A stretch of 64,000 nucleotides of DNA from Azorinus chamasolen (lineage: Eukaryota > Mollusca > Bivalvia > Cardiida > Solecurtidae), in contig OY755237.1 of NCBI GenBank assembly GCA_963576725.1, forward strand, positions 64,643,423 through 64,707,422, written 5' to 3'. The notes beneath the pieces are model-generated. The model searched no databases. It saw only the letters and a program-made list of their open reading frames with translations, and was not told the origin of the DNA. A program made the position numbers and the translations under genes. Below, piece after piece: positions 1-64,000 of this stretch (its first letter is position 1; each line of letters opens with the position of its first letter).

Positions 1-169
1 GTGAGCGGGGGTTGGCTGTGTTTGTATCTAGCAAGGGTTTAGAGTTATACATGCATAAATCGTTTGTTGATAAAGATTCCATTCTGTATCTCGTACTAAA
101 TGCCCTAAAACTTACAAGTGAAACTGTTGAGATCCTGTATGTCCAAAACATCACATCAAAGAGCGTACT

Positions 170-525
170 CATTTCCTCATCACGTCTATGTTGCGACTAC
201 TCTTTAGAATCGTCTCTTTAAGACGATTCTAAAAAGTGGTCATAACATAGGGTTTGATGGAGAAAATAAAGAAGCTACAGAATAACCTTTCTTAAGCACC
301 CGTCAAAAAGAGGTATAATTATGGACATATACGGCAGGTGGTAGCTCAATGCAGACCATAAATAATGCAGAAAGCTCCTATATGAGCTCTCTGTATTACA
401 TTTGACCTGCATTAAGCTACCACATGCTTTTTTAAGAGTCCTATGTTCAATACATGAATGGTCGTTTAAGACAGATTCTACTGTATTCTTGAAAATGTTT
501 TAATTTTCTCATCTTATCTAGACCT
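170..525. repeat. CCTATGTTGTGAC palindrome family (copy 1), interrupted
   Basis: Hairpin of CTCTTTAGAATCGTC and GACGATTCTAAAAAGTGG, followed by GGTTTGATGGAGAAAATAAA. The TA MITE 278-483 interrupts it. Counterpart at 17572-17920. Confidence 0.7.
278..483. mobile_element. TA MITE (CAGAATAACCTTTCTTAAGC) in copy 1
   Basis: TA on both sides, left CAGAATAACC and right GACAGATTCTACTG. Spacer-less core GCAGAAAGCTCCTATATGAGC. It is inserted into another palindromic repeat (170-525). Same insertion in copy 2 at 17673-17878. Confidence 0.8.
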
Positions 526-1125
526 CTCTATGTCTTTGTATAGGCAACCAAGAATTTACTGCATTCATGCATAGCATTATAACACTTCAATAAATTCCCC
601 CTGAAGAGACTCCTTAATGAAGACACCCCTTCCGAGAGTATTGCATTTGCATTTCCGGCTTGGAAAAAATGAATAATTTGGGGATTTACAGCTGACTATA
701 AATGATACAAATGTAATTTGTTTCGAAATAAGAATAAATAAATAATATTTAAGATATCAACATATCGAATCTTTTATAACGTTTTTCAATGTCATGTGAA
801 ATTTAAAGCAGGGAAGCTAATTAAAGCAAGCAATTTCATACAGATAAATGGTTTACTTACAGAAATATTCTCAGCTACTTCAGCCAGTTTTTCTAACTTT
901 AACCCTTAATTTGCTGATTAATTAAACTGGCTACTCCTTTTCTTCTGAATATCAATTAAAAATTGATACAATGAAATTGTAAAATGCAAAGCTTTTATTA
1001 ATTTTAAATACTCGCAGTATGGAGCCTACCGCTAATAAATTACCGCTACACTATTTCTAAAACCTCTTCCAGTCACTACTGTCTTATATTGTATCTATTT
1101 CAACCATACCTATTATGAACTTGTA
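485..1125. other. Unannotated stretch of copy 1
   Basis: AT-rich. Apart from the tail of the palindrome family up to 525, nothing is recognised. The same sequence occurs at 17880-18532. Confidence 0.5.
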
Positions 1126-1312
1126 CAGTAAAACCTCTCTAAACCGGACGTTAATATTAGTATCGAAACCGGTCTTTCAGACAGGTGGCAGCTTAATGCA
1201 GGTTGAAAGTCATGCAGAAAGCTCCCAAAGGACTTTCATCCTGCATTAAGCAGCCACCTGGCTAAACGACCTAAATTGTTCTTTAATAAAATTCCAGGTT
1301 ATAGTGGTTCTG
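1126..1312. mobile_element. TA MITE (CAGTAAAACCTCTCTAAACC), copy 1
   Basis: Left TIR intact and right degenerate (GTGGTTCTG). The core AGGTGGCAGCTTAATGCAGG and its inverse lack the exact centre. Counterparts at 18533-18719 and 61274-61415. Confidence 0.75.
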
Positions 1313-1564
1313 TTGTAAAAGAAAAGCGTAACCATGTAACAGAGACTTTATATTAGACCACAGTGAGATTTCCCGACTAATTATATATTCATGTTGATCA
1401 CTGATACTCGTCAGTTATCTCTAAAATAACCCATTAACCCGTTACTCCATAAACACACTCAAGTAGGAGCCGTCCGATCAGGGTCTGCTCTGTTTACTTT
1501 TGGAATCATATAGACCGGATTGAAGTTCTTTTTGCCATAACCAAAATGTTTCGTGTTCATATAT

Positions 1565-1765
1565 GTTAAAACTCTCTATAACGGCCACTAAATTACATCA
1601 ACTATTTTGTGTTTAAGACAGGTTGCTGCTTAAAGCAAGGTGAAAGTAAAACAGAACGCTACTATATGAGCGTTCTGTTTTACTTTCACCTTGCTTTTAT
1701 CAGCCACCTGCCCTTAGTACCAACTGATTAACACAATTTATTGGTCGTTATAGAGAGGTTTTACT
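1565..1765. mobile_element. TA MITE (AACCTCTCTATAACGACC), copy 1
   Basis: Right TIR GGTCGTTATAGAGAGGTTTT ending ACTG before TA; left TIR shortened. Core AAAGTAAAACAGAACGCTAC and its inverse. Absent from copy 3. Confidence 0.8.
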
Positions 1766-1910
1766 GTACTGTTATAAAATGCATCCAATTTATCATTTCT
1801 TACATAATAATTCATGGCGTACATGTAGATCCTGTTCAATCAGATGTAACACAAGGCAACAACTGACCAGTATCTACGCATTTCACAGATGTCTGAATAC
1901 AGTTTCAAAT

Positions 1911-2159
1911 TTAACCCTTCGCTTGCTATTCACGTCAATAAACCTACCTGTAAATAGTGAAGACCCAGATGAGACACCTCCTGCAGGAGCTGTCTCATTA
2001 GGGTCTGCACTATTTACAATTTGATTGTGCAGCCAGTGCAGTCCACAGCAGTGATTGCACAGCGAAATACTTGTACACAGTGAAGATATATGTAATTATA
2101 CAACAGGGCAAGGGTAAAGAAGGAGAACTTTAATTAAAAATTCAGCAAGCGAAGGTTTA
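1911..2159. mobile_element. TTAA MITE, CCCTTCGCTTGCT family (copy 1)
   Basis: Ends TTAACCCTTCGCTTGCT and the inverse (TTAA decayed to TTTA at the right). The 68-bp palindromic core is centred on CTCCTGCAGGAG. TTAA target sites with CCC ends fit piggyBac-type elements. It stops 11 bases before exon 1. Confidence 0.85.
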
Positions 2160-2171
2160 TTTTGTTTCAGG

Positions 2172-2396
2172 ATGTCTAACAGATGGGTTGGAAATGTTCT
2201 CGTCCTGGTACTTATGTGCGCACTCATAACACTATTGTATCAGTATGGCGCAGGTCTTCTGACAGAGGAACGACCGACTAAACAAGCAACACAAGGTTTC
2301 ATCAGAAACAAGTCAATAAATAAAACAGAAATGAGCAAAGTACCCAATGTACCAATTGAAGTCTTTGACGAACTGATGCAGCTTAACGACAAACAG
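2172..2396 (+). CDS. FkbM-type methyltransferase gene, exon 1, copy 1
   Basis: These are 75 open codons beginning MSNRWVGNVLVLVLMC. Residues 8-30 are hydrophobic and fit a signal anchor; the rest is a polar stem ending LNDKQ. The exon is preceded by an acceptor (TTTGTTTCAG, then one G before the ATG), so a non-coding exon should lie upstream. It ends AAACAG before GTTAGT, phase 0. Versus copy 2 there are 5 amino-acid changes and only one silent change. No exon 3 or 4 is found before copy 2, so it is either a gene fragment or an alternative first exon for the shared downstream exons. Confidence 0.8.
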
Positions 2397-2844
2397 GTTA
2401 GTAACTTTGAAAATGAACTATTTTCAACTGCAGGTTGAAATAAATAACTTATGATAAACTGAACAATGACAAATATAACACACAGAATTCTTGATGGCCA
2501 TATCTCCCGGAGCAACCGCATATATTTCACGGCCCATAGAACCATAGAGTCATAGATTTTACGACCCATAAAGTTGTGCTTTGAAATATTGATTTCACAC
2601 TACTTACAGAGCTGTCACAGTGGTTGCATTTTATAATTCTGACTCGTACAAGCGCTTGATAAACTGTTGAGCGAGTGTCATATATACTTCTGACTCGTAC
2701 AAGCGCTTGATAAACTGTTGAGTGAGTGTAAAACAGCTTGACTCCTGATGAGACTCCGTATTACTTGGCATCTCATCTGGATCCAAACTGTTTGCAGATA
2801 TTTATAAGTCAGTTCGCGATTAGCCTGATAAAGGTAGACTTATA

Positions 2845-3047
2845 CAGTAGAACCTATCTTGAGCGACCATCAAAAAGTAGACTTTTTATCGGTCTGTAAG
2901 GCAGATGGTAGCTTAATGCAGACCAAAAGTAATGCAGAAAGCTCCTATTGGAGCTTTCTGCATTACTTTTGGTCTATATTAAGCAACCACCTGCTTTTTA
3001 AGATTTCTGCGTTCAATTAATTCAAAGTCGCTTAAGACAGGTTCCAA
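2845..3047. mobile_element. TA MITE (CAGTAGAACCTATCTTGAGC), copy 1, intron 1
   Basis: Left TIR preceded by TA. Core ATGCAGAAAGCTCC TATT GGAGCTTTCTGCAT. The right TIR has lost its last bases. Confidence 0.8.
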
Positions 3048-3139
3048 TTTTCCCACGATCCGATTTCACTGGACAAAAAAAAAGCCATTTGATGTCTCGA
3101 ATAACATGGAAAATGAACCAGCTCATTTGTCTGAAGGCA

Positions 3140-3623
3140 ATAACCCTTCACTACTCCATAAACACGCATTTCAATTCCTTTGCAAAAAGGTTAAAATCAG
3201 ATCAGACAGCTCCTTTCGAGCCAGTTTGAGCAGGGTCAGCTCTGCTTGCTTATGAAATAATATAAGGTATGATTCAACTCTTTCTGCCATGGTCAACCAT
3301 CGTTGTGTTTTATGTGCCAAAGATAATATAACACATATTCAGTATTGCATTAACCATTCGCTTGCTATTCACGTCAATATACACACATGTAAATAGTGAA
3401 GACCCAGATGTGACAACTCCTGTCTCATCAGGGTCTGCACTATTTACAAGTTGATTGTGCAACCAGTGCACTCCACAGCAGTGATTGCACAGCGAAATAC
3501 TTGTACACAGTGAAGATATATGTAATTATACAACAGGGCAAGGGTAAAGAAGGAGAAATGTATTTTAAAATTCAACAAGCGAAGGGTTTACCTTACAGGA
3601 ACATTTATGGAGTACAGGGTTAA
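3140..3623. mobile_element. TTAA MITE (CCCTTYACTCC) with a second MITE nested inside
   Basis: The outer element runs from TAACCCTTCACTACTCCAT to ATGGAGTACAGGGTTAA. Inside it, at 3350-3600, sits a CCCTTCGCTTGCT-family MITE whose core has lost part of one arm. Same arrangement as 20493-20982. Confidence 0.8.
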
Positions 3624-4002
3624 ATTTGAGCTGGATCTATATTCATTAGGTGTTATTTTCTGAACGCTTCGATGATAATGGAAGTAAATTACGACTTACT
3701 CAGTTATCATGGGGGTAATTGGAAATAATTACAAAAGAGTGGATTTAAAAATAATAAAAGTGATATCATTCATTTTTATGTCTATCATAAAACAAAATAC
3801 AATAATATAATTCTTTCATAATACAACAACAAAAGAAAAAAAGAAACGGCCAGAATTCTTCAAATATTGATACTGTAATCAGTGCAAACAATAATTAACT
3901 AAATATTTTTAACAGAGTTTGTATTTTGTACACCTCTCAAAAGATAATATATGGTTGCAATATTTGTTCTGTGTTTCCTATGATTCTTATTCAATATTAC
4001 AG

Positions 4003-4158
4003 GTTAGTCAGGATGATCCGAGACTCGTCAAAATCATCCGGGACTACTTTATTCATCCGCCGTCCACGGAGCCTTATAATTTAGCGAATCCGAACAAGAC
4101 TGATTACGCAGGGCAAGGGAAAGACTACGTCGTGCCGAATACTTTGAAAAATTTACCC
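4003..4158 (+). CDS. FkbM-type methyltransferase gene, exon 2, copy 1
   Basis: These are 52 open codons starting VSQDDPRLVK and ending NTLKNLP, between an acceptor (CAATATTACAG) and a donor (CCC before GTAAGT), phase 0 at both ends. One residue differs from copy 2 (T for K in the PPS-EPYN stretch). It follows exon 1 of copy 1 in the same orientation across a 1.6-kb intron. The downstream donor is intact, so splicing to exon 3 at 24447 is possible in principle. Confidence 0.8.
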
Positions 4159-4330
4159 GTAAGTTTCAAGAGCTTAAAATTTGTTTTAACTCACAGCCGA
4201 GCAATCCATTATAACAGTTGCCCGTACCCCTGATAGAGGCTATTGGTATTAAGCAACCACTCGACGTTGACGACAACTATGTTTTGATTCGATTGGCCAC
4301 TTTTGAGGGGTTCTAATGTAGTCTTTATTA

Positions 4331-4689
4331 TTAACCCTTTAACTGCCAAACACGACTTGGTCACAGTTGCAAATAGCATGGAACCAATAATGAACCCATA
4401 CGTGTTTCTCTTCAGCTAGCCGTCTAGCTCCAAATATTCATATACATCACGTTTTATTTTGAACCTTTCCTTCAACCAAACGCATTTTCACGCCTTTGCA
4501 AACGGAGTAGACCCAGATCAGGCGGCTCCTCAGGGTCTACTGTGCTTGCTTATATGGTATACTATAGATCTGATTCTACAATTTCTGAGTCAGCACATCC
4601 TGTGTATATATGCAACCATATAAGTTCAACTAATACATATTCATGATGTCATTATTTCTTCCATGAATATCAAACAAGGAAATGGTTAA
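4331..4689. mobile_element. TTAA MITE (CCCTTTAACTGCC) at the edge of copy 1
   Basis: TTAACCCTTTAACTGCC at the left and GGAAATGGTTAA at the right, with a partial hairpin core (GTAGACCCAGATCAGGCGGC, about 4507). The segmental homology stops 15 bases beyond its right end. Confidence 0.75.
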
Positions 4690-4704
4690 ACTTACAATGT
4701 GCTT

Positions 4705-6189
4705 CAGAAAAATACTGGGTTGCTTGCAAGCACCACATTACCAAAATATCACAGTAGTATATATTTAAAAAACAACAAAAAACAAATGCACTGTCAACTA
4801 ATAGGACACATGCCATTCAATACAGAATTATGGGAAACTACTGCGATGGTAGCGTTTATATACATGTAATAACACCTCCAAAGTAGTCACTCAGGCATAT
4901 AGGACCCAAACGTCAATGGGTGGCCTTCCGATGCAGGATTAAAGCAGTAGTAAGAGCCCACCATATTACTTCAAAATTCCATAAAAAGGCCGTACCTCCC
5001 ACAAACCACGTGCAACTGAATTTGAATGGCCACAATAGAGAAGCCCCACTCTACACACATTCAATAAAAGAAGTACACTATTAGGTATTAGTTATTGGGT
5101 TTGTCACTGACACACTACGAAAATATATGAGTTCCATTTATCTGTCTAAATTGGTTTTCAGTCCAGAAACATTTACATTTATATTAAAACATTTTAATGT
5201 TCCATTACCTTTTTACATGTTTTTTTTTATTTAATTGGCGCTGGCCAGCAATGTGCTTGAGAGGAGAATGTCAATCTAGGGAGACCACTTTTCTGTAAGA
5301 TTTTTTGACATAATTATTCCTCTTTACGGACATATAAATAAGAGAAAAACTGGCCGTAACTTTTTTACATTTCGAGATAATCCCACGAATGTTCACGTAC
5401 ATTATAACCATTACAAGGGCTATAATATGATACATGATCATAACTCTTTTGACAAATTTATTTCCGTTTGCGGACTAAGGAAATGGGTTGATTTCGCTTA
5501 CGGGGCCCTTGTTTATATTTTCGTGTCACAGAATTTTGATAAAACTCTCCGTTTGCGAGTTATGCAATATTTTAGTTTTAAAACCCCTAAAATTCTGCCT
5601 CCCGCTACGTTTCTTTTTATTTTAGACGATCGAAGCAAGCTATCAAAAAACTGTGACAACGATCCCTGGCTAAGGCAATGCTCTTTGATATGCCGCAAAC
5701 CGCGTACAATTCGGACACAAATTACAGAAGTTATGATTGTTTGAAAAAGCCGACTGCTTTAAATTTGCATCTATCAAAAATGAAAAGGAATAGAAAGACC
5801 CCCATTGTGTTGCGTAATCTTAAAATTATCTATAGCTTTCAATCAAATTTATATCCAATGGAGAGCTTATAATATATGTGATATTTTCCATCCCTTTCTT
5901 CCATCCGATCAATTAAAAAAGCGTATTTTAATTGCCGGTTTCCCATAAATCACCCATCAGAAAGCTTATCTAGCCATGTGGCCTACATAGTTTGAGGCTA
6001 CCGAGAAGGAAATGCGGATAAATAGCCGCCTATGCTTTATCACGTATTTATTTATATTTATTTCAGTCTCATCTGCATACATACAGTAACAACAAACATG
6101 TATAGATGAATTATCAGACGATGTATACAGCCATTCTATAAATAATTATAAGAGACTATACATATCACAAATGAATACTTATTTCTTCT
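4705..6189. other. Sequence replacing exons 3-4 after copy 1
   Basis: Non-homologous to the region after copy 2. One 105-codon frame (5427-5744, +) and short frames are present without any recognised domain. No exon 3 motif (ECGAHDG) or exon 4 motif (LDVEGTE) is found. Confidence 0.5.
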
Positions 6190-6880
6190 CACTATATACA
6201 GTGACAATAAAACCAATTACAGGTCGCTAATCGTTGCAAAGATGCATAAAAATTGCTTAAAACAGTAAAGTAAAATTTGACCATGAAAACACAGCGCAAA
6301 AATGCATACCCAAAAAAGTTTTTAAGAAATCTTGTAACCCCACTGATCAGATCAGAAAGGCACTGATTAGCAACCGGTAACTGGATGGTCATAAAAGACT
6401 ACATGGGGAATGGGCTAAGAGAATACTTGCATTATTTACATAAAAACGACGATCTTCGATTCAAAATCTTAAAGCAGGTTTTGGCACAGATTCTGATCAT
6501 ATGAGGTTCAGTAAACAGAAACTGTAACTTATTCCCATCACCTAATAAAGAGAAAGTACTTGATACTTGTGTTGCCTTTTCAAAAAGACCATCACGAATA
6601 TCATGGTATAAAGGGCAGTGGAGGATAACGTGTAATTCTGACTCCACCTCGTCACAGAAAATACACTTTCTATCTTTTTCCGCCAGATTCTCATACCGAC
6701 CCGTTTCCAACTTATAGGTGCAACCCCACATCTAAATTTACAAAAAGCTGCACGGTGCCTAAATGGCAATATCATTTTACAATATGCTTCAACATAGAAT
6801 TCCGATTTCAGTGTACAGTATGTCCGTAATTTATTCCTACCCCTACCAGATGGACCAGTGGGACTATTGATCAAAGTCTT
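6190..6880 (-). mobile_element. LINE 3' fragment (reverse-transcriptase zinc-binding tail)
   Basis: In two minus-strand frames one reads FRHRAAFCKFRCGVAPI and then, after a frameshift, LETGRYENLAEKDRKCIFCD, with a Cys-x2-Cys and ELHVILHCPLYHDIRD. This is the zinc-knuckle C-terminus found at the end of EEP/RT non-LTR elements of animals. The endonuclease and RT domains are absent, as expected for a 5'-truncated insertion. Clade not assigned. Confidence 0.75.
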
Positions 6881-7329
6881 CCAAATGTTGACAAATTGTA
6901 TGTGCCCTAATTATCAGTCCCCTGATAAGCCTTCCTCGTAAATGGCTGACTGGCTAAGTCAGAGAAACCCTCGATGGTAATAAAGTTAATGGGGTTCATA
7001 CGGCTTTTGTGGTATATTTTATGGTATTTCTTTAATGCATTGGATAAAAGAAACTAGTGTCTATTCATTAATGCAAATTTATAATAAAAAAAATGATTAT
7101 TTTGTGTTTCTAACATACTGTGGCACCTTAAGCGAAATGGTATTTCGAGTAATGATCTTTGGAACCATTTTGGATCAGATGAGAGAACAGGACGTCGACG
7201 CCCCATGAGAATCAAACTTATACAACACAGTGATAATGGCTATGAATAGAAATTCCAGAAATGCACACTCTGAAATGCAGCAGACCAGAATATTAGTAGA
7301 CAAAAAAGACTTTTGTGTCGAAAATACAT

Positions 7330-7475
7330 GTGTGGAGCGGTCCCGTGATCTAGCCAGAGGTTGCTGGTTCGATTCCCCGCTCCAACAGTCTTTCAAATGA
7401 GACTTATGAGACACGTCTCCGTATAACATTTCAGTATTGGTAGGACGTTAAACCCAGCTCAAGTAACAATATATT
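7330..7475 (+). mobile_element. tRNA-derived SINE
   Basis: A B-box-like GGTTCGATTCC lies at about 7366-7376 in a tRNA-like segment ending CCCCGCTCCA, followed by a tail with GGACGTTAAACCC, a common 3' module of mollusc SINEs. The A-box side is degenerate. It is not a functional tRNA gene. Confidence 0.65.
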
Positions 7476-7503
7476 GAAAATATTAAATGATGACAACCCC
7501 TTC

Positions 7504-8872
7504 CAGGGCCGTACCCAGGAAATTTTTGCTGGGGGGCCTAGTTGGGGTGGGCACGGGAGGGGTCCTCCCGGTAGTCGAAAGTTTTTGGTATGCCGCTTTG
7601 AATGGTGCAATTTCCTGCTATCTGAATCACTCTATTAAGATATAATTTTATGTTATAATATAGAAAATCGGCTCCTTTTTACACCTGGATTTCAGTGTAG
7701 ACTTAAAGCATGATGAATGATCACCAATGTTTCAATGCAGGGACTTCATACAAAATTATACTAACACCAAAAGTTGTGATCAAGGCTAAAGTTTTTTTTT
7801 GCGATAGACAGACACGCATATGAACATGATTAAAGTTTTTTGCCATTGGCAGACAGACATACACTTTATTATGCTTAAAGTATTTTTGCCATGGACAGAC
7901 TGTATTATTCATCTCAGAACTAGCATCCGCTTATGTCTTTAATCTAAATGTGAAAATAACCCTGATCAAAACTACAAACATCAAATGTTACAGTTTACCA
8001 AGTGGGTCATGATGGCCCTTAATTATTCGCTCACCTGGTTATAACAGATTTATGTATACAATGAAAAAGACATTCCATTTTATCTTAATTTACAATAATA
8101 TTTTGGCTGATTTTATAGCCCTTATTCGGGTATATTCCCATTAGCAAAAGTTGTGTTTTGCACCCATTTTTTTGGAGGAAAAATCCCAATCTCAAGTTAC
8201 AAAACAAATCCACGAAAAAACATTAAGAAACCTCGATTTATTCAGTACAATCGGCCTGAGGACGAAGATCATTTTTACTTTTTTATCATTCGAAATGTTC
8301 AGTTATTTTTTCATTACTAGTTACTGATCAATGTCAGTAAAACGCTTACATTGGTCGAAGTGCATACTGCTTTTTGTAGCTATGCTATAGAGTCTTGAAA
8401 CGTCATTCCCGTCGTCTTAATTTTGCAACAATGCTTCCTCGCTTAATTAATATACATGCCACATGCGGTATTGGAAATGCAGCAATTTGCATTTTGACAC
8501 GACTGGTTCCTGAACAATTTATTTGCTAAACTCCAGTATAGCATTGGAACCAACTCGTGATTACGTAATTCGGGTGTTCTCCACTGGGGGTTCCCCTGAA
8601 TGGTCCATACTAAAATAGGCCAAGCGTGGATCACAGCATGACAAGTGGCCTGTCTGTGTAGATAACTAAAAGATAATCTCCCCGAGGTAGGAAAATATCA
8701 GTCACTAAAAATTGCCTTGGTAAAATTCAAAACGGTAGATCTAGCTGAAAACTAAAAAGGGGCTCATTAACAACAATATCAAGGGGCAGCATCTGCCCCT
8801 TGCTAAAAATGGTATCTTGGCAGCCAGCTGGGGGGCCCGGGCCCCCGAGCCCCCCACCTGGGTACGGGCCTG
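7504..8872. mobile_element. 1.37-kb non-autonomous DNA element, TIR CAGGGCCGTACCCAGG
   Basis: The left end CAGGGCCGTACCCAGG and the right end CCTGGGTACGGGCCTG are inverted repeats, extended inward by C/G-rich runs. CCTTC on both sides may be a target duplication. No transposase is seen inside. The ends resemble hAT-like TIRs, but the superfamily is not proven. Confidence 0.75.
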
Positions 8873-9024
8873 CCTTCACTAAATAACATGTCTCTGAATT
8901 GCTTCGCTACACTTCGCTACACCTCTTGAACTCAAGGAATGTCGCCTTGTCGGTCTTTCAGCTTTGTTGTTGTCGTTTTATAATTTGCCAAAACTCTTTC
9001 GCTGATTTGGCAGGTGCATCGCGG

Positions 9025-9367
9025 AGCAATATTTCAACGGTTCAGTTTCTTTAGTTGTCCGCCGGTGGACTATAGCAATATTTCAACGGTTCAGTTTCTT
9101 TAGTTGTCCGCCGGTGGACTATAGCAATATTTCAACGGTTCAGTTTCTTTAGTTGTCCGCCGGTGGACTATAGCAATATTTCAACGGTTCAGTTTCTTTA
9201 GTTGTCCGCCGGTGGACTATAGCAATATTTCAACGGTTCAGTTTCTTTAGTTGTCCGCCGGTGGACTATAGCAATATTTCAACGGTTCAGTTTCTTTAGT
9301 TGTCCGCCGGTGGACTATAGCAATATTTCAACGGTTCAGTTACTTTAGTTGTCCGCCGGTGGACTAT
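9025..9367. repeat. 49-bp tandem repeat, 7 copies
   Basis: CAATATTTCAACGG recurs at 9027, 9076, 9125, 9174, 9223, 9272 and 9321. Copies are almost identical. Confidence 0.95.
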
Positions 9368-9867
9368 TCCAGGCGTTCACTTCGTACTGACACTGACGAA
9401 TCAGTCGTAATAATATCCCTTTTATCTCGAGCGCCAAGGAGGGAAGCTATTTCTATTTTCTGCACCTAAACTCCTAGGCTATGCTTGCCGGTGGTTTACA
9501 TGTTCAAACAGTCTGTATCGATATAAGCCGCTGAGTAACTCATCCGGATAAAAGCTGTTTGACACCCAATCAGCATTTCTATGAGAAATCAAGCCAGACG
9601 AGAGTCTGCGCTAGTGCACATTGTTAAGGAATGCTAAGTGTTACCTGGAGCAATCACTGATGAGACAAAATGCCCCCGAACCCACCCACATTGGTATAAA
9701 ATAAGCCTTTTCACATTAAGAACAGATTTACATGTCAACAGCGATGCATATTGGTACAATCTCTGAAATTTCAATTCCAATCCATTCAAAACGTACATCC
9801 TGATAGTGACTCGATAGTGGCCATCAGTAACACCCATCTAACGCGATACCACAAATATATTTAATGT

Positions 9868-10019
9868 AATGCCTTAAAGGTAGGTAGTAGCTTAAGACAG
9901 GAAGTAAGTTATGCAGAAAACTGCTACAGGAGCTTTCTGCATTACTTTTGTCAATTAAGCAATCACCTGCTTTTCAAGACAAATCTTTTTTCTCTTGGTC
10001 GTAATAGAGGCAGTTCACT
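9868..10019. mobile_element. TA MITE remnant
   Basis: Core GTAGTAGCTTAAGACAGGAA with a CTGCTACAGGAG centre; right end GGTCGTAATAGAGGCAGTTC ending ACTG. Confidence 0.6.
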
Positions 10020-10073
10020 GTACATAAACTACGTAAGCAGAAACTTTCACCTACAGTTCGCTAAAACTATATA

Positions 10074-10479
10074 CAGTGAAGCCCATCTAATGCGACTACT
10101 TAACCCTTCTCTTGCTGAATTTTAAAATACATTTCTCCTTCTTTACCCATGTCCTATTGTATAATTACATATATCTTCACTGTGTACAAGCATTTCGCTG
10201 TGCAATCACCACTGTGGAGTGCACTGGTTGCACAATCAACTTGTAAATAGTGCAGACCCAGATGAGACAGCTCCTGCAGGAGCTGTCTCATCTGGGTCTT
10301 CACTATTTACATGTAGGTATATTGACGTGAATAGCAAGCGAAGGATTAAAACATGTCCACTCCAGGGCCGTAGAGGCATGTTTTTGATTTCTGTATAACT
10401 TTTGTCCTGCATTATGCAACCGCCTGCTATTAAAGCAATCTAGGTTTATTCACGTGGTCGCTTTAGAGAGGGTTCATTG
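10074..10479. mobile_element. TA MITE (CAGTGAAGCCCATCTAATGC) split by a TTAA MITE
   Basis: Left end at 10074 after TA; right end GGTCGCTTTAGAGAGGGTTC at about 10479 before TA. A TTAA MITE (10100-10349) is inserted. Confidence 0.75.
10100..10349. mobile_element. TTAA MITE (CCCTTCTCTTGCT) nested in a TA MITE
   Basis: TTAA at 10100 and 10346; 68-bp core at about 10242-10310 centred on CTCCTGCAGGAG. It lies inside the CAGT-ended element 10074-10479. Confidence 0.85.
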
Positions 10480-11010
10480 TATATAGATATTTTATATTGG
10501 GAAATATGAGTTGTATAGTTCGGACCAATCTCAAGTACTGCGACCTCTGTGTCGCAATTCATTATTTTATCGTATAATTGATTAATTGATTTTCAAAACA
10601 TCGTGAGTAATACCTTTCAAAACAAAAAACTACACAAACCTGTTAGCATTATTGTGTACATTCAATGCTAGCATTATTGTGTGCTGGACATATTTAATGT
10701 GGGCGTTACTTCAAACATATTGGATCCTGATGTCAAACTCGTCGTCTAATCTGGATCCGCACTGTTTGCATATGCTATCAGATACCCGTCTTCATGGCAG
10801 TATTGGGGTTAAGTTGATGAATTATTGAATTTCATATCACGAGCCATGTAATTCTATACATTGTCACTCAACTGGCTATATCGACCAAGTATTGATTTTG
10901 AGCTTTTTGAAGCATGTCCTTTAGGACGGATACGTTTGATTTAGCCCACTAATACCACGCAGTTTTAGAACATAGACAGACATATAGACCTAAATCAATA
11001 AATCCATGTA

Positions 11011-11159
11011 CAGTAAACCCCCTCTAATGCGACCACCAAAACGGGGCATAATTCATAATGGCAAAGGCAGGTGGTAGCTTAATGCAGCACGAAAGTTATG
11101 CAGAAAGCTCCTATGGGAGCTTTCTGCATAACTTTCGTCCTGCATTAAGCAACCACTTT
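11011..11159. mobile_element. TA MITE (CAGTAAACCCCCTCTAATGC), right end missing
   Basis: Full palindromic core (CTCC TATG GGAG centre), cut off at AACCACTTT where the next element starts. Confidence 0.8.
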
Positions 11160-11364
11160 CAGTAAACCCCCTCTAATGCGACCACCAAATTCAAGCAAAA
11201 TTCCGGGTGGCGAGGCAGATTATAGCTTAATGCAGGACGAAAGTTATGCAGAAAGCTCCTATAGGAGATTTCTGCATAACGTTCGTCCTGCATTAAGCAA
11301 CCACCTGCTTATAAAAGCAGAAATGTTTATTCAAGAAGTAGTCACATTAGAGGGGTTTTTACTG
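11160..11364. mobile_element. TA MITE (CAGTAAACCCCCTCTAATGC), second in tandem
   Basis: Direct neighbour of 11011-11159, same orientation; right end CACATTAGAGGGGTTTTTAC ending TG. Confidence 0.85.
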
Positions 11365-11543
11365 CATAATGAAAACTAAATGTACTTCGCAATCGATGAT
11401 AACCTTATCTATTAAACTATATAATCCTTTACTCCATGAAAATTCATGCAAGAAAGTATGACACCATGACTATTAATTAGATTATTTTTTATAATGGCAC
11501 ACGACCACAGTATTGTTCAACCATAGTAGAGACGGTAGAATTA

Positions 11544-11748
11544 CAGTAAAACCCCTCTAATGCGACCACTTAATGAACAAACATTGCTGTCTTCATAAGC
11601 AGGTGGTTGCTTAATGCAGGACGAAAGTTATGCAGAAAGCTCATATGGGAGCTTTCTGCATAACTTTCGTCCTGCATTAAGCTACCACCTGCCTTTGCCA
11701 CTGTGAATTATGCCCCTTTTTGGTGGTCGCATTAGAGGGGTTTTACTG
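11544..11748. mobile_element. TA MITE (CAGTAAAACCCCTCTAATGC), intact
   Basis: TA on both sides, TIRs of at least 26 bp, core with GGTGGTTGC in the left arm and the GGTGGTAGC form in the right arm. 205 bp. Confidence 0.9.
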
Positions 11749-11768
11749 TATATCTATATGATATATTA

Positions 11769-11848
11769 TTTGATAAGCAACAGAGCAGACCCTGCTCAGA
11801 CGGCTCATACAGGAACCGTCTGATCTGGGTCTGCTCTGCCCGCAAAGG
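11769..11848. mobile_element. Palindromic core of TTAA type, no termini
   Basis: CAACAGAGCAGACCCTGCTC to GTCTGCTCTGCCCGC, with a damaged centre. It sits between two TA MITEs. Confidence 0.6.
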
Positions 11849-11877
11849 CGTTAAGCGGTCGTCTGAAAGAAATCTAG

Positions 11878-12037
11878 TCAAGAGTCTGTAAGGCAGGTGG
11901 TAGCTTAATGCAGGTATACAGTAATGCAGAAAGCTCTTATATGAGATTTCTGCATTATGTCCTGCATTATGCAACCACCAGCCTTTAAGAATCCTATGTT
12001 CAATAAATAAATTACCGCTTAGGACCGGTTCTGCTGC
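11878..12037. mobile_element. TA MITE remnant (TTAGGACCGGTTCTGCTG end)
   Basis: Core GCAGGTGGTAGCTTAATGCA with a CTCTTATATGAG centre; left TIR not recognised. Confidence 0.65.
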
Positions 12038-12352
12038 ACATGTACATGTACATGGATATTTCAAAAGTGTCGCATTTGGATGTTTGGTATAATCAGGGTC
12101 CTGTACGAGTCTCCAAAAGTTTGATACTATTTTATTGTAAATTGTCAACTATATACGTATAAACAACAAGACAACATATATGTACATAATGAAAACATTT
12201 TTGAAATATATGATACGAGGGGACAATACCAAATTGTTTGGCCACAGGTTTTATGTATATGTATCGACCCGTCCCTAGGTGCCATGTTAATGTCAGATTA
12301 AAATAATTAACAGAATTCCGACCCTCACCGAAAGTCAACCGCCCTTATCACT

Positions 12353-12570
12353 TAACCCATCCCCTCATAGGCTATTTTTAGATTCAACCTTTTTGAATAA
12401 ATCTACCGAAATGGAGTATTAACTGGAGGAAAGGATTTTTTTAGAATTTTGTAGTTTGAAACAATTGTGATAAATAGAGCATTTGCTCCTATAGAAGCAA
12501 ATGCTCTATTTATCACAATGGTTTCAACATGTGACTTTTGCAGAGGCGTCAATACGAGGTATAGGGTTAA
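12353..12570. mobile_element. TTAA MITE, CATTTGCTCC core family
   Basis: Ends TTAACCCATCCCCTCATAGGC and TATAGGGTTAA. Spacer-less palindrome at about 12462-12530 (GATAAATAGAGCATTTGCTC, centre TATA with one base change). Second copy at 17140-17380. Confidence 0.8.
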
Positions 12571-12842
12571 GTGAGTTATGCAATCATACATATTTAAGGG
12601 GTTGTGTGTTGAATCGGTGTGTCGTATCAATGTCATGTAACAAGACACGTGCACTTTGGGTGGATTCCCTACATGCATTTACCACCTAGACCTTAACTGA
12701 ACATTATCGCGTCGATTGGGGTCAATTCAATATGTGTTTTCAAAATATAAACTATAACACATACTATCTTGCCGTATTTTACTTGAAATCTCGATTCTTC
12801 AGTTTCATTTCTGTTTCCACTACCGGAGTCTGTTTGAAATAT

Positions 12843-13199
12843 CAGCACTGGATAAGGATACTGTCAGGTGTCTTCCATTATTGTCAGTTCTGTCAGCACT
12901 GGATAAGGATACTGTCAGCTGTCTTCCATTATTGTCAGTTCTATCAGCACTGGATAAGGATACTGTCAGCTGTCTTCCATTATTGTCAGTTCTATCAGCA
13001 CTGGATAAGGATACTGTCAGGTGTCTTCCATTATTGTCAGTTCTATCAGCACTGGATAAGGATACTGTCAGGTGTCTTCCATTATTGTCAGTTCTATCAG
13101 CACTGGATAAGGATACTGTCAGCTGTCTTCCATTATTGTCAGTTCTATCAGCACTGGATAAGGATACTGTCAGGTGTCTTCCATTATTGTCAGTTCTGT
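12843..13199. repeat. 51-bp tandem repeat, 7 copies
   Basis: CAGCACTGGATAAGGATACT recurs every 51 bases from 12843. The period is a multiple of three, which keeps long frames open by chance. Confidence 0.95.
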
Positions 13200-13574
13200 T
13201 TAGTGTTGATAAATAAATAAAAATGTTTTCATTATGTATTTATTTAGACACATTCTCTTTGAATAAATCTATCGAAAAGGAGCATTTGTGTAGTTTTGAA
13301 ACCATTCAAACGCTTTTTGACGCCGTTGTAAAGATAGCAGACCCAGATCAGGGTATTTTCTGTTTGCTTGTGAAATTAAAAAAAGAGATCTGATTCTACA
13401 GTTCCTACTTATATTAAAAATTCCTGTGTATATATACTATAATACAGTAATCGTGGTTCAGCTAATAAATATTCATGATGTATTATTTGTTACTTGAATA
13501 TTCAATGGGGATATAGTTAACTAGACATAACCGTATCCACAGAACTTGCGCACAGAGAATCGAATAAAGAGATA

Positions 13575-13985
<411 letters not shown>

Positions 13986-14368
13986 AGACACACCCAGGCA
14001 TAGCTATAGTGAAACATGGACGTTAGAACATTGTAGCCATTTTAGAAACTAAAGAAACATATCTATCAAATTCAATCAGCAAACAGAGTAGACTCTGATC
14101 GCACGGCCGTCTGGTCTGGGTCTACTCTCTTTGCAGATGCGTGAAAAGGCGTTTATATGAAGGAGTGTGTTAAACACTTCCTACGGTACAAAAGTCGATA
14201 TGCACCAATAGGCATTGTCTTCCGGTCTCTCGTTTTATATTTGAAAATATCGATTCATCCACATTCACTCTCCGTCAGGACATATAATAGGATTAACACA
14301 ATGTACAGGTAGATGTTATATTTGCGTATTTAATATTTGTTTATTATTTGATTGATATTTATTTCTAG

Positions 14369-14432
14369 GCGACTACTTTGAGCAGTTTAATTGGAAAATC
14401 TGTAATGGTGCATTAAAACAGTGGAGAGCCAG
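14369..14432 (+). CDS. Candidate internal exon, 21 residues, unassigned
   Basis: A 64-base open stretch between ATTTATTTCTAG and GTCAGT that reads DYFEQFNWKICNGALKQWRA. In the diverged paralogue (53337-53401) the first six codons differ four times, always at silent positions, as expected of former coding sequence. It could also be chance. I do not recognise it, and it cannot be joined to the methyltransferase exons by phase. Confidence 0.3.
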
Positions 14433-14645
14433 GTCAGTCACTACACTTCTATTAATCTGAAATTCTACTGTTTTAGAAACTCTAGTGCGCTTCTGATATT
14501 TTTCAAATGGTATAGACACGTGTTATGACATTGAATCTGGTCTGCATAGTCTGCAAATTATCAATGCACAAAGTCTTGCTAATGCGATCATATAATTATT
14601 TAAACACAGGAATCTGTAAAAGCAAGTGGTTTCTTAATGCAATTT

Positions 14646-14840
14646 GCAAACAGAGTAGACCCAGATCAGACGGCTCCTATAGGAGCCGTCTAATCAGGGT
14701 CTGCTCTGTTTGCTAATGGAATTTGATTGATGTATTTCTTTACAATGTTACACGTTACATATTTAATTATAACTATTTTGTCCATGAATGTTCAGTAGGT
14801 ATTGAAACTTGGACAAAACACAGAGTAGGGAAGGGTTAAG
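14646..14840. mobile_element. TTAA MITE part with intact 68-bp core
   Basis: The core 14646-14713 runs from GCAAACAGAGTAGACCCAG to its imperfect inverse ending CTGCTCTGTTTGC, centred on CTCCTATAGGAG. The right end GGGAAGGGTTAA is at about 14840; the left end was not found. Confidence 0.75.
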
Positions 14841-15172
14841 CTACAGCTGGTTTTAAAAAAATCCATAATTCCATTCCGTTTGAGTGGCCACGTCACAGCG
14901 GCGTTATTGTAGAGGTTATATCACTGAACAGTTGAGTTAATAGGCTAAAAATGTAAATTTTGTATCAAAAGATTGTTGTTTTGGAATAAAATATTTTATT
15001 TTGACAAAAACTGATACAGTTTATATCAGTTATATACAAATATACATAATAACTAAACAAGTATCACGTGATTAAGTATTGCTATACTGAACATACATGT
15101 ACATGTCTGAAATAAATGAATATGAACATTGAAGTATTAGGAGCTGGACTTGAGTATATCACAATCCCATTG

Positions 15173-15360
15173 TTAACCCTTTACTCCATTGATAAAAACA
15201 GAGTAGACCCAGATCAGACGGCTCCTGATGACATATTATAGGTATGATTCTACAAATTATGTCATTATCCAAACTTTCTGTATTCATATGCCATTAGAAG
15301 AATGCATCTATTCACGCTATTATCATTTATTGCATGACCATACATAGAGTAAAGGGTTAA
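15173..15360. mobile_element. TTAA MITE (CCCTTTACTCC) with one core arm missing
   Basis: TTAACCCTTTACTCCAT at the left and AGAGTAAAGGGTTAA at the right. One arm of the core is present (GAGTAGACCCAGATCAGACG); the other has been lost at the centre. Confidence 0.75.
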
Positions 15361-15784
15361 TAATTAAAGAATTGCGCAGCATAAATGCTTCATTTTTGTA
15401 ACAGAGAAATGTCTCCCGAACCCATTTATAAAGAATATCAACAAGTGTGGTCAGCAAGTAATTGATTTTATTTGAAGTATTCGATGTATTCAACAAATGA
15501 AGATAAACACTTAATAATTAATCATTTCCCATTCCTGCCTTTGCAAACAGAGAAGACCCAGATAACAGAACATGCAAAGGGTTAACGCCGTAGACACGCA
15601 TTTTATAACCTTAACAAATTGAGCATACCCAGGGTCTGCTCTGTTCGCTTATGGAGTTATCAAGGTTCAGTTTTTACAGTTTTTAGCAGAGTCATTTTTT
15701 TCTTTTTCATCTGCCGTAATAGACATTAAGTTAACTCAGAGCAACAGATATGTGCGTACTCAGATACTAAAATTGGCTTTACTC

Positions 15785-15925
15785 CAACAAACCCTATGTT
15801 GTGACCACAATGTAGAATTGTCTCTTCGAGACGATTCTAAAGAGTGGTCATAGCATAATGTTTGGTGGAGAAATAAAGGAGTTATTATTGAAAATGTTTT
15901 AATTTACGCATCTTATTTAAACCAT
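15785..15925. repeat. CCTATGTTGTGAC palindrome family
   Basis: AACAAACCCTATGTTGTGACC with the inverted arm GAGTGGTCATAGCATAATG and the common tail TTTTAATTTACGCATCTTAT. Confidence 0.7.
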
Positions 15926-16430
15926 TGGATATTAATTGATATTCATACATAATCTATTACCAATCTGAATATTCCTGGAGTAAATGGTTATACGACAACT
16001 AAATTTAATTGGCACGTCATTAGGCGCAGTATTTGATTGGAAATTAAACCCCGTTGTCAATGTAGCGGTTTTACGGAGTTGTTAGGATATCGATCTGTAC
16101 AATATGAAAGGCACTAGATTAAATAAACATTAAATATACATTACTAGAAATTGAAGCAGTATTCCGCCGATATTAGGGAAGTCTTAACTTGTAGGTTTTT
16201 AATATGTAATGGTAAACGGTAGCTTAAGTAGGACAAACTTATTTGTGAAATCTCCCCTCACCCCAATAAATGGTCGTTTATAAGAGGCTCTACCGCACAC
16301 GCTGTTCTTGATTAGTCAAAATTTCAGTACCTATACTGAATCTTCACGGACAAAACAGTTATAATGGAAGGTGGAACATTGTAGCCATTTTAGAAAATAA
16401 AGAAACATAGCTTTCAAATTCTACTAGCAA
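15926..16430. other. Part of the old paralogous block, no gene seen
   Basis: Matches 54790-55385 in stretches (for example AAACCCCGTTGTCAATGT). A remnant of a TA-type core (GGTAGCTTAAGTAGGAC) lies near 16215. Confidence 0.5.
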
Positions 16431-16562
16431 ACAGAGCAGATCCTGAAAAGACGGCTCCTATAAAGTAGACCCTGATCAGACGGCTCCTATAGGAGTCGTC
16501 TGATCTGGGTCTACTCTGTTTGCAAATACGTTGAAACACGTTTACATGAAGGAAATGGTTAA
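16431..16562. mobile_element. TTAA MITE part with duplicated core arm
   Basis: An incomplete arm (GCAGATCCTGAAAAGACGGC) is followed at once by a full palindrome centred on CTCCTATAGGAG. It ends GGAAATGGTTAA. Confidence 0.65.
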
Positions 16563-17139
16563 ACAATAAATAGAAACTACATGTTAAATTCAGATTTATC
16601 TATCATGTTGCTGTCGGCCAAATTAACACAACACAGAAAAGGTTCGTAACAAAGCGTGCACGAATATGTATTAATATTGAAATGAACTTCAAACTCCTGT
16701 TGTACTTGAACTCAAAGGGCCTTTTATTGCATGGTGTCTTTGAATTTTGAACAATCGTCCCAAAACTCATTTTCAACTGAATGGCGAGTGATTAAGTTAA
16801 ATAATTTGGTGTGCAGTAAAAAGCAATCACTTTAAAAATAGAAATAGATGTCTTTAGCAGCGAGTGATTATTTAATGCAGGACAAAAGTAATGCAGAAAA
16901 CTGCTGGAGTTTTTCGTTTTGCATTCGACCAGCTGATACCTGCCTTTATCTCTTACAGTATGGGACACGAGACACTAATGTCATTTGCAAACAATGAACA
17001 CCAAGACGGAGCCCTCTCATCAGGGTCTGCACTGTTTGTCATGTTACATTTTTCTTTAGTAAAATTCCTAATTATTCACCATAAGCTTGACCTGTTTGAA
17101 TGTTGGAACAGTCCATTTGGAAATTCAGCGTTGAACGTT

Positions 17140-17380
17140 TTAACCCATTTCTTATATTGTCGACTTTTGACGACTCTGTAAAAGTCACTTGTGAAACCAT
17201 TATGATAAATAGAGCATTTGATCCTATAGGTGCAAATGCTCTATTTATCACAATGGTTTCAAACTACAAACGTTTAAAATTTCCCTTTTTTTCTAGTTAA
17301 TGATCCCTTTCGGTAGATTTATTCAAAGAGGTTGTATCTAAAAATAGCCTATGATGTGACGGGAACCCAGAATTAGATCT
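17140..17380. mobile_element. TTAA MITE, CATTTGCTCC core family, second copy
   Basis: Left end TTAACCCATTTC; core palindrome at about 17192-17262; the right end is recognisable by CTAAAAATAGCCTATG but has lost a clean TTAA. Confidence 0.7.
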
Positions 17381-17672
17381 ATTTTTGATGACCGCGTGAG
17401 CGGGGGTTGGCTGTGTTTGTATCTAGCAAGGGTTTAGAGTTATACATGCATAAATCGTTTGTTGATAAAGATTCCATTCTGTATCTCGTACTAAATGCCC
17501 TAAAACTTACAAGTGGAACTGTTGAGATCCTGTATGTCCAAAACATCACATCAAAGAGCGTACTCATTTCCTCATCACGTCTATGTTGCGACAACTCTTT
17601 AGAATCGTCTCTTCAAGACGATTCTAAAGAGTGGTCAGAACATAGGGTTGGATGGAGAAAATAAAGAAGCAA

Positions 17673-17878
17673 CAGAATAACCTTTCTTAAGCACCCGTCA
17701 AAAAGAGGTATAATTATGGACATATACGGCAGGTGGTAGCTCAATGCAGACCATAAATAATGCAGAAAGCTCCTATATGAGCTCTCTGTATTACATTTGA
17801 CCTGCGTTAAGCTACCACATGCTTTTTTAAGAGTCCTATGTTCAATACATGAATGGTCGTTTAAGACAGGTTCTACTG
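17673..17878. mobile_element. TA MITE, copy 2 counterpart of 278-483
   Basis: Right end GACAGGTTCTACTG followed by TA; inserted in the CCTATGTTGTGAC palindrome family. Confidence 0.8.
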
Positions 17879-18532
17879 TATTCTTGAAAATGTTTTAATT
17901 TTCTCATCTTATCTAGACCTCTCTATGTCTTTGTATAGGCAACCAAGAATTTACTGCTTTCATGCGTAGAATTATAACACTTCAATAAATTCCCCCTGAA
18001 GAGACTCCTTAATGAAGACACCCCTTCCGAGAGTATTGCATTTGCGATACAGTGTCCCCTACCGGCTTGGAAAAAATGAATAATTTGGGGATTTACAGCT
18101 GACTATAAATGATACAAATGTAATTTGTTTCGAAATAAGAATAAATAAATAATATTTAAGATATCAACATATCGAATCTTTTATAACGTTTTTCAATGTC
18201 ATGTGAAATTTAAAGCAGGGAAGCTAATTAAAGCAAGCAATTTCATACAGATAAATGGTTTACTTACAGAAATATTCTCAGCTACTTCAGCCAGTTTTTC
18301 TAACTTTAACCCTTAATTTGCTGATTAATTAAACTGGCTACTCCTTTTCTTCTGAATATCAATTAAAAATTGATACAATGAAATTGTAAAATGCAAAGCT
18401 TTTATTAATTTTAAATACTCGCAGTATGGAGCCTACCGCTAATAAATTACCGCTACACTATTTCTAAAACCTCTTCCAGTCACTACTGTCTTATATTGTA
18501 TCTATTTCAACCATACCTATTATGAACTTGTA

Positions 18533-18719
18533 CAGTAAAACCTCTCTAAACCGGACGTTAATATTAGTATCGAAACCGGTCTTTCAGACAGGTGGCAGCT
18601 TAATGCAGGTTGAAAGTCATGCAGAAAGCTCCCAAAGGACTTTCATCCTGCATTAAGCAGCCACCTGGCTAAACGACCTAAATTGTTCTTTAATAAAATT
18701 CCAGGTTATAGTGGTTCTG
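18533..18719. mobile_element. TA MITE, copy 2 counterpart of 1126-1312
   Basis: Same element at the same site; also shared by copy 3, so it predates all three copies. Confidence 0.75.
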
Positions 18720-18960
18720 TTGTAAAAGAAAAGTGTAACCATGTAACAGAGACCACAGTGAGATTTCCCGACTAATTATATAGTCATGTTGATCACTGAT
18801 ACTCGTCAGTTATCTCTAAAATAACCCATTAACCCGTTACTCCATAAACACGCTCATGTAGGAGACGTCCGATCAGGGTCTGCTCGGTTTACTTTTGGAA
18901 TCATATAGACCTGATTGAAGCTATTTTTGCCATAACCAAAATGTTTCGTGTTCATATATG

Positions 18961-19161
18961 TTAAAACTCTCTATAACGGCCACTAAATTACAACAAGTAT
19001 TTTGTGTTAAAGACAGGTTACTGCTTAAAGCAAGGTGAAAGTAAAACAGAACGCTACTATAGGAGAGTTCTGTTTTACTTTCACCTTGCTTTAATCAGTC
19101 ACCTGCCCTGAGTACCAACTGATTAACACAATTTAGTGGTCGTTATAGAGAGGTTTTACTG
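18961..19161. mobile_element. TA MITE, copy 2 counterpart of 1565-1765
   Basis: Same insertion; core with CTACTATAGGAGAG centre. Confidence 0.8.
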
Positions 19162-19304
19162 TACTGTTATAAAATGCATCTAATTTATCATTCTTACATA
19201 ATAATTCATGGTGTACATGTAGAGCCTGTTCAATCAGATGTAATACAAGACAACAACTGACCAGTATCTACGCATTTCATAGATGTCTGAATACAGTTTC
19301 AAAT

Positions 19305-19553
19305 TTAACCCTTCGCTTGCTATTCACGTCAATATTCCTACCTGTAAATAGTGAATACCCAGATGAGACAGCTCCTGCAGGAGCTGTCTCATCAGGGTCT
19401 GCACTATTTACAAGTTGATTGTGCAGCCAGTGCACTCCACAGCAGTGATTGCACAGCGAAACACTTGTACACAGTGAAGATATATGTAATTATACAACAG
19501 GGCATGGGTAAAGAAGGAGAAATGTATTTTAAAAATTCAGCAAGCGAAATTAA
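19305..19553. mobile_element. TTAA MITE, CCCTTCGCTTGCT family (copy 2)
   Basis: Same insertion as in copy 1, with TTAA intact on both sides (19305-19308 and 19550-19553). The core is at about 19346-19413. Copy 3 has an empty TTAA at this site (62253-62256). Confidence 0.9.
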
Positions 19554-19565
19554 TTTGGTTTCAGG

Positions 19566-19790
19566 ATGTCTAACAGATGGGTTGGAAATGTTCTCGTCCT
19601 GATATTTATGTGCGCACTCATAACACTATTGTATCAGTATGGCGCAGGTCTTCTGACAGAGGAACGACCGACTAAACAAGCAACACATGGTTTCATCAGA
19701 AACAAGTCAATAAAGAAAACAGAAATGAGCAAAGTACCCAATGTGCCAATTGAAGTCTTTGACGAACTGATGGAACTTAACGACAAACAG
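19566..19790 (+). CDS. FkbM-type methyltransferase gene, exon 1 (complete gene)
   Basis: First coding exon of the model 19566-19790, 21362-21517, 24447-24689, 26240-26596 (326 codons plus stop, all junctions phase 0). It encodes 75 residues, with a hydrophobic stretch at about 8-30 suggesting a type II signal anchor and a stem region after it. The ATG is the first after the acceptor GGTTTCAG, so the 5' UTR is probably split. The donor is AAACAG before GTTAGT. Proteins with this plan are predicted to place an FkbM SAM-dependent methyltransferase domain in the secretory pathway lumen; the substrate of metazoan members is not known to me. A TTAA MITE ends 12 bases upstream of the exon. Confidence 0.88.
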
Positions 19791-20182
19791 GTTAGTAACT
19801 TTGAATATGAACTATTTTCAACTACAGGTTGAAATAAATAAAGATAAACTGAACAATGACAAATATAACACACAGAATTCTTGATGGCCATATCTCCCGG
19901 AGCAACCGCATATATTTCACGGCCCATAGAACCATATACATGTAGTCATAGATTTTACGACCCATAAAGTTGTGCTTTGAAATATTGATTTCACACTTAC
20001 AGAGCTGTCACAGTGGTTGCATTTAATAATTCAGATTCGTACAAGCGCTTGATAAACTGTTGAGCGAGTGTCAAACAGTTTGACTCCTGATGAGACACCG
20101 TATTACTTGGCATCTCATCTGGATCCAAACTGTTTGTAGATACAAGTCAGCTCGCGATTAGCCTGATAAAGGTAGACTTATA

Positions 20183-20387
20183 CAGTAGAACCTATCTTGA
20201 GCGACCATCAAAAAGTAGACTTTTTATCGGTCTGTAAGGCAGGTGGTAGCTTCATGCAGACCAAAAGTAATGCAGAAAGCTCCTATTGGAGCTTTCTGCA
20301 TTACGTTTGGTCTATATTAAGCAACCACCTGCTTTTTAATATTTCTGCGTTCAATTAATTCAAAGTCGCTTAAGACAGGTTCCACTG
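20183..20387. mobile_element. TA MITE, copy 2 counterpart, intron 1
   Basis: Both TIRs intact, right end GACAGGTTCCACTG before TA. Confidence 0.85.
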
Positions 20388-20492
20388 TATAAGAGACACA
20401 ACTCATTTTCCCACGGTCCGATTTCACTGGACATAAGACATTTGATTTCACGAATAAGATGGAAAATGAACCAGCTCATTTGTCCGAAGGCA

Positions 20493-20982
20493 ATAACCCT
20501 TCACTCCATAAACACGCGTTTCAATTCCTTTGCAAACAGGTTAAAATCAGATCAGACAGTTCCTTTCGAACCAGTTTGAGCAGGGTCAGCTCTGCTAGCT
20601 TATGAAATAATATAAGGTATGATTCAACTCTTTCTGCCATGGTCAACCATTGTTGTGTTTTATGTGCCAAAAATAATCTAACACATATTCAGTATTGCAT
20701 TAACCCTTCGCTTGCTATTCACGTCAATCTACACACATGTAAATAGTGAAGACCCAGATGAGACAGCTCCTGCAGGAGCTGTCTCATCAGGGTCTGCACT
20801 ATTTACAAGTTGATTGTGCAACCAGTGCTCTCCACAGCAGTGATTGCACAGCGAAATACTTGTACACAGTGAAGATATATGTAATTATACAACAGGGCAA
20901 GGGTAAAGAAGGAGAAATGTATTTTAAAATTCAGCAAGAGAAGGGTTAACCTTACATGAACATGTATGGAGTAAAGGGTTAA
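20493..20982. mobile_element. TTAA MITE (CCCTTCACTCC) with nested MITE 20700-20949
   Basis: Copy 2 version of 3140-3623 with clean ends. The inner element has TTAA at 20700-20703 and 20946-20949 and an intact core near 20741-20808. It lies in intron 1 of the complete gene. Confidence 0.85.
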
Positions 20983-21361
20983 ATTTGAGCTGGATCTATA
21001 TTCATTAGGTGTTATTTTCTGAAAGCTTCGATGATAATGGAAGTAAATTACGACTTACTCAGTTATCATGGGGGTAATTGGAAATAATTACAAAAGAGTG
21101 GATTTAAAAATAATAAAAGTGATATCATTCATTTTTATGTCTATCATAAAACAAAATACAATACTATAATTCTTTTATAATACAACAACAAAAGAAAAAA
21201 AGAAACGGCCAGAATTCTTCAAATATTGATACTGTAATCAGTGCAAACAATAATTAACTAAATATTTTGAACAGAGTTTGTATTTTGTACACCTCTCAAA
21301 AGATAATATATGGTTGCAATAGTTGTTCTGTGTTTCCTATGATTCTTATTCAATATTACAG

Positions 21362-21517
21362 GTTAGTCAGGATGATCCGAGACTCGTCAAAATCATCCGG
21401 GACTACTTTATTCATCCGCCGTCCAAGGAGCCTTATAATTTAGCGAATCCGAACAAGACTGATTACGCAGGGCAAGGGAAAGACTACGTCGTGCCGAATA
21501 CTTTGAAAAATTTACCC
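21362..21517 (+). CDS. FkbM-type methyltransferase gene, exon 2 (complete gene)
   Basis: Residues 76-127 of the model. It opens VSQDDPRLVKIIRDYFIHPP and ends NTLKNLP before a GTAAGT donor; the acceptor is CAATATTACAG. The stretch is the pre-domain region that precedes the methyltransferase fold in these proteins. Intron 1 (1571 bp) holds nested MITEs and intron 2 (2929 bp) a long minisatellite. Confidence 0.88.
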
Positions 21518-21686
21518 GTAAGTTTCAAGAGCTTAAAATTTGTTTTAACACACAGCCGAGCAATCCATTATAACAGTTGCCCGTACCCCTGATAGAGGCT
21601 ATTGGTATTAAGCAGCCACTTGATGTTGGCGACACCTATGTTTTGATTCGATTGGCCATTTTTGAGGGGTTCTACTGTAGTCTTTA

Positions 21687-22230
21687 TTAACCCTTTAACT
21701 GCCAAACACGACTTGGTCACAGTTGCAAATAGCATGGAACCAATAATGAACCCATACGTGTTTCTCTTCAGCTAGCCGTCTAGCTACAAATATTCATAGA
21801 CATCACGTTTTATGTTGAACCTTTCCCTCAAACAAACGCATTTTCACGCCTTTGCAAACGGAGTAGACCCAGATCAGGCGGCTCCTCAGGGTCTACTCTG
21901 TTTGCTTATATGGTATACTATAGATCTGGGTCCATGCTTATAAAACTTTTAGTTGAGTCTGAGATCGTTCTCAAGTTTTTGATTGGTCAGATTTGAGCCT
22001 TTGGCTCAAATCTGACCAATCAAAAGCTTGAGAACTCAAATCTGACCAATCAAAAGCTTGAGAACGAAACTCAGACTCAAGTAAAAGCTTTATAAGCAGG
22101 GACCCAGATTCTACAATTTCTGAGTCAGCACATCCTGTGTATATACATGTATGCAACCATATAAGTTCAACTAATACATATTCATGATGTCATTATTTCT
22201 TCCATGAATATCAAACAAGGAAATGGTTAA
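21687..22230. mobile_element. TTAA MITE (CCCTTTAACTGCC), copy 2, carrying the 178-bp insertion
   Basis: Counterpart of 4331-4689, interrupted by 21928-22105. TTAA is present at both ends. Confidence 0.75.
21928..22105. mobile_element. 178-bp MITE present in copy 2 only
   Basis: Inverted ends GGGTCCATGCTTATAAA and the reverse complement TTTATAAGCAGGGACCC. Inside are nested inverted and direct copies of CAAATCTGACCAATCAAAAG. Copy 1 has the uninterrupted site (about 4565-4575), so the insertion is younger than the duplication. Confidence 0.85.
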
Positions 22231-22439
22231 ACTTACAATGTGCTTGAATGACAGCTTGTATTTCTGTTGATTAGGGATGCTGTCTTTTAACCTGCTGTAA
22301 AATGATGTCTGATTCAGCTTAGATCGGTTACGGATTTTACTTACTTTCGATTTGTTCAAGCTTTTGACATAATGTCAAACAGATTGGATCCTGATGAGAC
22401 GACGAGTAACTGGATCTAAGCTGTTTGCAAGTACCACCA

Positions 22440-23456
22440 GGACACGCTTTCCAGGCTGAGGTTGACCGTGGTTGCTTGATGGCCATATTTTAAAGTCGAC
22501 AACAGTTATTGCCATTACAGTTGCATTACCAACGACCATAATATAATGTCGACTGACAGTTACGATTGTAGTAACATTACCAACGACCATGGTATAATGT
22601 CGACGGTAGTTATGATTCCAGTGATAAAACAAAGGACCAAAGTAAAATGTGGTTGACTGCATTTACGGTACTAACAACTATAGTATAATGTCGACGACAT
22701 TTACGATTGTAGTAACAGTAACAAGGACCATAGTAAAATGTCGACGACAGTTATGACTATAGTTGCAGTAGCAGCACCAATAACATTATATCAGCGACCA
22801 TTATGACTGGATTTACCATACCGACGACCATACTCTATAATAATGTCGACTACAGCCGCAACGACTGCTGTTACAGCACCAACAACCAAAGCATAATGTC
22901 GACGACAGTTATGACTGCAGCTAAAGTACCAACGACCAGATCATAATGTCAACGACAGTTATGACTACATGTACAGTACCAACAACCAGCGTATAATGTC
23001 GACAACTGTATTTACAGTTGCATGGACCATAGGGCAATTTTGACGACAGTTACGACTGTAGTAACTAATCAACGATAATACGATGTCAATGTCTTCAGTC
23101 ACAGTACCAACGACAATATAATTGTGTCGACGATAATTACGACCGCAGTTACAGTACAATCGACCCTTATATAACGTCGACGATTGCAGTTATAGTACCA
23201 ACGACACTATTAAAATACCATCGACAGTTGCGACTGTGGTTACAGTTCCAAAGATCATACTATAATATTGACGAACGTTACGACTGCAGTTGTAGTACCA
23301 AAGACCATAATATAATTTCGCAATTAGACTACCTTCGACCATATTATACTGTGATCGACAATTACGTCTGCAGGTGCATTACCAAAGACCATAATATGAT
23401 TTCGACGACAGTAACCACGGTTACCGTTCAAATGACAAATGACCAATTTTACGATA
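22440..23456. repeat. Degenerate ~50-bp minisatellite in intron 2
   Basis: About 20 diverged units with ACCAACGACCATA, TATAATGTCGACGACAGTTA and CGACTGCAGTTACAGT. Continues at 23612-23690 and 24035-24225 after MITE insertions. Confidence 0.85.
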
Positions 23457-23610
23457 CAGTAAAACCCTCTAGACCGGACATTAAATTATACATAGTATTA
23501 TAGTGTACATACAGCTTAATGTAGTGTGAACATCATGCAGAAAGCTCCTCTAGCAGCAACCACCGAAAAGTTCTTCTCTAATAGAATTACTGTTTAGAGG
23601 GGTTTACAGT
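23457..23610. mobile_element. TA MITE (CAGTAAAACCCTCTAGACCG) in intron 2
   Basis: Inserted in the minisatellite; left end after TA, right end GTTTAGAGGGGTTTACAG. The core is partly deleted. Confidence 0.7.
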
Positions 23611-23690
23611 AACGCCTGCAATGATACTACCAACGACCATACTATAGCGTGTATTACGTCCGCAGGTATTGTACCAACGGTCATAATATA

Positions 23691-24034
23691 CAGTGAACCC
23701 TCGTTATACCGGCATTCGTTACAACGGCACCCTCGTTATACCGGCAGTATGTATTGAAACAAAATTACCGTTAACTATTTGAAACAGCCACTGAATAAAT
23801 AAGTGCAATGCCAATAGCACATGTGATTGCTTAATGCAGAACACAAGAAGTGCAAAAAGCTCCCCCAAGGAGCTTTTTGCATTTCTTGTGTTCTGCATTA
23901 AGCGATCACCTGTTGGTATAAGTTTAAAGCTGGCCATATGGTTCCTTTCATATTTAAACTCGATATAACGGCAACCTCGTTATACCAGCACAATGTCGGG
24001 AAACAAACACCTCCGTTGTAACGAGTGTTCATTG
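23691..24034. mobile_element. TA MITE (CAGTGAACCCTCGTTATACC) in intron 2
   Basis: TA target on both sides; right end GTTGTAACGAGTGTTCATTG. Long core GCAGAACACAAGAAGTGCAA with a CTCCCCCAAGGAG centre. It splits the minisatellite. Confidence 0.85.
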
Positions 24035-24225
24035 TATCATCGACGATAGTTACAACTGCAGCTAAAGTATCTACGACCATAGAAATTGTTTTGGCGACAG
24101 TTACGACTGTTTTGACGACAGTTACGACTGCATTAACTGCACCAACGACCACGGTATAATGTCGACTACAATAAGGATTGCAGTTAAAGTACAACGGCAT
24201 TACATTAAGACAATGTCAATGACAG
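24035..24225. repeat. Continuation of the intron 2 minisatellite
   Basis: Units such as TTTTGACGACAGTTACGACT (twice) and ACGGTATAATGTCGACTACA. Confidence 0.8.
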
Positions 24226-24446
24226 TCAGACGATGGACGATGACAACATTCAGTCTTTCTTTGATCACTAGGTAATTCTAGTCTTAAAACATTTAACGTC
24301 TTAGTGCAAAACTCAAAGTACAGAGTTTTAGAAAAAAAATGATTAGTGTGTCAGCTGATATGAATCTCGACGAAGAGACGACTTAACTTGTCCTACATGG
24401 TTCCAAAGTATTTGCAAAGTTTCTTATTTAATGTTTTCTTTTGTAG

Positions 24447-24689
24447 GAAAACAGTTTTTTCATCGAATGTGGGGCTCATGACGGCGAGTTTCTGTCATCC
24501 ACGCTATTCTTTGAGAAGACAAAACACTACAGAGGTGTACTTATAGAGGCCAATGTGCACTTGTTCAAAGCACTGTTGAAGAAACATCGAAAAGCATTCT
24601 CGATTAATGCTTGTCTGAGTACAAAACCATATCCTTCAGTTGTAAGTAACTTTTTACCTGTTGAAGATTCATCAGAACTACAGATAAAG
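24447..24689 (+). CDS. FkbM-type methyltransferase gene, exon 3 (SAM-binding half)
   Basis: Residues 128-208. The start ENSFFIECGAHDGE is the glycine-rich motif I of FkbM-like class I methyltransferases (SAM contact), and VLIEAN at about 158-163 is the acidic motif at the end of strand 2. FSINACLSTKPYP is typical of the eukaryotic branch. The acceptor is TTCTTTTGTAG and the donor is AAG before GTGCGT. Only one intact copy exists in the window; a decayed partial copy lies at 25270-25363. Confidence 0.9.
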
Positions 24690-24704
24690 GTGCGTACCCA
24701 CATA

Positions 24705-25114
24705 CAGTGTTCCCTCTCTACAACGGCACCCTTTGGGATACGAAGATTGTATGTGCTGTTCAGGGGGGGGGGGTTGTTATAGGGAGGGAAAAGCAAACAT
24801 AATTAGCTTGCTTGCAGATCCCCAGATATGGTGTATTTCGAGAACTAAAACCGTTATGCCTCCATCAAACCCTATGTTGTGACCATTCTTTAGAATCGTC
24901 ACAAAACATCAAACCCTATGTTGTGACCACTCTTTAGAATCGTCACAAAGTGACAATTCTAAAGAGTGGTCACAACATAGGGTTTGATGGAGGCATAGAG
25001 AAAATACGATGGAAAAAAGTTGTTTCTGGAGCCTTGTTGTTTCGGAAACAGTGACATGCGTTGTTGTAAGGAGGGAATCGTTATTGAGAGGGTCATTGTA
25101 GGGAGGGAGTACTG
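24705..25114. mobile_element. TA element (CAGTGTTCCCTCTCTACAAC) in intron 3
   Basis: CAGTGTTCCCTCTCTACAAC at the left and GTAGGGAGGGAGTACTG at the right, with TA on both sides. A second palindromic repeat (24857-24996) is nested inside. Confidence 0.7.
24857..24996. repeat. CCTATGTTGTGAC palindrome family with doubled left arm
   Basis: TGCCTCCATCAAACCCTATG to CATAGGGTTTGATGGAGGCA. The left arm is present 1.5 times. Hairpin stem of about 40 bp. Confidence 0.8.
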
Positions 25115-25129
25115 TAGTAAAATCACCAT

Positions 25130-25262
25130 TTCTCCACCAAACCCTATACTGTGATCACTCTTTAGAATCGAAGAGGCGATTCTAAAGAGTAGTCACAGTA
25201 TAGGGTTTGGTAGAAAAATAAAGGAGCTATTATTGAAAATGTTTAGATTTACGCATCTTATC
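25130..25262. repeat. CCTATGTTGTGAC palindrome family
   Basis: CCAAACCCTATACTGTGATC and the inverse around AATCGAAGAGGCGATT, then the same tail as 15785-15925. It directly precedes the exon 3 relic. Confidence 0.75.
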
Positions 25263-25269
25263 TGGAGCT

Positions 25270-25363
25270 CCATTCTCAGTTAATGCTTGTCTGAGCACAA
25301 AACAAAATCCTCCAGGTCATTGGCTTTCTCACTTAATCGTTTACCTGTTGAATATATACGAGG
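25270..25363 (+). pseudogene. Decayed partial copy of exon 3 in intron 3
   Basis: CATTCTCAGTTAATGCTTGT and the bases after it match the middle of exon 3 (24596-24640) with few changes. TTTACCTGTTGAA matches its later part, and the piece ends GAG before a GTAAGG donor. The reading frame reads FSVNACLSTK, then shifts before LPVE. No motif I half is seen. It is best explained as a relic of an exon duplication. Confidence 0.7.
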
Positions 25364-25592
25364 TAAGGCACCTACAGGAGCCGTCTCACCTGGGTTTATT
25401 CTGTTTGCAGTTTTGTTGCGAAATACATTTTCCATAAACTGTTTTACACAAACGAAATACAGTAAAGCCTCGCTAACACAACCACTCAAAAATTATAATT
25501 GATGATTTTTAGAAACAGGTAGTAGCTTAATACAGGACAGAAGTGTTCTTCATTACAGTTGCCCTACATTAAACAACCGTCTACGTTTAACA

Positions 25593-25775
25593 CAGAAAAC
25601 CCCTCTAATGCGACCACTTTATGAATCAGCAAAATGCCTTTAAAAGCAGGTAGTGGCTTAATGCAGGATGAAAGTTATGCAGAAAGTTCCTGTATAACTT
25701 TCTTCCTGCATTAAGCTATCACCTGCCTTTAACACCCAGAACTGTTTTTGATGGTGGCATTAGAGGGGGTTTACT
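25593..25775. mobile_element. TA MITE (AACCCCTCTAATGCGACCAC) in intron 3
   Basis: Right end GTGGCATTAGAGGGGGTTTA ending CTG. The core is shortened at the centre (AAAGTTCCTGTATAACTTTC). A half element of the same type precedes it (25458-25590). Confidence 0.75.
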
Positions 25776-25921
25776 GTTAATTAATTTGTCGCAGTAGCGA
25801 GACTTAATTAAATATATGCTGTTGTACCATGTGATGTGACATTTTTAAGCTGAGGTTTTTAACTTAATATGGCGGCCAATTTGAACGTAATAGACGTTTC
25901 TGTTATGTAATTTTGTATATA

Positions 25922-26070
25922 CAGTAGAACCTGTCCTAAACGACCATCTATTGACTGAACATAGAAGTCTTCAAAAGCAGGTGGTAGCTTAATGCATGGC
26001 AAAAGTAATGTAGAAAGCGAATATTTCTGCATTAGTTTAGACCTGCATGAATCTACAACCTGCCTAAATA
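25922..26070. mobile_element. TA MITE (CAGTAGAACCTGTCCTAAAC), right end lost, intron 3
   Basis: Left TIR after TA; core arms present but the centre deleted. Confidence 0.7.
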
Positions 26071-26239
26071 CCCGAAATTGACCCCAGTTTAATACTCACT
26101 TAAGGATTATTATACAGGTTTGTTTTGCTGTGTAGCTTGTCCAAAATTATAAATTACTTAGTTATAAAGCAATAATTGTAGAGAATACTTTTATATGTAA
26201 CTCACGCGATCAGGAAAAGAATGTTTATTGGTTTTACAG

Positions 26240-26596
26240 ATGACATTTAATCAGCTAGGGGGCATCGGACGCTTAGTGGAAGGAACTTTTGAAGAATCAT
26301 ATCGGCGCCACAACTTCAAACTGACGAAGGACTTGGTTCAACTACAATGTTTTCCGTTATACTCCATACTTTTAGCACTGGATCAACTGCACGTAGCGTT
26401 CATGGGCCTAGATGTTGAAGGCACAGAACTCGACATACTACGGACCATTCCTTGGGACAAAGTACACATCAGCAATATACTGTCCGAGTTTTCTCACGGG
26501 GTTGGTGGCATGCCTGCGCTGAAACAATATTTTGAAAGTAATGGGTACACAGTTATTAAAAGGCTAACAGAAGATCTCTTGGTTCAGTTGAAATAA
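26240..26596 (+). CDS. FkbM-type methyltransferase gene, exon 4 (C-terminal half, stop)
   Basis: Residues 209-326 and the TAA stop. It begins MTFNQLGGIGRL after the acceptor GGTTTTACAG. CFPLYSILLAL and the strongly conserved LDVEGTELDILRTIPW (about 265-280) are the late FkbM-domain motifs; EFSHG follows. With exons 1-3 this gives a full-length protein of the usual size for membrane-anchored metazoan FkbM proteins. A GT/GA microsatellite starts within 10 bases of the stop, so the 3' UTR must contain or avoid it. No convincing poly(A) signal is seen close by. Confidence 0.9.
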   Translation: MTFNQLGGIGRLVEGTFEESYRRHNFKLTKDLVQLQCFPLYSILLALDQLHVAFMGLDVEGTELDILRTIPWDKVHISNILSEFSHGVGGMPALKQYFESNGYTVIKRLTEDLLVQLK

Positions 26597-26603
26597 TCGC
26601 TAC

Positions 26604-26780
<177 letters not shown>

Positions 26781-27611
26781 AGGGGGGAGTGAAATTCAGA
26801 GAGACAGAAACAGAGAAACAGAGATACCGGTATAGGGACAGAGGCAGGGAGGCAGACATAACACTTTACTGGAATTAGTATCGAACGAATGAGCGTTAGT
26901 GTTTGCAGTTATAAAATGAAACCCATGGAAGTGTGGATAATTGATCTGTAAGTGACTTATAGTTCACCTGCCTACTCAGCTGTATACCAGCAATCAACGA
27001 CAGCACGTGCCAACGAATATCGTTAACAAATCCATATATGGCAAATCTACGACAGAATTCAAACAGTTTGTGTAGACAATTCCTACCAGGTCATGTGTTA
27101 ACTTTGAACTCTGTTATTTACATGAAGGATATAATGGATTTCAAATAGTTTAACTCAGACGATTTCTATGAAGAGATGAACCCAGAATCCTAATTTCAGT
27201 TAGTGATTATGAACACTCAGCAGTTGTTCCAACCGGTCGAAGGTAAAACTGAAGGTATATATTTCAACAAATCCAACTCTTGTCGAATTATGTCTGTTTA
27301 CACAATCATGCCGCTGTGAAACTCGCTTCCATAATATAACGCCTAATTATCGACGAGCGAAATATAGCCATCTCTTTGCTGTCAATTGCAAAACAGTGAT
27401 TTTGAAACCGAAACAATTTAGCCCATCTGAGCCAGCTATATTTCGAAGACACACCCTAAATGTCTGATAGCACCATGTCTCGATGGAGACTATCCAATTT
27501 CCGTACCCAGAGTTCCGTACACACGCATGAACAATACCCAGCAAATGTAATCTTCTGTAGGATAAGCGAAAAAACACCTGAATAACTTGACGTTTATCAA
27601 AATCTGAATAC
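26781..27611. other. Region downstream of the methyltransferase gene
   Basis: No recognised repeat or coding region. Likely contains the 3' UTR if transcription reads through the microsatellite, but no clear AATAAA site was found. Confidence 0.4.
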
Positions 27612-28020
27612 ATGTAGAACCCCTCTAATGCGACCACTTAATGAATGTACATAGGTGTCTTTATAAGCAGGTCGTGGGAGCTTTCTGCACTACTTTTGCC
27701 ATCCATTAAGCTACCACATGCCTCTACAACCCATACTTATCTACAACCCATATTCTCTTTGTCACCCTTCCTTTTGTTTGCCTTGCGTCTTTGTGCTTGT
27801 GATTTGTTCATGTGTGGAACGTTTGTCCCTGGTTCTTGTGTGTCTTTTGGTGTTTTCTGTGTTCATTTCGTGTGTGTGTGTGCGTTTGGTTGTGTGTGTG
27901 TGTCATGCTGTCTATCGGTGTTTTGGTGGTGGTTGTGTCTTGCATGTGGCTTTGCCTGCTTGACTTTACTACGTTTCCATTTATACTTATTTTAGGTGGT
28001 CGCATTAGAGAGGTTTTACA
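27612..28020. mobile_element. TA MITE split by the 250-bp insertion
   Basis: Left GTAGAACCCCTCTAATGCG and right GGTCGCATTAGAGAGGTTTT. Part of the left core arm is lost; the right arm carries 27741-27990. Confidence 0.8.
27741..27990. mobile_element. 250-bp insertion flanked by 8-bp repeat, inside a MITE
   Basis: ATACTTAT occurs at 27733-27740 and again at 27983-27990. Removing the stretch between restores the normal right half of a TA MITE (compare 51595-51648). The insert is T-rich, with GTGTGT runs and no clear TIR. Eight-base duplications fit hAT-type insertion. Confidence 0.7.
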
Positions 28021-28389
28021 TGTATTTAAAACACGCGTTTCGGTTTCGAAAATAAATAGTTACGAAACAATGTTTAAGTTGTAGCATTTATATAGCAGCT
28101 AAATTTCCTTACTAAGAAATTCCGTACTGTACTTCTCCAGCAGGTCTAATGTACAGTACAAGCCCTGCGGACTTTTTGTTTTCCACGGTCCATCGCAATT
28201 TTATCCAACGCGGACAAGGTTTTTTTGTCCATGCTAATATGCGGTTTTCCGCAGTCCGTCGCGGGTTGTGATGGGTCCGCAAAGGTGTCTCACCAGGGAC
28301 ATTCGTCGCCGGGTTCGATCGTTATCACCGCTGGTCGCGATGGTATCATCGTGAACTGCGATGTATGGTGTACGAAGTGGTTCATAACT

Positions 28390-28520
28390 TTCCAAAAGCG
28401 CATCATGCGGTTAACAAAGCGCATCGTGGGCTTTCTAAAGCGCCTCGCGTGCTTTACAAACTGCATCATGGGCTTTCTAAACCGCATCATGCGCTTTATA
28501 AACCGCAGCATGCGCTTTTC
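28390..28520. repeat. Six tandem ~21-bp palindromic units
   Basis: Units of the form AAAGCGCATCATGCGCTTT, each nearly its own inverse complement, in a CpG-rich patch (28150-28660). Confidence 0.75.
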
Positions 28521-28582
28521 GAGAGTTATGGACCGTCCGTACGCTACATGCCGAACCGCAACGCCAAACCACGGGCCTTTAA

Positions 28583-28608
28583 CCAATCAGAATTACCCTT
28601 ATATAAAA
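28583..28608 (+). promoter_or_regulatory. Candidate core promoter (CCAAT and TATATAAAA)
   Basis: CCAAT at 28583 and TATATAAAA at 28600, downstream of the CpG-rich patch with palindromic units. No gene start can be tied to it; it may belong to a solo LTR or other repeat. Confidence 0.25.
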
Positions 28609-28660
28609 AGGTATGGTATAATTAAAGAGCAACCGTGTGTTACTTGTGCGTTCTCGCGGC

Positions 28661-30214
28661 TTCGATATATTATTTCGATTTGCGTCGATAAATATATTTC
28701 TCAATGTATGTATTTGTATTATTCTGAACCTCAACTTACGGAACTATAATTGTTCTGATACTGATTTATGGCTTGGAATTATAAGTTTTACTATATTTAC
28801 CTAGATCTAGCCACAAAATAACATCCACACCTACTGTAACATTGTTAGAAACAAGTTCTGAAACTATCTATCAGTATGTTTTGCGGTGAGTATGGGTAAG
28901 GATTTATTTTGCTCTATAATCAATTCGACCAGTTGACTGTTCGTCTGATATATATGTAGCTATAATATAAGCTAGAAATACAGATATATTTATGTGTTGT
29001 TTTATTTCGAAAAACTATCAGTATTATCACCAGTTATGTATATAAAACGTTAACCCTTTCCCTCATAGTTCCGCATTTTCTCGTACTAGACACAGAGAAG
29101 ACACAGAGCAGAACCTGTATTCCATGAATACGCCTTTCTATCCCTATGCAAACAGAAGAGACCAAGGTCTGCCATTGCCAACAATTCCTGTTTCCATGTG
29201 CATTAAAATAATTTAATTAACATTCATTATTTCATATTTTCTTTATATATATTTATTCCATAAACACGACTTTCTGCGCCTGTGCAAACAGTGTATACCC
29301 AGATCATATTACTCAGCGTCTCATCAGGATTCAAGACTGCCAATAAATATTGCTTTAGTTCTATACGACCAAAACTGATATTGTTATCATAATCGGCGAG
29401 CGGACCTATGCGTTATTAAAACTGATCAAAGCAATACACCAAACTTGTAGAAATACCTCTTTGCACGCTAAGTAATTTTGCGTCTAAAATGATCATAAGA
29501 CGTTGCCTACTTCAGTTCTTCAATGACGTGCATTTGGATACTGAAGAAACTTCGTGTAACTTGGCGTTTAATATGGATCATATCTGTTAGCATGGTTTTG
29601 TAACTAGCATACGCTGAGTAAATGTAATAGTTTACTATTACGTGAACATATATAAATATTCTTCAGGCAAAGGGTAAATAGAACTATGACAACCTGGAAT
29701 GTTAGAATTGATCAACAAAGTGACTGGATCTGTTACATATACTTGCTGCCATCGAATTCTGGATCAGACTTCGGTTTGAATTCACAGCCACATGCATTCA
29801 AACAAACGCATGTGCACTATGTTGAAATGTTCTGTTGTGTACCAATATGGGTCAGTAAGGTTATATCCGGTTACATGTTTTTTGTCTGTGTATCTATCAT
29901 CCACATGGATATAACAAGTACATGTACGAGTACATAAATGTAATACGACTCGCTGCATCTGTATTGAATGTTTCATTTCAATATATCTACGTCAAACTAC
30001 CAAGATTGTTATCAGTGTCATAAGTATGGGCGGAAAACTTAGATTTATGGTGCGTTACTTTAACGACTTAATAATCAAACAAGAACTAGAATGTACACTG
30101 CTTTACGATACCCGAGTGAAATATTCAATAATTTACTTAATATAAAACAACTCTGGTTCTATTGCATTAAAGGTCCTTAATTCATATTGTAATACAATAG
30201 GTAAATTGAGAGAG
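28661..30214. other. Low-information region
   Basis: Contains only MITE remnants near 29050-29340 (GCAAACAG arms). No exon-like open stretch with good splice signals was noticed. Confidence 0.4.
29052..29230. mobile_element. TTAA MITE remnant (CCCTTTCCCTCATAG)
   Basis: GTTAACCCTTTCCCTCATAG followed by fragments of a core (GCAAACAGAAGAGACCAAGG); no right end. Confidence 0.5.
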
Positions 30215-30222
30215 AGTCACAC

Positions 30223-30263
<41 letters not shown>

Positions 30264-30470
30264 GAGACCGACAGACAGACAGAGACAGAGAGAGACAGAT
30301 AGACAGACAGAGACAGACAGACACACACATGGACAGACAAACAGACAGACACACACAGAGACACAGATAAGACACACAGAGGCACACACACAGAGGCAAA
30401 CAGAGAGAGGGAGATACACAGAGAGACAAAGACATACAGAGAGACATACAGACAGACAAACGACAAATAA
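30215..30470. repeat. Microsatellite (GA)n and (ACAG)n
   Basis: GA run 30223-30260, then GACAGACAGA-type and ACACAGAG repeats. Confidence 0.95.
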
Positions 30471-30482
30471 ACAGATATGTTC

Positions 30483-30790
30483 ATCGAATAGACAAACGGT
30501 GTAGATCCAAATTATAAGGCTCCGGTGTGAACCTCATGATCTGGATCTACACTGTGTTAAATATTAACAGACGAACTAATTCTATGGGTGATAAGTGCTG
30601 TTAGTGTGTTGAACTATATATTTAGGATTTGTTCGTCAAACAGACAAACAGTGTATATTCAAACCATAAGGTTTCATTGTGAACCTCATGATCTGGATAT
30701 ACACTGTAAACAATGTAAATAGACGACATCATTTTAGTGTTGTTAGTGTGTTTGTACTATATTTAGGATATGTGTGCTTGAAATAATTTA
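30483..30790. repeat. Direct duplication (~155 bp) of a hairpin-containing unit
   Basis: CAAACGGTGTAGATCCAAATT to ATCTGGATCTACACTG, followed by GTTAGTGTGTTGAACTATAT, then the same order again from about 30645. Confidence 0.75.
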
Positions 30791-30894
30791 CAATGAAAGT
30801 TTGTAAAACAGATTTGTCTTGTTTTAACTTCACGATTTATTTTTTTTTAAAAAAGATAAGAAAAAATAACCAAAAACAGATTGGCATTTTTCAA

Positions 30895-30990
30895 GTGGCA
30901 TTTATTCCAGTGGCATATTTTCACTTAACGGTGGCAATTTTCCAAGTGGCATATTTTCCAGTGGCATTTTTTATAATTAGATCAGTATTT
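30895..30990. repeat. Short tandem array, GTGGCATATTTTCCA units
   Basis: About five units of 17-20 bases containing GTGGCAT followed by T-rich sequence. Confidence 0.7.
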
Positions 30991-32262
30991 AATTTTTTAA
31001 TTCTCATTTCATTTTAATAAGATCTAGATATTAAGATATGCAGTCTCATGGCGTTCATTTGTGTGTTGTAAAATGTCTTTCTGGATACTATACAGTACCG
31101 TAACAGATCTAGTAAAAGTATTTTAGAATAGATCTAGATCATATCAATCTAAACTATCTTTAGAACTAGAATTCACAATAATCTAACTTTTTAAATAGAT
31201 CTAAGTCGTTGGGGTTTAAGCTTAGCCATAGATCTAATAGTCAAAACATAGTTATCTTCTATTTTTCGGAAAGCTGTTTAACATTACTGTTTCAGTAGAA
31301 TCATTCCTGTTACGTAATAATTCATAACTTTGTTGATAAGACAGTGTTTGATAGATGACAGTTGTGTGATCACTGACCCTTGTCCCCTGCTGAGAAATTA
31401 GGGGATTTACTGACCATCTGTCACCTTTGATCGTTACTATTTTCCTAAGTCTAGTTAGTAACTTAGCAGTATACATGTATTTAGGCTGAGTAAGTAATGT
31501 AATAATATAGTCTCCAACTGTCTAACACAATTCATTTTCAGTATTCCAAAACAAATAGTTTGTATAATATGTAGTATAGTGAATAAATGCTGTGCAAAGC
31601 ATAACATTTATATGAGTTCTGTTCTGTTCAGTACAGATGCATTTAACAAATATATCTTATCACATACACATTACCTGATCAGTTTTAATACTTCAATGCA
31701 CACCTCAAAACTAAATAACCAATGAGAAACCAGGACATTGCATACAGAACTGTGTAGTGTTTTAGTGTGCGGATTGTGATAGTGTGTATGTGTGTATATA
31801 TAGGATACAGTTTGTTTTATTGGACGCTATATAGGATCTGGTAAGCCATATATATATATATTCTTTCTATAATTGGCAGTGTCTGCACAGTGCAAGCCAT
31901 TTATTTAACTATTATTGCATGCTGTTTATTTGGCAGTTAACTATTCTTACATACTATTTAGTTAACTATTTTGTATTCTTGAAACTGTATTGGATACTTT
32001 CTAAATTATATTAGTTTCATTTGCAATGTGCAGAACAGTTAATTGAAGGAATTAGAAGTTTAAGAGTATATTTTTTGTCTTTTTATTACCATGTTAACAG
32101 TGTGATTAGTAATATTTGTAAGCTTGACCCACAGTCATGTAGTTAAGGGCACAGGCGTTGGGCTTATGAAATATGTCTAAAGTAAGTTAAAATGTCCCTA
32201 AATTGACGTTTTGTAACATTTGGGGCCGAAAAGTAAAGCCTGGGGCGTTTTGAGACAAGGCT
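30991..32262. other. AT-rich region without recognised features
   Basis: Frequent AGATCTAG motifs between 31020 and 31240; otherwise nothing recognised before the inverted-repeat element at 32263. Confidence 0.4.
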
Positions 32263-34021
32263 GAAATTTCGGGGGTACGGACAAAACCCCACTAGGACGT
32301 ACCCCACTAGGACGTAACCCCATAGGACAATACCCCATAGGACACAAACCCACTGCCAAATGTGTCAAGGCGGACAAAACCCCACATGTTAACATAATTG
32401 GGTTATAAATCAACTTTTAGATAATTTGAAGAAGAAACACTCAATCAGAATATAAATTCAAAGCAAGATCTTTACATTTTCAAATTTAAAGTTACAATCT
32501 GCAAAAAAAATAGAAGTTAAAGCATATTTAAAATTAGGTCAAAATTATGAATAAATGAAGAATGCATTTATAGTTAAATGAGCTTTTTGTTTACTTTTAA
32601 TTTTACTTTTAATTTAATTGTTGGTTTTAGCGGTATCAATGTTCAATAGTCATAATTATATATTAAATTCAGTTAAAGAGGATTACACTAAACTACTGAT
32701 TGAATGTGTGATGTGTTTTTAGATGTATCAAAGTTAATTATACATACAATTAATTAAACAGGATTATACATGGCATTGTACTAAAAACTTTGATACAGTA
32801 AATTCTTTTATTAATGATTTCACACCTAATTATCTTTAAAGTATCTAAATTCGCATCTTTCTTCTTTAATGACAAATACTTTACTCACTGTGATAGTCAT
32901 TAAAATCTTGATTGGTTGGATAGTCTTTAAATTTCACACCTTTCTTATTTAATCATGAAAGTTTGTTTTCACATTGACTTTAGTCTTGTAGCCAATAAAT
33001 TAGCAAAGGTGATTAGGAGGGAATAAATATATGTAATATAATAATTGCATTATTTGTTATCAATCCGTTTTTGATGATCCCAGCATCAAAGTATGCATAC
33101 AGTCAAACTGATGCAAACATGGTTGAGCCAGATCATAAAATTGTGAAAATGATTTTGGTCTACCCTGTTTGTAAGTTAAGAAAAGAAATCAGTTAATAGT
33201 GGTTATATTATAATAGTTTATATGCAATATGTGCTAATATTACATTATCCATATCTATTGAATCTATATTAAGTGTACCAATGCAAACATGGTTGAGCCA
33301 GATCATAAAATTGTGAAAATGATTTGGGTCTACCCTGTTTGTAAGTTAAGAAAAGGAATTAGTTAATTGTGGTTATATTATAATAGTTTATATGCAATAT
33401 GTGCTAATATTACATTATCCATATCTACTGAATCTATATTAAGTGTACCAATGCAAACATGGTTGAGCCAGATCATAAAATTGTGAAAATGATTTGGGTC
33501 TACCCTGTTTGTAAGTTAAGAAAAGGAACTAGTTAATTGTGGTTATACCATGTATGCCTTTTTTGTATAGAATGTGGTTCACTTAATAAATATTCATTAA
33601 TTGTCAGTGAGCAAATAGGTTAGAACCTGATCAGATGGCTTTGTTTTAGAATCTGTATGATCTGGATCTATTCTGTTTGTAAAAAGATATAAAAAGATCC
33701 TCCTTGTGATAATACAACTTATGCTTTTAGTGAAAATCAGGTTATTACCAAATTACCATATGCATAACAACATAGTTATTTATTACTTGTATTCTCATTG
33801 AAATTAAATATTTATACTTATTTCTTTTCTCATATGTTTTATTCTCCCTTTCTATTGCTTTGAAGTGCCATTTGCATATATAAATCCTTAATCAAATACA
33901 TAATTATGATTAAAATGGGGTTTTGTCCATGTGGGTATTGTCCTACTGGGGTTTGGTCCTAGTGGGGAATTGTCCTATGGGGTTACGTCCTAGTGGGGTT
34001 TTGCCCTACACCCGAAATTTC
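32263..34021. mobile_element. 1.76-kb inverted-repeat element with repeated TAGGAC ends
   Basis: The left end (GAAATTTCGGGGGTACGGAC then several blocks like CCCCACTAGGACGTA) is mirrored at the right end (33915-34021) as the inverse complement with a different number and order of blocks. The interior is AT-rich with no transposase, and holds three 170-bp tandem units (33111-33560) and a hairpin core at 33605-33680. Confidence 0.8.
33111..33560. repeat. 170-bp tandem repeat, about 2.7 copies
   Basis: GCAAACATGGTTGAGCCAGA recurs at 33113, 33283 and 33453. Each unit holds a degenerate palindrome (GCAAACATGG to CTACCCTGTTTGT) that resembles the hairpin cores of the TTAA MITEs. Confidence 0.85.
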
Positions 34022-34264
34022 GTATATTCTATATAAGAGAAAGGCAAACTCTCGGGCCATCCGATCCACGGGTGCTCCGCTTCAACTGCAATTATTTTCG
34101 ACCGGAAGGGAATTTTCCCACAAAACAAAGATTATATAGAAAGAAAAATGTTTTATCTACACGCTGGTACCAAATACCCCATACTTTGTCTCCGTTTTAG
34201 CGAGTACGAGGGGCAAATACCTTCAGAAAACAGTGTTTTAATATAGTTTCTGTCGTTTAGGTGT

Positions 34265-35790
34265 TTGGTACTTCAAGCAAAGTCTCTTAAAAGGAAACAC
34301 AATAGACTTAGACTTTTGAAATGTGCAAATGCTGTTACCATTTTGCCAAACAAAACAGTTGACATTACTTGTTTTTGTGAAAAGTCATTACCTTTTAGAG
34401 ATACATATTCCATAATTCACCTTTGTGATGAAAACTCAGATTTAAATTTGGATATTTGTCCTACTGTTATATCTTATGGCATGAGGGCTTTGCCAATTGC
34501 CGTGTCTGTTTCAAATTTGTCGTCCCAGACCATCACTTTGCATGCAAGGAGTACAATAGCTCAACTTCAACCTGTCTCTACTGAAAATAAAGTATTGAGT
34601 TCAGGACAGTCAACCAATGCAACTGATAAGAAATCATTTTTAGATGAAATTGAGATTGATAGGGCAAATTTAACAGAAAGTCAAGTTCATTCAGTCATAC
34701 ATGCTCTTTCTTCTTTTGAAGATATATTTTCCAAAGGTGATGAAGATGTAGGATTTACAAACTTAGTGAAACATAGAATTGAACTCTTTGACACAATTCC
34801 TTTAAAACGAAGATATAGAAGTATTCCTCCTTCAATGTTAGATGAAGTTTGAGAACATTTACAGAAACTTTTGGCTTGTGGAATTATTCGAAAATCTCAT
34901 AGTTCGTGGGCATCTAATGTTGTTTTGGTACGAAAGAAAACTGGCGAACTTAGACTTTGTGTTGATTTTAGAGAGTTGAATAATAAAACCAAGAAAGATA
35001 GCTATGCTTTGCCCAGAATAGATGATATTTTGAATACTCTTGCAGGAAATAATTACTTCTCAGTCTTAGATATGAAAAGTGGGTACCACCAGGTTGAACT
35101 AGAAGATTCTCATAAGGAAAGAAGTGCTTTTACTGTAGGTCCACTTGGATTTTATGAATATGAACGCCTCCCATTTGGTTTGTGCTCAGCACCAGCAACT
35201 TTTCAAAGGCTTATGGAAGAATGTTTAGGTGAATACAATTCGAAAATCTGTGTAATTTACTTAGATGACATCATTATATTTGGTAGCACATATGAAGAAC
35301 ATTTGGAAATACTCAATTTAGTTTTGCAGCGACTTCGTGAATGTAACCTGAAATTAGCTCCAAAAAAGTGTAGATTTTTCAAAAGTAAGGTTAAATACGT
35401 TGGTCATGTTGTTTCTTCTGATGGTATAAAAACTGATCCGTCAAAAGTTAAAAATTGACCTGTTCCGAAAAATGCTGATGAATTAAGATCATTTCTTGGA
35501 TTTGCAGGGTACTATAGGAAATATATAAACAACTATGCTGTTATGGCCCAACCTCTAAACAAACTTCTCCCCCCTACTTCAGTTTCTAAAAAGTGTAAGA
35601 AACGCAAACCAGCTTCTGTTCAGGACTTCAACTGGGATAAGGAGCAAGAAAAAGCATTCAGTTGTATTAAAAATGCCTTGGTTTCAGCACCTATTCTTGG
35701 TTTTGCCGATTTTTCAAAACCCTTTGAACCCCATACAGACGCGTCTGCTGTTGGATTAGGAGCTATATTGTATCAATAACAGAATGGGGT
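34265..35790 (+). pseudogene. Ty3/gypsy retrotransposon fragment (pre-RT linker, RT, start of RNase H)
   Basis: One reading frame with three stops. The first part (to a TGA at 34850) is the linker between protease and RT with KHRIELFDTIPLKRRYR. The RT follows (SSWASNVVLVRKK, LDMKSGYHQVE, RLPFGLCSAPATFQRLM, YLDDIIIFG), then a TGA at 35456 where a Trp codon is usual (NWPVP). It resumes at RSFLGFAGYYRKYI and ends within the RNase H start (HTDASAVGLGAILYQ, TAA at 35777). Gag, protease, integrase and LTRs are not found. A dead fragment. Confidence 0.9.
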
Positions 35791-37400
35791 TGTTCGCTAT
35801 TTCTTTTGAATAAAGACATAAATATTTCCAGCCATTTTGAATTTTGCCAGGTTCTAGACCCATAGTTTAGGTAAGAAATGTGAATGTTTGTTATAATGTA
35901 TAACTATTTTAAATATTCATTTTATCTTCTATTTTTGTAGTAAATATGTATGTTAATTTAGTAACTATTTGTATAACATGAATATCAAATGCAATTTCTG
36001 TATAAGTGTATAATTATTCATGTTACTAGTTTAACAATATAATATAATAGCGTTACTGATAATTATGTATAGCTTCTGCAAAGTGATGTTGCTTAACTTA
36101 CATTTCCATTTATTGCAGAGCCTTTCGTATATTTCCTGTATCCAAATAAATTGGGATATCGAACTACGTCGTGGTCGGTTTTATATATAAACCCCTATTA
36201 TACCACATTAGAACATAATTATTGTTAAAATCTTTTTATGCGGGAAATAAAAGTAGCGACATTTGAAAGCTGTAGACACGGACAAGATAGCTCAAAAAGC
36301 AACCCTCTGACCAAATCGTATAGCAAATTTAAATCTTATATAATGAATGGAATCTACAGTTAAAAAAGTACTGACAGTACTGAAGGTTTCGGACCATATA
36401 TATGTCGATTGTGACTATACAATACGGAAAAGCTTGGAAGGGAAGGACTGGTACCATTGATACATAGTAAGATGACCTCTAAAGCATTATTTCCTGAACT
36501 AAAATGGTGTTTAATGGAACTGTTTGTTAAAATTGACAGGTCATCTGAACATAATTGCTGTGAACTTTTCTGAAAATCCTGTCAGTGCTTAAGATATTGT
36601 TTAAAGAAATAATTTGATGACTAGTAGCACACAGTGCAGTTCCAATGGTTCAATTTGCCTGAAGTTTACTTAAATTGATATTTGAATTTAGTAAAGGGCC
36701 ATTACTCTATTATTATTTGGCCGACGTTGGCGTCATATATTGTGCCTCATGCACCTATCCATGTAAATACCCCGTCAAATTTAAATGAAATCTGAGCAAG
36801 CTGTTCCAAGATATGACTTCTAACAGTCACATTTCCTATATGGCTATCTGAAAGCAACAAAGGGTCATATTTCTGCTGCTAACTGGTGGATTGTAACAGT
36901 ATTTGGCGTGCATCAATCACCTATCCATCTATACACTACAACCAAGTTTGGAAAAATTATATATGCCATGTGAATCTAAATATCATACAGTTAACAAGAT
37001 CTAATTGTAACAGAATATATTGCAGAATGTCCCCTAAACGAATTTACTGTAGTACTACAACATACTGCATGTTTGGTTGTGAACCCTTTTACAGTTGGCA
37101 ATCACGCTGGCCTCTTTGCATGTACGCCGACAAGAAAGGTTTAGTACTCTATGAAGGCGACCTCTTAAATCCTGAAATGGAAGGAGAACGTCGGATATCT
37201 GTACTATTTCATTTTTGTCGTACCCTTTATTACTTTTCTACAGTTACTCTGTTTGCAGCTCAATCATTGAGTACACTAGCGATAGGTGGATACAGTATGT
37301 TCACTTTTTTCGTTATACATGCACTTTACCACTGTATTTGCTGTTGCGGTTGTTGTAGATTAGTCGGAGAGGGGATACGTTTATTTACACTGTTTGTCTT
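35791..37400. other. AT-rich region after the gypsy fragment
   Basis: Contains dispersed-repeat-like text (AAAGGGCCATTACTCTATT near 36695, AAAGGGTCATATTTCTGCTG near 36860). A 172-codon frame without ATG (36886-37404) shows no domain and is not called a gene. Confidence 0.4.
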
Positions 37401-37659
37401 TTAGGATGGGGATGGAATAAGTGTGAGGTTGGGCGCCCATAAACCGGTTTAACCCCCCAGTGACTTTTGTCGCTTACCGTTCCAAGGCGGTACTTCCATC
37501 TTCCTCCTATTGTATGTTTGTTTTGTCTTTGTGCGTCTCTTGTTGTTTTTTCTACTTATGTACATTTGCTGTTTCCTTGTGTTGCTGTTCGGGCGAGTGT
37601 TTGTTCTGTATGTGGTGTTTCCTGCATGACTGATTTTTGTACTTTTACAACTGTTATTG

Positions 37660-38310
37660 GTGAGCAAAATATCTAAATTTCAACCAATAACAGGCCATTA
37701 GTGAGCACTTGGTTACATGGCAACCAGCACTTTTCAAACAACTGCATACATATCCCTACTGACCAAATTTTCCGAAAAATCTAATATGTAAATTGTGACC
37801 CATTCAGAGGACACTACTCCATTACCATGGCAACCAACTTGACTGAGTTGGGAATACCCAAATACCCCTAAATGCCAATTTTCAGCAAATTTGAATATCT
37901 AAAAGTTTGACCAATCAGATCTCACCATTCAGTTTCCATACCAACAAATCATTTCGAAAGACATACCAATCAATTCTGAGTGTCAAAATATCCCGACATA
38001 CAAATTTTTGGCAAAATCGAACAATATCTGAATTTGTCGAAAAATATCTAAATTTTCGACCAATCAGAGCCATCACTCAGTTACTATGGCAACCAATTCT
38101 TTAAAAAGACCTATAAATTAGTCCCGAGTGCCAAAATATACCGTAATACCAATTTTTAGCAAAATCAACCAATATATGTACTTTCGAAACACAAACCAAT
38201 TGATTTGGAGTACTTAAATATCCCATGGTACCAATTTTCAGCAAAAATCGAATGATATATAACTTCGCCAAACAATATCTAAATTTCGACCAATTATAGC
38301 CAACCATTTA
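37660..38310. repeat. Degenerate ~130-bp tandem repeat
   Basis: Repeated blocks such as AAATATCTAAATTT, CGACCAATCAGAGCCA, TATGGCAACCAA and CCAATTTTTAGCAAAATC occur four or five times with drift. Confidence 0.65.
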
Positions 38311-39695
38311 GTGATGGTGATTTTCAAAAAATAAAAAGTGGGATGTACATCTGCATGTATCAAGCAATATTCATATGAAGTTTCGGACAATTACTTAGTC
38401 TTACTGAGAAATGCGTTGGACAAGTTCATGACGGAAGAAGAACAATTGGAAGAATCAGAATCGGAAGAAAGAATAATAAGAATAAGAAACGGAGCAAACA
38501 CAATATGTCCCTCTACTTCATTTTGGGACATTATTATATACCAGGGGTGAAAATAACAGCATGCTTGTATGTTAACACAGATTAATGCTGGGGAAAAAGC
38601 TTAAACAACAAGAATTATATACGTTCAGCATATGTTATAATTAACATTATGTAACACATACAATAAAATAAGTCCACTTTATCTTTTTTATAACTACTAA
38701 CTCTCTATAATTGGAGTAATTATCCTTAAATGCTTACAACCTGGTACCAAGTCTCCTTAGACATTACACACATTATAAACATGGATCTTATAGAACAGAA
38801 AAGTATATGATCAATGTTTACGATGCTTGTCACACATGATGTAAAAATATAATTATGATCTTCCAAACTCAATATAAATACTTCTGATGCATTCAGAATA
38901 CAGATTGCTTTTGAGGCTCAAGGTTATCCATATATCTCCGGAACGTTTCACTACGGTCCGTGCTCCTTCGTGCAGAAGGGTCGGTGCTGAATATTATGAT
39001 TTTTTAAGCTTTCTTCAACTTCAACTATAACTACAGTAAATTAAATTAAATAAATTAAATTATAATAAATTTATTTATTTTATTTTATTTATTTTTAATT
39101 TATTTTTATTATAATAATAAATTAATAATAATGATAAAAATAATAATAAATAAATTAAATTATTAAATTTTATTTATTTATTAAATAAATTACAGTAAAT
39201 TAAATAATAATTTATTTATTTTATATATTTTTTTTTTATTTTACTCGTCATGGCGAGCGGACGAGTAGATTTTCCAGGCTGTTACTACTTATTATGCACT
39301 GAATATTAAATTTACGTATTTCAAATAATAAATATGGACAATATTAGCCAATAAGCTCGATAAAGTTTTTCTAATAAGAAAAATAATGCTTAAATTGTGG
39401 CCGATTTTAGGCTGCGAAATTCATATCCGCGGATATGAGTCATACCCGTCATATCGGGTGTTTATACTGTATCCTGCAATTTCCAGTCGTTATCTTCATT
39501 CCCATAGTTCGTGTGTAATGTGTAGAGATTGACGATGTTCCGACCATTATTCATTACTGTTTTCTCCGTTACGTTGTCTGTACCAATCCGACAAACTCAA
39601 GAAATGCTTGTAGATTTCAAAATATACGCCCGACTTTCAGAAGTCGATTATTTTCCGGGCCATTTTTACCGGCGCTCTGTGGTATATAATAAATT
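38311..39695. other. AT-rich region, no gene seen
   Basis: Besides the low-complexity tract at 39030-39245, nothing recognised. Confidence 0.4.
39030..39245. repeat. AT-rich low-complexity tract
   Basis: Almost only A and T, with ATTAAATAAATT and TTTATTTATTTT patterns. Confidence 0.9.
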
Positions 39696-40553
39696 TAGGG
39701 CTGTCACGGTTAGACAATTCTTGAACCGGTTAATCGGGAACGCCGAACCGAACCGTAACCGGTTAACCGCCATGTTTATCATCCGTGCCAGACTGTATAT
39801 AGGATAAAGCATGGTGCGCTATATATTCGGAAATTAAATCCTATTTCGGCCGATACAAGACTGGAAAAAACCTGTTGACATCCTGCTTTACTCATTTGTT
39901 GACCGAACTCATATAACCATTCATTTCAATCTGATAGATTTATGACGAAAGTGAAAGTAAGAATCGTGTTTACCTTTCGAGTCTCAACTTCCGCTAGGCT
40001 GGTCTACTGTAAAATTTTCAACTTCCGTTATGAATGTGTACTGACTAAAAGTGCAGGTTCGGATGCCCTTCCACTTTACCGTAATGCTTGTAAAAGGAAT
40101 AGTACACACTACACAGATATGAGGAAAACTGGATAAAATTGAGAACGAACAAACATGGGTTTATTGGTAGACATGTGTACATGATAAACCACCGTTAGAC
40201 AAGTGGAAGAATGTGTTACCTTTAAATTAGATTTGAGAACTAGAGACAGTTTTTTTTAAAAATTACAATTAGCAAAAGTGATACGTAGCTCGACGTGAAT
40301 TAAATGAAATACGAAATGTTTACAGATGATATGTATATGGTTTACAGCCCCGAATAGTCCGATACCTGCGCTTTTCTCCATCATAGCATGTCGAAGGGAA
40401 ACAAAATGACTTTAATGACAGTATAAAATAATATTTTTAGCGTAATTTACTTTCCCAAATTATTACAGGCGGTTCACGGTTAGTGAAATTTTGAACCGGT
40501 TAGAACAACGAACCGAACCGTCAACGATTAACCGAGTAACCGTGACAGCCCTA
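39696..40553. mobile_element. 858-bp element with TAGGGCTGTCACGGTTA ends
   Basis: TAGGGCTGTCACGGTTA at the left and its reverse complement at the right form the outer TIR. GAACCGGTTA-type motifs occur inside both ends in inverted form. No coding sequence. The ends resemble hAT TIRs; no clear 8-bp target duplication is seen. Confidence 0.7.
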
Positions 40554-41310
40554 TGAAAGATTTTATTGAATCCATGACATAGACAGTGATAATGTTAATT
40601 ATCAAACAACCAGAATCAATTGCAATGTTGTTTGAATGATATAATAGTAACAAATTAAGTGTTAATTAATGGTAGCACTTGTTTGCGCTAATCTCATCAA
40701 TGAGATGTTTATAGCTGCGATAGTTTGTACTAATTATTTCATTGGTTATTTCTTTAATCATGTATCACCCAATAACAGCATGTATGATCAGATTAATTTT
40801 AAATATGGATACTATATATTCGTACGCGACCAAATTTATCATATAACGTAGCATTTTACACGGCAAAATTGTTGGTAATTGAAACAGTTGCATCCGCATT
40901 TTAATAATTGACACAAATACCAAATGAAGAATTATCGATATCGTTTATCAAACGCATTGCACTTGGAACTATATTTTTGTCTAGGGGTGTTAACAAAGTC
41001 ACATTTTTGGCAAAATGAAAGTAGAAATACGGGTGAAATACACCCGTAGATAACTAAATCGCTTAATCGGCGCTACGTGATAAACATTCTGTCAACGTTA
41101 AACCATTCAAAATGTCTGCATTTGGGCTAATGAACGTATGCATTGTAAGCATAAATTGATATTTCGTAGTATAACAGTGGTCTGATTGCGCATTATGGGA
41201 TATGAATTTCTTTATAAATTTGCTTGAGGCATGCCATGGGGATGCATTACTATTAGGTTTCGGAAAGTAGTCCGAAACCTAAAAATGACCGGCCATTCCA
41301 CGTTAAAATA

Positions 41311-41535
41311 TAACCCTTTCCCTAATATAAACGTGTTTCGTGCATTTGCAAACAGCGCCGATCCAGATCATACGACAGTCTGCTCTGTTAATAAAATTGT
41401 AATAGGCCCGACTCTTCTATACATTTCATATCAACACCAAAACTATCTTGTCTACAAATGCCATTTAAAACATTAGCTTATAAATATTCATGATATCATT
41501 ATTTCTTACATGAATACTGAACAGGGAAAAGGTAA
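41311..41535. mobile_element. TTAA-type MITE (TAACCCTTTCCCT), decayed
   Basis: Left TAACCCTTTCCCT and right CAGGGAAAAGG; inside are ATTCATGATATCATTATTTC and half a core, as in other members. Confidence 0.65.
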
Positions 41536-41607
41536 ATCATCACAATGTAACAGAATAACAAGAATGTTTTCATAGTTATACAATTCATAAAAATATGTTT
41601 GCTTATC

Positions 41608-41862
41608 CCTTTACCATAATTATATAAACATATATATTTCCATGCCTTTGCAAACAGTGTACACCAAGATTTGGATGCGCCTATTGGAGCCGTATGATCG
41701 GGATCCACTCTGTTTGCTTATGAAAGTAAATCTGGTCTGACTCTACATTTTCTACCAGTACAAAAAAGTCATGTACCGTGTACCTATACCATCATGAAAA
41801 TCAACTAATGAATATTATGATGTCATCTTTTCTGACATGAATATTCAACAGGGAAAGGGTTG
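41608..41862. mobile_element. TTAA-type MITE, decayed
   Basis: CCCTTTACC at the left, a damaged core near 41655-41720 (CCTATTGGAG centre), and CAGGGAAAGGGTT at the right. Confidence 0.6.
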
Positions 41863-41944
41863 AAAACTACCGACAACCAACCTTAAGGTTACAAAGTTAG
41901 CTAAAGATGTATACCTGACATGACCCGGCAACAGAAATAAAAAT

Positions 41945-42180
41945 TCTGAAAGCATCGACGCTTTTTCACGTGCTTTCAAACAGAATAGACCCGGAGCAGA
42001 TGGTTCCTATAGGAACCGTCTGATCAGGGTATTCTGTTTGCTTATGAATTTATGTTGGATCTGTCTCTATATTTTTTTTCCAATACCCAAACATCCTCAG
42101 TAAATATGCTATTATAATAATTTAATAAATATTCATGATATCAGTATTTCTTACAAGAATATTCACGGAGTAAATGGTCC
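41945..42180. mobile_element. TTAA-type MITE with core TTCCTATAGGAA
   Basis: Core at about 41977-42044 with centre TTCCTATAGGAA. The right end GGAGTAAATGG belongs to the CTCC-type subfamily. No clean TTAA. Confidence 0.6.
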
Positions 42181-42444
42181 CAACCAATTTATATGTGTAT
42201 TTCGTTGTCAACTCTTAATTCTGGGTGGCATTTCACGCCTTGTGATTTTAAATTTATATAAATTTGCAACAAATAACTTTGTTTGTCAGGGTTTCAGTAT
42301 AGTATCCTGTGATAGGAAATATGGTAAACATCTTTAGAAATACGTGTACGTTTGTAACTCTAATCAGTATTATACCCTTTAGATATGACCCTTTAACAAA
42401 TGCAATTTATATTTGTTATTAATTGATGAGTTTCAATATGCAAA

Positions 42445-42520
42445 CAAGCACAGCAGATCCTGAGCAGACAGTTCCTATAGGAGCTGTCTGATATGGGTCT
42501 TCTCTGTTTGCTAGAGCGAG
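42445..42520. mobile_element. Isolated palindromic core
   Basis: GCAAACAAGCACAGCAGATCC, centre TTCCTATAGGAG, to GTCTTCTCTGTTTGC; termini not recognised. Confidence 0.6.
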
Positions 42521-43521
42521 AAAGGTGGGATAAAATGTTAATTGACATCACCACTCATAACTCATAATATTTAAATGGTTTTAAGATATTTTTTAAAAAT
42601 TCAATATTTTGAATTTCGGTTGGAGTCCAAAATACTATTTTTTTTTTATAATATTCAAGATACCAATCTGATTATTATAATTTGTTTATGTAATTAAACT
42701 AAATATTTTCACACTATATATATACAGTTTTCCTTTTATAAATTCAAAAATATTTGTTATTACTTTTTTTTAAACCTAAGGCCTTTTTACCACTTTACCT
42801 GTGGCATTTTTACCTAGAGCATTTTTACCTATGGCATATATACCAAAGGCATTTTTACCTGTGGCATTTTTACCTACATTCTTATAATACAAATATTTAA
42901 CTTTTTTATTTAATTTTGTACTGTGCTGTACCCATGCTTTGAAAAGCTTTTATCTGTCAGAGACATATACATACAGTATATATCTCTATATCTGTTTTCA
43001 ACTCCACCGGTTGGCATGTTAAACCGTTGTTATTTGTGTTACATAGTCAGCAAAAAGTGTATTGTAGGCAAATACCTATGATAACATAAATAAGAAACTT
43101 AGACAAATCATGCAACATCTCGCGGCCAATGTACCAAATCACGCAAAGTCACGTTTGCAAATACATCTAATTGTAAGAAAGGTACAGGAAAGATAAGTAT
43201 ATCATTAGGATAAGGATCAAATATGTCTGACTCTCATTTTTCTGTTTTTTTTTTCTTCAGTGAAATTAAGCAAAGCTTATTTCATTTATTTTACAAACTA
43301 CATTTTTGAAGCGGACAATAATTCAGTATAATGAGGGTTAAAGTTATTGATCATTCAAACAATGATCGCTTTGGGTGCTCTACAATGTACGGAAACTACC
43401 CTGGTGTTTCAGCGCAGGGGGTCATTGATTTATGATCATCAATAAAGTTCCGACTTGAGGAAAGTCTTATCGGATATTTCCGCTCTTTTGCGACTATCAA
43501 GATGTTACAATTCATTGGTTC
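42521..43521. other. AT-rich region, no gene seen
   Basis: Only the GGCATTTTTACCT array (42785-42890) stands out. Confidence 0.4.
42785..42890. repeat. Short tandem array, GTGGCATTTTTACCT units
   Basis: About six units of 17-18 bases (GGCATTTTTACCTGT and variants), similar to 30895-30990 and in the same orientation. Confidence 0.75.
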
Positions 43522-43599
43522 AGTACCTTTAAGACCCACCCATTGAAAAAGACATAATCCAATCAATTGTCACCCATAAGCGTGTCAATCACCAGTAGT

Positions 43600-44325
<726 letters not shown>

Positions 44326-44385
44326 CGTGCCCGCAGATATGAATTAACTACGTGAATTGTACTTTTGTGCTAGATAGAAATTCCT

Positions 44386-44620
44386 TTAACCCTTCTTCCG
44401 CTGAGTTTTCATATATAAATGCCCTCTATGAATATCTATCATCTCAACGTTTATATTGGTAATAAATACAGGAATAATTTCCGCAGGACGAATGCCAATT
44501 CATGTTTGATAGATGAAACCAGTGCACACCCTGATCATACAGCCTCTGAGAGATATCTGATCTGGGTCTGCACTGTTTTTAAATTGGGTCAATATATGCT
44601 ACTAGCATGAAAAGGGTTAA
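44386..44620. mobile_element. TTAA MITE (CCCTTCTTCCGC)
   Basis: TTAACCCTTCTTCCGCTGAG at the left and GAAAAGGGTTAA at the right, with a damaged core around 44520-44575. Confidence 0.75.
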
Positions 44621-44952
44621 TATGAGTTAAATGAATAACAGTACGGTCGTAGCTTTGAACTCATTTGAAAGACAACGAAATACCAATATTTGGATATCTG
44701 TTATTTCTGGTGGCTGTTTTATACAGATTTATGATTGATGCAGGCGACTGCTTTGCGCCGTTTCAAAATAATACAGTAAGCTACAATAGTTTTCATCTTA
44801 ATTCTGATATCAACTTAAATATTGTAGCTGCACTGAATGGTCGATCAAACAAAAATAGTTGTAATAGTATAGATTATTAGTGTAGATGCGTTTCGAACTT
44901 AAATCATTATTTAATCAACTGTTAGCATCTCTTCTTCGAATGAGACTCAAGT

Positions 44953-45148
44953 TAAACCCTTTACTCCATATGTACTCATTTTAATGCATTCAATCTATTC
45001 CTACTCTCAAAATATAGTTCCACTCCGTAATGTTCTATATCGCAGCAGACGGTAGCTTAAAGCAGACTAGTTGAGAGTAAAGCAAAATGGTCCCATTCAA
45101 ATATCTGTCTTCAATACTAAACACAAACTTTGGAGAGTAAAGGATTAA
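44953..45148. mobile_element. TTAA-type MITE (CCCTTTACTCC), different interior
   Basis: Left AAACCCTTTACTCCATATG, right GGAGAGTAAAGGATTAA. The interior resembles the TA-type core (GGTAGCTTAAAGCAG). Confidence 0.6.
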
Positions 45149-45896
45149 GTCATATAGAAACCTGTTCAGTGATTAGGAATATATAATTCAGGATATTGGC
45201 ACATCATGCATAGCTAAATGCTGCAATCACATATGTTGGATTGCTTGACCTTGAACTTTGACGCATCTCTTTGATTTCAAAATCTGGCCTGACCTGTTTT
45301 CCTCTTCACTTTGGTGTCAACGAACACTGTGTATGTGTACATACATGTATTGAAATGGTACACTCATTTTAACCTTTTCAATCTCCATGAGAGTTGCGTA
45401 CCCTGGTTATATATCCCATGTCGCATTGAATAAGGGTCGCCTTTGATAATAATGTGAGCAATTTGGGCCAATCATGGACCTCTTATCTTAACACAGCAAA
45501 CTTTGATAAGACATGCGCAACATTATTTCTGTCATTGAGGTTTACAAAACTTTTCCATAACTACTACTGTGCAGAACAGCCTAAGAGTTTATCTCAACTC
45601 TTTCAGATTGCCTTGGTTATGTTCCAGGCATGAACGATACCATAGTCATTTCTTTCTAATGCATACATCTTGTTTTAGGTGCCTAGCATCATGTCTAATA
45701 ATAAAAGCGAAATTTATACCCATAACAAAACATCCACATTCACACTGGTCACTTTTGTAAAGTTCTGTATGTCCACCTTTGCATACCAAATTCAATAGCA
45801 AATGTTGCCCTAGTCGACACCCAGGTCCTTCATGCCTTTGATTTGGAGTTACAGTAATATTTAGTAAACTTATTAGTATCACAGTTATGTAGTCGT
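45149..45896. other. Region with one unexplained minus-strand frame
   Basis: A 78-codon minus-strand frame (45646-45882) includes HEGPGCRLGQHLLLNLVCKG and CECGCF. It has no recognised domain and no splice context; possibly a transposon fragment. Confidence 0.35.
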
Positions 45897-46148
45897 TTAA
45901 CCCTTCTCTTGCTGAATTTTAAAATACATTTCTCCTTCTTTACCCATGCCCTGTTGTATAATTACATATTTCTTCACTGTGTACAGGTATTTCGCTGTGT
46001 GCAATCACTGCTGTGGAGTGCACTGGTTGCACACTCAACTTGTAAATAGTGCGGACCCTGATGAGACAGCTCCTGCAGGAGCTGTCTCATCTGGGTCTGC
46101 ACTATTTACTGGTAGGTATATTGACGTGAGTAGCAAGCGAAGGGTTAA
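45897..46148. mobile_element. TTAA MITE, CCCTTCGCTTGCT family, reversed
   Basis: TTAA at 45897 and 46145; 68-bp core 46042-46109 centred on CTCCTGCAGGAG, one arm with CCCT and the other with CCCA before GATGAG. Confidence 0.9.
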
Positions 46149-46177
46149 TAGTAGTCTGTGTTGTTTTCAACAAAGTA

Positions 46178-46433
46178 CAGTTGAACTTCCATATAAAAAC
46201 TCCGTATTCCCAAGCTTAACCATACAGAATTGTTCTAAACTATCTAGAAACACAAGCGACAGCTTAACACAGGTCGAAAGTAAGGCTCCTACTGGAGCTG
46301 TCAGCATTACTTTAGACCTGCATTAAGCTGTGAACTTGAGAAATTGTTCAGTTTAGAAATCTGAAGATTCAAACCTCTGTTATCTCGAAGCAACTTGTAT
46401 GGTTCCTTGATTTTCCAGATATCGAAGTTCAAC
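46178..46433. mobile_element. TA-type MITE (CAGTTGAACTTCCATAT)
   Basis: CAGTTGAACTTCC at the left and CGAAGTTCAACT at the right. Core GCTCCTACTGGAGC with partial arms. Confidence 0.65.
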
Positions 46434-46678
46434 TTTATTTAGTTTCATATTATCACTTGTTATATGCTTCTTCATTTAATACGGTCACTTTATTCATTTT
46501 CTCACAAGTAATATTTGAGTGTCTGGGGGGATGGCATCGAACATTCAGGCAAACTTCATTTGGATATAGCAACCGGAATCTCGTAATGGCAACGCACATA
46601 TCCTACATTCAGTTACATTATCTGTTGGACCCGTCTATACAGTTGTGATACACACGCAAATGTCACACCAGAGTTTTG

Positions 46679-46940
46679 GGGCCTCCGTGACCGAGTGGTT
46701 ATGGTCTTCGACTGACAATCGCTTAACCCCTCACCGCTGTGGGTTCGAATCCCGGTCTGGGCATTTTGATTTTCATGTGAAGAAGCCTTTCAGTTGGCTT
46801 GCGGTGGGTCGGTGCAATTTGTTCCGTGCATAGAAAAACCTCTAGGGTCTTCCTCCACCTGTAATCAGCTGGACGTCATCATATGACTGAAATACTGTTA
46901 AAACGACATGAAATCCGATAAAACCCCAAACCAAACCATA
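46679..46940 (+). mobile_element. tRNA-derived SINE, near full length
   Basis: The tRNA-like head has an A box (TGACCGAGTGGTTA) and a B box (GGGTTCGAATCCC), ending near 46763. The body includes TCATGTGAAGAAGCC and GGCTTGCGGTGGGTCGG, and the tail has ATATGACTGAAATACTG and an A-rich end. The same body and tail recur at 57553-57771 and, reversed, at 48690-48850. Confidence 0.8.
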
Positions 46941-47060
46941 CCAGTGTTTGAGAGGAAAGGAGGTAACGCGTGCGACTTTGTGTATACTGATAGTAGGGTT
47001 ACTCCGCATGAATCCGTATTGGTCGGCCTAGAGTACAATATGCATCTACGGCACATTCAG

Positions 47061-47297
47061 TTAACCCTTTCCAGCATACAAACGCTTGTTCACATATTTG
47101 CAAACATAGTAGATCCAGATCGATGGCTTCTACAGGAGCCGTCTGATCAGGGACTGCTGTGTTTGCTTAATATTTTACAATATTTCTGACTCTACAGTTT
47201 CTTCCAAGCTATACCAACAAATCCTGTGTACATATACTATTGCGAAAAAATTCAGCTAGTAAATAATCACGATGCCATATAACAGGGAAATGATTAA
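47061..47297. mobile_element. TTAA MITE (CCCTTTCCAGC)
   Basis: TTAA at 47061 and 47294. The core near 47099-47167 has lost a few central bases but keeps GTAGATCCAGATC in one arm and the CTGATCAGGG form in the other. Confidence 0.75.
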
Positions 47298-47509
47298 TGA
47301 TAACAGCCACAACTATAGTTAACAGTTTCCAACTAGAGATTTTCTATATGCTGTTTTATAATAGTAGTGTGTTACTCTATGCATAAGCATTGTTCACGGC
47401 GGACCACAACTTATGCAGAGTACAATATTGTCTGCAACGAGATAATGTTTGCATGGCATCAGATGTGATATACTGTCATTTATCATATAATTTTGTTAAT
47501 CAGTTTGAA

Positions 47510-47732
47510 TTAACCCTTACAACGCTGACTTTTCAAATGGAATACATTTTGTATTCCAAAATTCAAATAGGTCAAGCTTATGGTGAATATTTAGGTAAGT
47601 TTTCTAAAGAAAAGTGTAACATGACAAACAGTGCAGACCCTGATGAGAGGGCTCTCCTAGGAGCCCTCTCATCTGGGTCTACACTGTTTGCAAAGGACAT
47701 TAGTGACTCGGGTCCCGCACTGTAAGGGTTAA
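47510..47732. mobile_element. TTAA MITE (CCCTTACA) with CTCTCCTAGGAG core
   Basis: TTAA at 47510 and 47729, ends CCCTTACA and TGTAAGGG. The 66-bp core 47625-47690 is centred on CTCCTAGGAG. A relative lies at 57300-57449. Confidence 0.85.
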
Positions 47733-48215
47733 AGCATTGATTTAATGACATGCTAACAGTATTTCACAGATTTAAAACACTTTGTCTTCTACATCATTTG
47801 AAAAGTAGAATATTGTTTGATCTTCTGTATAAAAAAACTGTATATGCAGGTTTGTTTCAAACACTGCCAACCCATACCGGTCGCCTCAGAAGCGATGTTG
47901 CTGATCTGGGTCTCCCTGGTTTGAATGTCTCTAAGGCTGGTCTTGTCATTCCACGGCTCAAATATACCCGAGAATGTCATACTTTATGCTATGAACTTAT
48001 ATTAGTTTCAATATTCCATTGTGATCTTTTAATCTAATATGAAACTGCATGTAGTATATAAAAGTAGTATACATTTACTCCTTGGAACAACTCTGTCTCC
48101 ATTAATCTATCAAATAAATTAAAATGATGTAAAAATGCTTGCTATCTTTGCATGTACATTATAACATGCATTATAAACATACCTTAGCCAACATTGCTAA
48201 ATGCTAGGGAAATGT

Positions 48216-48370
48216 TCCATAAGCCAGGTGGTAGCTTAATGCAGCTCAAAAGTAATGCAGAACATTGCTATAGGAGCCTTCTGCAGTACATTAGCCCTGC
48301 ATTAAGCAACCGCCTGCTTTTTAAGAATCCTAAGTTCAATAAATGAATGGCGGATTAGGACAGGTTCTGC
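48216..48370. mobile_element. TA MITE remnant leading into a tandem array of its own end
   Basis: Core CAGGTGGTAGCTTAATGCAG and the inverse; right end GGCGGATTAGGACAGGTTCT. The end is then repeated in 48340-48660. Confidence 0.75.
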
Positions 48371-48660
48371 CGTACAAAATTAGACCTAATTTTAATGGTC
48401 GCTTAGGACAGGTTTCAATGTACAAAATTAGACCTAATTTCAATGGTCGCTTAGGACAGGGTTTAATGTACAAAATTAGACCTAATTTTAATGGTCGCTT
48501 AGGACAGGTTTTACTGTACAAAATTAGATCTAATTTTAATGGTCGCTTAGGACAGGTTTTAATGTACAAAATTAGACCTAATTTTAATGGTCGCTTAGGT
48601 CAGGTTTCAATGCACAAAATTAGATCTAATTTTAATGGTCGCTTAGGACAGGTTTTAATG
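48340..48660. repeat. Tandem array (57-59 bp) built from a TA-MITE end
   Basis: About six units of GGTCGCTTAGGACAGGTTTT followed by AATGTACAAAATTAGACCTA; the first part is the right TIR of the adjacent MITE. Confidence 0.85.
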
Positions 48661-48689
48661 TAATTTCCTTATGCTTGTTTGTTTGTTTG

Positions 48690-48850
48690 TTTGTATAAGG
48701 GGTTTAGGTTACTTTAACAGTCGTTCGGTCATGTCACGACGTCCAGCTACTTACAGGTCGAGGAAGACTCAAGGGTTTATTCCGAACACGGAGTAATTTG
48801 ACTTGTTCCGTGAAGAACACCCGTGCGGAACCACTGACTTTCGACAAGCC
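48690..48850 (-). mobile_element. SINE 3' part, reverse orientation
   Basis: On the minus strand it contains CTGGCTTGTCGAAAGTCAG, a GTCTTCCTCGACC block, AGCTGGACGTCGTGACATGA and a tail before repeated AAAC, matching the body and tail of the 46679 SINE. The tRNA-like head is missing. Confidence 0.7.
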
Positions 48851-48934
48851 AGCAGGAAGTAATGTAATGTAAAGGTGTAATGTTGGCATTGTTCTGTTAT
48901 ATAAAGAAAACATAATGCCATTTGTAATGTCGCT

Positions 48935-49185
48935 TTAACCCTTTCCCTGATGAATATTTATGTAGGAAATAATGACGTCATGATTATTAATAAGATATTT
49001 TTTTTTATAATAGCATATGAACACAGGACATTTCGGCTCTGGCAGAAGCTGTAGAATCAGATCTATATTACACCATAAGCAAACAGAGCAGACCCTGATC
49101 AGACGGCTCCTATAGGAGCCGTCTGATCTAGGTCTACTCTGTTTGCAGATGCGTCAAAATTCGCTTACATAAGGGAAAGGGTTAA
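48935..49185. mobile_element. TTAA MITE (CCCTTTCCCT), intact
   Basis: TTAACCCTTTCCCT and AGGGAAAGGGTTAA are clean ends (TTAA 48935-48938 and 49182-49185). The 68-bp core is 49079-49146, centred on CTCCTATAGGAG. This is the best example of the family. Confidence 0.92.
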
Positions 49186-49598
49186 AGTGATACCCCCTAC
49201 AATAAACGAATATATTTAATAAAATCATAAAACATAATGTTGTTTATGCTCAAATATTCTTATGAAGATTGTAAATTTGAACTTTTATCAATAAATGTTC
49301 CTGTGATACAAAATAAACCGTTTTCGTCTATGCTTTTTTTTTTTTATACATGTACATGTACAAGCAAGCTATTATCGACCTATTTGAACCGTTACTAAAT
49401 TGAAACTCAACCCGAATCAGTACTATTGAATCAGGAAATACCATCAAGGTATTCGATCTTAAACACATGAACGTTTTGTATTCTTCAGCGTTTATTCGAT
49501 CGATTTTCTTGCGATATACAGTACATGTATATCCACTATAGTTTACCCACTACATTTTCGAAATACAGGCTACAATCAGTTTGACTGTCAAACTGCAA

Positions 49599-49845
49599 CC
49601 AGGCCCCGTGTTCACAAAACTTCTTGAGATTGATTTTCTTGAGATCTTCTTGAGATTGATTTAAGCCGCTTAAACATTGAAAAAATGACGCGAGCTTGAG
49701 ACCGATTTTCGGCTCAAAGAATCGGGATCAACTTGTGCTTCGTGAACACCAATTTTCGAATCCGGCTCAAGTGAGCCGGAAAATGAAGCTCGGTGATCCT
49801 GAGACTGATCCTGATTTTATATTTTGTTTGGAACACGGGGCCTGG
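49599..49845. mobile_element. 247-bp MITE with CCAGGCCCCGTGTTC ends
   Basis: CCAGGCCCCGTGTTC at the left and GAACACGGGGCCTGG at the right are perfect inverted repeats. It interrupts a TTAA-type element whose remains flank it (about 49570-49955). Confidence 0.8.
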
Positions 49846-50034
49846 ATTTTCAAACAGTTTGGGTCCTTTTTAGAAGCCTACTTATTCGGCGTCCAATCTG
49901 GATCCAAACTGTTTGCAAAGGTAATCATGTATCCGTCGGTAACAGACTAAAGGTTAACAATAAATAGTAAACGTGTATGTCCATAGGAATATATTCATTG
50001 ACATCAGAGGACATGACTTGAACACACACCACTA

Positions 50035-50496
50035 CAGGGTGCCCCCCCCCCCCCAACAACAAACAAACAACAAAACGGAACCCGGGATTAAGATATGCAA
50101 GTAATCCCATTTCTGTCAATATTGCTAACTTAAATTAAATGTATATACATGTAGCTTAGTAGAGACAACATTTTGCCAAATATTGTCCAAATTTTGTCCA
50201 AATATATTCAATGTTTTTAAGATATCAGCATTTAAACAAAAACACCAAAAACTCCATATTTAACTTGATATAGGCATGGACTATACGATGTACGTATATC
50301 ATGTTAAAACAGATTTTAGGTGCATTCATTAAAATACTCATATCTTTAAAACCAATGCATATTTTTAAGAGAAATTTGGCAGACATATGCACAAATGACA
50401 TATCTACAAAACTAAATATTTACATTTTAAAGTGTCCGATTACATTGGTTAAAATACACATTTGTTCCAGGGTTCCGTTCTTTTTGGGACACCCTG
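50035..50496. mobile_element. 462-bp mariner-type element, CAGGGTG ends
   Basis: CAGGGTGCCCC at the left and GGGACACCCTG at the right are inverted ends, followed inward by an A-rich stretch and ACGGAACCC (mirrored as GGGTTCCGT). Both ends are bounded by TA. The left TIR contains an expanded run of about 13 C. No transposase. Confidence 0.7.
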
Positions 50497-50774
50497 TATA
50501 TTCAAGGTTCCCGCCAATAAGCAATTTGTGCAAAGTCTTTTTTACGTGTCACACTATGTACTCATTAGTAAGATGTGTGCTAGATCAAAGTGAAATCATT
50601 TCACTCATAAGAAAGTTGTAGCCTAGATAAAATCTATACAATGGTTGAATTGGTATAGGGAGATAATAATAAAAACAATCTGTGTTTTCTATTATTGTCA
50701 TGTGATGCACATTTATTGAATATCTGTATATGTAACGAGATACTACATGTATAAGTTACTGAAAGAAATAAAAT

Positions 50775-51120
<346 letters not shown>

Positions 51121-51445
51121 TTCTAACTCAAAGGAAGATAATTAAAAAAAGAGAGAAGCTTGAATATGGGGGTTTGCTCACATTCTAATACTCATGGTGA
51201 AAATTTGTTCCAAATTGTAGTAAAATCGATCCATACCTATAAAAAGTTTCGACACGGACACTATCGAAAGATAATACGCACGTGCAGACCGGCGCACGAA
51301 CGCACAACCGGACTTCCATGCACCGAATTTAAATGTGACGACGATTTCAAACTTAACGCGATCTGGCTTGACAAATGGTTTGAGCGACTTAACTGATAAA
51401 TGAGCATTACAATAGTTATAGTAGCTACTATGCAACTGAAGAAAA

Positions 51446-51648
51446 CAGTAGAACCCCTCTAATGCGACCAATTAATTAATAAACATGGGTGTCTTATAAG
51501 CAGATGGTTGCTTAATGCAGGACAAAAGTAATGCAGAAAGCTCCTCTAGGAGCTTTCTGCATTAGTTTTGTCCTGCATTAAACTACCACCTGCCTCTACC
51601 ACCTAGAATTATACCTCTTTTAGGTGGTCGCCTTATATGGGTTTTACT
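51446..51648. mobile_element. TA MITE (CAGTAGAACCCCTCTAATGC)
   Basis: Core CTCCTCTAGGAG centre; left arm GGTTGC, right arm GTAG form. The right TIR has drifted (CCTTATATGGGTTTTACTAA). Confidence 0.85.
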
Positions 51649-51952
51649 AAATACTAATGACATACCGGTATAAGACTTATTAATGAAGGGACATGTTAAT
51701 TTTACTTCACTAGTGTCTGGCTAGACAAATTGATGAACTAGGGAACATCTGTGCTTTCGATCCAACGTGGCCGTACTTCTGGTGGTTGTTTTTGTACCAG
51801 TATAGGAGTCATTGGTCCAGATAAAACGCATACATTTCAACATTTTTTAAGAATAGCTGCTTTATTTCTTCACCAAATCCTATTCTGTGACAACTCTCTA
51901 GAATAGTCTCGAAGAGAGACCAGCGGATATATATTTTCATACATATTAGGAT

Positions 51953-52888
51953 CACAGGTACAAGGTGCGTGACAATGTCATAAATACTATACTGATAAAC
52001 ATCTTCATGGATATTTGGATATTATACTTTGACAGCAGAATATTAGTATACTGCTATGTAAAGGTGTGTAACTAAATGGTCAAACATGGCAGAAAATATG
52101 CACCAACTACATTCCATGTCTTGTAACGAAGTAAATTTCCGCTCGATTTCAATAAAATATGAGTCATTACATGAGGAACTGTCCAGTCTTTGAAATACAC
52201 ACCATTGATGGCCGACCATAGGCCGAAAACTTGCTTTACTGAGACGATAAACTCCAACCTAGCTTTAGTGGACCGAGTCGCTACCGACCATAAAAAAGTA
52301 AACAATAAATAAACAAATAAATATTGTCTTAAAATGTAAGTAAAAACCTGCTATCCCGACAGATGTCAGGCGCGTGACAATTTCATAAATACTACTGATA
52401 AACATCTTCAAATACGTTAAGACATCATACTTTGGAAGTTTTGAATTTCTTTTCGTATAGTATAATACTATGTAAAGGTATGTAACTAAATGGTCCAAAA
52501 TGGCAGAAAGCATGCACCGACTACATTCCACGTATTGTTATTACGTCAATTTCTGCTCGATTTCAATCAAACATGATTCATTACACGCGGAAATGTCCAG
52601 TCTTTGAAATACACACCCATTTATGCCGAACATTGGCCTAAACATTACTGTACTGAGACGATAAACTCCAACTAGGCTTAAGTCGAACGAGTCACTGCTG
52701 ACCAATGCATATACATATATACATATGTTGACAGAAAAACTTTGGAAAAAATGTTTCATATAATATTATACTATACGAAAAGAAATTGAAAACTTCTTTT
52801 TCTGCTGTCAGACTATATATGTCTTAACGTAAATTTTATTTGAAGATGTTTATCGGTAGTATTTATGTCACACGCCTGGCACCTGTGG
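51953..52888. mobile_element. 0.94-kb inverted-end element with internal direct duplication
   Basis: The left end (ACAGGTACAAGGTGCGTGAC) is matched by the inverted right end (GTCACACGCCTGGCACCTGT). A block of about 345 bp starting with the CGTGACAAT motif occurs twice (51965-52295 and 52365-52710), so the left part has been duplicated. No transposase. Confidence 0.7.
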
Positions 52889-53336
52889 TTCAATACCGTG
52901 AGTAAAGTCACGCCTCAAAGCTTTTTGTGTATCTATACCTGTGATTTTCAAAAACAATAGCAAATTGTTTTTTTTTTGATAACTCTCAAGCTAAGTTAAC
53001 AAAACACACAGCTCTGACATGGCGTTGGTATAAGCCGCATCGGGTATTCAGATAATTGATATAGAACAAAACACACACACACAAACCACAAAACGGTTGG
53101 CCGCTATAGAAAATCTTCCGGTGTCCGGAATTCAGAGAGTCCAGTTTTCAGGTAGCTTTTGCATTGAACTTATAGGAGAAAAATTACGGGACCTCGAAAA
53201 TCGTCCAGTATTCAATGAAATCCGGGTTTCAATGTGTTTACTGTAATAGGATTTACACAATGTACAGGTAGATATTATATTTGTGTATTTAATCGAACTT
53301 TGTACATGTATATTATTTCATTGATATTTATTTCTA

Positions 53337-53401
53337 ACGATTATTTTGAACAGTTCCATTTGAAAATCTATATTGGTGCATCACAAACAGTGTAGAGCCA
53401 G
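53337..53401 (+). pseudogene. Relic of the 14369-14432 candidate exon
   Basis: The paralogous stretch has lost both splice sites (AG to AA, GGTCAG to GTCCAG), has one extra base and an in-frame TAG, while the DYFEQF portion is still readable. Confidence 0.3.
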
Positions 53402-53659
53402 TCCAGTCGCTAAGTGAACTACACATAGATTAATCTGAATTTCTATTGTTTTCAGATAATCAAGTGCGCTTCTGATAATTTCCAAACGGTCAAGACCAAT
53501 TATAACAATGAACCTGGTCTGCAAATTATCAATACACAAAGTCTCGCTAATGGGATCACATTATTGGTTAAACATAGGAATCTGTAACAGCACGTGGTTG
53601 CTTAATGCAGGGCAGAAATACTACTGCATCTCCTACAAAGCTTTTATTATAATGTCATA

Positions 53660-53770
53660 AACAAACAGAGCAGACCCTAACCAAACGACTCCTATTTGAG
53701 CTGTCTTATCTGGGTATACTCTGTTTGCAAAAGCGTGAAAAGAGTTTATACGAGAGAAAGAGTTAAGCAG
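53660..53770. mobile_element. Damaged core and right end of a TTAA MITE
   Basis: AAACAGAGCAGACCCTAACC to GTATACTCTGTTTGC, then GAGAGAAAGAGTTAA. Confidence 0.6.
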
Positions 53771-53972
53771 AAACTTTAAATAGACATTAATTCTGTCCAA
53801 CCAAAAACTGTGGTTTTTAAAACAGTCACATATGCAATAGTTTGACAAGCATAAATCATTATTGTCTGTCTACTTATATTTTGCACAATTTTTCCATACA
53901 GAGGCCTCCAGCCGATGGCTTGAATTTAAACACTGACTTAAAGTCTAACAAAGCCCCTTTTTGTTGTAAATA

Positions 53973-54177
53973 CAGTAAAACCCCGCTAATGCGACCATTT
54001 AATAAACAGCCAATGGCGTCGTTTAAATCAGGTGGTTGCTTAATGCAGGACGAAAGTTATGCAGAAAGCTCCTATAGGAGCTTTCTGCATAACTTTCATC
54101 CTGCATTAAGCTACCACCTGCATCTGCCACCCAGAATTATGCCCATTTTTGGTGGTCGCATTAGAGGGGTTTTACTG
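53973..54177. mobile_element. TA MITE (CAGTAAAACCCCGCTAATGC), intact
   Basis: TA on both sides. A 92-bp spacer-less core (54029-54120) centred on CTCCTATAGGAG, with one T/A arm difference (GGTTGC against the GGTAGC form). Best preserved TA member. Confidence 0.92.
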
Positions 54178-54572
54178 TACTAGACCTCTGGTAAAACGTG
54201 TGCTTTTCTGGTGGCCCTGTATATAAACAAACCATGGTATTGATAAAAGCCATGAATGTGTAATGCTTTTTTAAATCAAATATCTTTTAAAATTCATTCC
54301 AGTAAACATTTCACATCTGGCCGACATCGGGTTGAAACAGTTTTTTTTTATATCTGACCGATGTCTGCTTTTACATCGGTCTGATAGCGGATGTGCAAAA
54401 CTTTTCGATATGACCGCGTGTGGGGTCATATGATTCTCCCAAACTCATTTACAAAGGATACCGGTATCAATAAAGGTGATTAACAAGGAATCGATTGCTT
54501 GTATTTGATATTACGATCAAAAGTATTTGATAAATATTCAATGCATTCAACACATGAAGATAAGCACTCAAT

Positions 54573-54800
54573 ATTTACTCCTTTCCCTGATATAACGCTT
54601 TTTCACGCCTTTGCAAACAGAGTAGAACCAGATCACACAGCTCCTATAGGAGGCGTCTGATCTGGGTCTACTCTGATTGCTTATGACGATATAATATACC
54701 CCACTATACAGTTCTTATCAATATCGAAATATCGTGTGTACATATGTCATTATAAAACATCCAGCTAATAAATATTCATGAAGTACATGTAAATGGTTAT
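54573..54800. mobile_element. TTAA-type MITE (CCTTTCCCT), decayed ends
   Basis: Left CTCCTTTCCCTGATATAACG; core at about 54614-54681 with centre CTCCTATAGGAG; right TAAATATTCATGAAG and GTAAATGG. Confidence 0.7.
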
Positions 54801-55376
54801 ACGACAACTAAGATAATTGGCAAGTCATTTATTATAACCAGTATTTAATTGGAACTTAAACCCCGCTGTCAATGTTGCAGTCAGGAGTTATTACATTATT
54901 AAAACAAACTGACATAAAATGTCCAATACACAATTTCTTTGTGTAAAGACAATGACAAATTTATCATGATATCGATCGATAGAATATGAAAGACGATTGG
55001 TATTGAAGCAGTATTACGCCGGTATTAAAGACATTACCCAGGTCCATTCAATGATTCCCCCCCCCCATTGTTCTCAATAGGCGTGAAAGTAACAGTAAAA
55101 GCATGATACAAGTGTGCAAAATATGGCAAGCCGTCTCATTCTGTCTAGAGAGGCCCTGACATAATAAAAAATAAAAACATATACTACATTAGTGACAATC
55201 TAATCATTTCCAAATCATCAAATGTAAGAGACGGGCCTCACATGGAACGCTCCAGTGGTTCTTGACAGGCAGACTGCTATAGCTGTTACCATGTGCCGCA
55301 TGCTTTTTCACAGGTTAGCTGTAAAGACCCAAGCCGGCCAAGGGAATGTCTTTAAGAAGTCTTAAGTTGTAGGTTG

Positions 55377-55658
55377 ATTGCACAGGTGCCCTTCGCATGC
55401 TATGTCTCAACAACAACTCCATAAAAATACGCTATGTTTTTAATTGCATGTCATAAGTATCTAAAACATAGCACACGCAAAATGGTTGGCGAACACCCCT
55501 GCTCTATATAAAAGAGTAGTATTTCTGCCCTGCATTAAGCAACCACCTGTTGTTACAGAATCCTATGTTTAACTAATAATGTGATCCCAGTAGCGAGATT
55601 TTGTGTACTGATAATTTGCAGACAATGCAGACTAGGTTCATGCGAAGGGCACCTGTGA
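55377..55658. mobile_element. Short element with CACAGGTGCCCTTCGCATG ends
   Basis: CACAGGTGCCCTTCGCATG near 55381 and CATGCGAAGGGCACCTGTG near 55640 are perfect inverted repeats. Between them lies an inverted copy of the 53520-53640 stretch. Target duplication unclear. Confidence 0.65.
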
Positions 55659-56353
55659 TCTAACCGCAAGTTTAGTCTCATTTGCAAACAGTTTGGGTCC
55701 AGCTGATACACCGAGAAAATCGGCATCACACCAGGAACGATTTGATAGTTCTTCATACTATTGTTCTATTGTACCTGATCAATTGCTCCTCAAAGTATGA
55801 TAGAAACCTGTATCAAATCCAAAACAAATTAGAATATATTTTTTTCACAGTGGGAAAAGGATTACACAATAGCTAGAGATTATCTTTAGCCAAGTAATGC
55901 TGCAGTCACAAGTGGGATGCGGCATCGTAAAACGGGTCTTCATCAGGCACATTAAAGGTTTTTTAGGCGGTCGCACGTCATATGGTTACCATTAATGGAC
56001 ACTGGGCGTATTATGTCGTAGCACAAGTCGCCCGTCTGTCCGTTCGTAGGTAAATAATTCCCTATGTGGTTGACTTATATTTCATTATCTGGCAAATACT
56101 TGCATGGCTGGTTGGTATTGGTGTGAAGTTAAGGAAAATGTAAAGTAGATATCTATATATATTTTTAACTTTTTAAAAAATATTTTTTTTAAAGGTGGTG
56201 TGGGAGTGGGGAGGGGGTATCTCGTGGTGAATCCTGTTTAGTAGTATGTATTATGTAATAAATTAAAAATTGGATCCGTTTATTTTATAGAATTTGGCAA
56301 AAATACATATGCGTTATTAGGGGGAACATTTAATGGAAAGATTTTTATTTCAG

Positions 56354-56400
56354 CGAGTCTAGCAGGTATTTATTTGAACCCCCTCTAGATCCGCTCCTTG
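56354..56400 (+). CDS. Candidate mini-exon A, unassigned
   Basis: Forty-seven bases between an acceptor (TTTTTATTTCAG) and a donor (CTTG before GTAAGTTG). In the one frame that stays open it reads ESSRYLFEPPLDPLL and leaves one base over, which is completed to an Asp codon by the first two bases of the next candidate exon. I do not recognise the family. Confidence 0.35.
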
Positions 56401-56498
56401 GTAAGTTGTAAATTTAGCACACGCTTTTCACGCAAACCATTGGGTTATTGATGAGAATGGAATGAGAATAGATGAGAATGGTATTTTATTCATTGCAG

Positions 56499-56545
56499 AT
56501 AAATTAGGCATCTTTTTGGAGTCAGCCGACAGGGAAAAAACTCAG
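56499..56545 (+). CDS. Candidate mini-exon B, unassigned
   Basis: Forty-seven bases between TTTTATTCATTGCAG and CAG before GTAAGTTG. Joined to mini-exon A (intron of 98 bases) it stays open and continues DKLGIFLESADREKTQ, ending in phase 0. Two successive exons with good splice signals and matching phase are more than expected by chance, but no other exon of this gene is found. Confidence 0.35.
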
Positions 56546-56923
56546 GTAAGTTGTTTTCTTTCTTATTAGACAACATATGACATGCAAAAAAGGTGTTCTC
56601 TACTAAAAAATAAACAAGCAGTAAAATTACGTTCTCATTCAAGTCTCACCGACTGTTATGAACGCGAGCTGCGATTTATCCTGTTTTTCTCGACAAACTT
56701 GCAACTTGAATTCTTTCGATATGAAACATTTTTCAAACATGAAGTGATTTGAAATCAATCGATCTTACCGTGTTTTTTACATGGAAAAGTGATGTCAGCA
56801 TATAATGGGGATTTAAATTAACATAGTATTATTTAGCGAAACTTGCAAAAACTGGTCAGATCCAATTTACCTTACCTTAATGAAGGGGCAAGTTTGTCTA
56901 ACTTTAGCCCTTAACCTTTAGCC

Positions 56924-57449
56924 TGTTGAGCAAATTATTTTTACAGAATTTTTCACCTACTACATATTCAAAATGCATGCTATAATCAATTTAGTTTAAA
57001 TATATTTTATTTCACTAAATTCACAATTCAGCAAGATCATCATTGGTACAAAAAGGATTGGATCGAAAGCAAAACTGCTTATATAGATCCTCTCTCCAAT
57101 ATATAGATCCTCTCCCCATGATATAGATCCTCTCCCCACAATCAATTTGTCTGCCAAAATGCAATCAGGATGTCAAAAAGGCGTCTCATCTGGATCCAAA
57201 CTGTTTGCATAGGTATTCACTCACCCACCGATAGCAGGCTAAAGGTAATTTGCTTATTAATTAAAACTGGTTCTTTCTGTTCTGAATATCAATTAAAAAT
57301 GTATCATAATTTATCACTGAAGAAAATAATTTGTACGACAAACAGTGCAGATCATGATTAAAGGGCTCCCTCAGGGGGGCCTTTGATGTTTGTCTACATT
57401 GTTTGCAAAGGTCATACATATATACTCGGCCCCGCACATTAAGGGTTAA
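56924..57449. mobile_element. Two adjoining TTAA-type MITE remnants
   Basis: The first runs from TTAACCTTTAGCCTG to GCAGGCTAAAGGTAA (about 57249) with half a core (GTCTCATCTGGATCCAAACT). The second ends in GCACATTAAGGGTTAA (57449) and holds a damaged core GCTCCCTCAGGGGGGCC. The interior has three repeats of ATATAGATCCTCTCCCC-like sequence. Confidence 0.6.
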
Positions 57450-57552
57450 ATAACTACACTCCTATCACATCTACCTAGCTACCAAGTAGCGGCTACTTTT
57501 GTTTTAACGAGCACAAGCTTTACCCCAGTCTGATCGTTCTGATTTGTTCACT

Positions 57553-57771
57553 TAGTCCCTTACCACTGTGGGTTCGAATCACGGCCTGGGCATTCGGGTT
57601 TTTCATGTGAGGAAGCCTTCTAGCTGGCTTGCGGTAGGTCGATGGTTCTACCTTGATCTTCTTCTTGGCAAGAATCTCTTGGGTTAACCACCACCTGTAA
57701 ACAGCTGGACGTCGTGATATGACTGAAACATTATTTAAACGACGTAAAACCCGATAAAAATCAAACCAAAC
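57553..57771 (+). mobile_element. SINE, 5'-truncated
   Basis: It begins just before the B box (GGGTTCGAATCAC, about 57570) and carries TTTTTCATGTGAGGAAGCC, GGCTTGCGGTAGGTCGATGG and the GTCGTGATATGACTGAAAC tail, the same family as 46679-46940. Confidence 0.75.
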
Positions 57772-58044
57772 TGTTCCGGCGATACACCTTAATTATGTAT
57801 AATCAGGACAAGATTCGTTTAAAATATATAACCCCATCATCACCTGGTTTCGATACTTATATCAAAGTTAACTTCCGGTTTAGAGGGACTCTACTGTAAA
57901 TATATTTTGGTTATTCGGCAAACATCTTAATAATGAGCCAAAGCAATATGTCGCATTATGGAATCAAACTCTAGGACAACTCATTTCTGAATCATCTCCC
58001 TTTCTAATATTTTTGTGTTAAATAGATTCAGTTTCAGTTTTATT

Positions 58045-60350
58045 GGTAAATCAGCAATATATATTGCATTTAACCATTAACAACAATACATGCGAACTAT
58101 GGCATATACATTTGTACAAACAAAATAAAGAATTACAAAGCAGCAAGAGTATCCAGGGTAGTTTTATTGAAATGCATACACTCTTGATATATTTACCTGT
58201 ATTTATTAAATGTTTCCTTTTTGTCGTTGACACAAACGCGCTAAATGTGTTAACAGTAGACCAATGAACGTTACCAAAATATTTTCTACGAATTTCTGTG
58301 TATTTGCGGCAACACAGTAGAAAATGATAATTACTTTCAAGATTATGATTACAAAGTTTACAGAATCTGTTTTCTCTTAATATTCCACTGAATCGTCCAG
58401 ATTCAATCTCAAGAGTATGAGAGCTTAATCTAAAACGAGAAAATATGTGGCGCAGCTCATTAATCGTAATTTTATTTAGATATTCTTCGAAGCAAAAAAA
58501 CTGTTTTTAAACTTACAATACGGACTTATTTTGGCCATCGAATTAATTGAATCATTCTAATCTTGAATAAACTGGTCTCTTAGACGCATCTTTATTAATG
58601 GTACATAATTAGTATCAGCATCAAAATTTAACCGTACATCAGTAAGTCCAAGATGATCAATAATTCTTTTGACCCAGCAAATACTGTTTACATTATTGCA
58701 CTGATCAATAAAAACGTCGTACATCGGTGAACCAATTTTACTTCTTTTCTTACACCAGAATTTAAGTGACCGTTCTTTACAAAAAAAGCGTCAATGGGAA
58801 TCTTCCTAATTCACCATACACGGCTGAATATAGGTGTTTTTTTAACACCAAGTAAATATTTACAGAATCTTAGGTGCAACTTATCAACTTCTTTCAAATT
58901 ATAAACACCCCAAACCTCAGCCCCGTATAATACAGTTGGAACAATCAAACTATCGAACAGCGCAAGATTTATCTTGACATCAAAATGAATTTTTGTCAAA
59001 AAGATACACAAGACTTGAATAGGCCTTTAGAGCCTGATCATGCAAACACTTTACAGCATTCTTGAAAGTTCCAACGTGGTTAAATATGATGCCTAAATAT
59101 GTGAATTTGTTTACTATGTCTACTTGTTCTCCATTTATGTAAAATTCAATATTATGATTACTTCTACGTTTTTCGAATATTATAAACTATGTTTTGAGAC
59201 ATTTATTGTTAGACCCAATTTAACAGGGTATTGGTAAATGCTATCAATTTGTGACTGCAAACTAATAGGATCTGTAGTGAACAGAACAATATCGTCAGCA
59301 AAAAGAATTAGGTATTTTGATAATAATTCAAAATCCTTATCAGTTAATGATTGAAAATCAAGGCCGTTTGTCACCCTTTTTATTTATCGGAACAATAGCC
59401 CATGTGGTTCTACCATCTGGATATATGCAAGAATCAAAAATATAATTGAAAATAGTGCAGAGAAACGGAGCGATAAAGGGTTTTACATCCATAAAGAAGT
59501 CCACTATATTATTGTGTAAGTCACAGCTTTTGTGCCGTTTTAAAAAAGACATGACTTTTTCTATTTTGTCAAAAAAAAGAAGAGAAAAGACATGAATCTA
59601 AATCATTTATATGAAGATCATTATTAACATCGCCATCAAAATTATCAGATATATTAGTATGAGTGGCAGAGATTTAAATGTTGAGAAAATGCATGCATTT
59701 CTCCAGAATTTTCTGGGTGACGACTTTTGTAGATTGCACATCTTTACCTTTTCCTTGTTTTAATATATAAATTTAGCACGGCGTTTAATTTTATTGTAAG
59801 CTACTCTATTAGACAAAAATAACACTTTATTGTCATAATTTGGGTTACTATAGAAACGTCTCACAATACCTTTTTTGAATGTCTGCATTCGTCATTAAAC
59901 CATTTGCAACGTTTAATAGTACTCGTTTTACTTGTGGAGATTGTCTTTCCAAAATATTTGAATGACATATCATAGATTAGAACAGACAATTGTGACATAT
60001 AAAGATTAATGTCTATTTCACTTATAACAAGTTTATCAGTGAGCTCATCAAACAATGGTTTATAGCTGTACAATTTATTAAAAACTCTTAGGATTTGGAC
60101 GAATCCCATACTAGTCTGTCATAACAACCGTTATTTTCGGATAGTAATTGTATATTATAAACAAGGTTGAATGATAATGAACAATGGTCGGAGAATTCCA
60201 AGAACTCAGAAACAGCAAAATTAGTTACAAAGTTCGGGTCACAAATCAAATAGTCCACTAAACTGCACACTGGCCTGTTTCATAGCTTACCGTTATATGT
60301 ACAACTAGCACTATCAAGACGTTCATTGCAAATAACTACACCATTCTCTT
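58045..60350 (-). mobile_element. LINE (EEP endonuclease + RT), 5'-truncated and broken
   Basis: Read on the minus strand from 60350 downward: the end of an EEP endonuclease (LVDYLICDP and EFSDHC), a linker, WAIVPINKKGDKRP (start of RT), then YLILFADDIVLF (RT catalytic motif), then PTVLYGAEVWGVYN, and a cysteine tail (CKLCN, HFLLCC) near 58330-58400. Several frameshifts and stops break it. The RT part between KKGDKRP and the catalytic motif is missing at about 59370. Confidence 0.85.
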
Positions 60351-61124
60351 CACTCTCTTACACCCGGTTACATTACATACCTCTGTAGTTGGCTCAGAAA
60401 GTAGTCCGAAATGAAACTAACTCCCGTACAAAACAGAAAGTAAATTGCTTGTATGTTTCTTTGACAGTTTAACAGAAGAAAAGCAAAAGGCTGGGATTTC
60501 CCATAAGTTATGTGCCCTTTGGGGTTATAGCAGAATGCCAGTGCCTTATAAGAAGTTCGGAATCTATAATTTGTAGAAACTGTTTTTAAAATATTTAGCA
60601 GACATCATTCCATTTTACTTGTTTACATTTGCGCAATACTCGAAGCGTAAAGCGGCATGAAAATATGTCATCAAATTTTCTCTGAAATTAAACTGTATTT
60701 CCAGTTTTATGATAAAATAAAAAGCTATTTATTCTTGATTCAGGCTATTTTGATATAAACTATCGACTAAGATAACCATAAAACACAAACTAATAGTTTT
60801 GCCAAGATTCTTGGCATGAGCCCATCGCAGAGGTGTATGTGAGAGTAACGAATGACAACTCTGCAGGGAGATTGCATTCTCTTTACACATATTCAACAAG
60901 TTAATACCGTAATTGTATACCGTATTGTCCTGATTTTTACGCTCAGTAAAGAGTCACGCAGATCAGGTCCAGACGGTCAATCTACGAAACATTCTAAATT
61001 TATGTCGGGATATAATCAGGTAAATCATCCGTGCGTGAATTCGTAACACCAGTAAAATAAATAACCAATCAATGCAGAACCAGACTGAACAACAGAACAA
61101 CAACTGTCTCCGAAGTGGCACCCA
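60351..61124. other. Region between the LINE and copy 3
   Basis: No recognised repeat or coding region. Confidence 0.4.
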
Positions 61125-61273
61125 CTTGTAAAATGCCATGTTATTTTCGATTTTAAATACTCACAGTATGGAGCCTACCGCTAGTAAATTACCGCTACAC
61201 TATTTCTACAAACTCTTCCAGTCACTACTGTCTTATATTGTATCTATTTCACCCATACCTGATATGAACTTGT

Positions 61274-61415
61274 ACAGTAAAACCTCTCTAAACCGGACGT
61301 TAATATTAGTATCAAAACAGGTCTTTCAGACAGGTGGCAGCTTAATGCAGGCTGAATGTCATGCAGAAAGCTCCCAAAGGACTTTCACCCTGCATTAAGC
61401 ATCCACCTAATAGAT
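61274..61415. mobile_element. TA MITE, copy 3 counterpart, right end deleted
   Basis: Left TIR and core as at 1126; the right quarter is replaced by unrelated sequence after CATCCACCT. Confidence 0.7.
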
Positions 61416-61914
61416 ATATTTTATTAGGAAAGTGTGACATGTTACAGAGACTTTGTATTAGACCGCAGTGAGATTCCCTGACTAATTATATATTTATGTT
61501 GATTACTGATACTCGTCAATTATCCCTAAAAATAACTTATTAACCCTTTACTCCATGAACACGCTCCAGTAGGAGCCATCTAATCAGGGTCTGCTCTGTT
61601 TACTTTTGGAATGATATATATCTGATTGAAAAATGTTGTTTTCATAACCAAACAGTTTGTCTTCATATTCTGCTATAAAATACATCTTATTTATTATTAC
61701 TTACCTGATAACTGATGGAGTAAATGGACAAATAAAGAAAAACCCTGTAATGTTATTTTCTCATGGTTCTGTAACCTTGACCTTTATGTTACCGAAAGTG
61801 CCTTACGGTAACCCAGCTAGACTTAATTCAACAACGTTCAGGATCAGCCACCACATTAATCATGGTATGCATTGTCACTATTTAGAAAAAAGTTTTTGTT
61901 CACCCTTTCTACAT

Positions 61915-62164
61915 TTAACCCTTCGCTTACTATTCGCGTCAATATACCTACCTGTAAATAGTGCAGGACCAGATGAGACAGCTCCTGCAGGAGCTGTCTC
62001 ATCAGGGCCTGCACTTTTTACAAGTTGATTGTGCAACCAATGCACTCCACGGCAGTGATTGGACAGCGATATACGGGTACACAGTGAAGATATATGTAAT
62101 TATACAACAGGGCATGGGTAAAGAAGGAGAACTGTATTTTAAAATTCAGCAAGAGAAGTGTTAA
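61915..62164. mobile_element. TTAA MITE, CCCTTCGCTTGCT family (copy 3, separate insertion)
   Basis: Same family as those at 1911 and 19305 but at a different TTAA about 90 bases further from exon 1. Both TTAA ends are intact. Confidence 0.9.
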
Positions 62165-62268
62165 AACTGTATATCGTGGTCAGATGTAACATTGAAAGCA
62201 ACAGCTGACCAGTATCTCTTCATTTCACAAATGCCCGGATATCGTTTCAAACTTAATTTGGTTTCAGG

Positions 62269-62493
62269 ATGTCTCGCAGATGGGTTGGAAATGTTCTTGT
62301 CCTGGTACTTATGTGCGCACTCATAGCACTATTGTATCAGTATGGCGCAGGTCTTCTGACAGAGGAACGACCGACTAAACAAGCAACACAAGGTTTCATC
62401 AGAAACAAGTCAATACATAAAACAGAAATGAGCAAAGTACCCAATGTGCCAATTGAAGTCTTTGACGAACTGATGGAACTTAACGACAGGCAG
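62269..62493 (+). CDS. FkbM-type methyltransferase gene, exon 1, copy 3
   Basis: These are 75 open codons starting MSRRWVGNVLVLVLMCALIA and ending LNDRQ before GTTAGT, with the same acceptor and single G before the ATG as the other copies. Changes against copy 1 include N3R, T20A, N50H, Q70E and K74R. Its remaining exons would lie beyond position 64000, so whether this copy is a complete gene cannot be judged. Confidence 0.85.
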
Positions 62494-62547
62494 GTTAGTA
62501 GCCTAACTTTGAATATGAACGATTTGTTTAACATCGCAGGTTTAAAA

Positions 62548-63006
62548 CAAGAGCTGTCCGCAGACAGCGCGTTCCACTTTCTTTAGTGCTGGATAGTGTA
62601 GTGGAAGTCTAAGTCAGAAAGGGCAGATAACTATAGCAAAATTAATTTTAGGGTTACCTGCCCTTGTGGAATGGGCCCCCCCTGGTAAAAGTTAACATGC
62701 ATACCAAATTTGAACCAAATATGTTGGACAGTTTCTGAGACATGGACCTTAACATAAAACTTAACCAACAATGAAAAATCTAAGTCGTAAAAGGGGCATA
62801 ACTATGGCAAAATTAATTTTAGGGTTACCTACCTTTGTGAAATGGGGTGTCCTTGTGATAGTAAACATACATACCAAATATGAACCAAATATCTTTGATG
62901 GTTTTTGAGAAATAGACCTTAACAAAAAGATTCACCAACGCCGATGCCGACGCCGACGCCGACGAGAGGGTCATGACAATAGCTCCACGTTTTGAAAAAG
63001 TGGAGG
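62548..63006. mobile_element. 459-bp insertion in intron 1 of copy 3
   Basis: Absent at the matching site of copies 1 and 2 and flanked by TAAAA on both sides (62543-62547, 63007-63011). It holds a repeated GGGCATAACTATGGCAAAAT-type block and GCCGACGCCGACGCC near the right end, like common dispersed mollusc repeats. Class not assigned. Confidence 0.65.
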
Positions 63007-63082
63007 TAAAATAATGATTAACTCATAAATAGCAAATGTAAGACACAGAATTCTTGACCACCACACCTCCCTGAGTAACCGG

Positions 63083-63972
63083 ATAGATTTCACGGCTCAT
63101 AGCGCCATGGCTTGGTTCAGAGATTTCACGGCCCATAGAGCCACGGTTTGGTTCATAGATTTAACGGCCCATAGAGCCACGGTTTGGTTCATATATTTCA
63201 CGGCCCATAGAGCCACGGTTTGGGTAATAGATTTCACGGCCCATAGAGCCACGGTTTGGTTCATAGATTTCACGGCCCATAGAGCCACGGCTTGGTTCAT
63301 AGATTTCACGGCCCATAGAGCCACGGGTTGGTTCATAAATTTCACGGCTCATAGCGCCACGGCTTGGTTCATAGATTTCACGGCCCATAGATCCACGGCT
63401 TGGTTCATAGATTTCACGGCCCATAAAGCCACGGCTTAGTTCATAGATTTCACGGCCCATAGAGCCACGGTTTGGTTCATAGATTTCACGGCCCATAGAG
63501 CCACGGTTTGGTTCATAGATTTCACGGCCCATAGAGCCACAGTTTGGTTCATAGATTTCACGGCCCATAGAGCCACGGCTTGGTTCAGAGATGTCACGGC
63601 CCATAGAGCCACGGTTCGGTTAATATATTTCACGGCCCATAGAGCCACGGTTTGGTTCATAGATTTCACGGCCCATAGAGCCACGGCTTGGTTCATAGAT
63701 TTCACGGCCCATTGAGCCACGGTTTGGTTCATAGGTTTCACGGCCCAAAGAGCCACGGCTTGGTTCATAGATTTCACGGCACATAGAGCCACGGTTCGGT
63801 TAATAGATTTCACGGCCTATGGAGCCACGGTTTGGTTCATAGATTTCACGGCTCATAGCGCCACGGCTTGGTTCATTGATTTCACGGCCCAAAGAGCCAC
63901 GGCTTGGTTCATAGATTTCACGGCCCATAGAGCCACGGTTTGGTTCATAGATTTAACAATCCATAAAGCCAT
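63083..63972. repeat. 36-bp tandem repeat, about 25 copies
   Basis: Units of GGTTCATAGATTTCACGGCC followed by CATAGAGCCACGGTTT. Long frames on both strands are open because 36 is a multiple of three. Copies 1 and 2 carry only two degenerate units at the matching place (about 2520-2575, 19913-19970). Confidence 0.95.
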
Positions 63973-64000
63973 GCGTTAATAAACAAGCAAGCAAACAAAC

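Follow-up and report, generated by a model that had tools for sequence, protein, structure and literature searches.

REPs are prokaryotic units of 20-40 bp (PMC3733652), and in E. coli they require conserved mismatches in the middle of the stem, activity being eliminated once a regular stem is restored (PMC8266576; both according to the available text of these papers). The palindromic cores that we describe here, from a stretch of 64,000 bases analysed at its full length (the window), are like REPs and the TnpA-REP (RAYT) system in being short, many-copy palindromes with a conserved stem mismatch. Unlike these cores, REPs are processed as single strands by HUH enzymes in the descriptions available to us, which also hold a second, perfectly palindromic REP group, and unlike REPs the hairpin of the window lies inside a MITE of 223-252 bp with TTAA-flanked ends and is not known to be the substrate of an enzyme. 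Searching both strands over the 12 bases 5' of the hairpin gave GTAG in 0 of 23 cores, and an identification as REPs was dropped on account of this absence. The E. coli REP is the closest proven parallel that we know of, and the MITE hairpin may function like it as regards the mismatch.

Three other systems come close in part. In animal piggyBac elements CCCTT is the most conserved motif of the ends and TTAA is the target, and the window elements are like piggyBac-type MITEs in both their TTAA target site and their CCCTT ends; the available text of PMC10813416, which sets MITEs aside, makes no mention of a co-varying hairpin core that lies close to one end and has a mismatch of fixed polarity. 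Made1 and other palindromic MITEs are likewise near-perfect palindromic non-autonomous DNA elements, as far as the accessible part of PMC1784062 describes them, but there the Made1 palindrome consists of the terminal repeats, whereas the window cores form a separate internal palindrome and, unlike Made1, have a mismatch common to families with different ends. Finally, the arms change together as in stems maintained by template switching (PMC8794818, in its available text), although template switching that acts evenly along the stem would, in the simulation described below, also erase a fixed mismatch. Literature searches by DNA word, peptide word and topic gave no description of the cores among the matches listed, each seen in part.

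The window has a G+C content of 36.6%, and our impression is that it resembles an invertebrate genome dense in short interspersed elements. No tRNA was found in its 64,000 bases, and nothing in the whole window, cores included, matched Rfam at gathering scores. All evidence presented here comes from this single 64 kb window, in which copies and subfamilies are few and related. Subfamily consensuses were drawn up for core types F1 (around 49079), F2 (20739), F3 (47624) and F8 (GGATCC type); within each arm, W denotes the disputed A/T site (arm position 18) and X the site seven bases further out (position 11). The TTAA-flanked elements that carry the argument are as follows.

48935 to 49185, plus strand: complete TTAA-flanked MITE, TTAACCCTTTCCCT ... 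AGGGAAAGGGTTAA, holding the core 49079-49146
49079 to 49146, plus strand: palindromic core of type F1, arms of 34 + 34 bases, spacer absent
49096, plus strand: W site of the left arm, T (the T arm, on the long-flank side)
49129, plus strand: W site of the right arm, T on the plus strand and A when the arm is read inward
45897 to 46148, plus strand: MITE with F2 core 46042-46109 (T/A), ends CCCTTCTCTTGCT and AGCAAGCGAAGGG
47510 to 47732, plus strand: MITE with F3 core 47624-47691 (T/A), ends CCCTTACA and TGTAAGGG
20700 to 20949, minus strand: MITE with F2 core 20739-20806 (T/A), a near copy of the MITE at 3389
44386 to 44620, plus strand: MITE with diverged core 44515-44580 (T/A), left end CCCTTCTTCCGCTG

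The first of these has TTAA at 48935 and a second TTAA ending at 49185, with TTAACCCTTTCCCT at one end and inverted at the other, and the elements around cores 46042, 47624, 20739 and 44515 follow the same plan with other ends. A TTAA target-site duplication at both ends was found for these five (49079, 47624, 46042, 20739 and 44515) of the 15 cores inspected, the rest mostly having one end missed by the exact pattern or an ambiguous assignment. The five two-ended MITEs are 223-252 bp long, and CCCTT starts the terminal repeats at both ends of each. Because TTAA and CCCTT match the reported animal piggyBac signature, we read the elements as non-autonomous piggyBac-type MITEs, and those with F1, F2 and F3 cores putatively form an old group of this kind. 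By eye, a single element (48935-49185) seems to have a subterminal repeat whose spacing differs between its ends, a possible point of comparison with piggyBac. Among 13 ORF translations, a subset of the window's ORFs, none gave a Pfam match to a transposase.

Scanning the window with a weight matrix in which W was masked, at a cut-off of 9.5 bits, yielded 82 arms of at least 9.5 bits, against two in total (9.7 and 11.8) from ten shuffled windows, and these arms formed 32 convergent pairs. At W, 25 pairs are T/A, five A/A (10243, 30492, the tandem neighbour 30644, the weak 47857, and 54613), one C/A (41650), one G/T (41976) and none T/T; with five duplicates removed, T/A accounts for 21 of 27. 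The initial annotation had named nine places, and a check coordinate by coordinate found all of them to be palindromic cores in the states it gave: T/A at 14646, 19344, 20739, 46042, 47624, 49079 and 61954, with real A/A exceptions in cores 10243 and 54613. Further cores and related elements bear on what follows.

14646 to 14713, minus strand: F1 core, T/A
1950 to 2017, minus strand: F2 core, T/A
19344 to 19411, minus strand: F2 core, T/A, segmental duplicate of 1950
61954 to 62021, minus strand: F2 core, T/A
10243 to 10310, plus strand: F2 core, exception A/A, with A in the left-flank arm and X still C/A
54613 to 54680, minus strand (strand by eye from flanks): F1 core, exception A/A, W and X both matched
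49850 to 49916, plus strand: diverged GGATCC-type core (F8), T/A
20071 to 20137, plus strand: diverged GGATCC-type core (F8), T/A
15173 to 15360, minus strand: TTAA-flanked element with the A arm alone (scored 15194-15225)

Not all copies are independent, as 1950 and 19344 share a segmental duplication and so do 3389 and 20739, while 61954 belongs to a third related segment and could be either a separate insertion or a further duplicate. The 54613 core looks as though one of its arms had been overwritten with a copy of the other. Of the mismatches first described, W alone is near constant; X is variable (T/T at 54613 and others, C/C at 46042 and 61954, C/T at 49079, and C/A in three of the five cores of the 20739 type), so that GTAGACCCA cannot stand for the second arm in general. 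Elements with a T or an A arm only include 15173-15360, in which both TTAA ends are present, and 1466-1497 with its duplicates 18861 and 61572. In the core at 16427-16523 the left arm is duplicated, the inner copy having T at X and T at W, which is unusual for either F1 arm.

To place W among the other stem positions we used alignment A1, comprising 23 of the 32 pairs and omitting duplicates (3389, 19344, 20532, 21854, 30644), inner-deleted cores (4498, 13328, 14079) and the weak-scoring 47857. In A1, as in the alignment A2 introduced below, T/A pairs were turned T arm first, whereas for A/A and mutated pairs the orientation was judged by eye from the flanks; the orientation of core 30492 could not be set. 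The A1 stem is paired in 80.8% of 777 cells, counting G-T as paired, as compared with 31-42% when one arm is slid by 1-3 columns, and double changes that keep pairing fill 64 cells, where shuffling gives 25.5 such cells and sliding 16-25. Of the 23 cores, 20 lack pairing at W (columns 18 and 54) and 12 at X, against a background without W and X of 152 of 731 cells (20.8%); the median stem pair is not Watson-Crick in 22%. The binomial tail for the excess at W, 2e-11, overstates certainty because related copies are treated as independent, and the p-values of the whole analysis assume independent copies and are hence too small. On the strand shown, the 20 unpaired W cells comprise 18 T-T, one T-C and one C-T; that they are T-T rather than A-A follows by construction from turning the T arm first, which is not true of the lack of pairing itself. 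At the other scored positions A-A or T-T cells number 15 of 666. Arm mismatches thus concentrate at W across the 23 aligned cores, as had been anticipated, and the fixed T/A mismatch is confirmed as real and wider than first noted. Among the few control palindromes, family F5 (six pairs, overlapping and duplicated ones included) has no position mismatched in more than three, and the two pairs of family F6, to which one further single palindrome can be added, have no mismatch position in common.

Polarity was taken solely from flank tests, the alignments having T first by construction. We compared the 60 bases outside each of 71 arms of at least 18 bits, duplicates not collapsed, and found 106 pairs of flanks scoring higher than the 99.9% null: 58 A-A, 35 T-T, 7 A-T, 5 C-T and 1 A-G. 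Of the seven A-T pairs, six include the left arm of 10243, an A/A exception, and the remaining one links 15543 to 33611; the C-T and A-G pairs come from two cores with a mutated T or A, on the expected side. In the two-ended elements the long flank borders the T arm and the short flank the A arm, and no core inverted between its flanks was seen in the comparison of 71 arms. The mismatch had been described as occurring in either orientation, which is correct for the window strand and not for the element, where the T arm is always on one side. Since polarity relative to the flanks is fixed, the mismatch was already present in the common ancestor, and descent from one ancestral core is supported, in agreement with the single master sequence suggested at the outset.

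Our main reading, which we place at slightly less than even odds (about 0.48), is that the core is a hairpin part of the TTAA MITEs, inherited from one T/A core, whose mismatch has been retained because it matters. Within the window, the copies can be shown to descend from a core whose T arm already faced the long flank and whose A arm faced the short one, to have upheld stem pairing since then by paired changes in both arms, and to have left W mismatched. Persistence may have been selected, a hairpin with built-in direction presumably working better in active source copies. The core would, if only for a time, be active as folded DNA, either a hairpin or a cruciform, in which the T-T interruption (A-A on the other strand) would provide a direction impossible for a perfect palindrome, and a transposase or a host factor is a candidate reader of the signal. 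As many copies are decayed, selection could act only on active source copies, none of which is in view, and since one-armed elements such as 15173-15360 exist, the hairpin may be dispensable for transposition; their arm loss may also have followed insertion. If a structural constraint with a protected mismatch holds, MITEs are more than two ends around filler, and the multiplication of elements consisting of ends only becomes a testable question.

The main rival is pure descent with a rarely corrected mispair, which we regard as a serious possibility of clearly lower probability: the mismatch would be ancestral, the arms would sometimes have been homogenised by template switching or repair, and W would have happened to escape, perhaps because T-T and A-A mispairs are corrected less often than G-T and A-C. 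Fixed polarity agrees with such a history, and template switching has been proposed to create and maintain paired stems (PMC8794818, in the part available). Site X, which is G-T on one strand in F1, speaks for it as well, being paired in 11 of 23 copies (4 C-G, 7 T-A) versus 3 of 23 for W. The same contrast counts for retention too: of the copies discordant between the two sites, nine are paired at X only and one shows the reverse (p = 0.02). Other A/T sites that changed in both arms point the other way. The consensuses of the four subfamilies, built from 46 of the 82 arms (hand-picked clear members, positions 1-28, undecided letters skipped; three left and two right arms for F3, three left and five right for F8), differ in both arms alike at ten positions (2, 6, 9, 10, 12, 15, 22, 26, 27 and 28), which flank W on either side, and one-sided differences occur at positions 1 and 11 (X) only. 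In these subfamilies 20 of 22 left arms carry T at W, and all 24 right arms carry A. Position 9, which is also an A/T exchange between families, is mismatched in 3 of 23 cores against 20 of 23 for W (Fisher 8e-7), so that the same kind of mispair was resolved there and not at W.

Simulations also weigh against descent alone. We modelled mutation with uniform arm-to-arm homogenisation in four families over 200,000 runs, with mean tract lengths of 1, 3, 6 and 12, two tree shapes and priors that fix the range of rates, and accepted runs in which 8-12 sites were coordinated and no more than four mismatches were loose; W was kept in all four families in 0 of the 7,036 accepted simulations. Because equal rates along the stem are assumed, a site-specific reluctance to correct the mispair remains compatible with this outcome. 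Descent alone may not suffice to explain the fixed W. It had been suggested that the A/T pair might turn out to be present only in a few copies by descent; we find it in most copies, by descent, and it outlasts the turnover of neighbouring base pairs. Within the window, the cores combine common descent with polarity, upkeep by paired changes and the persistence of one mispair. Were descent the only cause, they would still be a clean natural record of the concerted evolution of palindrome arms and of mispairs that resist correction.

A second group of MITEs has cores of its own (F4). These elements are flanked by TA, have CAGTAAAACC ends and core arms of about 46 bases, and from the ends CAGTRAAACC together with the TA target we take them to be of pogo/Tigger type.

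11544 to 11748, plus strand: pogo-like MITE, TA-flanked, CAGTAAAACCCC...GGGGTTTTACTG, with F4 core 11599-11692, T/A at its own site
53973 to 54177, plus strand: pogo-like MITE with F4 core 54028-54121, T/A
51500 to 51593, plus strand: F4 core, T/A
23819 to 23913, plus strand: F4-related core, T/C at the same site, with a CAGTGAACCCTCG end to its left

The TA target and pogo-like ends are complete in two (11544-11748 and 53973-54177) of seven elements inspected, the other five missing one or both ends under the pattern used. Alignment A2 holds 16 cores, namely 15 of 21 pairs plus 11893, whose partner arm was read by eye, and leaves out the duplicates 17729, 18588, 19013, 20239 and 61330 and the overlap artefact 11641. 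Pairing holds in 87.5% of its 703 cells, and double changes fill 31 cells, compared with 11.4 after shuffling and 5-14 after sliding. Counting from the outer end, the tenth site departs from Watson-Crick pairing in 13 of 16 cores, 11 of these being T/A, compared with 15% elsewhere; the exceptions include one T/T and two A/A among the 16. The position of this site does not correspond to that of W. A second A/T site, column 34, reads AU in eight cores and UA in five, with two unpaired and one gap. In the 60-base flank test 108 A-T pairs stood against 124 A-A or T-T pairs, a comparison blurred by flanks that reach into the shared ends; with 26-base flanks, 19 of 33 similar pairs had the same letter and 14 were discordant. 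Each of the 14 includes either the left arm of an A/A copy (25977, 334, or 17729, which duplicates 334) or the single arm 46294, and for this reason we read the polarity as fixed here too, with less certainty. The arrangement is no isolated accident, since the pogo-like group carries a fixed T/A mismatch of its own, and both this repetition and the two-sided change at column 34 tell against pure descent.

A broader reading, which we consider rather doubtful, is that two cut-and-paste MITE classes would use a folded-DNA hairpin in which one T-T/A-A mispair serves as a polarity code for a recognising factor. If true, it would be the eukaryotic counterpart of the bacterial REP mismatch code and possibly a missing part of how MITEs attain high copy number.

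Somewhat less probable again is that the arms are double-stranded sites for one protein whose two subunits contact W differently, the hairpin being unnecessary. By eye, the F4 arms look like the inner stretch of the terminal repeats of the same elements (GGTGGTCGCATTAG at the ends, GGTGGTWGCTTAATG in the arms), and G-T and A-C cells are about equal in number, hence giving no sign of RNA folding; both points suit such a protein site. The paired changes, however, span most of the arm (positions 2 to 28), which is long for one contact, and in the TTAA group inspection by eye revealed no likeness between arm and end.

That the mismatch shields the element from the instability of a perfect palindrome appears improbable. 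Palindromes are known as breakage hotspots in the sources available to us, and a need to avoid a perfect hairpin, for stability or nicking, had been among the first proposals. Cores 20739 and 10243 differ at W alone. Folded as single-stranded DNA, the two strands of the former, with the mismatch, are predicted to reach -31.1 and -30.9 kcal/mol and those of the latter, without it, -33.7 and -34.6 kcal/mol, a predicted cost of about 3 kcal/mol, which is small. The A/A copies persist, as do near-perfect palindromes of other families in the same window, at 24907-24989 (39 of 40 arm positions matching) and 21967-22035 (32 of 33). For avoidance, moreover, any mismatch anywhere would do, and neither the polarity nor the identity of the base at one site would matter. 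The hairpin-avoidance proposal is accordingly set aside, and the orientation signal, proposed alongside it, is favoured in a broadened form in which the mismatch is kept while the remaining stem co-evolves.

Selection at the RNA level, with the core as a microRNA-like or other RNA hairpin, is least credible of all: palindromic MITEs can turn into microRNA genes (Made1, in the available text of PMC1784062), but Rfam gave no match at gathering scores, and G-T against A-C cells number 35 against 39 and 26 against 20, so that neither strand has an excess of G-U (p 0.73 and 0.46); this test is weak, since the majority of single changes are probably decay that followed insertion.

Several observations extend beyond the mismatch. 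A hammerhead ribozyme, considered on account of CTGATGAG in the left arm of some families, was rejected, as Rfam gave no match and no GAAA strand was seen by eye. Of three protein-level searches with spurious translations of the core, two found nothing and the third matched five ORFs (P0001-P0005) in five other contigs, with a peptide like NSADPDETAPAGAVSSGSALF and 91% identity over 98% of the 46-residue query in the best case, which shows that related cores occur in other assemblies; W is silent in the matched frame by our own reading, and the five ORFs are therefore uninformative on the mismatch. Exact-pattern scans found no core in viral contigs and one match in prokaryote genomes, in Olsenella, which is taken as chance.

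A centre consisting of GCTCCTA and then its reverse complement, exact or altered at one base, is common to 49079-49146, 54028-54121 and 12456-12527, members of three families, namely the CCCTT/TTAA type, the pogo-like type and a third type with TTGAAACC arms. We estimate that seven shared centre bases in three families are unlikely to have arisen by chance, and the centre is possibly a shared or exchanged hairpin tip. The palindrome family CATCAAACCCTATGTTGTGACCACTC (24863-24989, 25135-25212 and 15785-15867) has some nearly perfect arms and, in the few pairs seen, no obvious fixed mismatch.

Segmental duplications at 1-3700, 17400-21000 and 61100-62550, up to 100% identical over 283 bases, hold several MITEs and two similar ORFs (2118-2435 and 62257-62583). 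Elsewhere, the ORF at 26201-26593 has a weak match to an FkbM methyltransferase (PF05050), under the curated cut-off, and retrotransposon remains at 34247-35776 include a reverse transcriptase at 34853-35455 (PF00078, E 1e-37), with a borderline match to a dUTPase profile in the ORF upstream of it. Tandem arrays lie at 8976-9416, 12789-13248, 48298-48729 and 62939-63994, with units of 49, 51, 48 and 36 bases, respectively.
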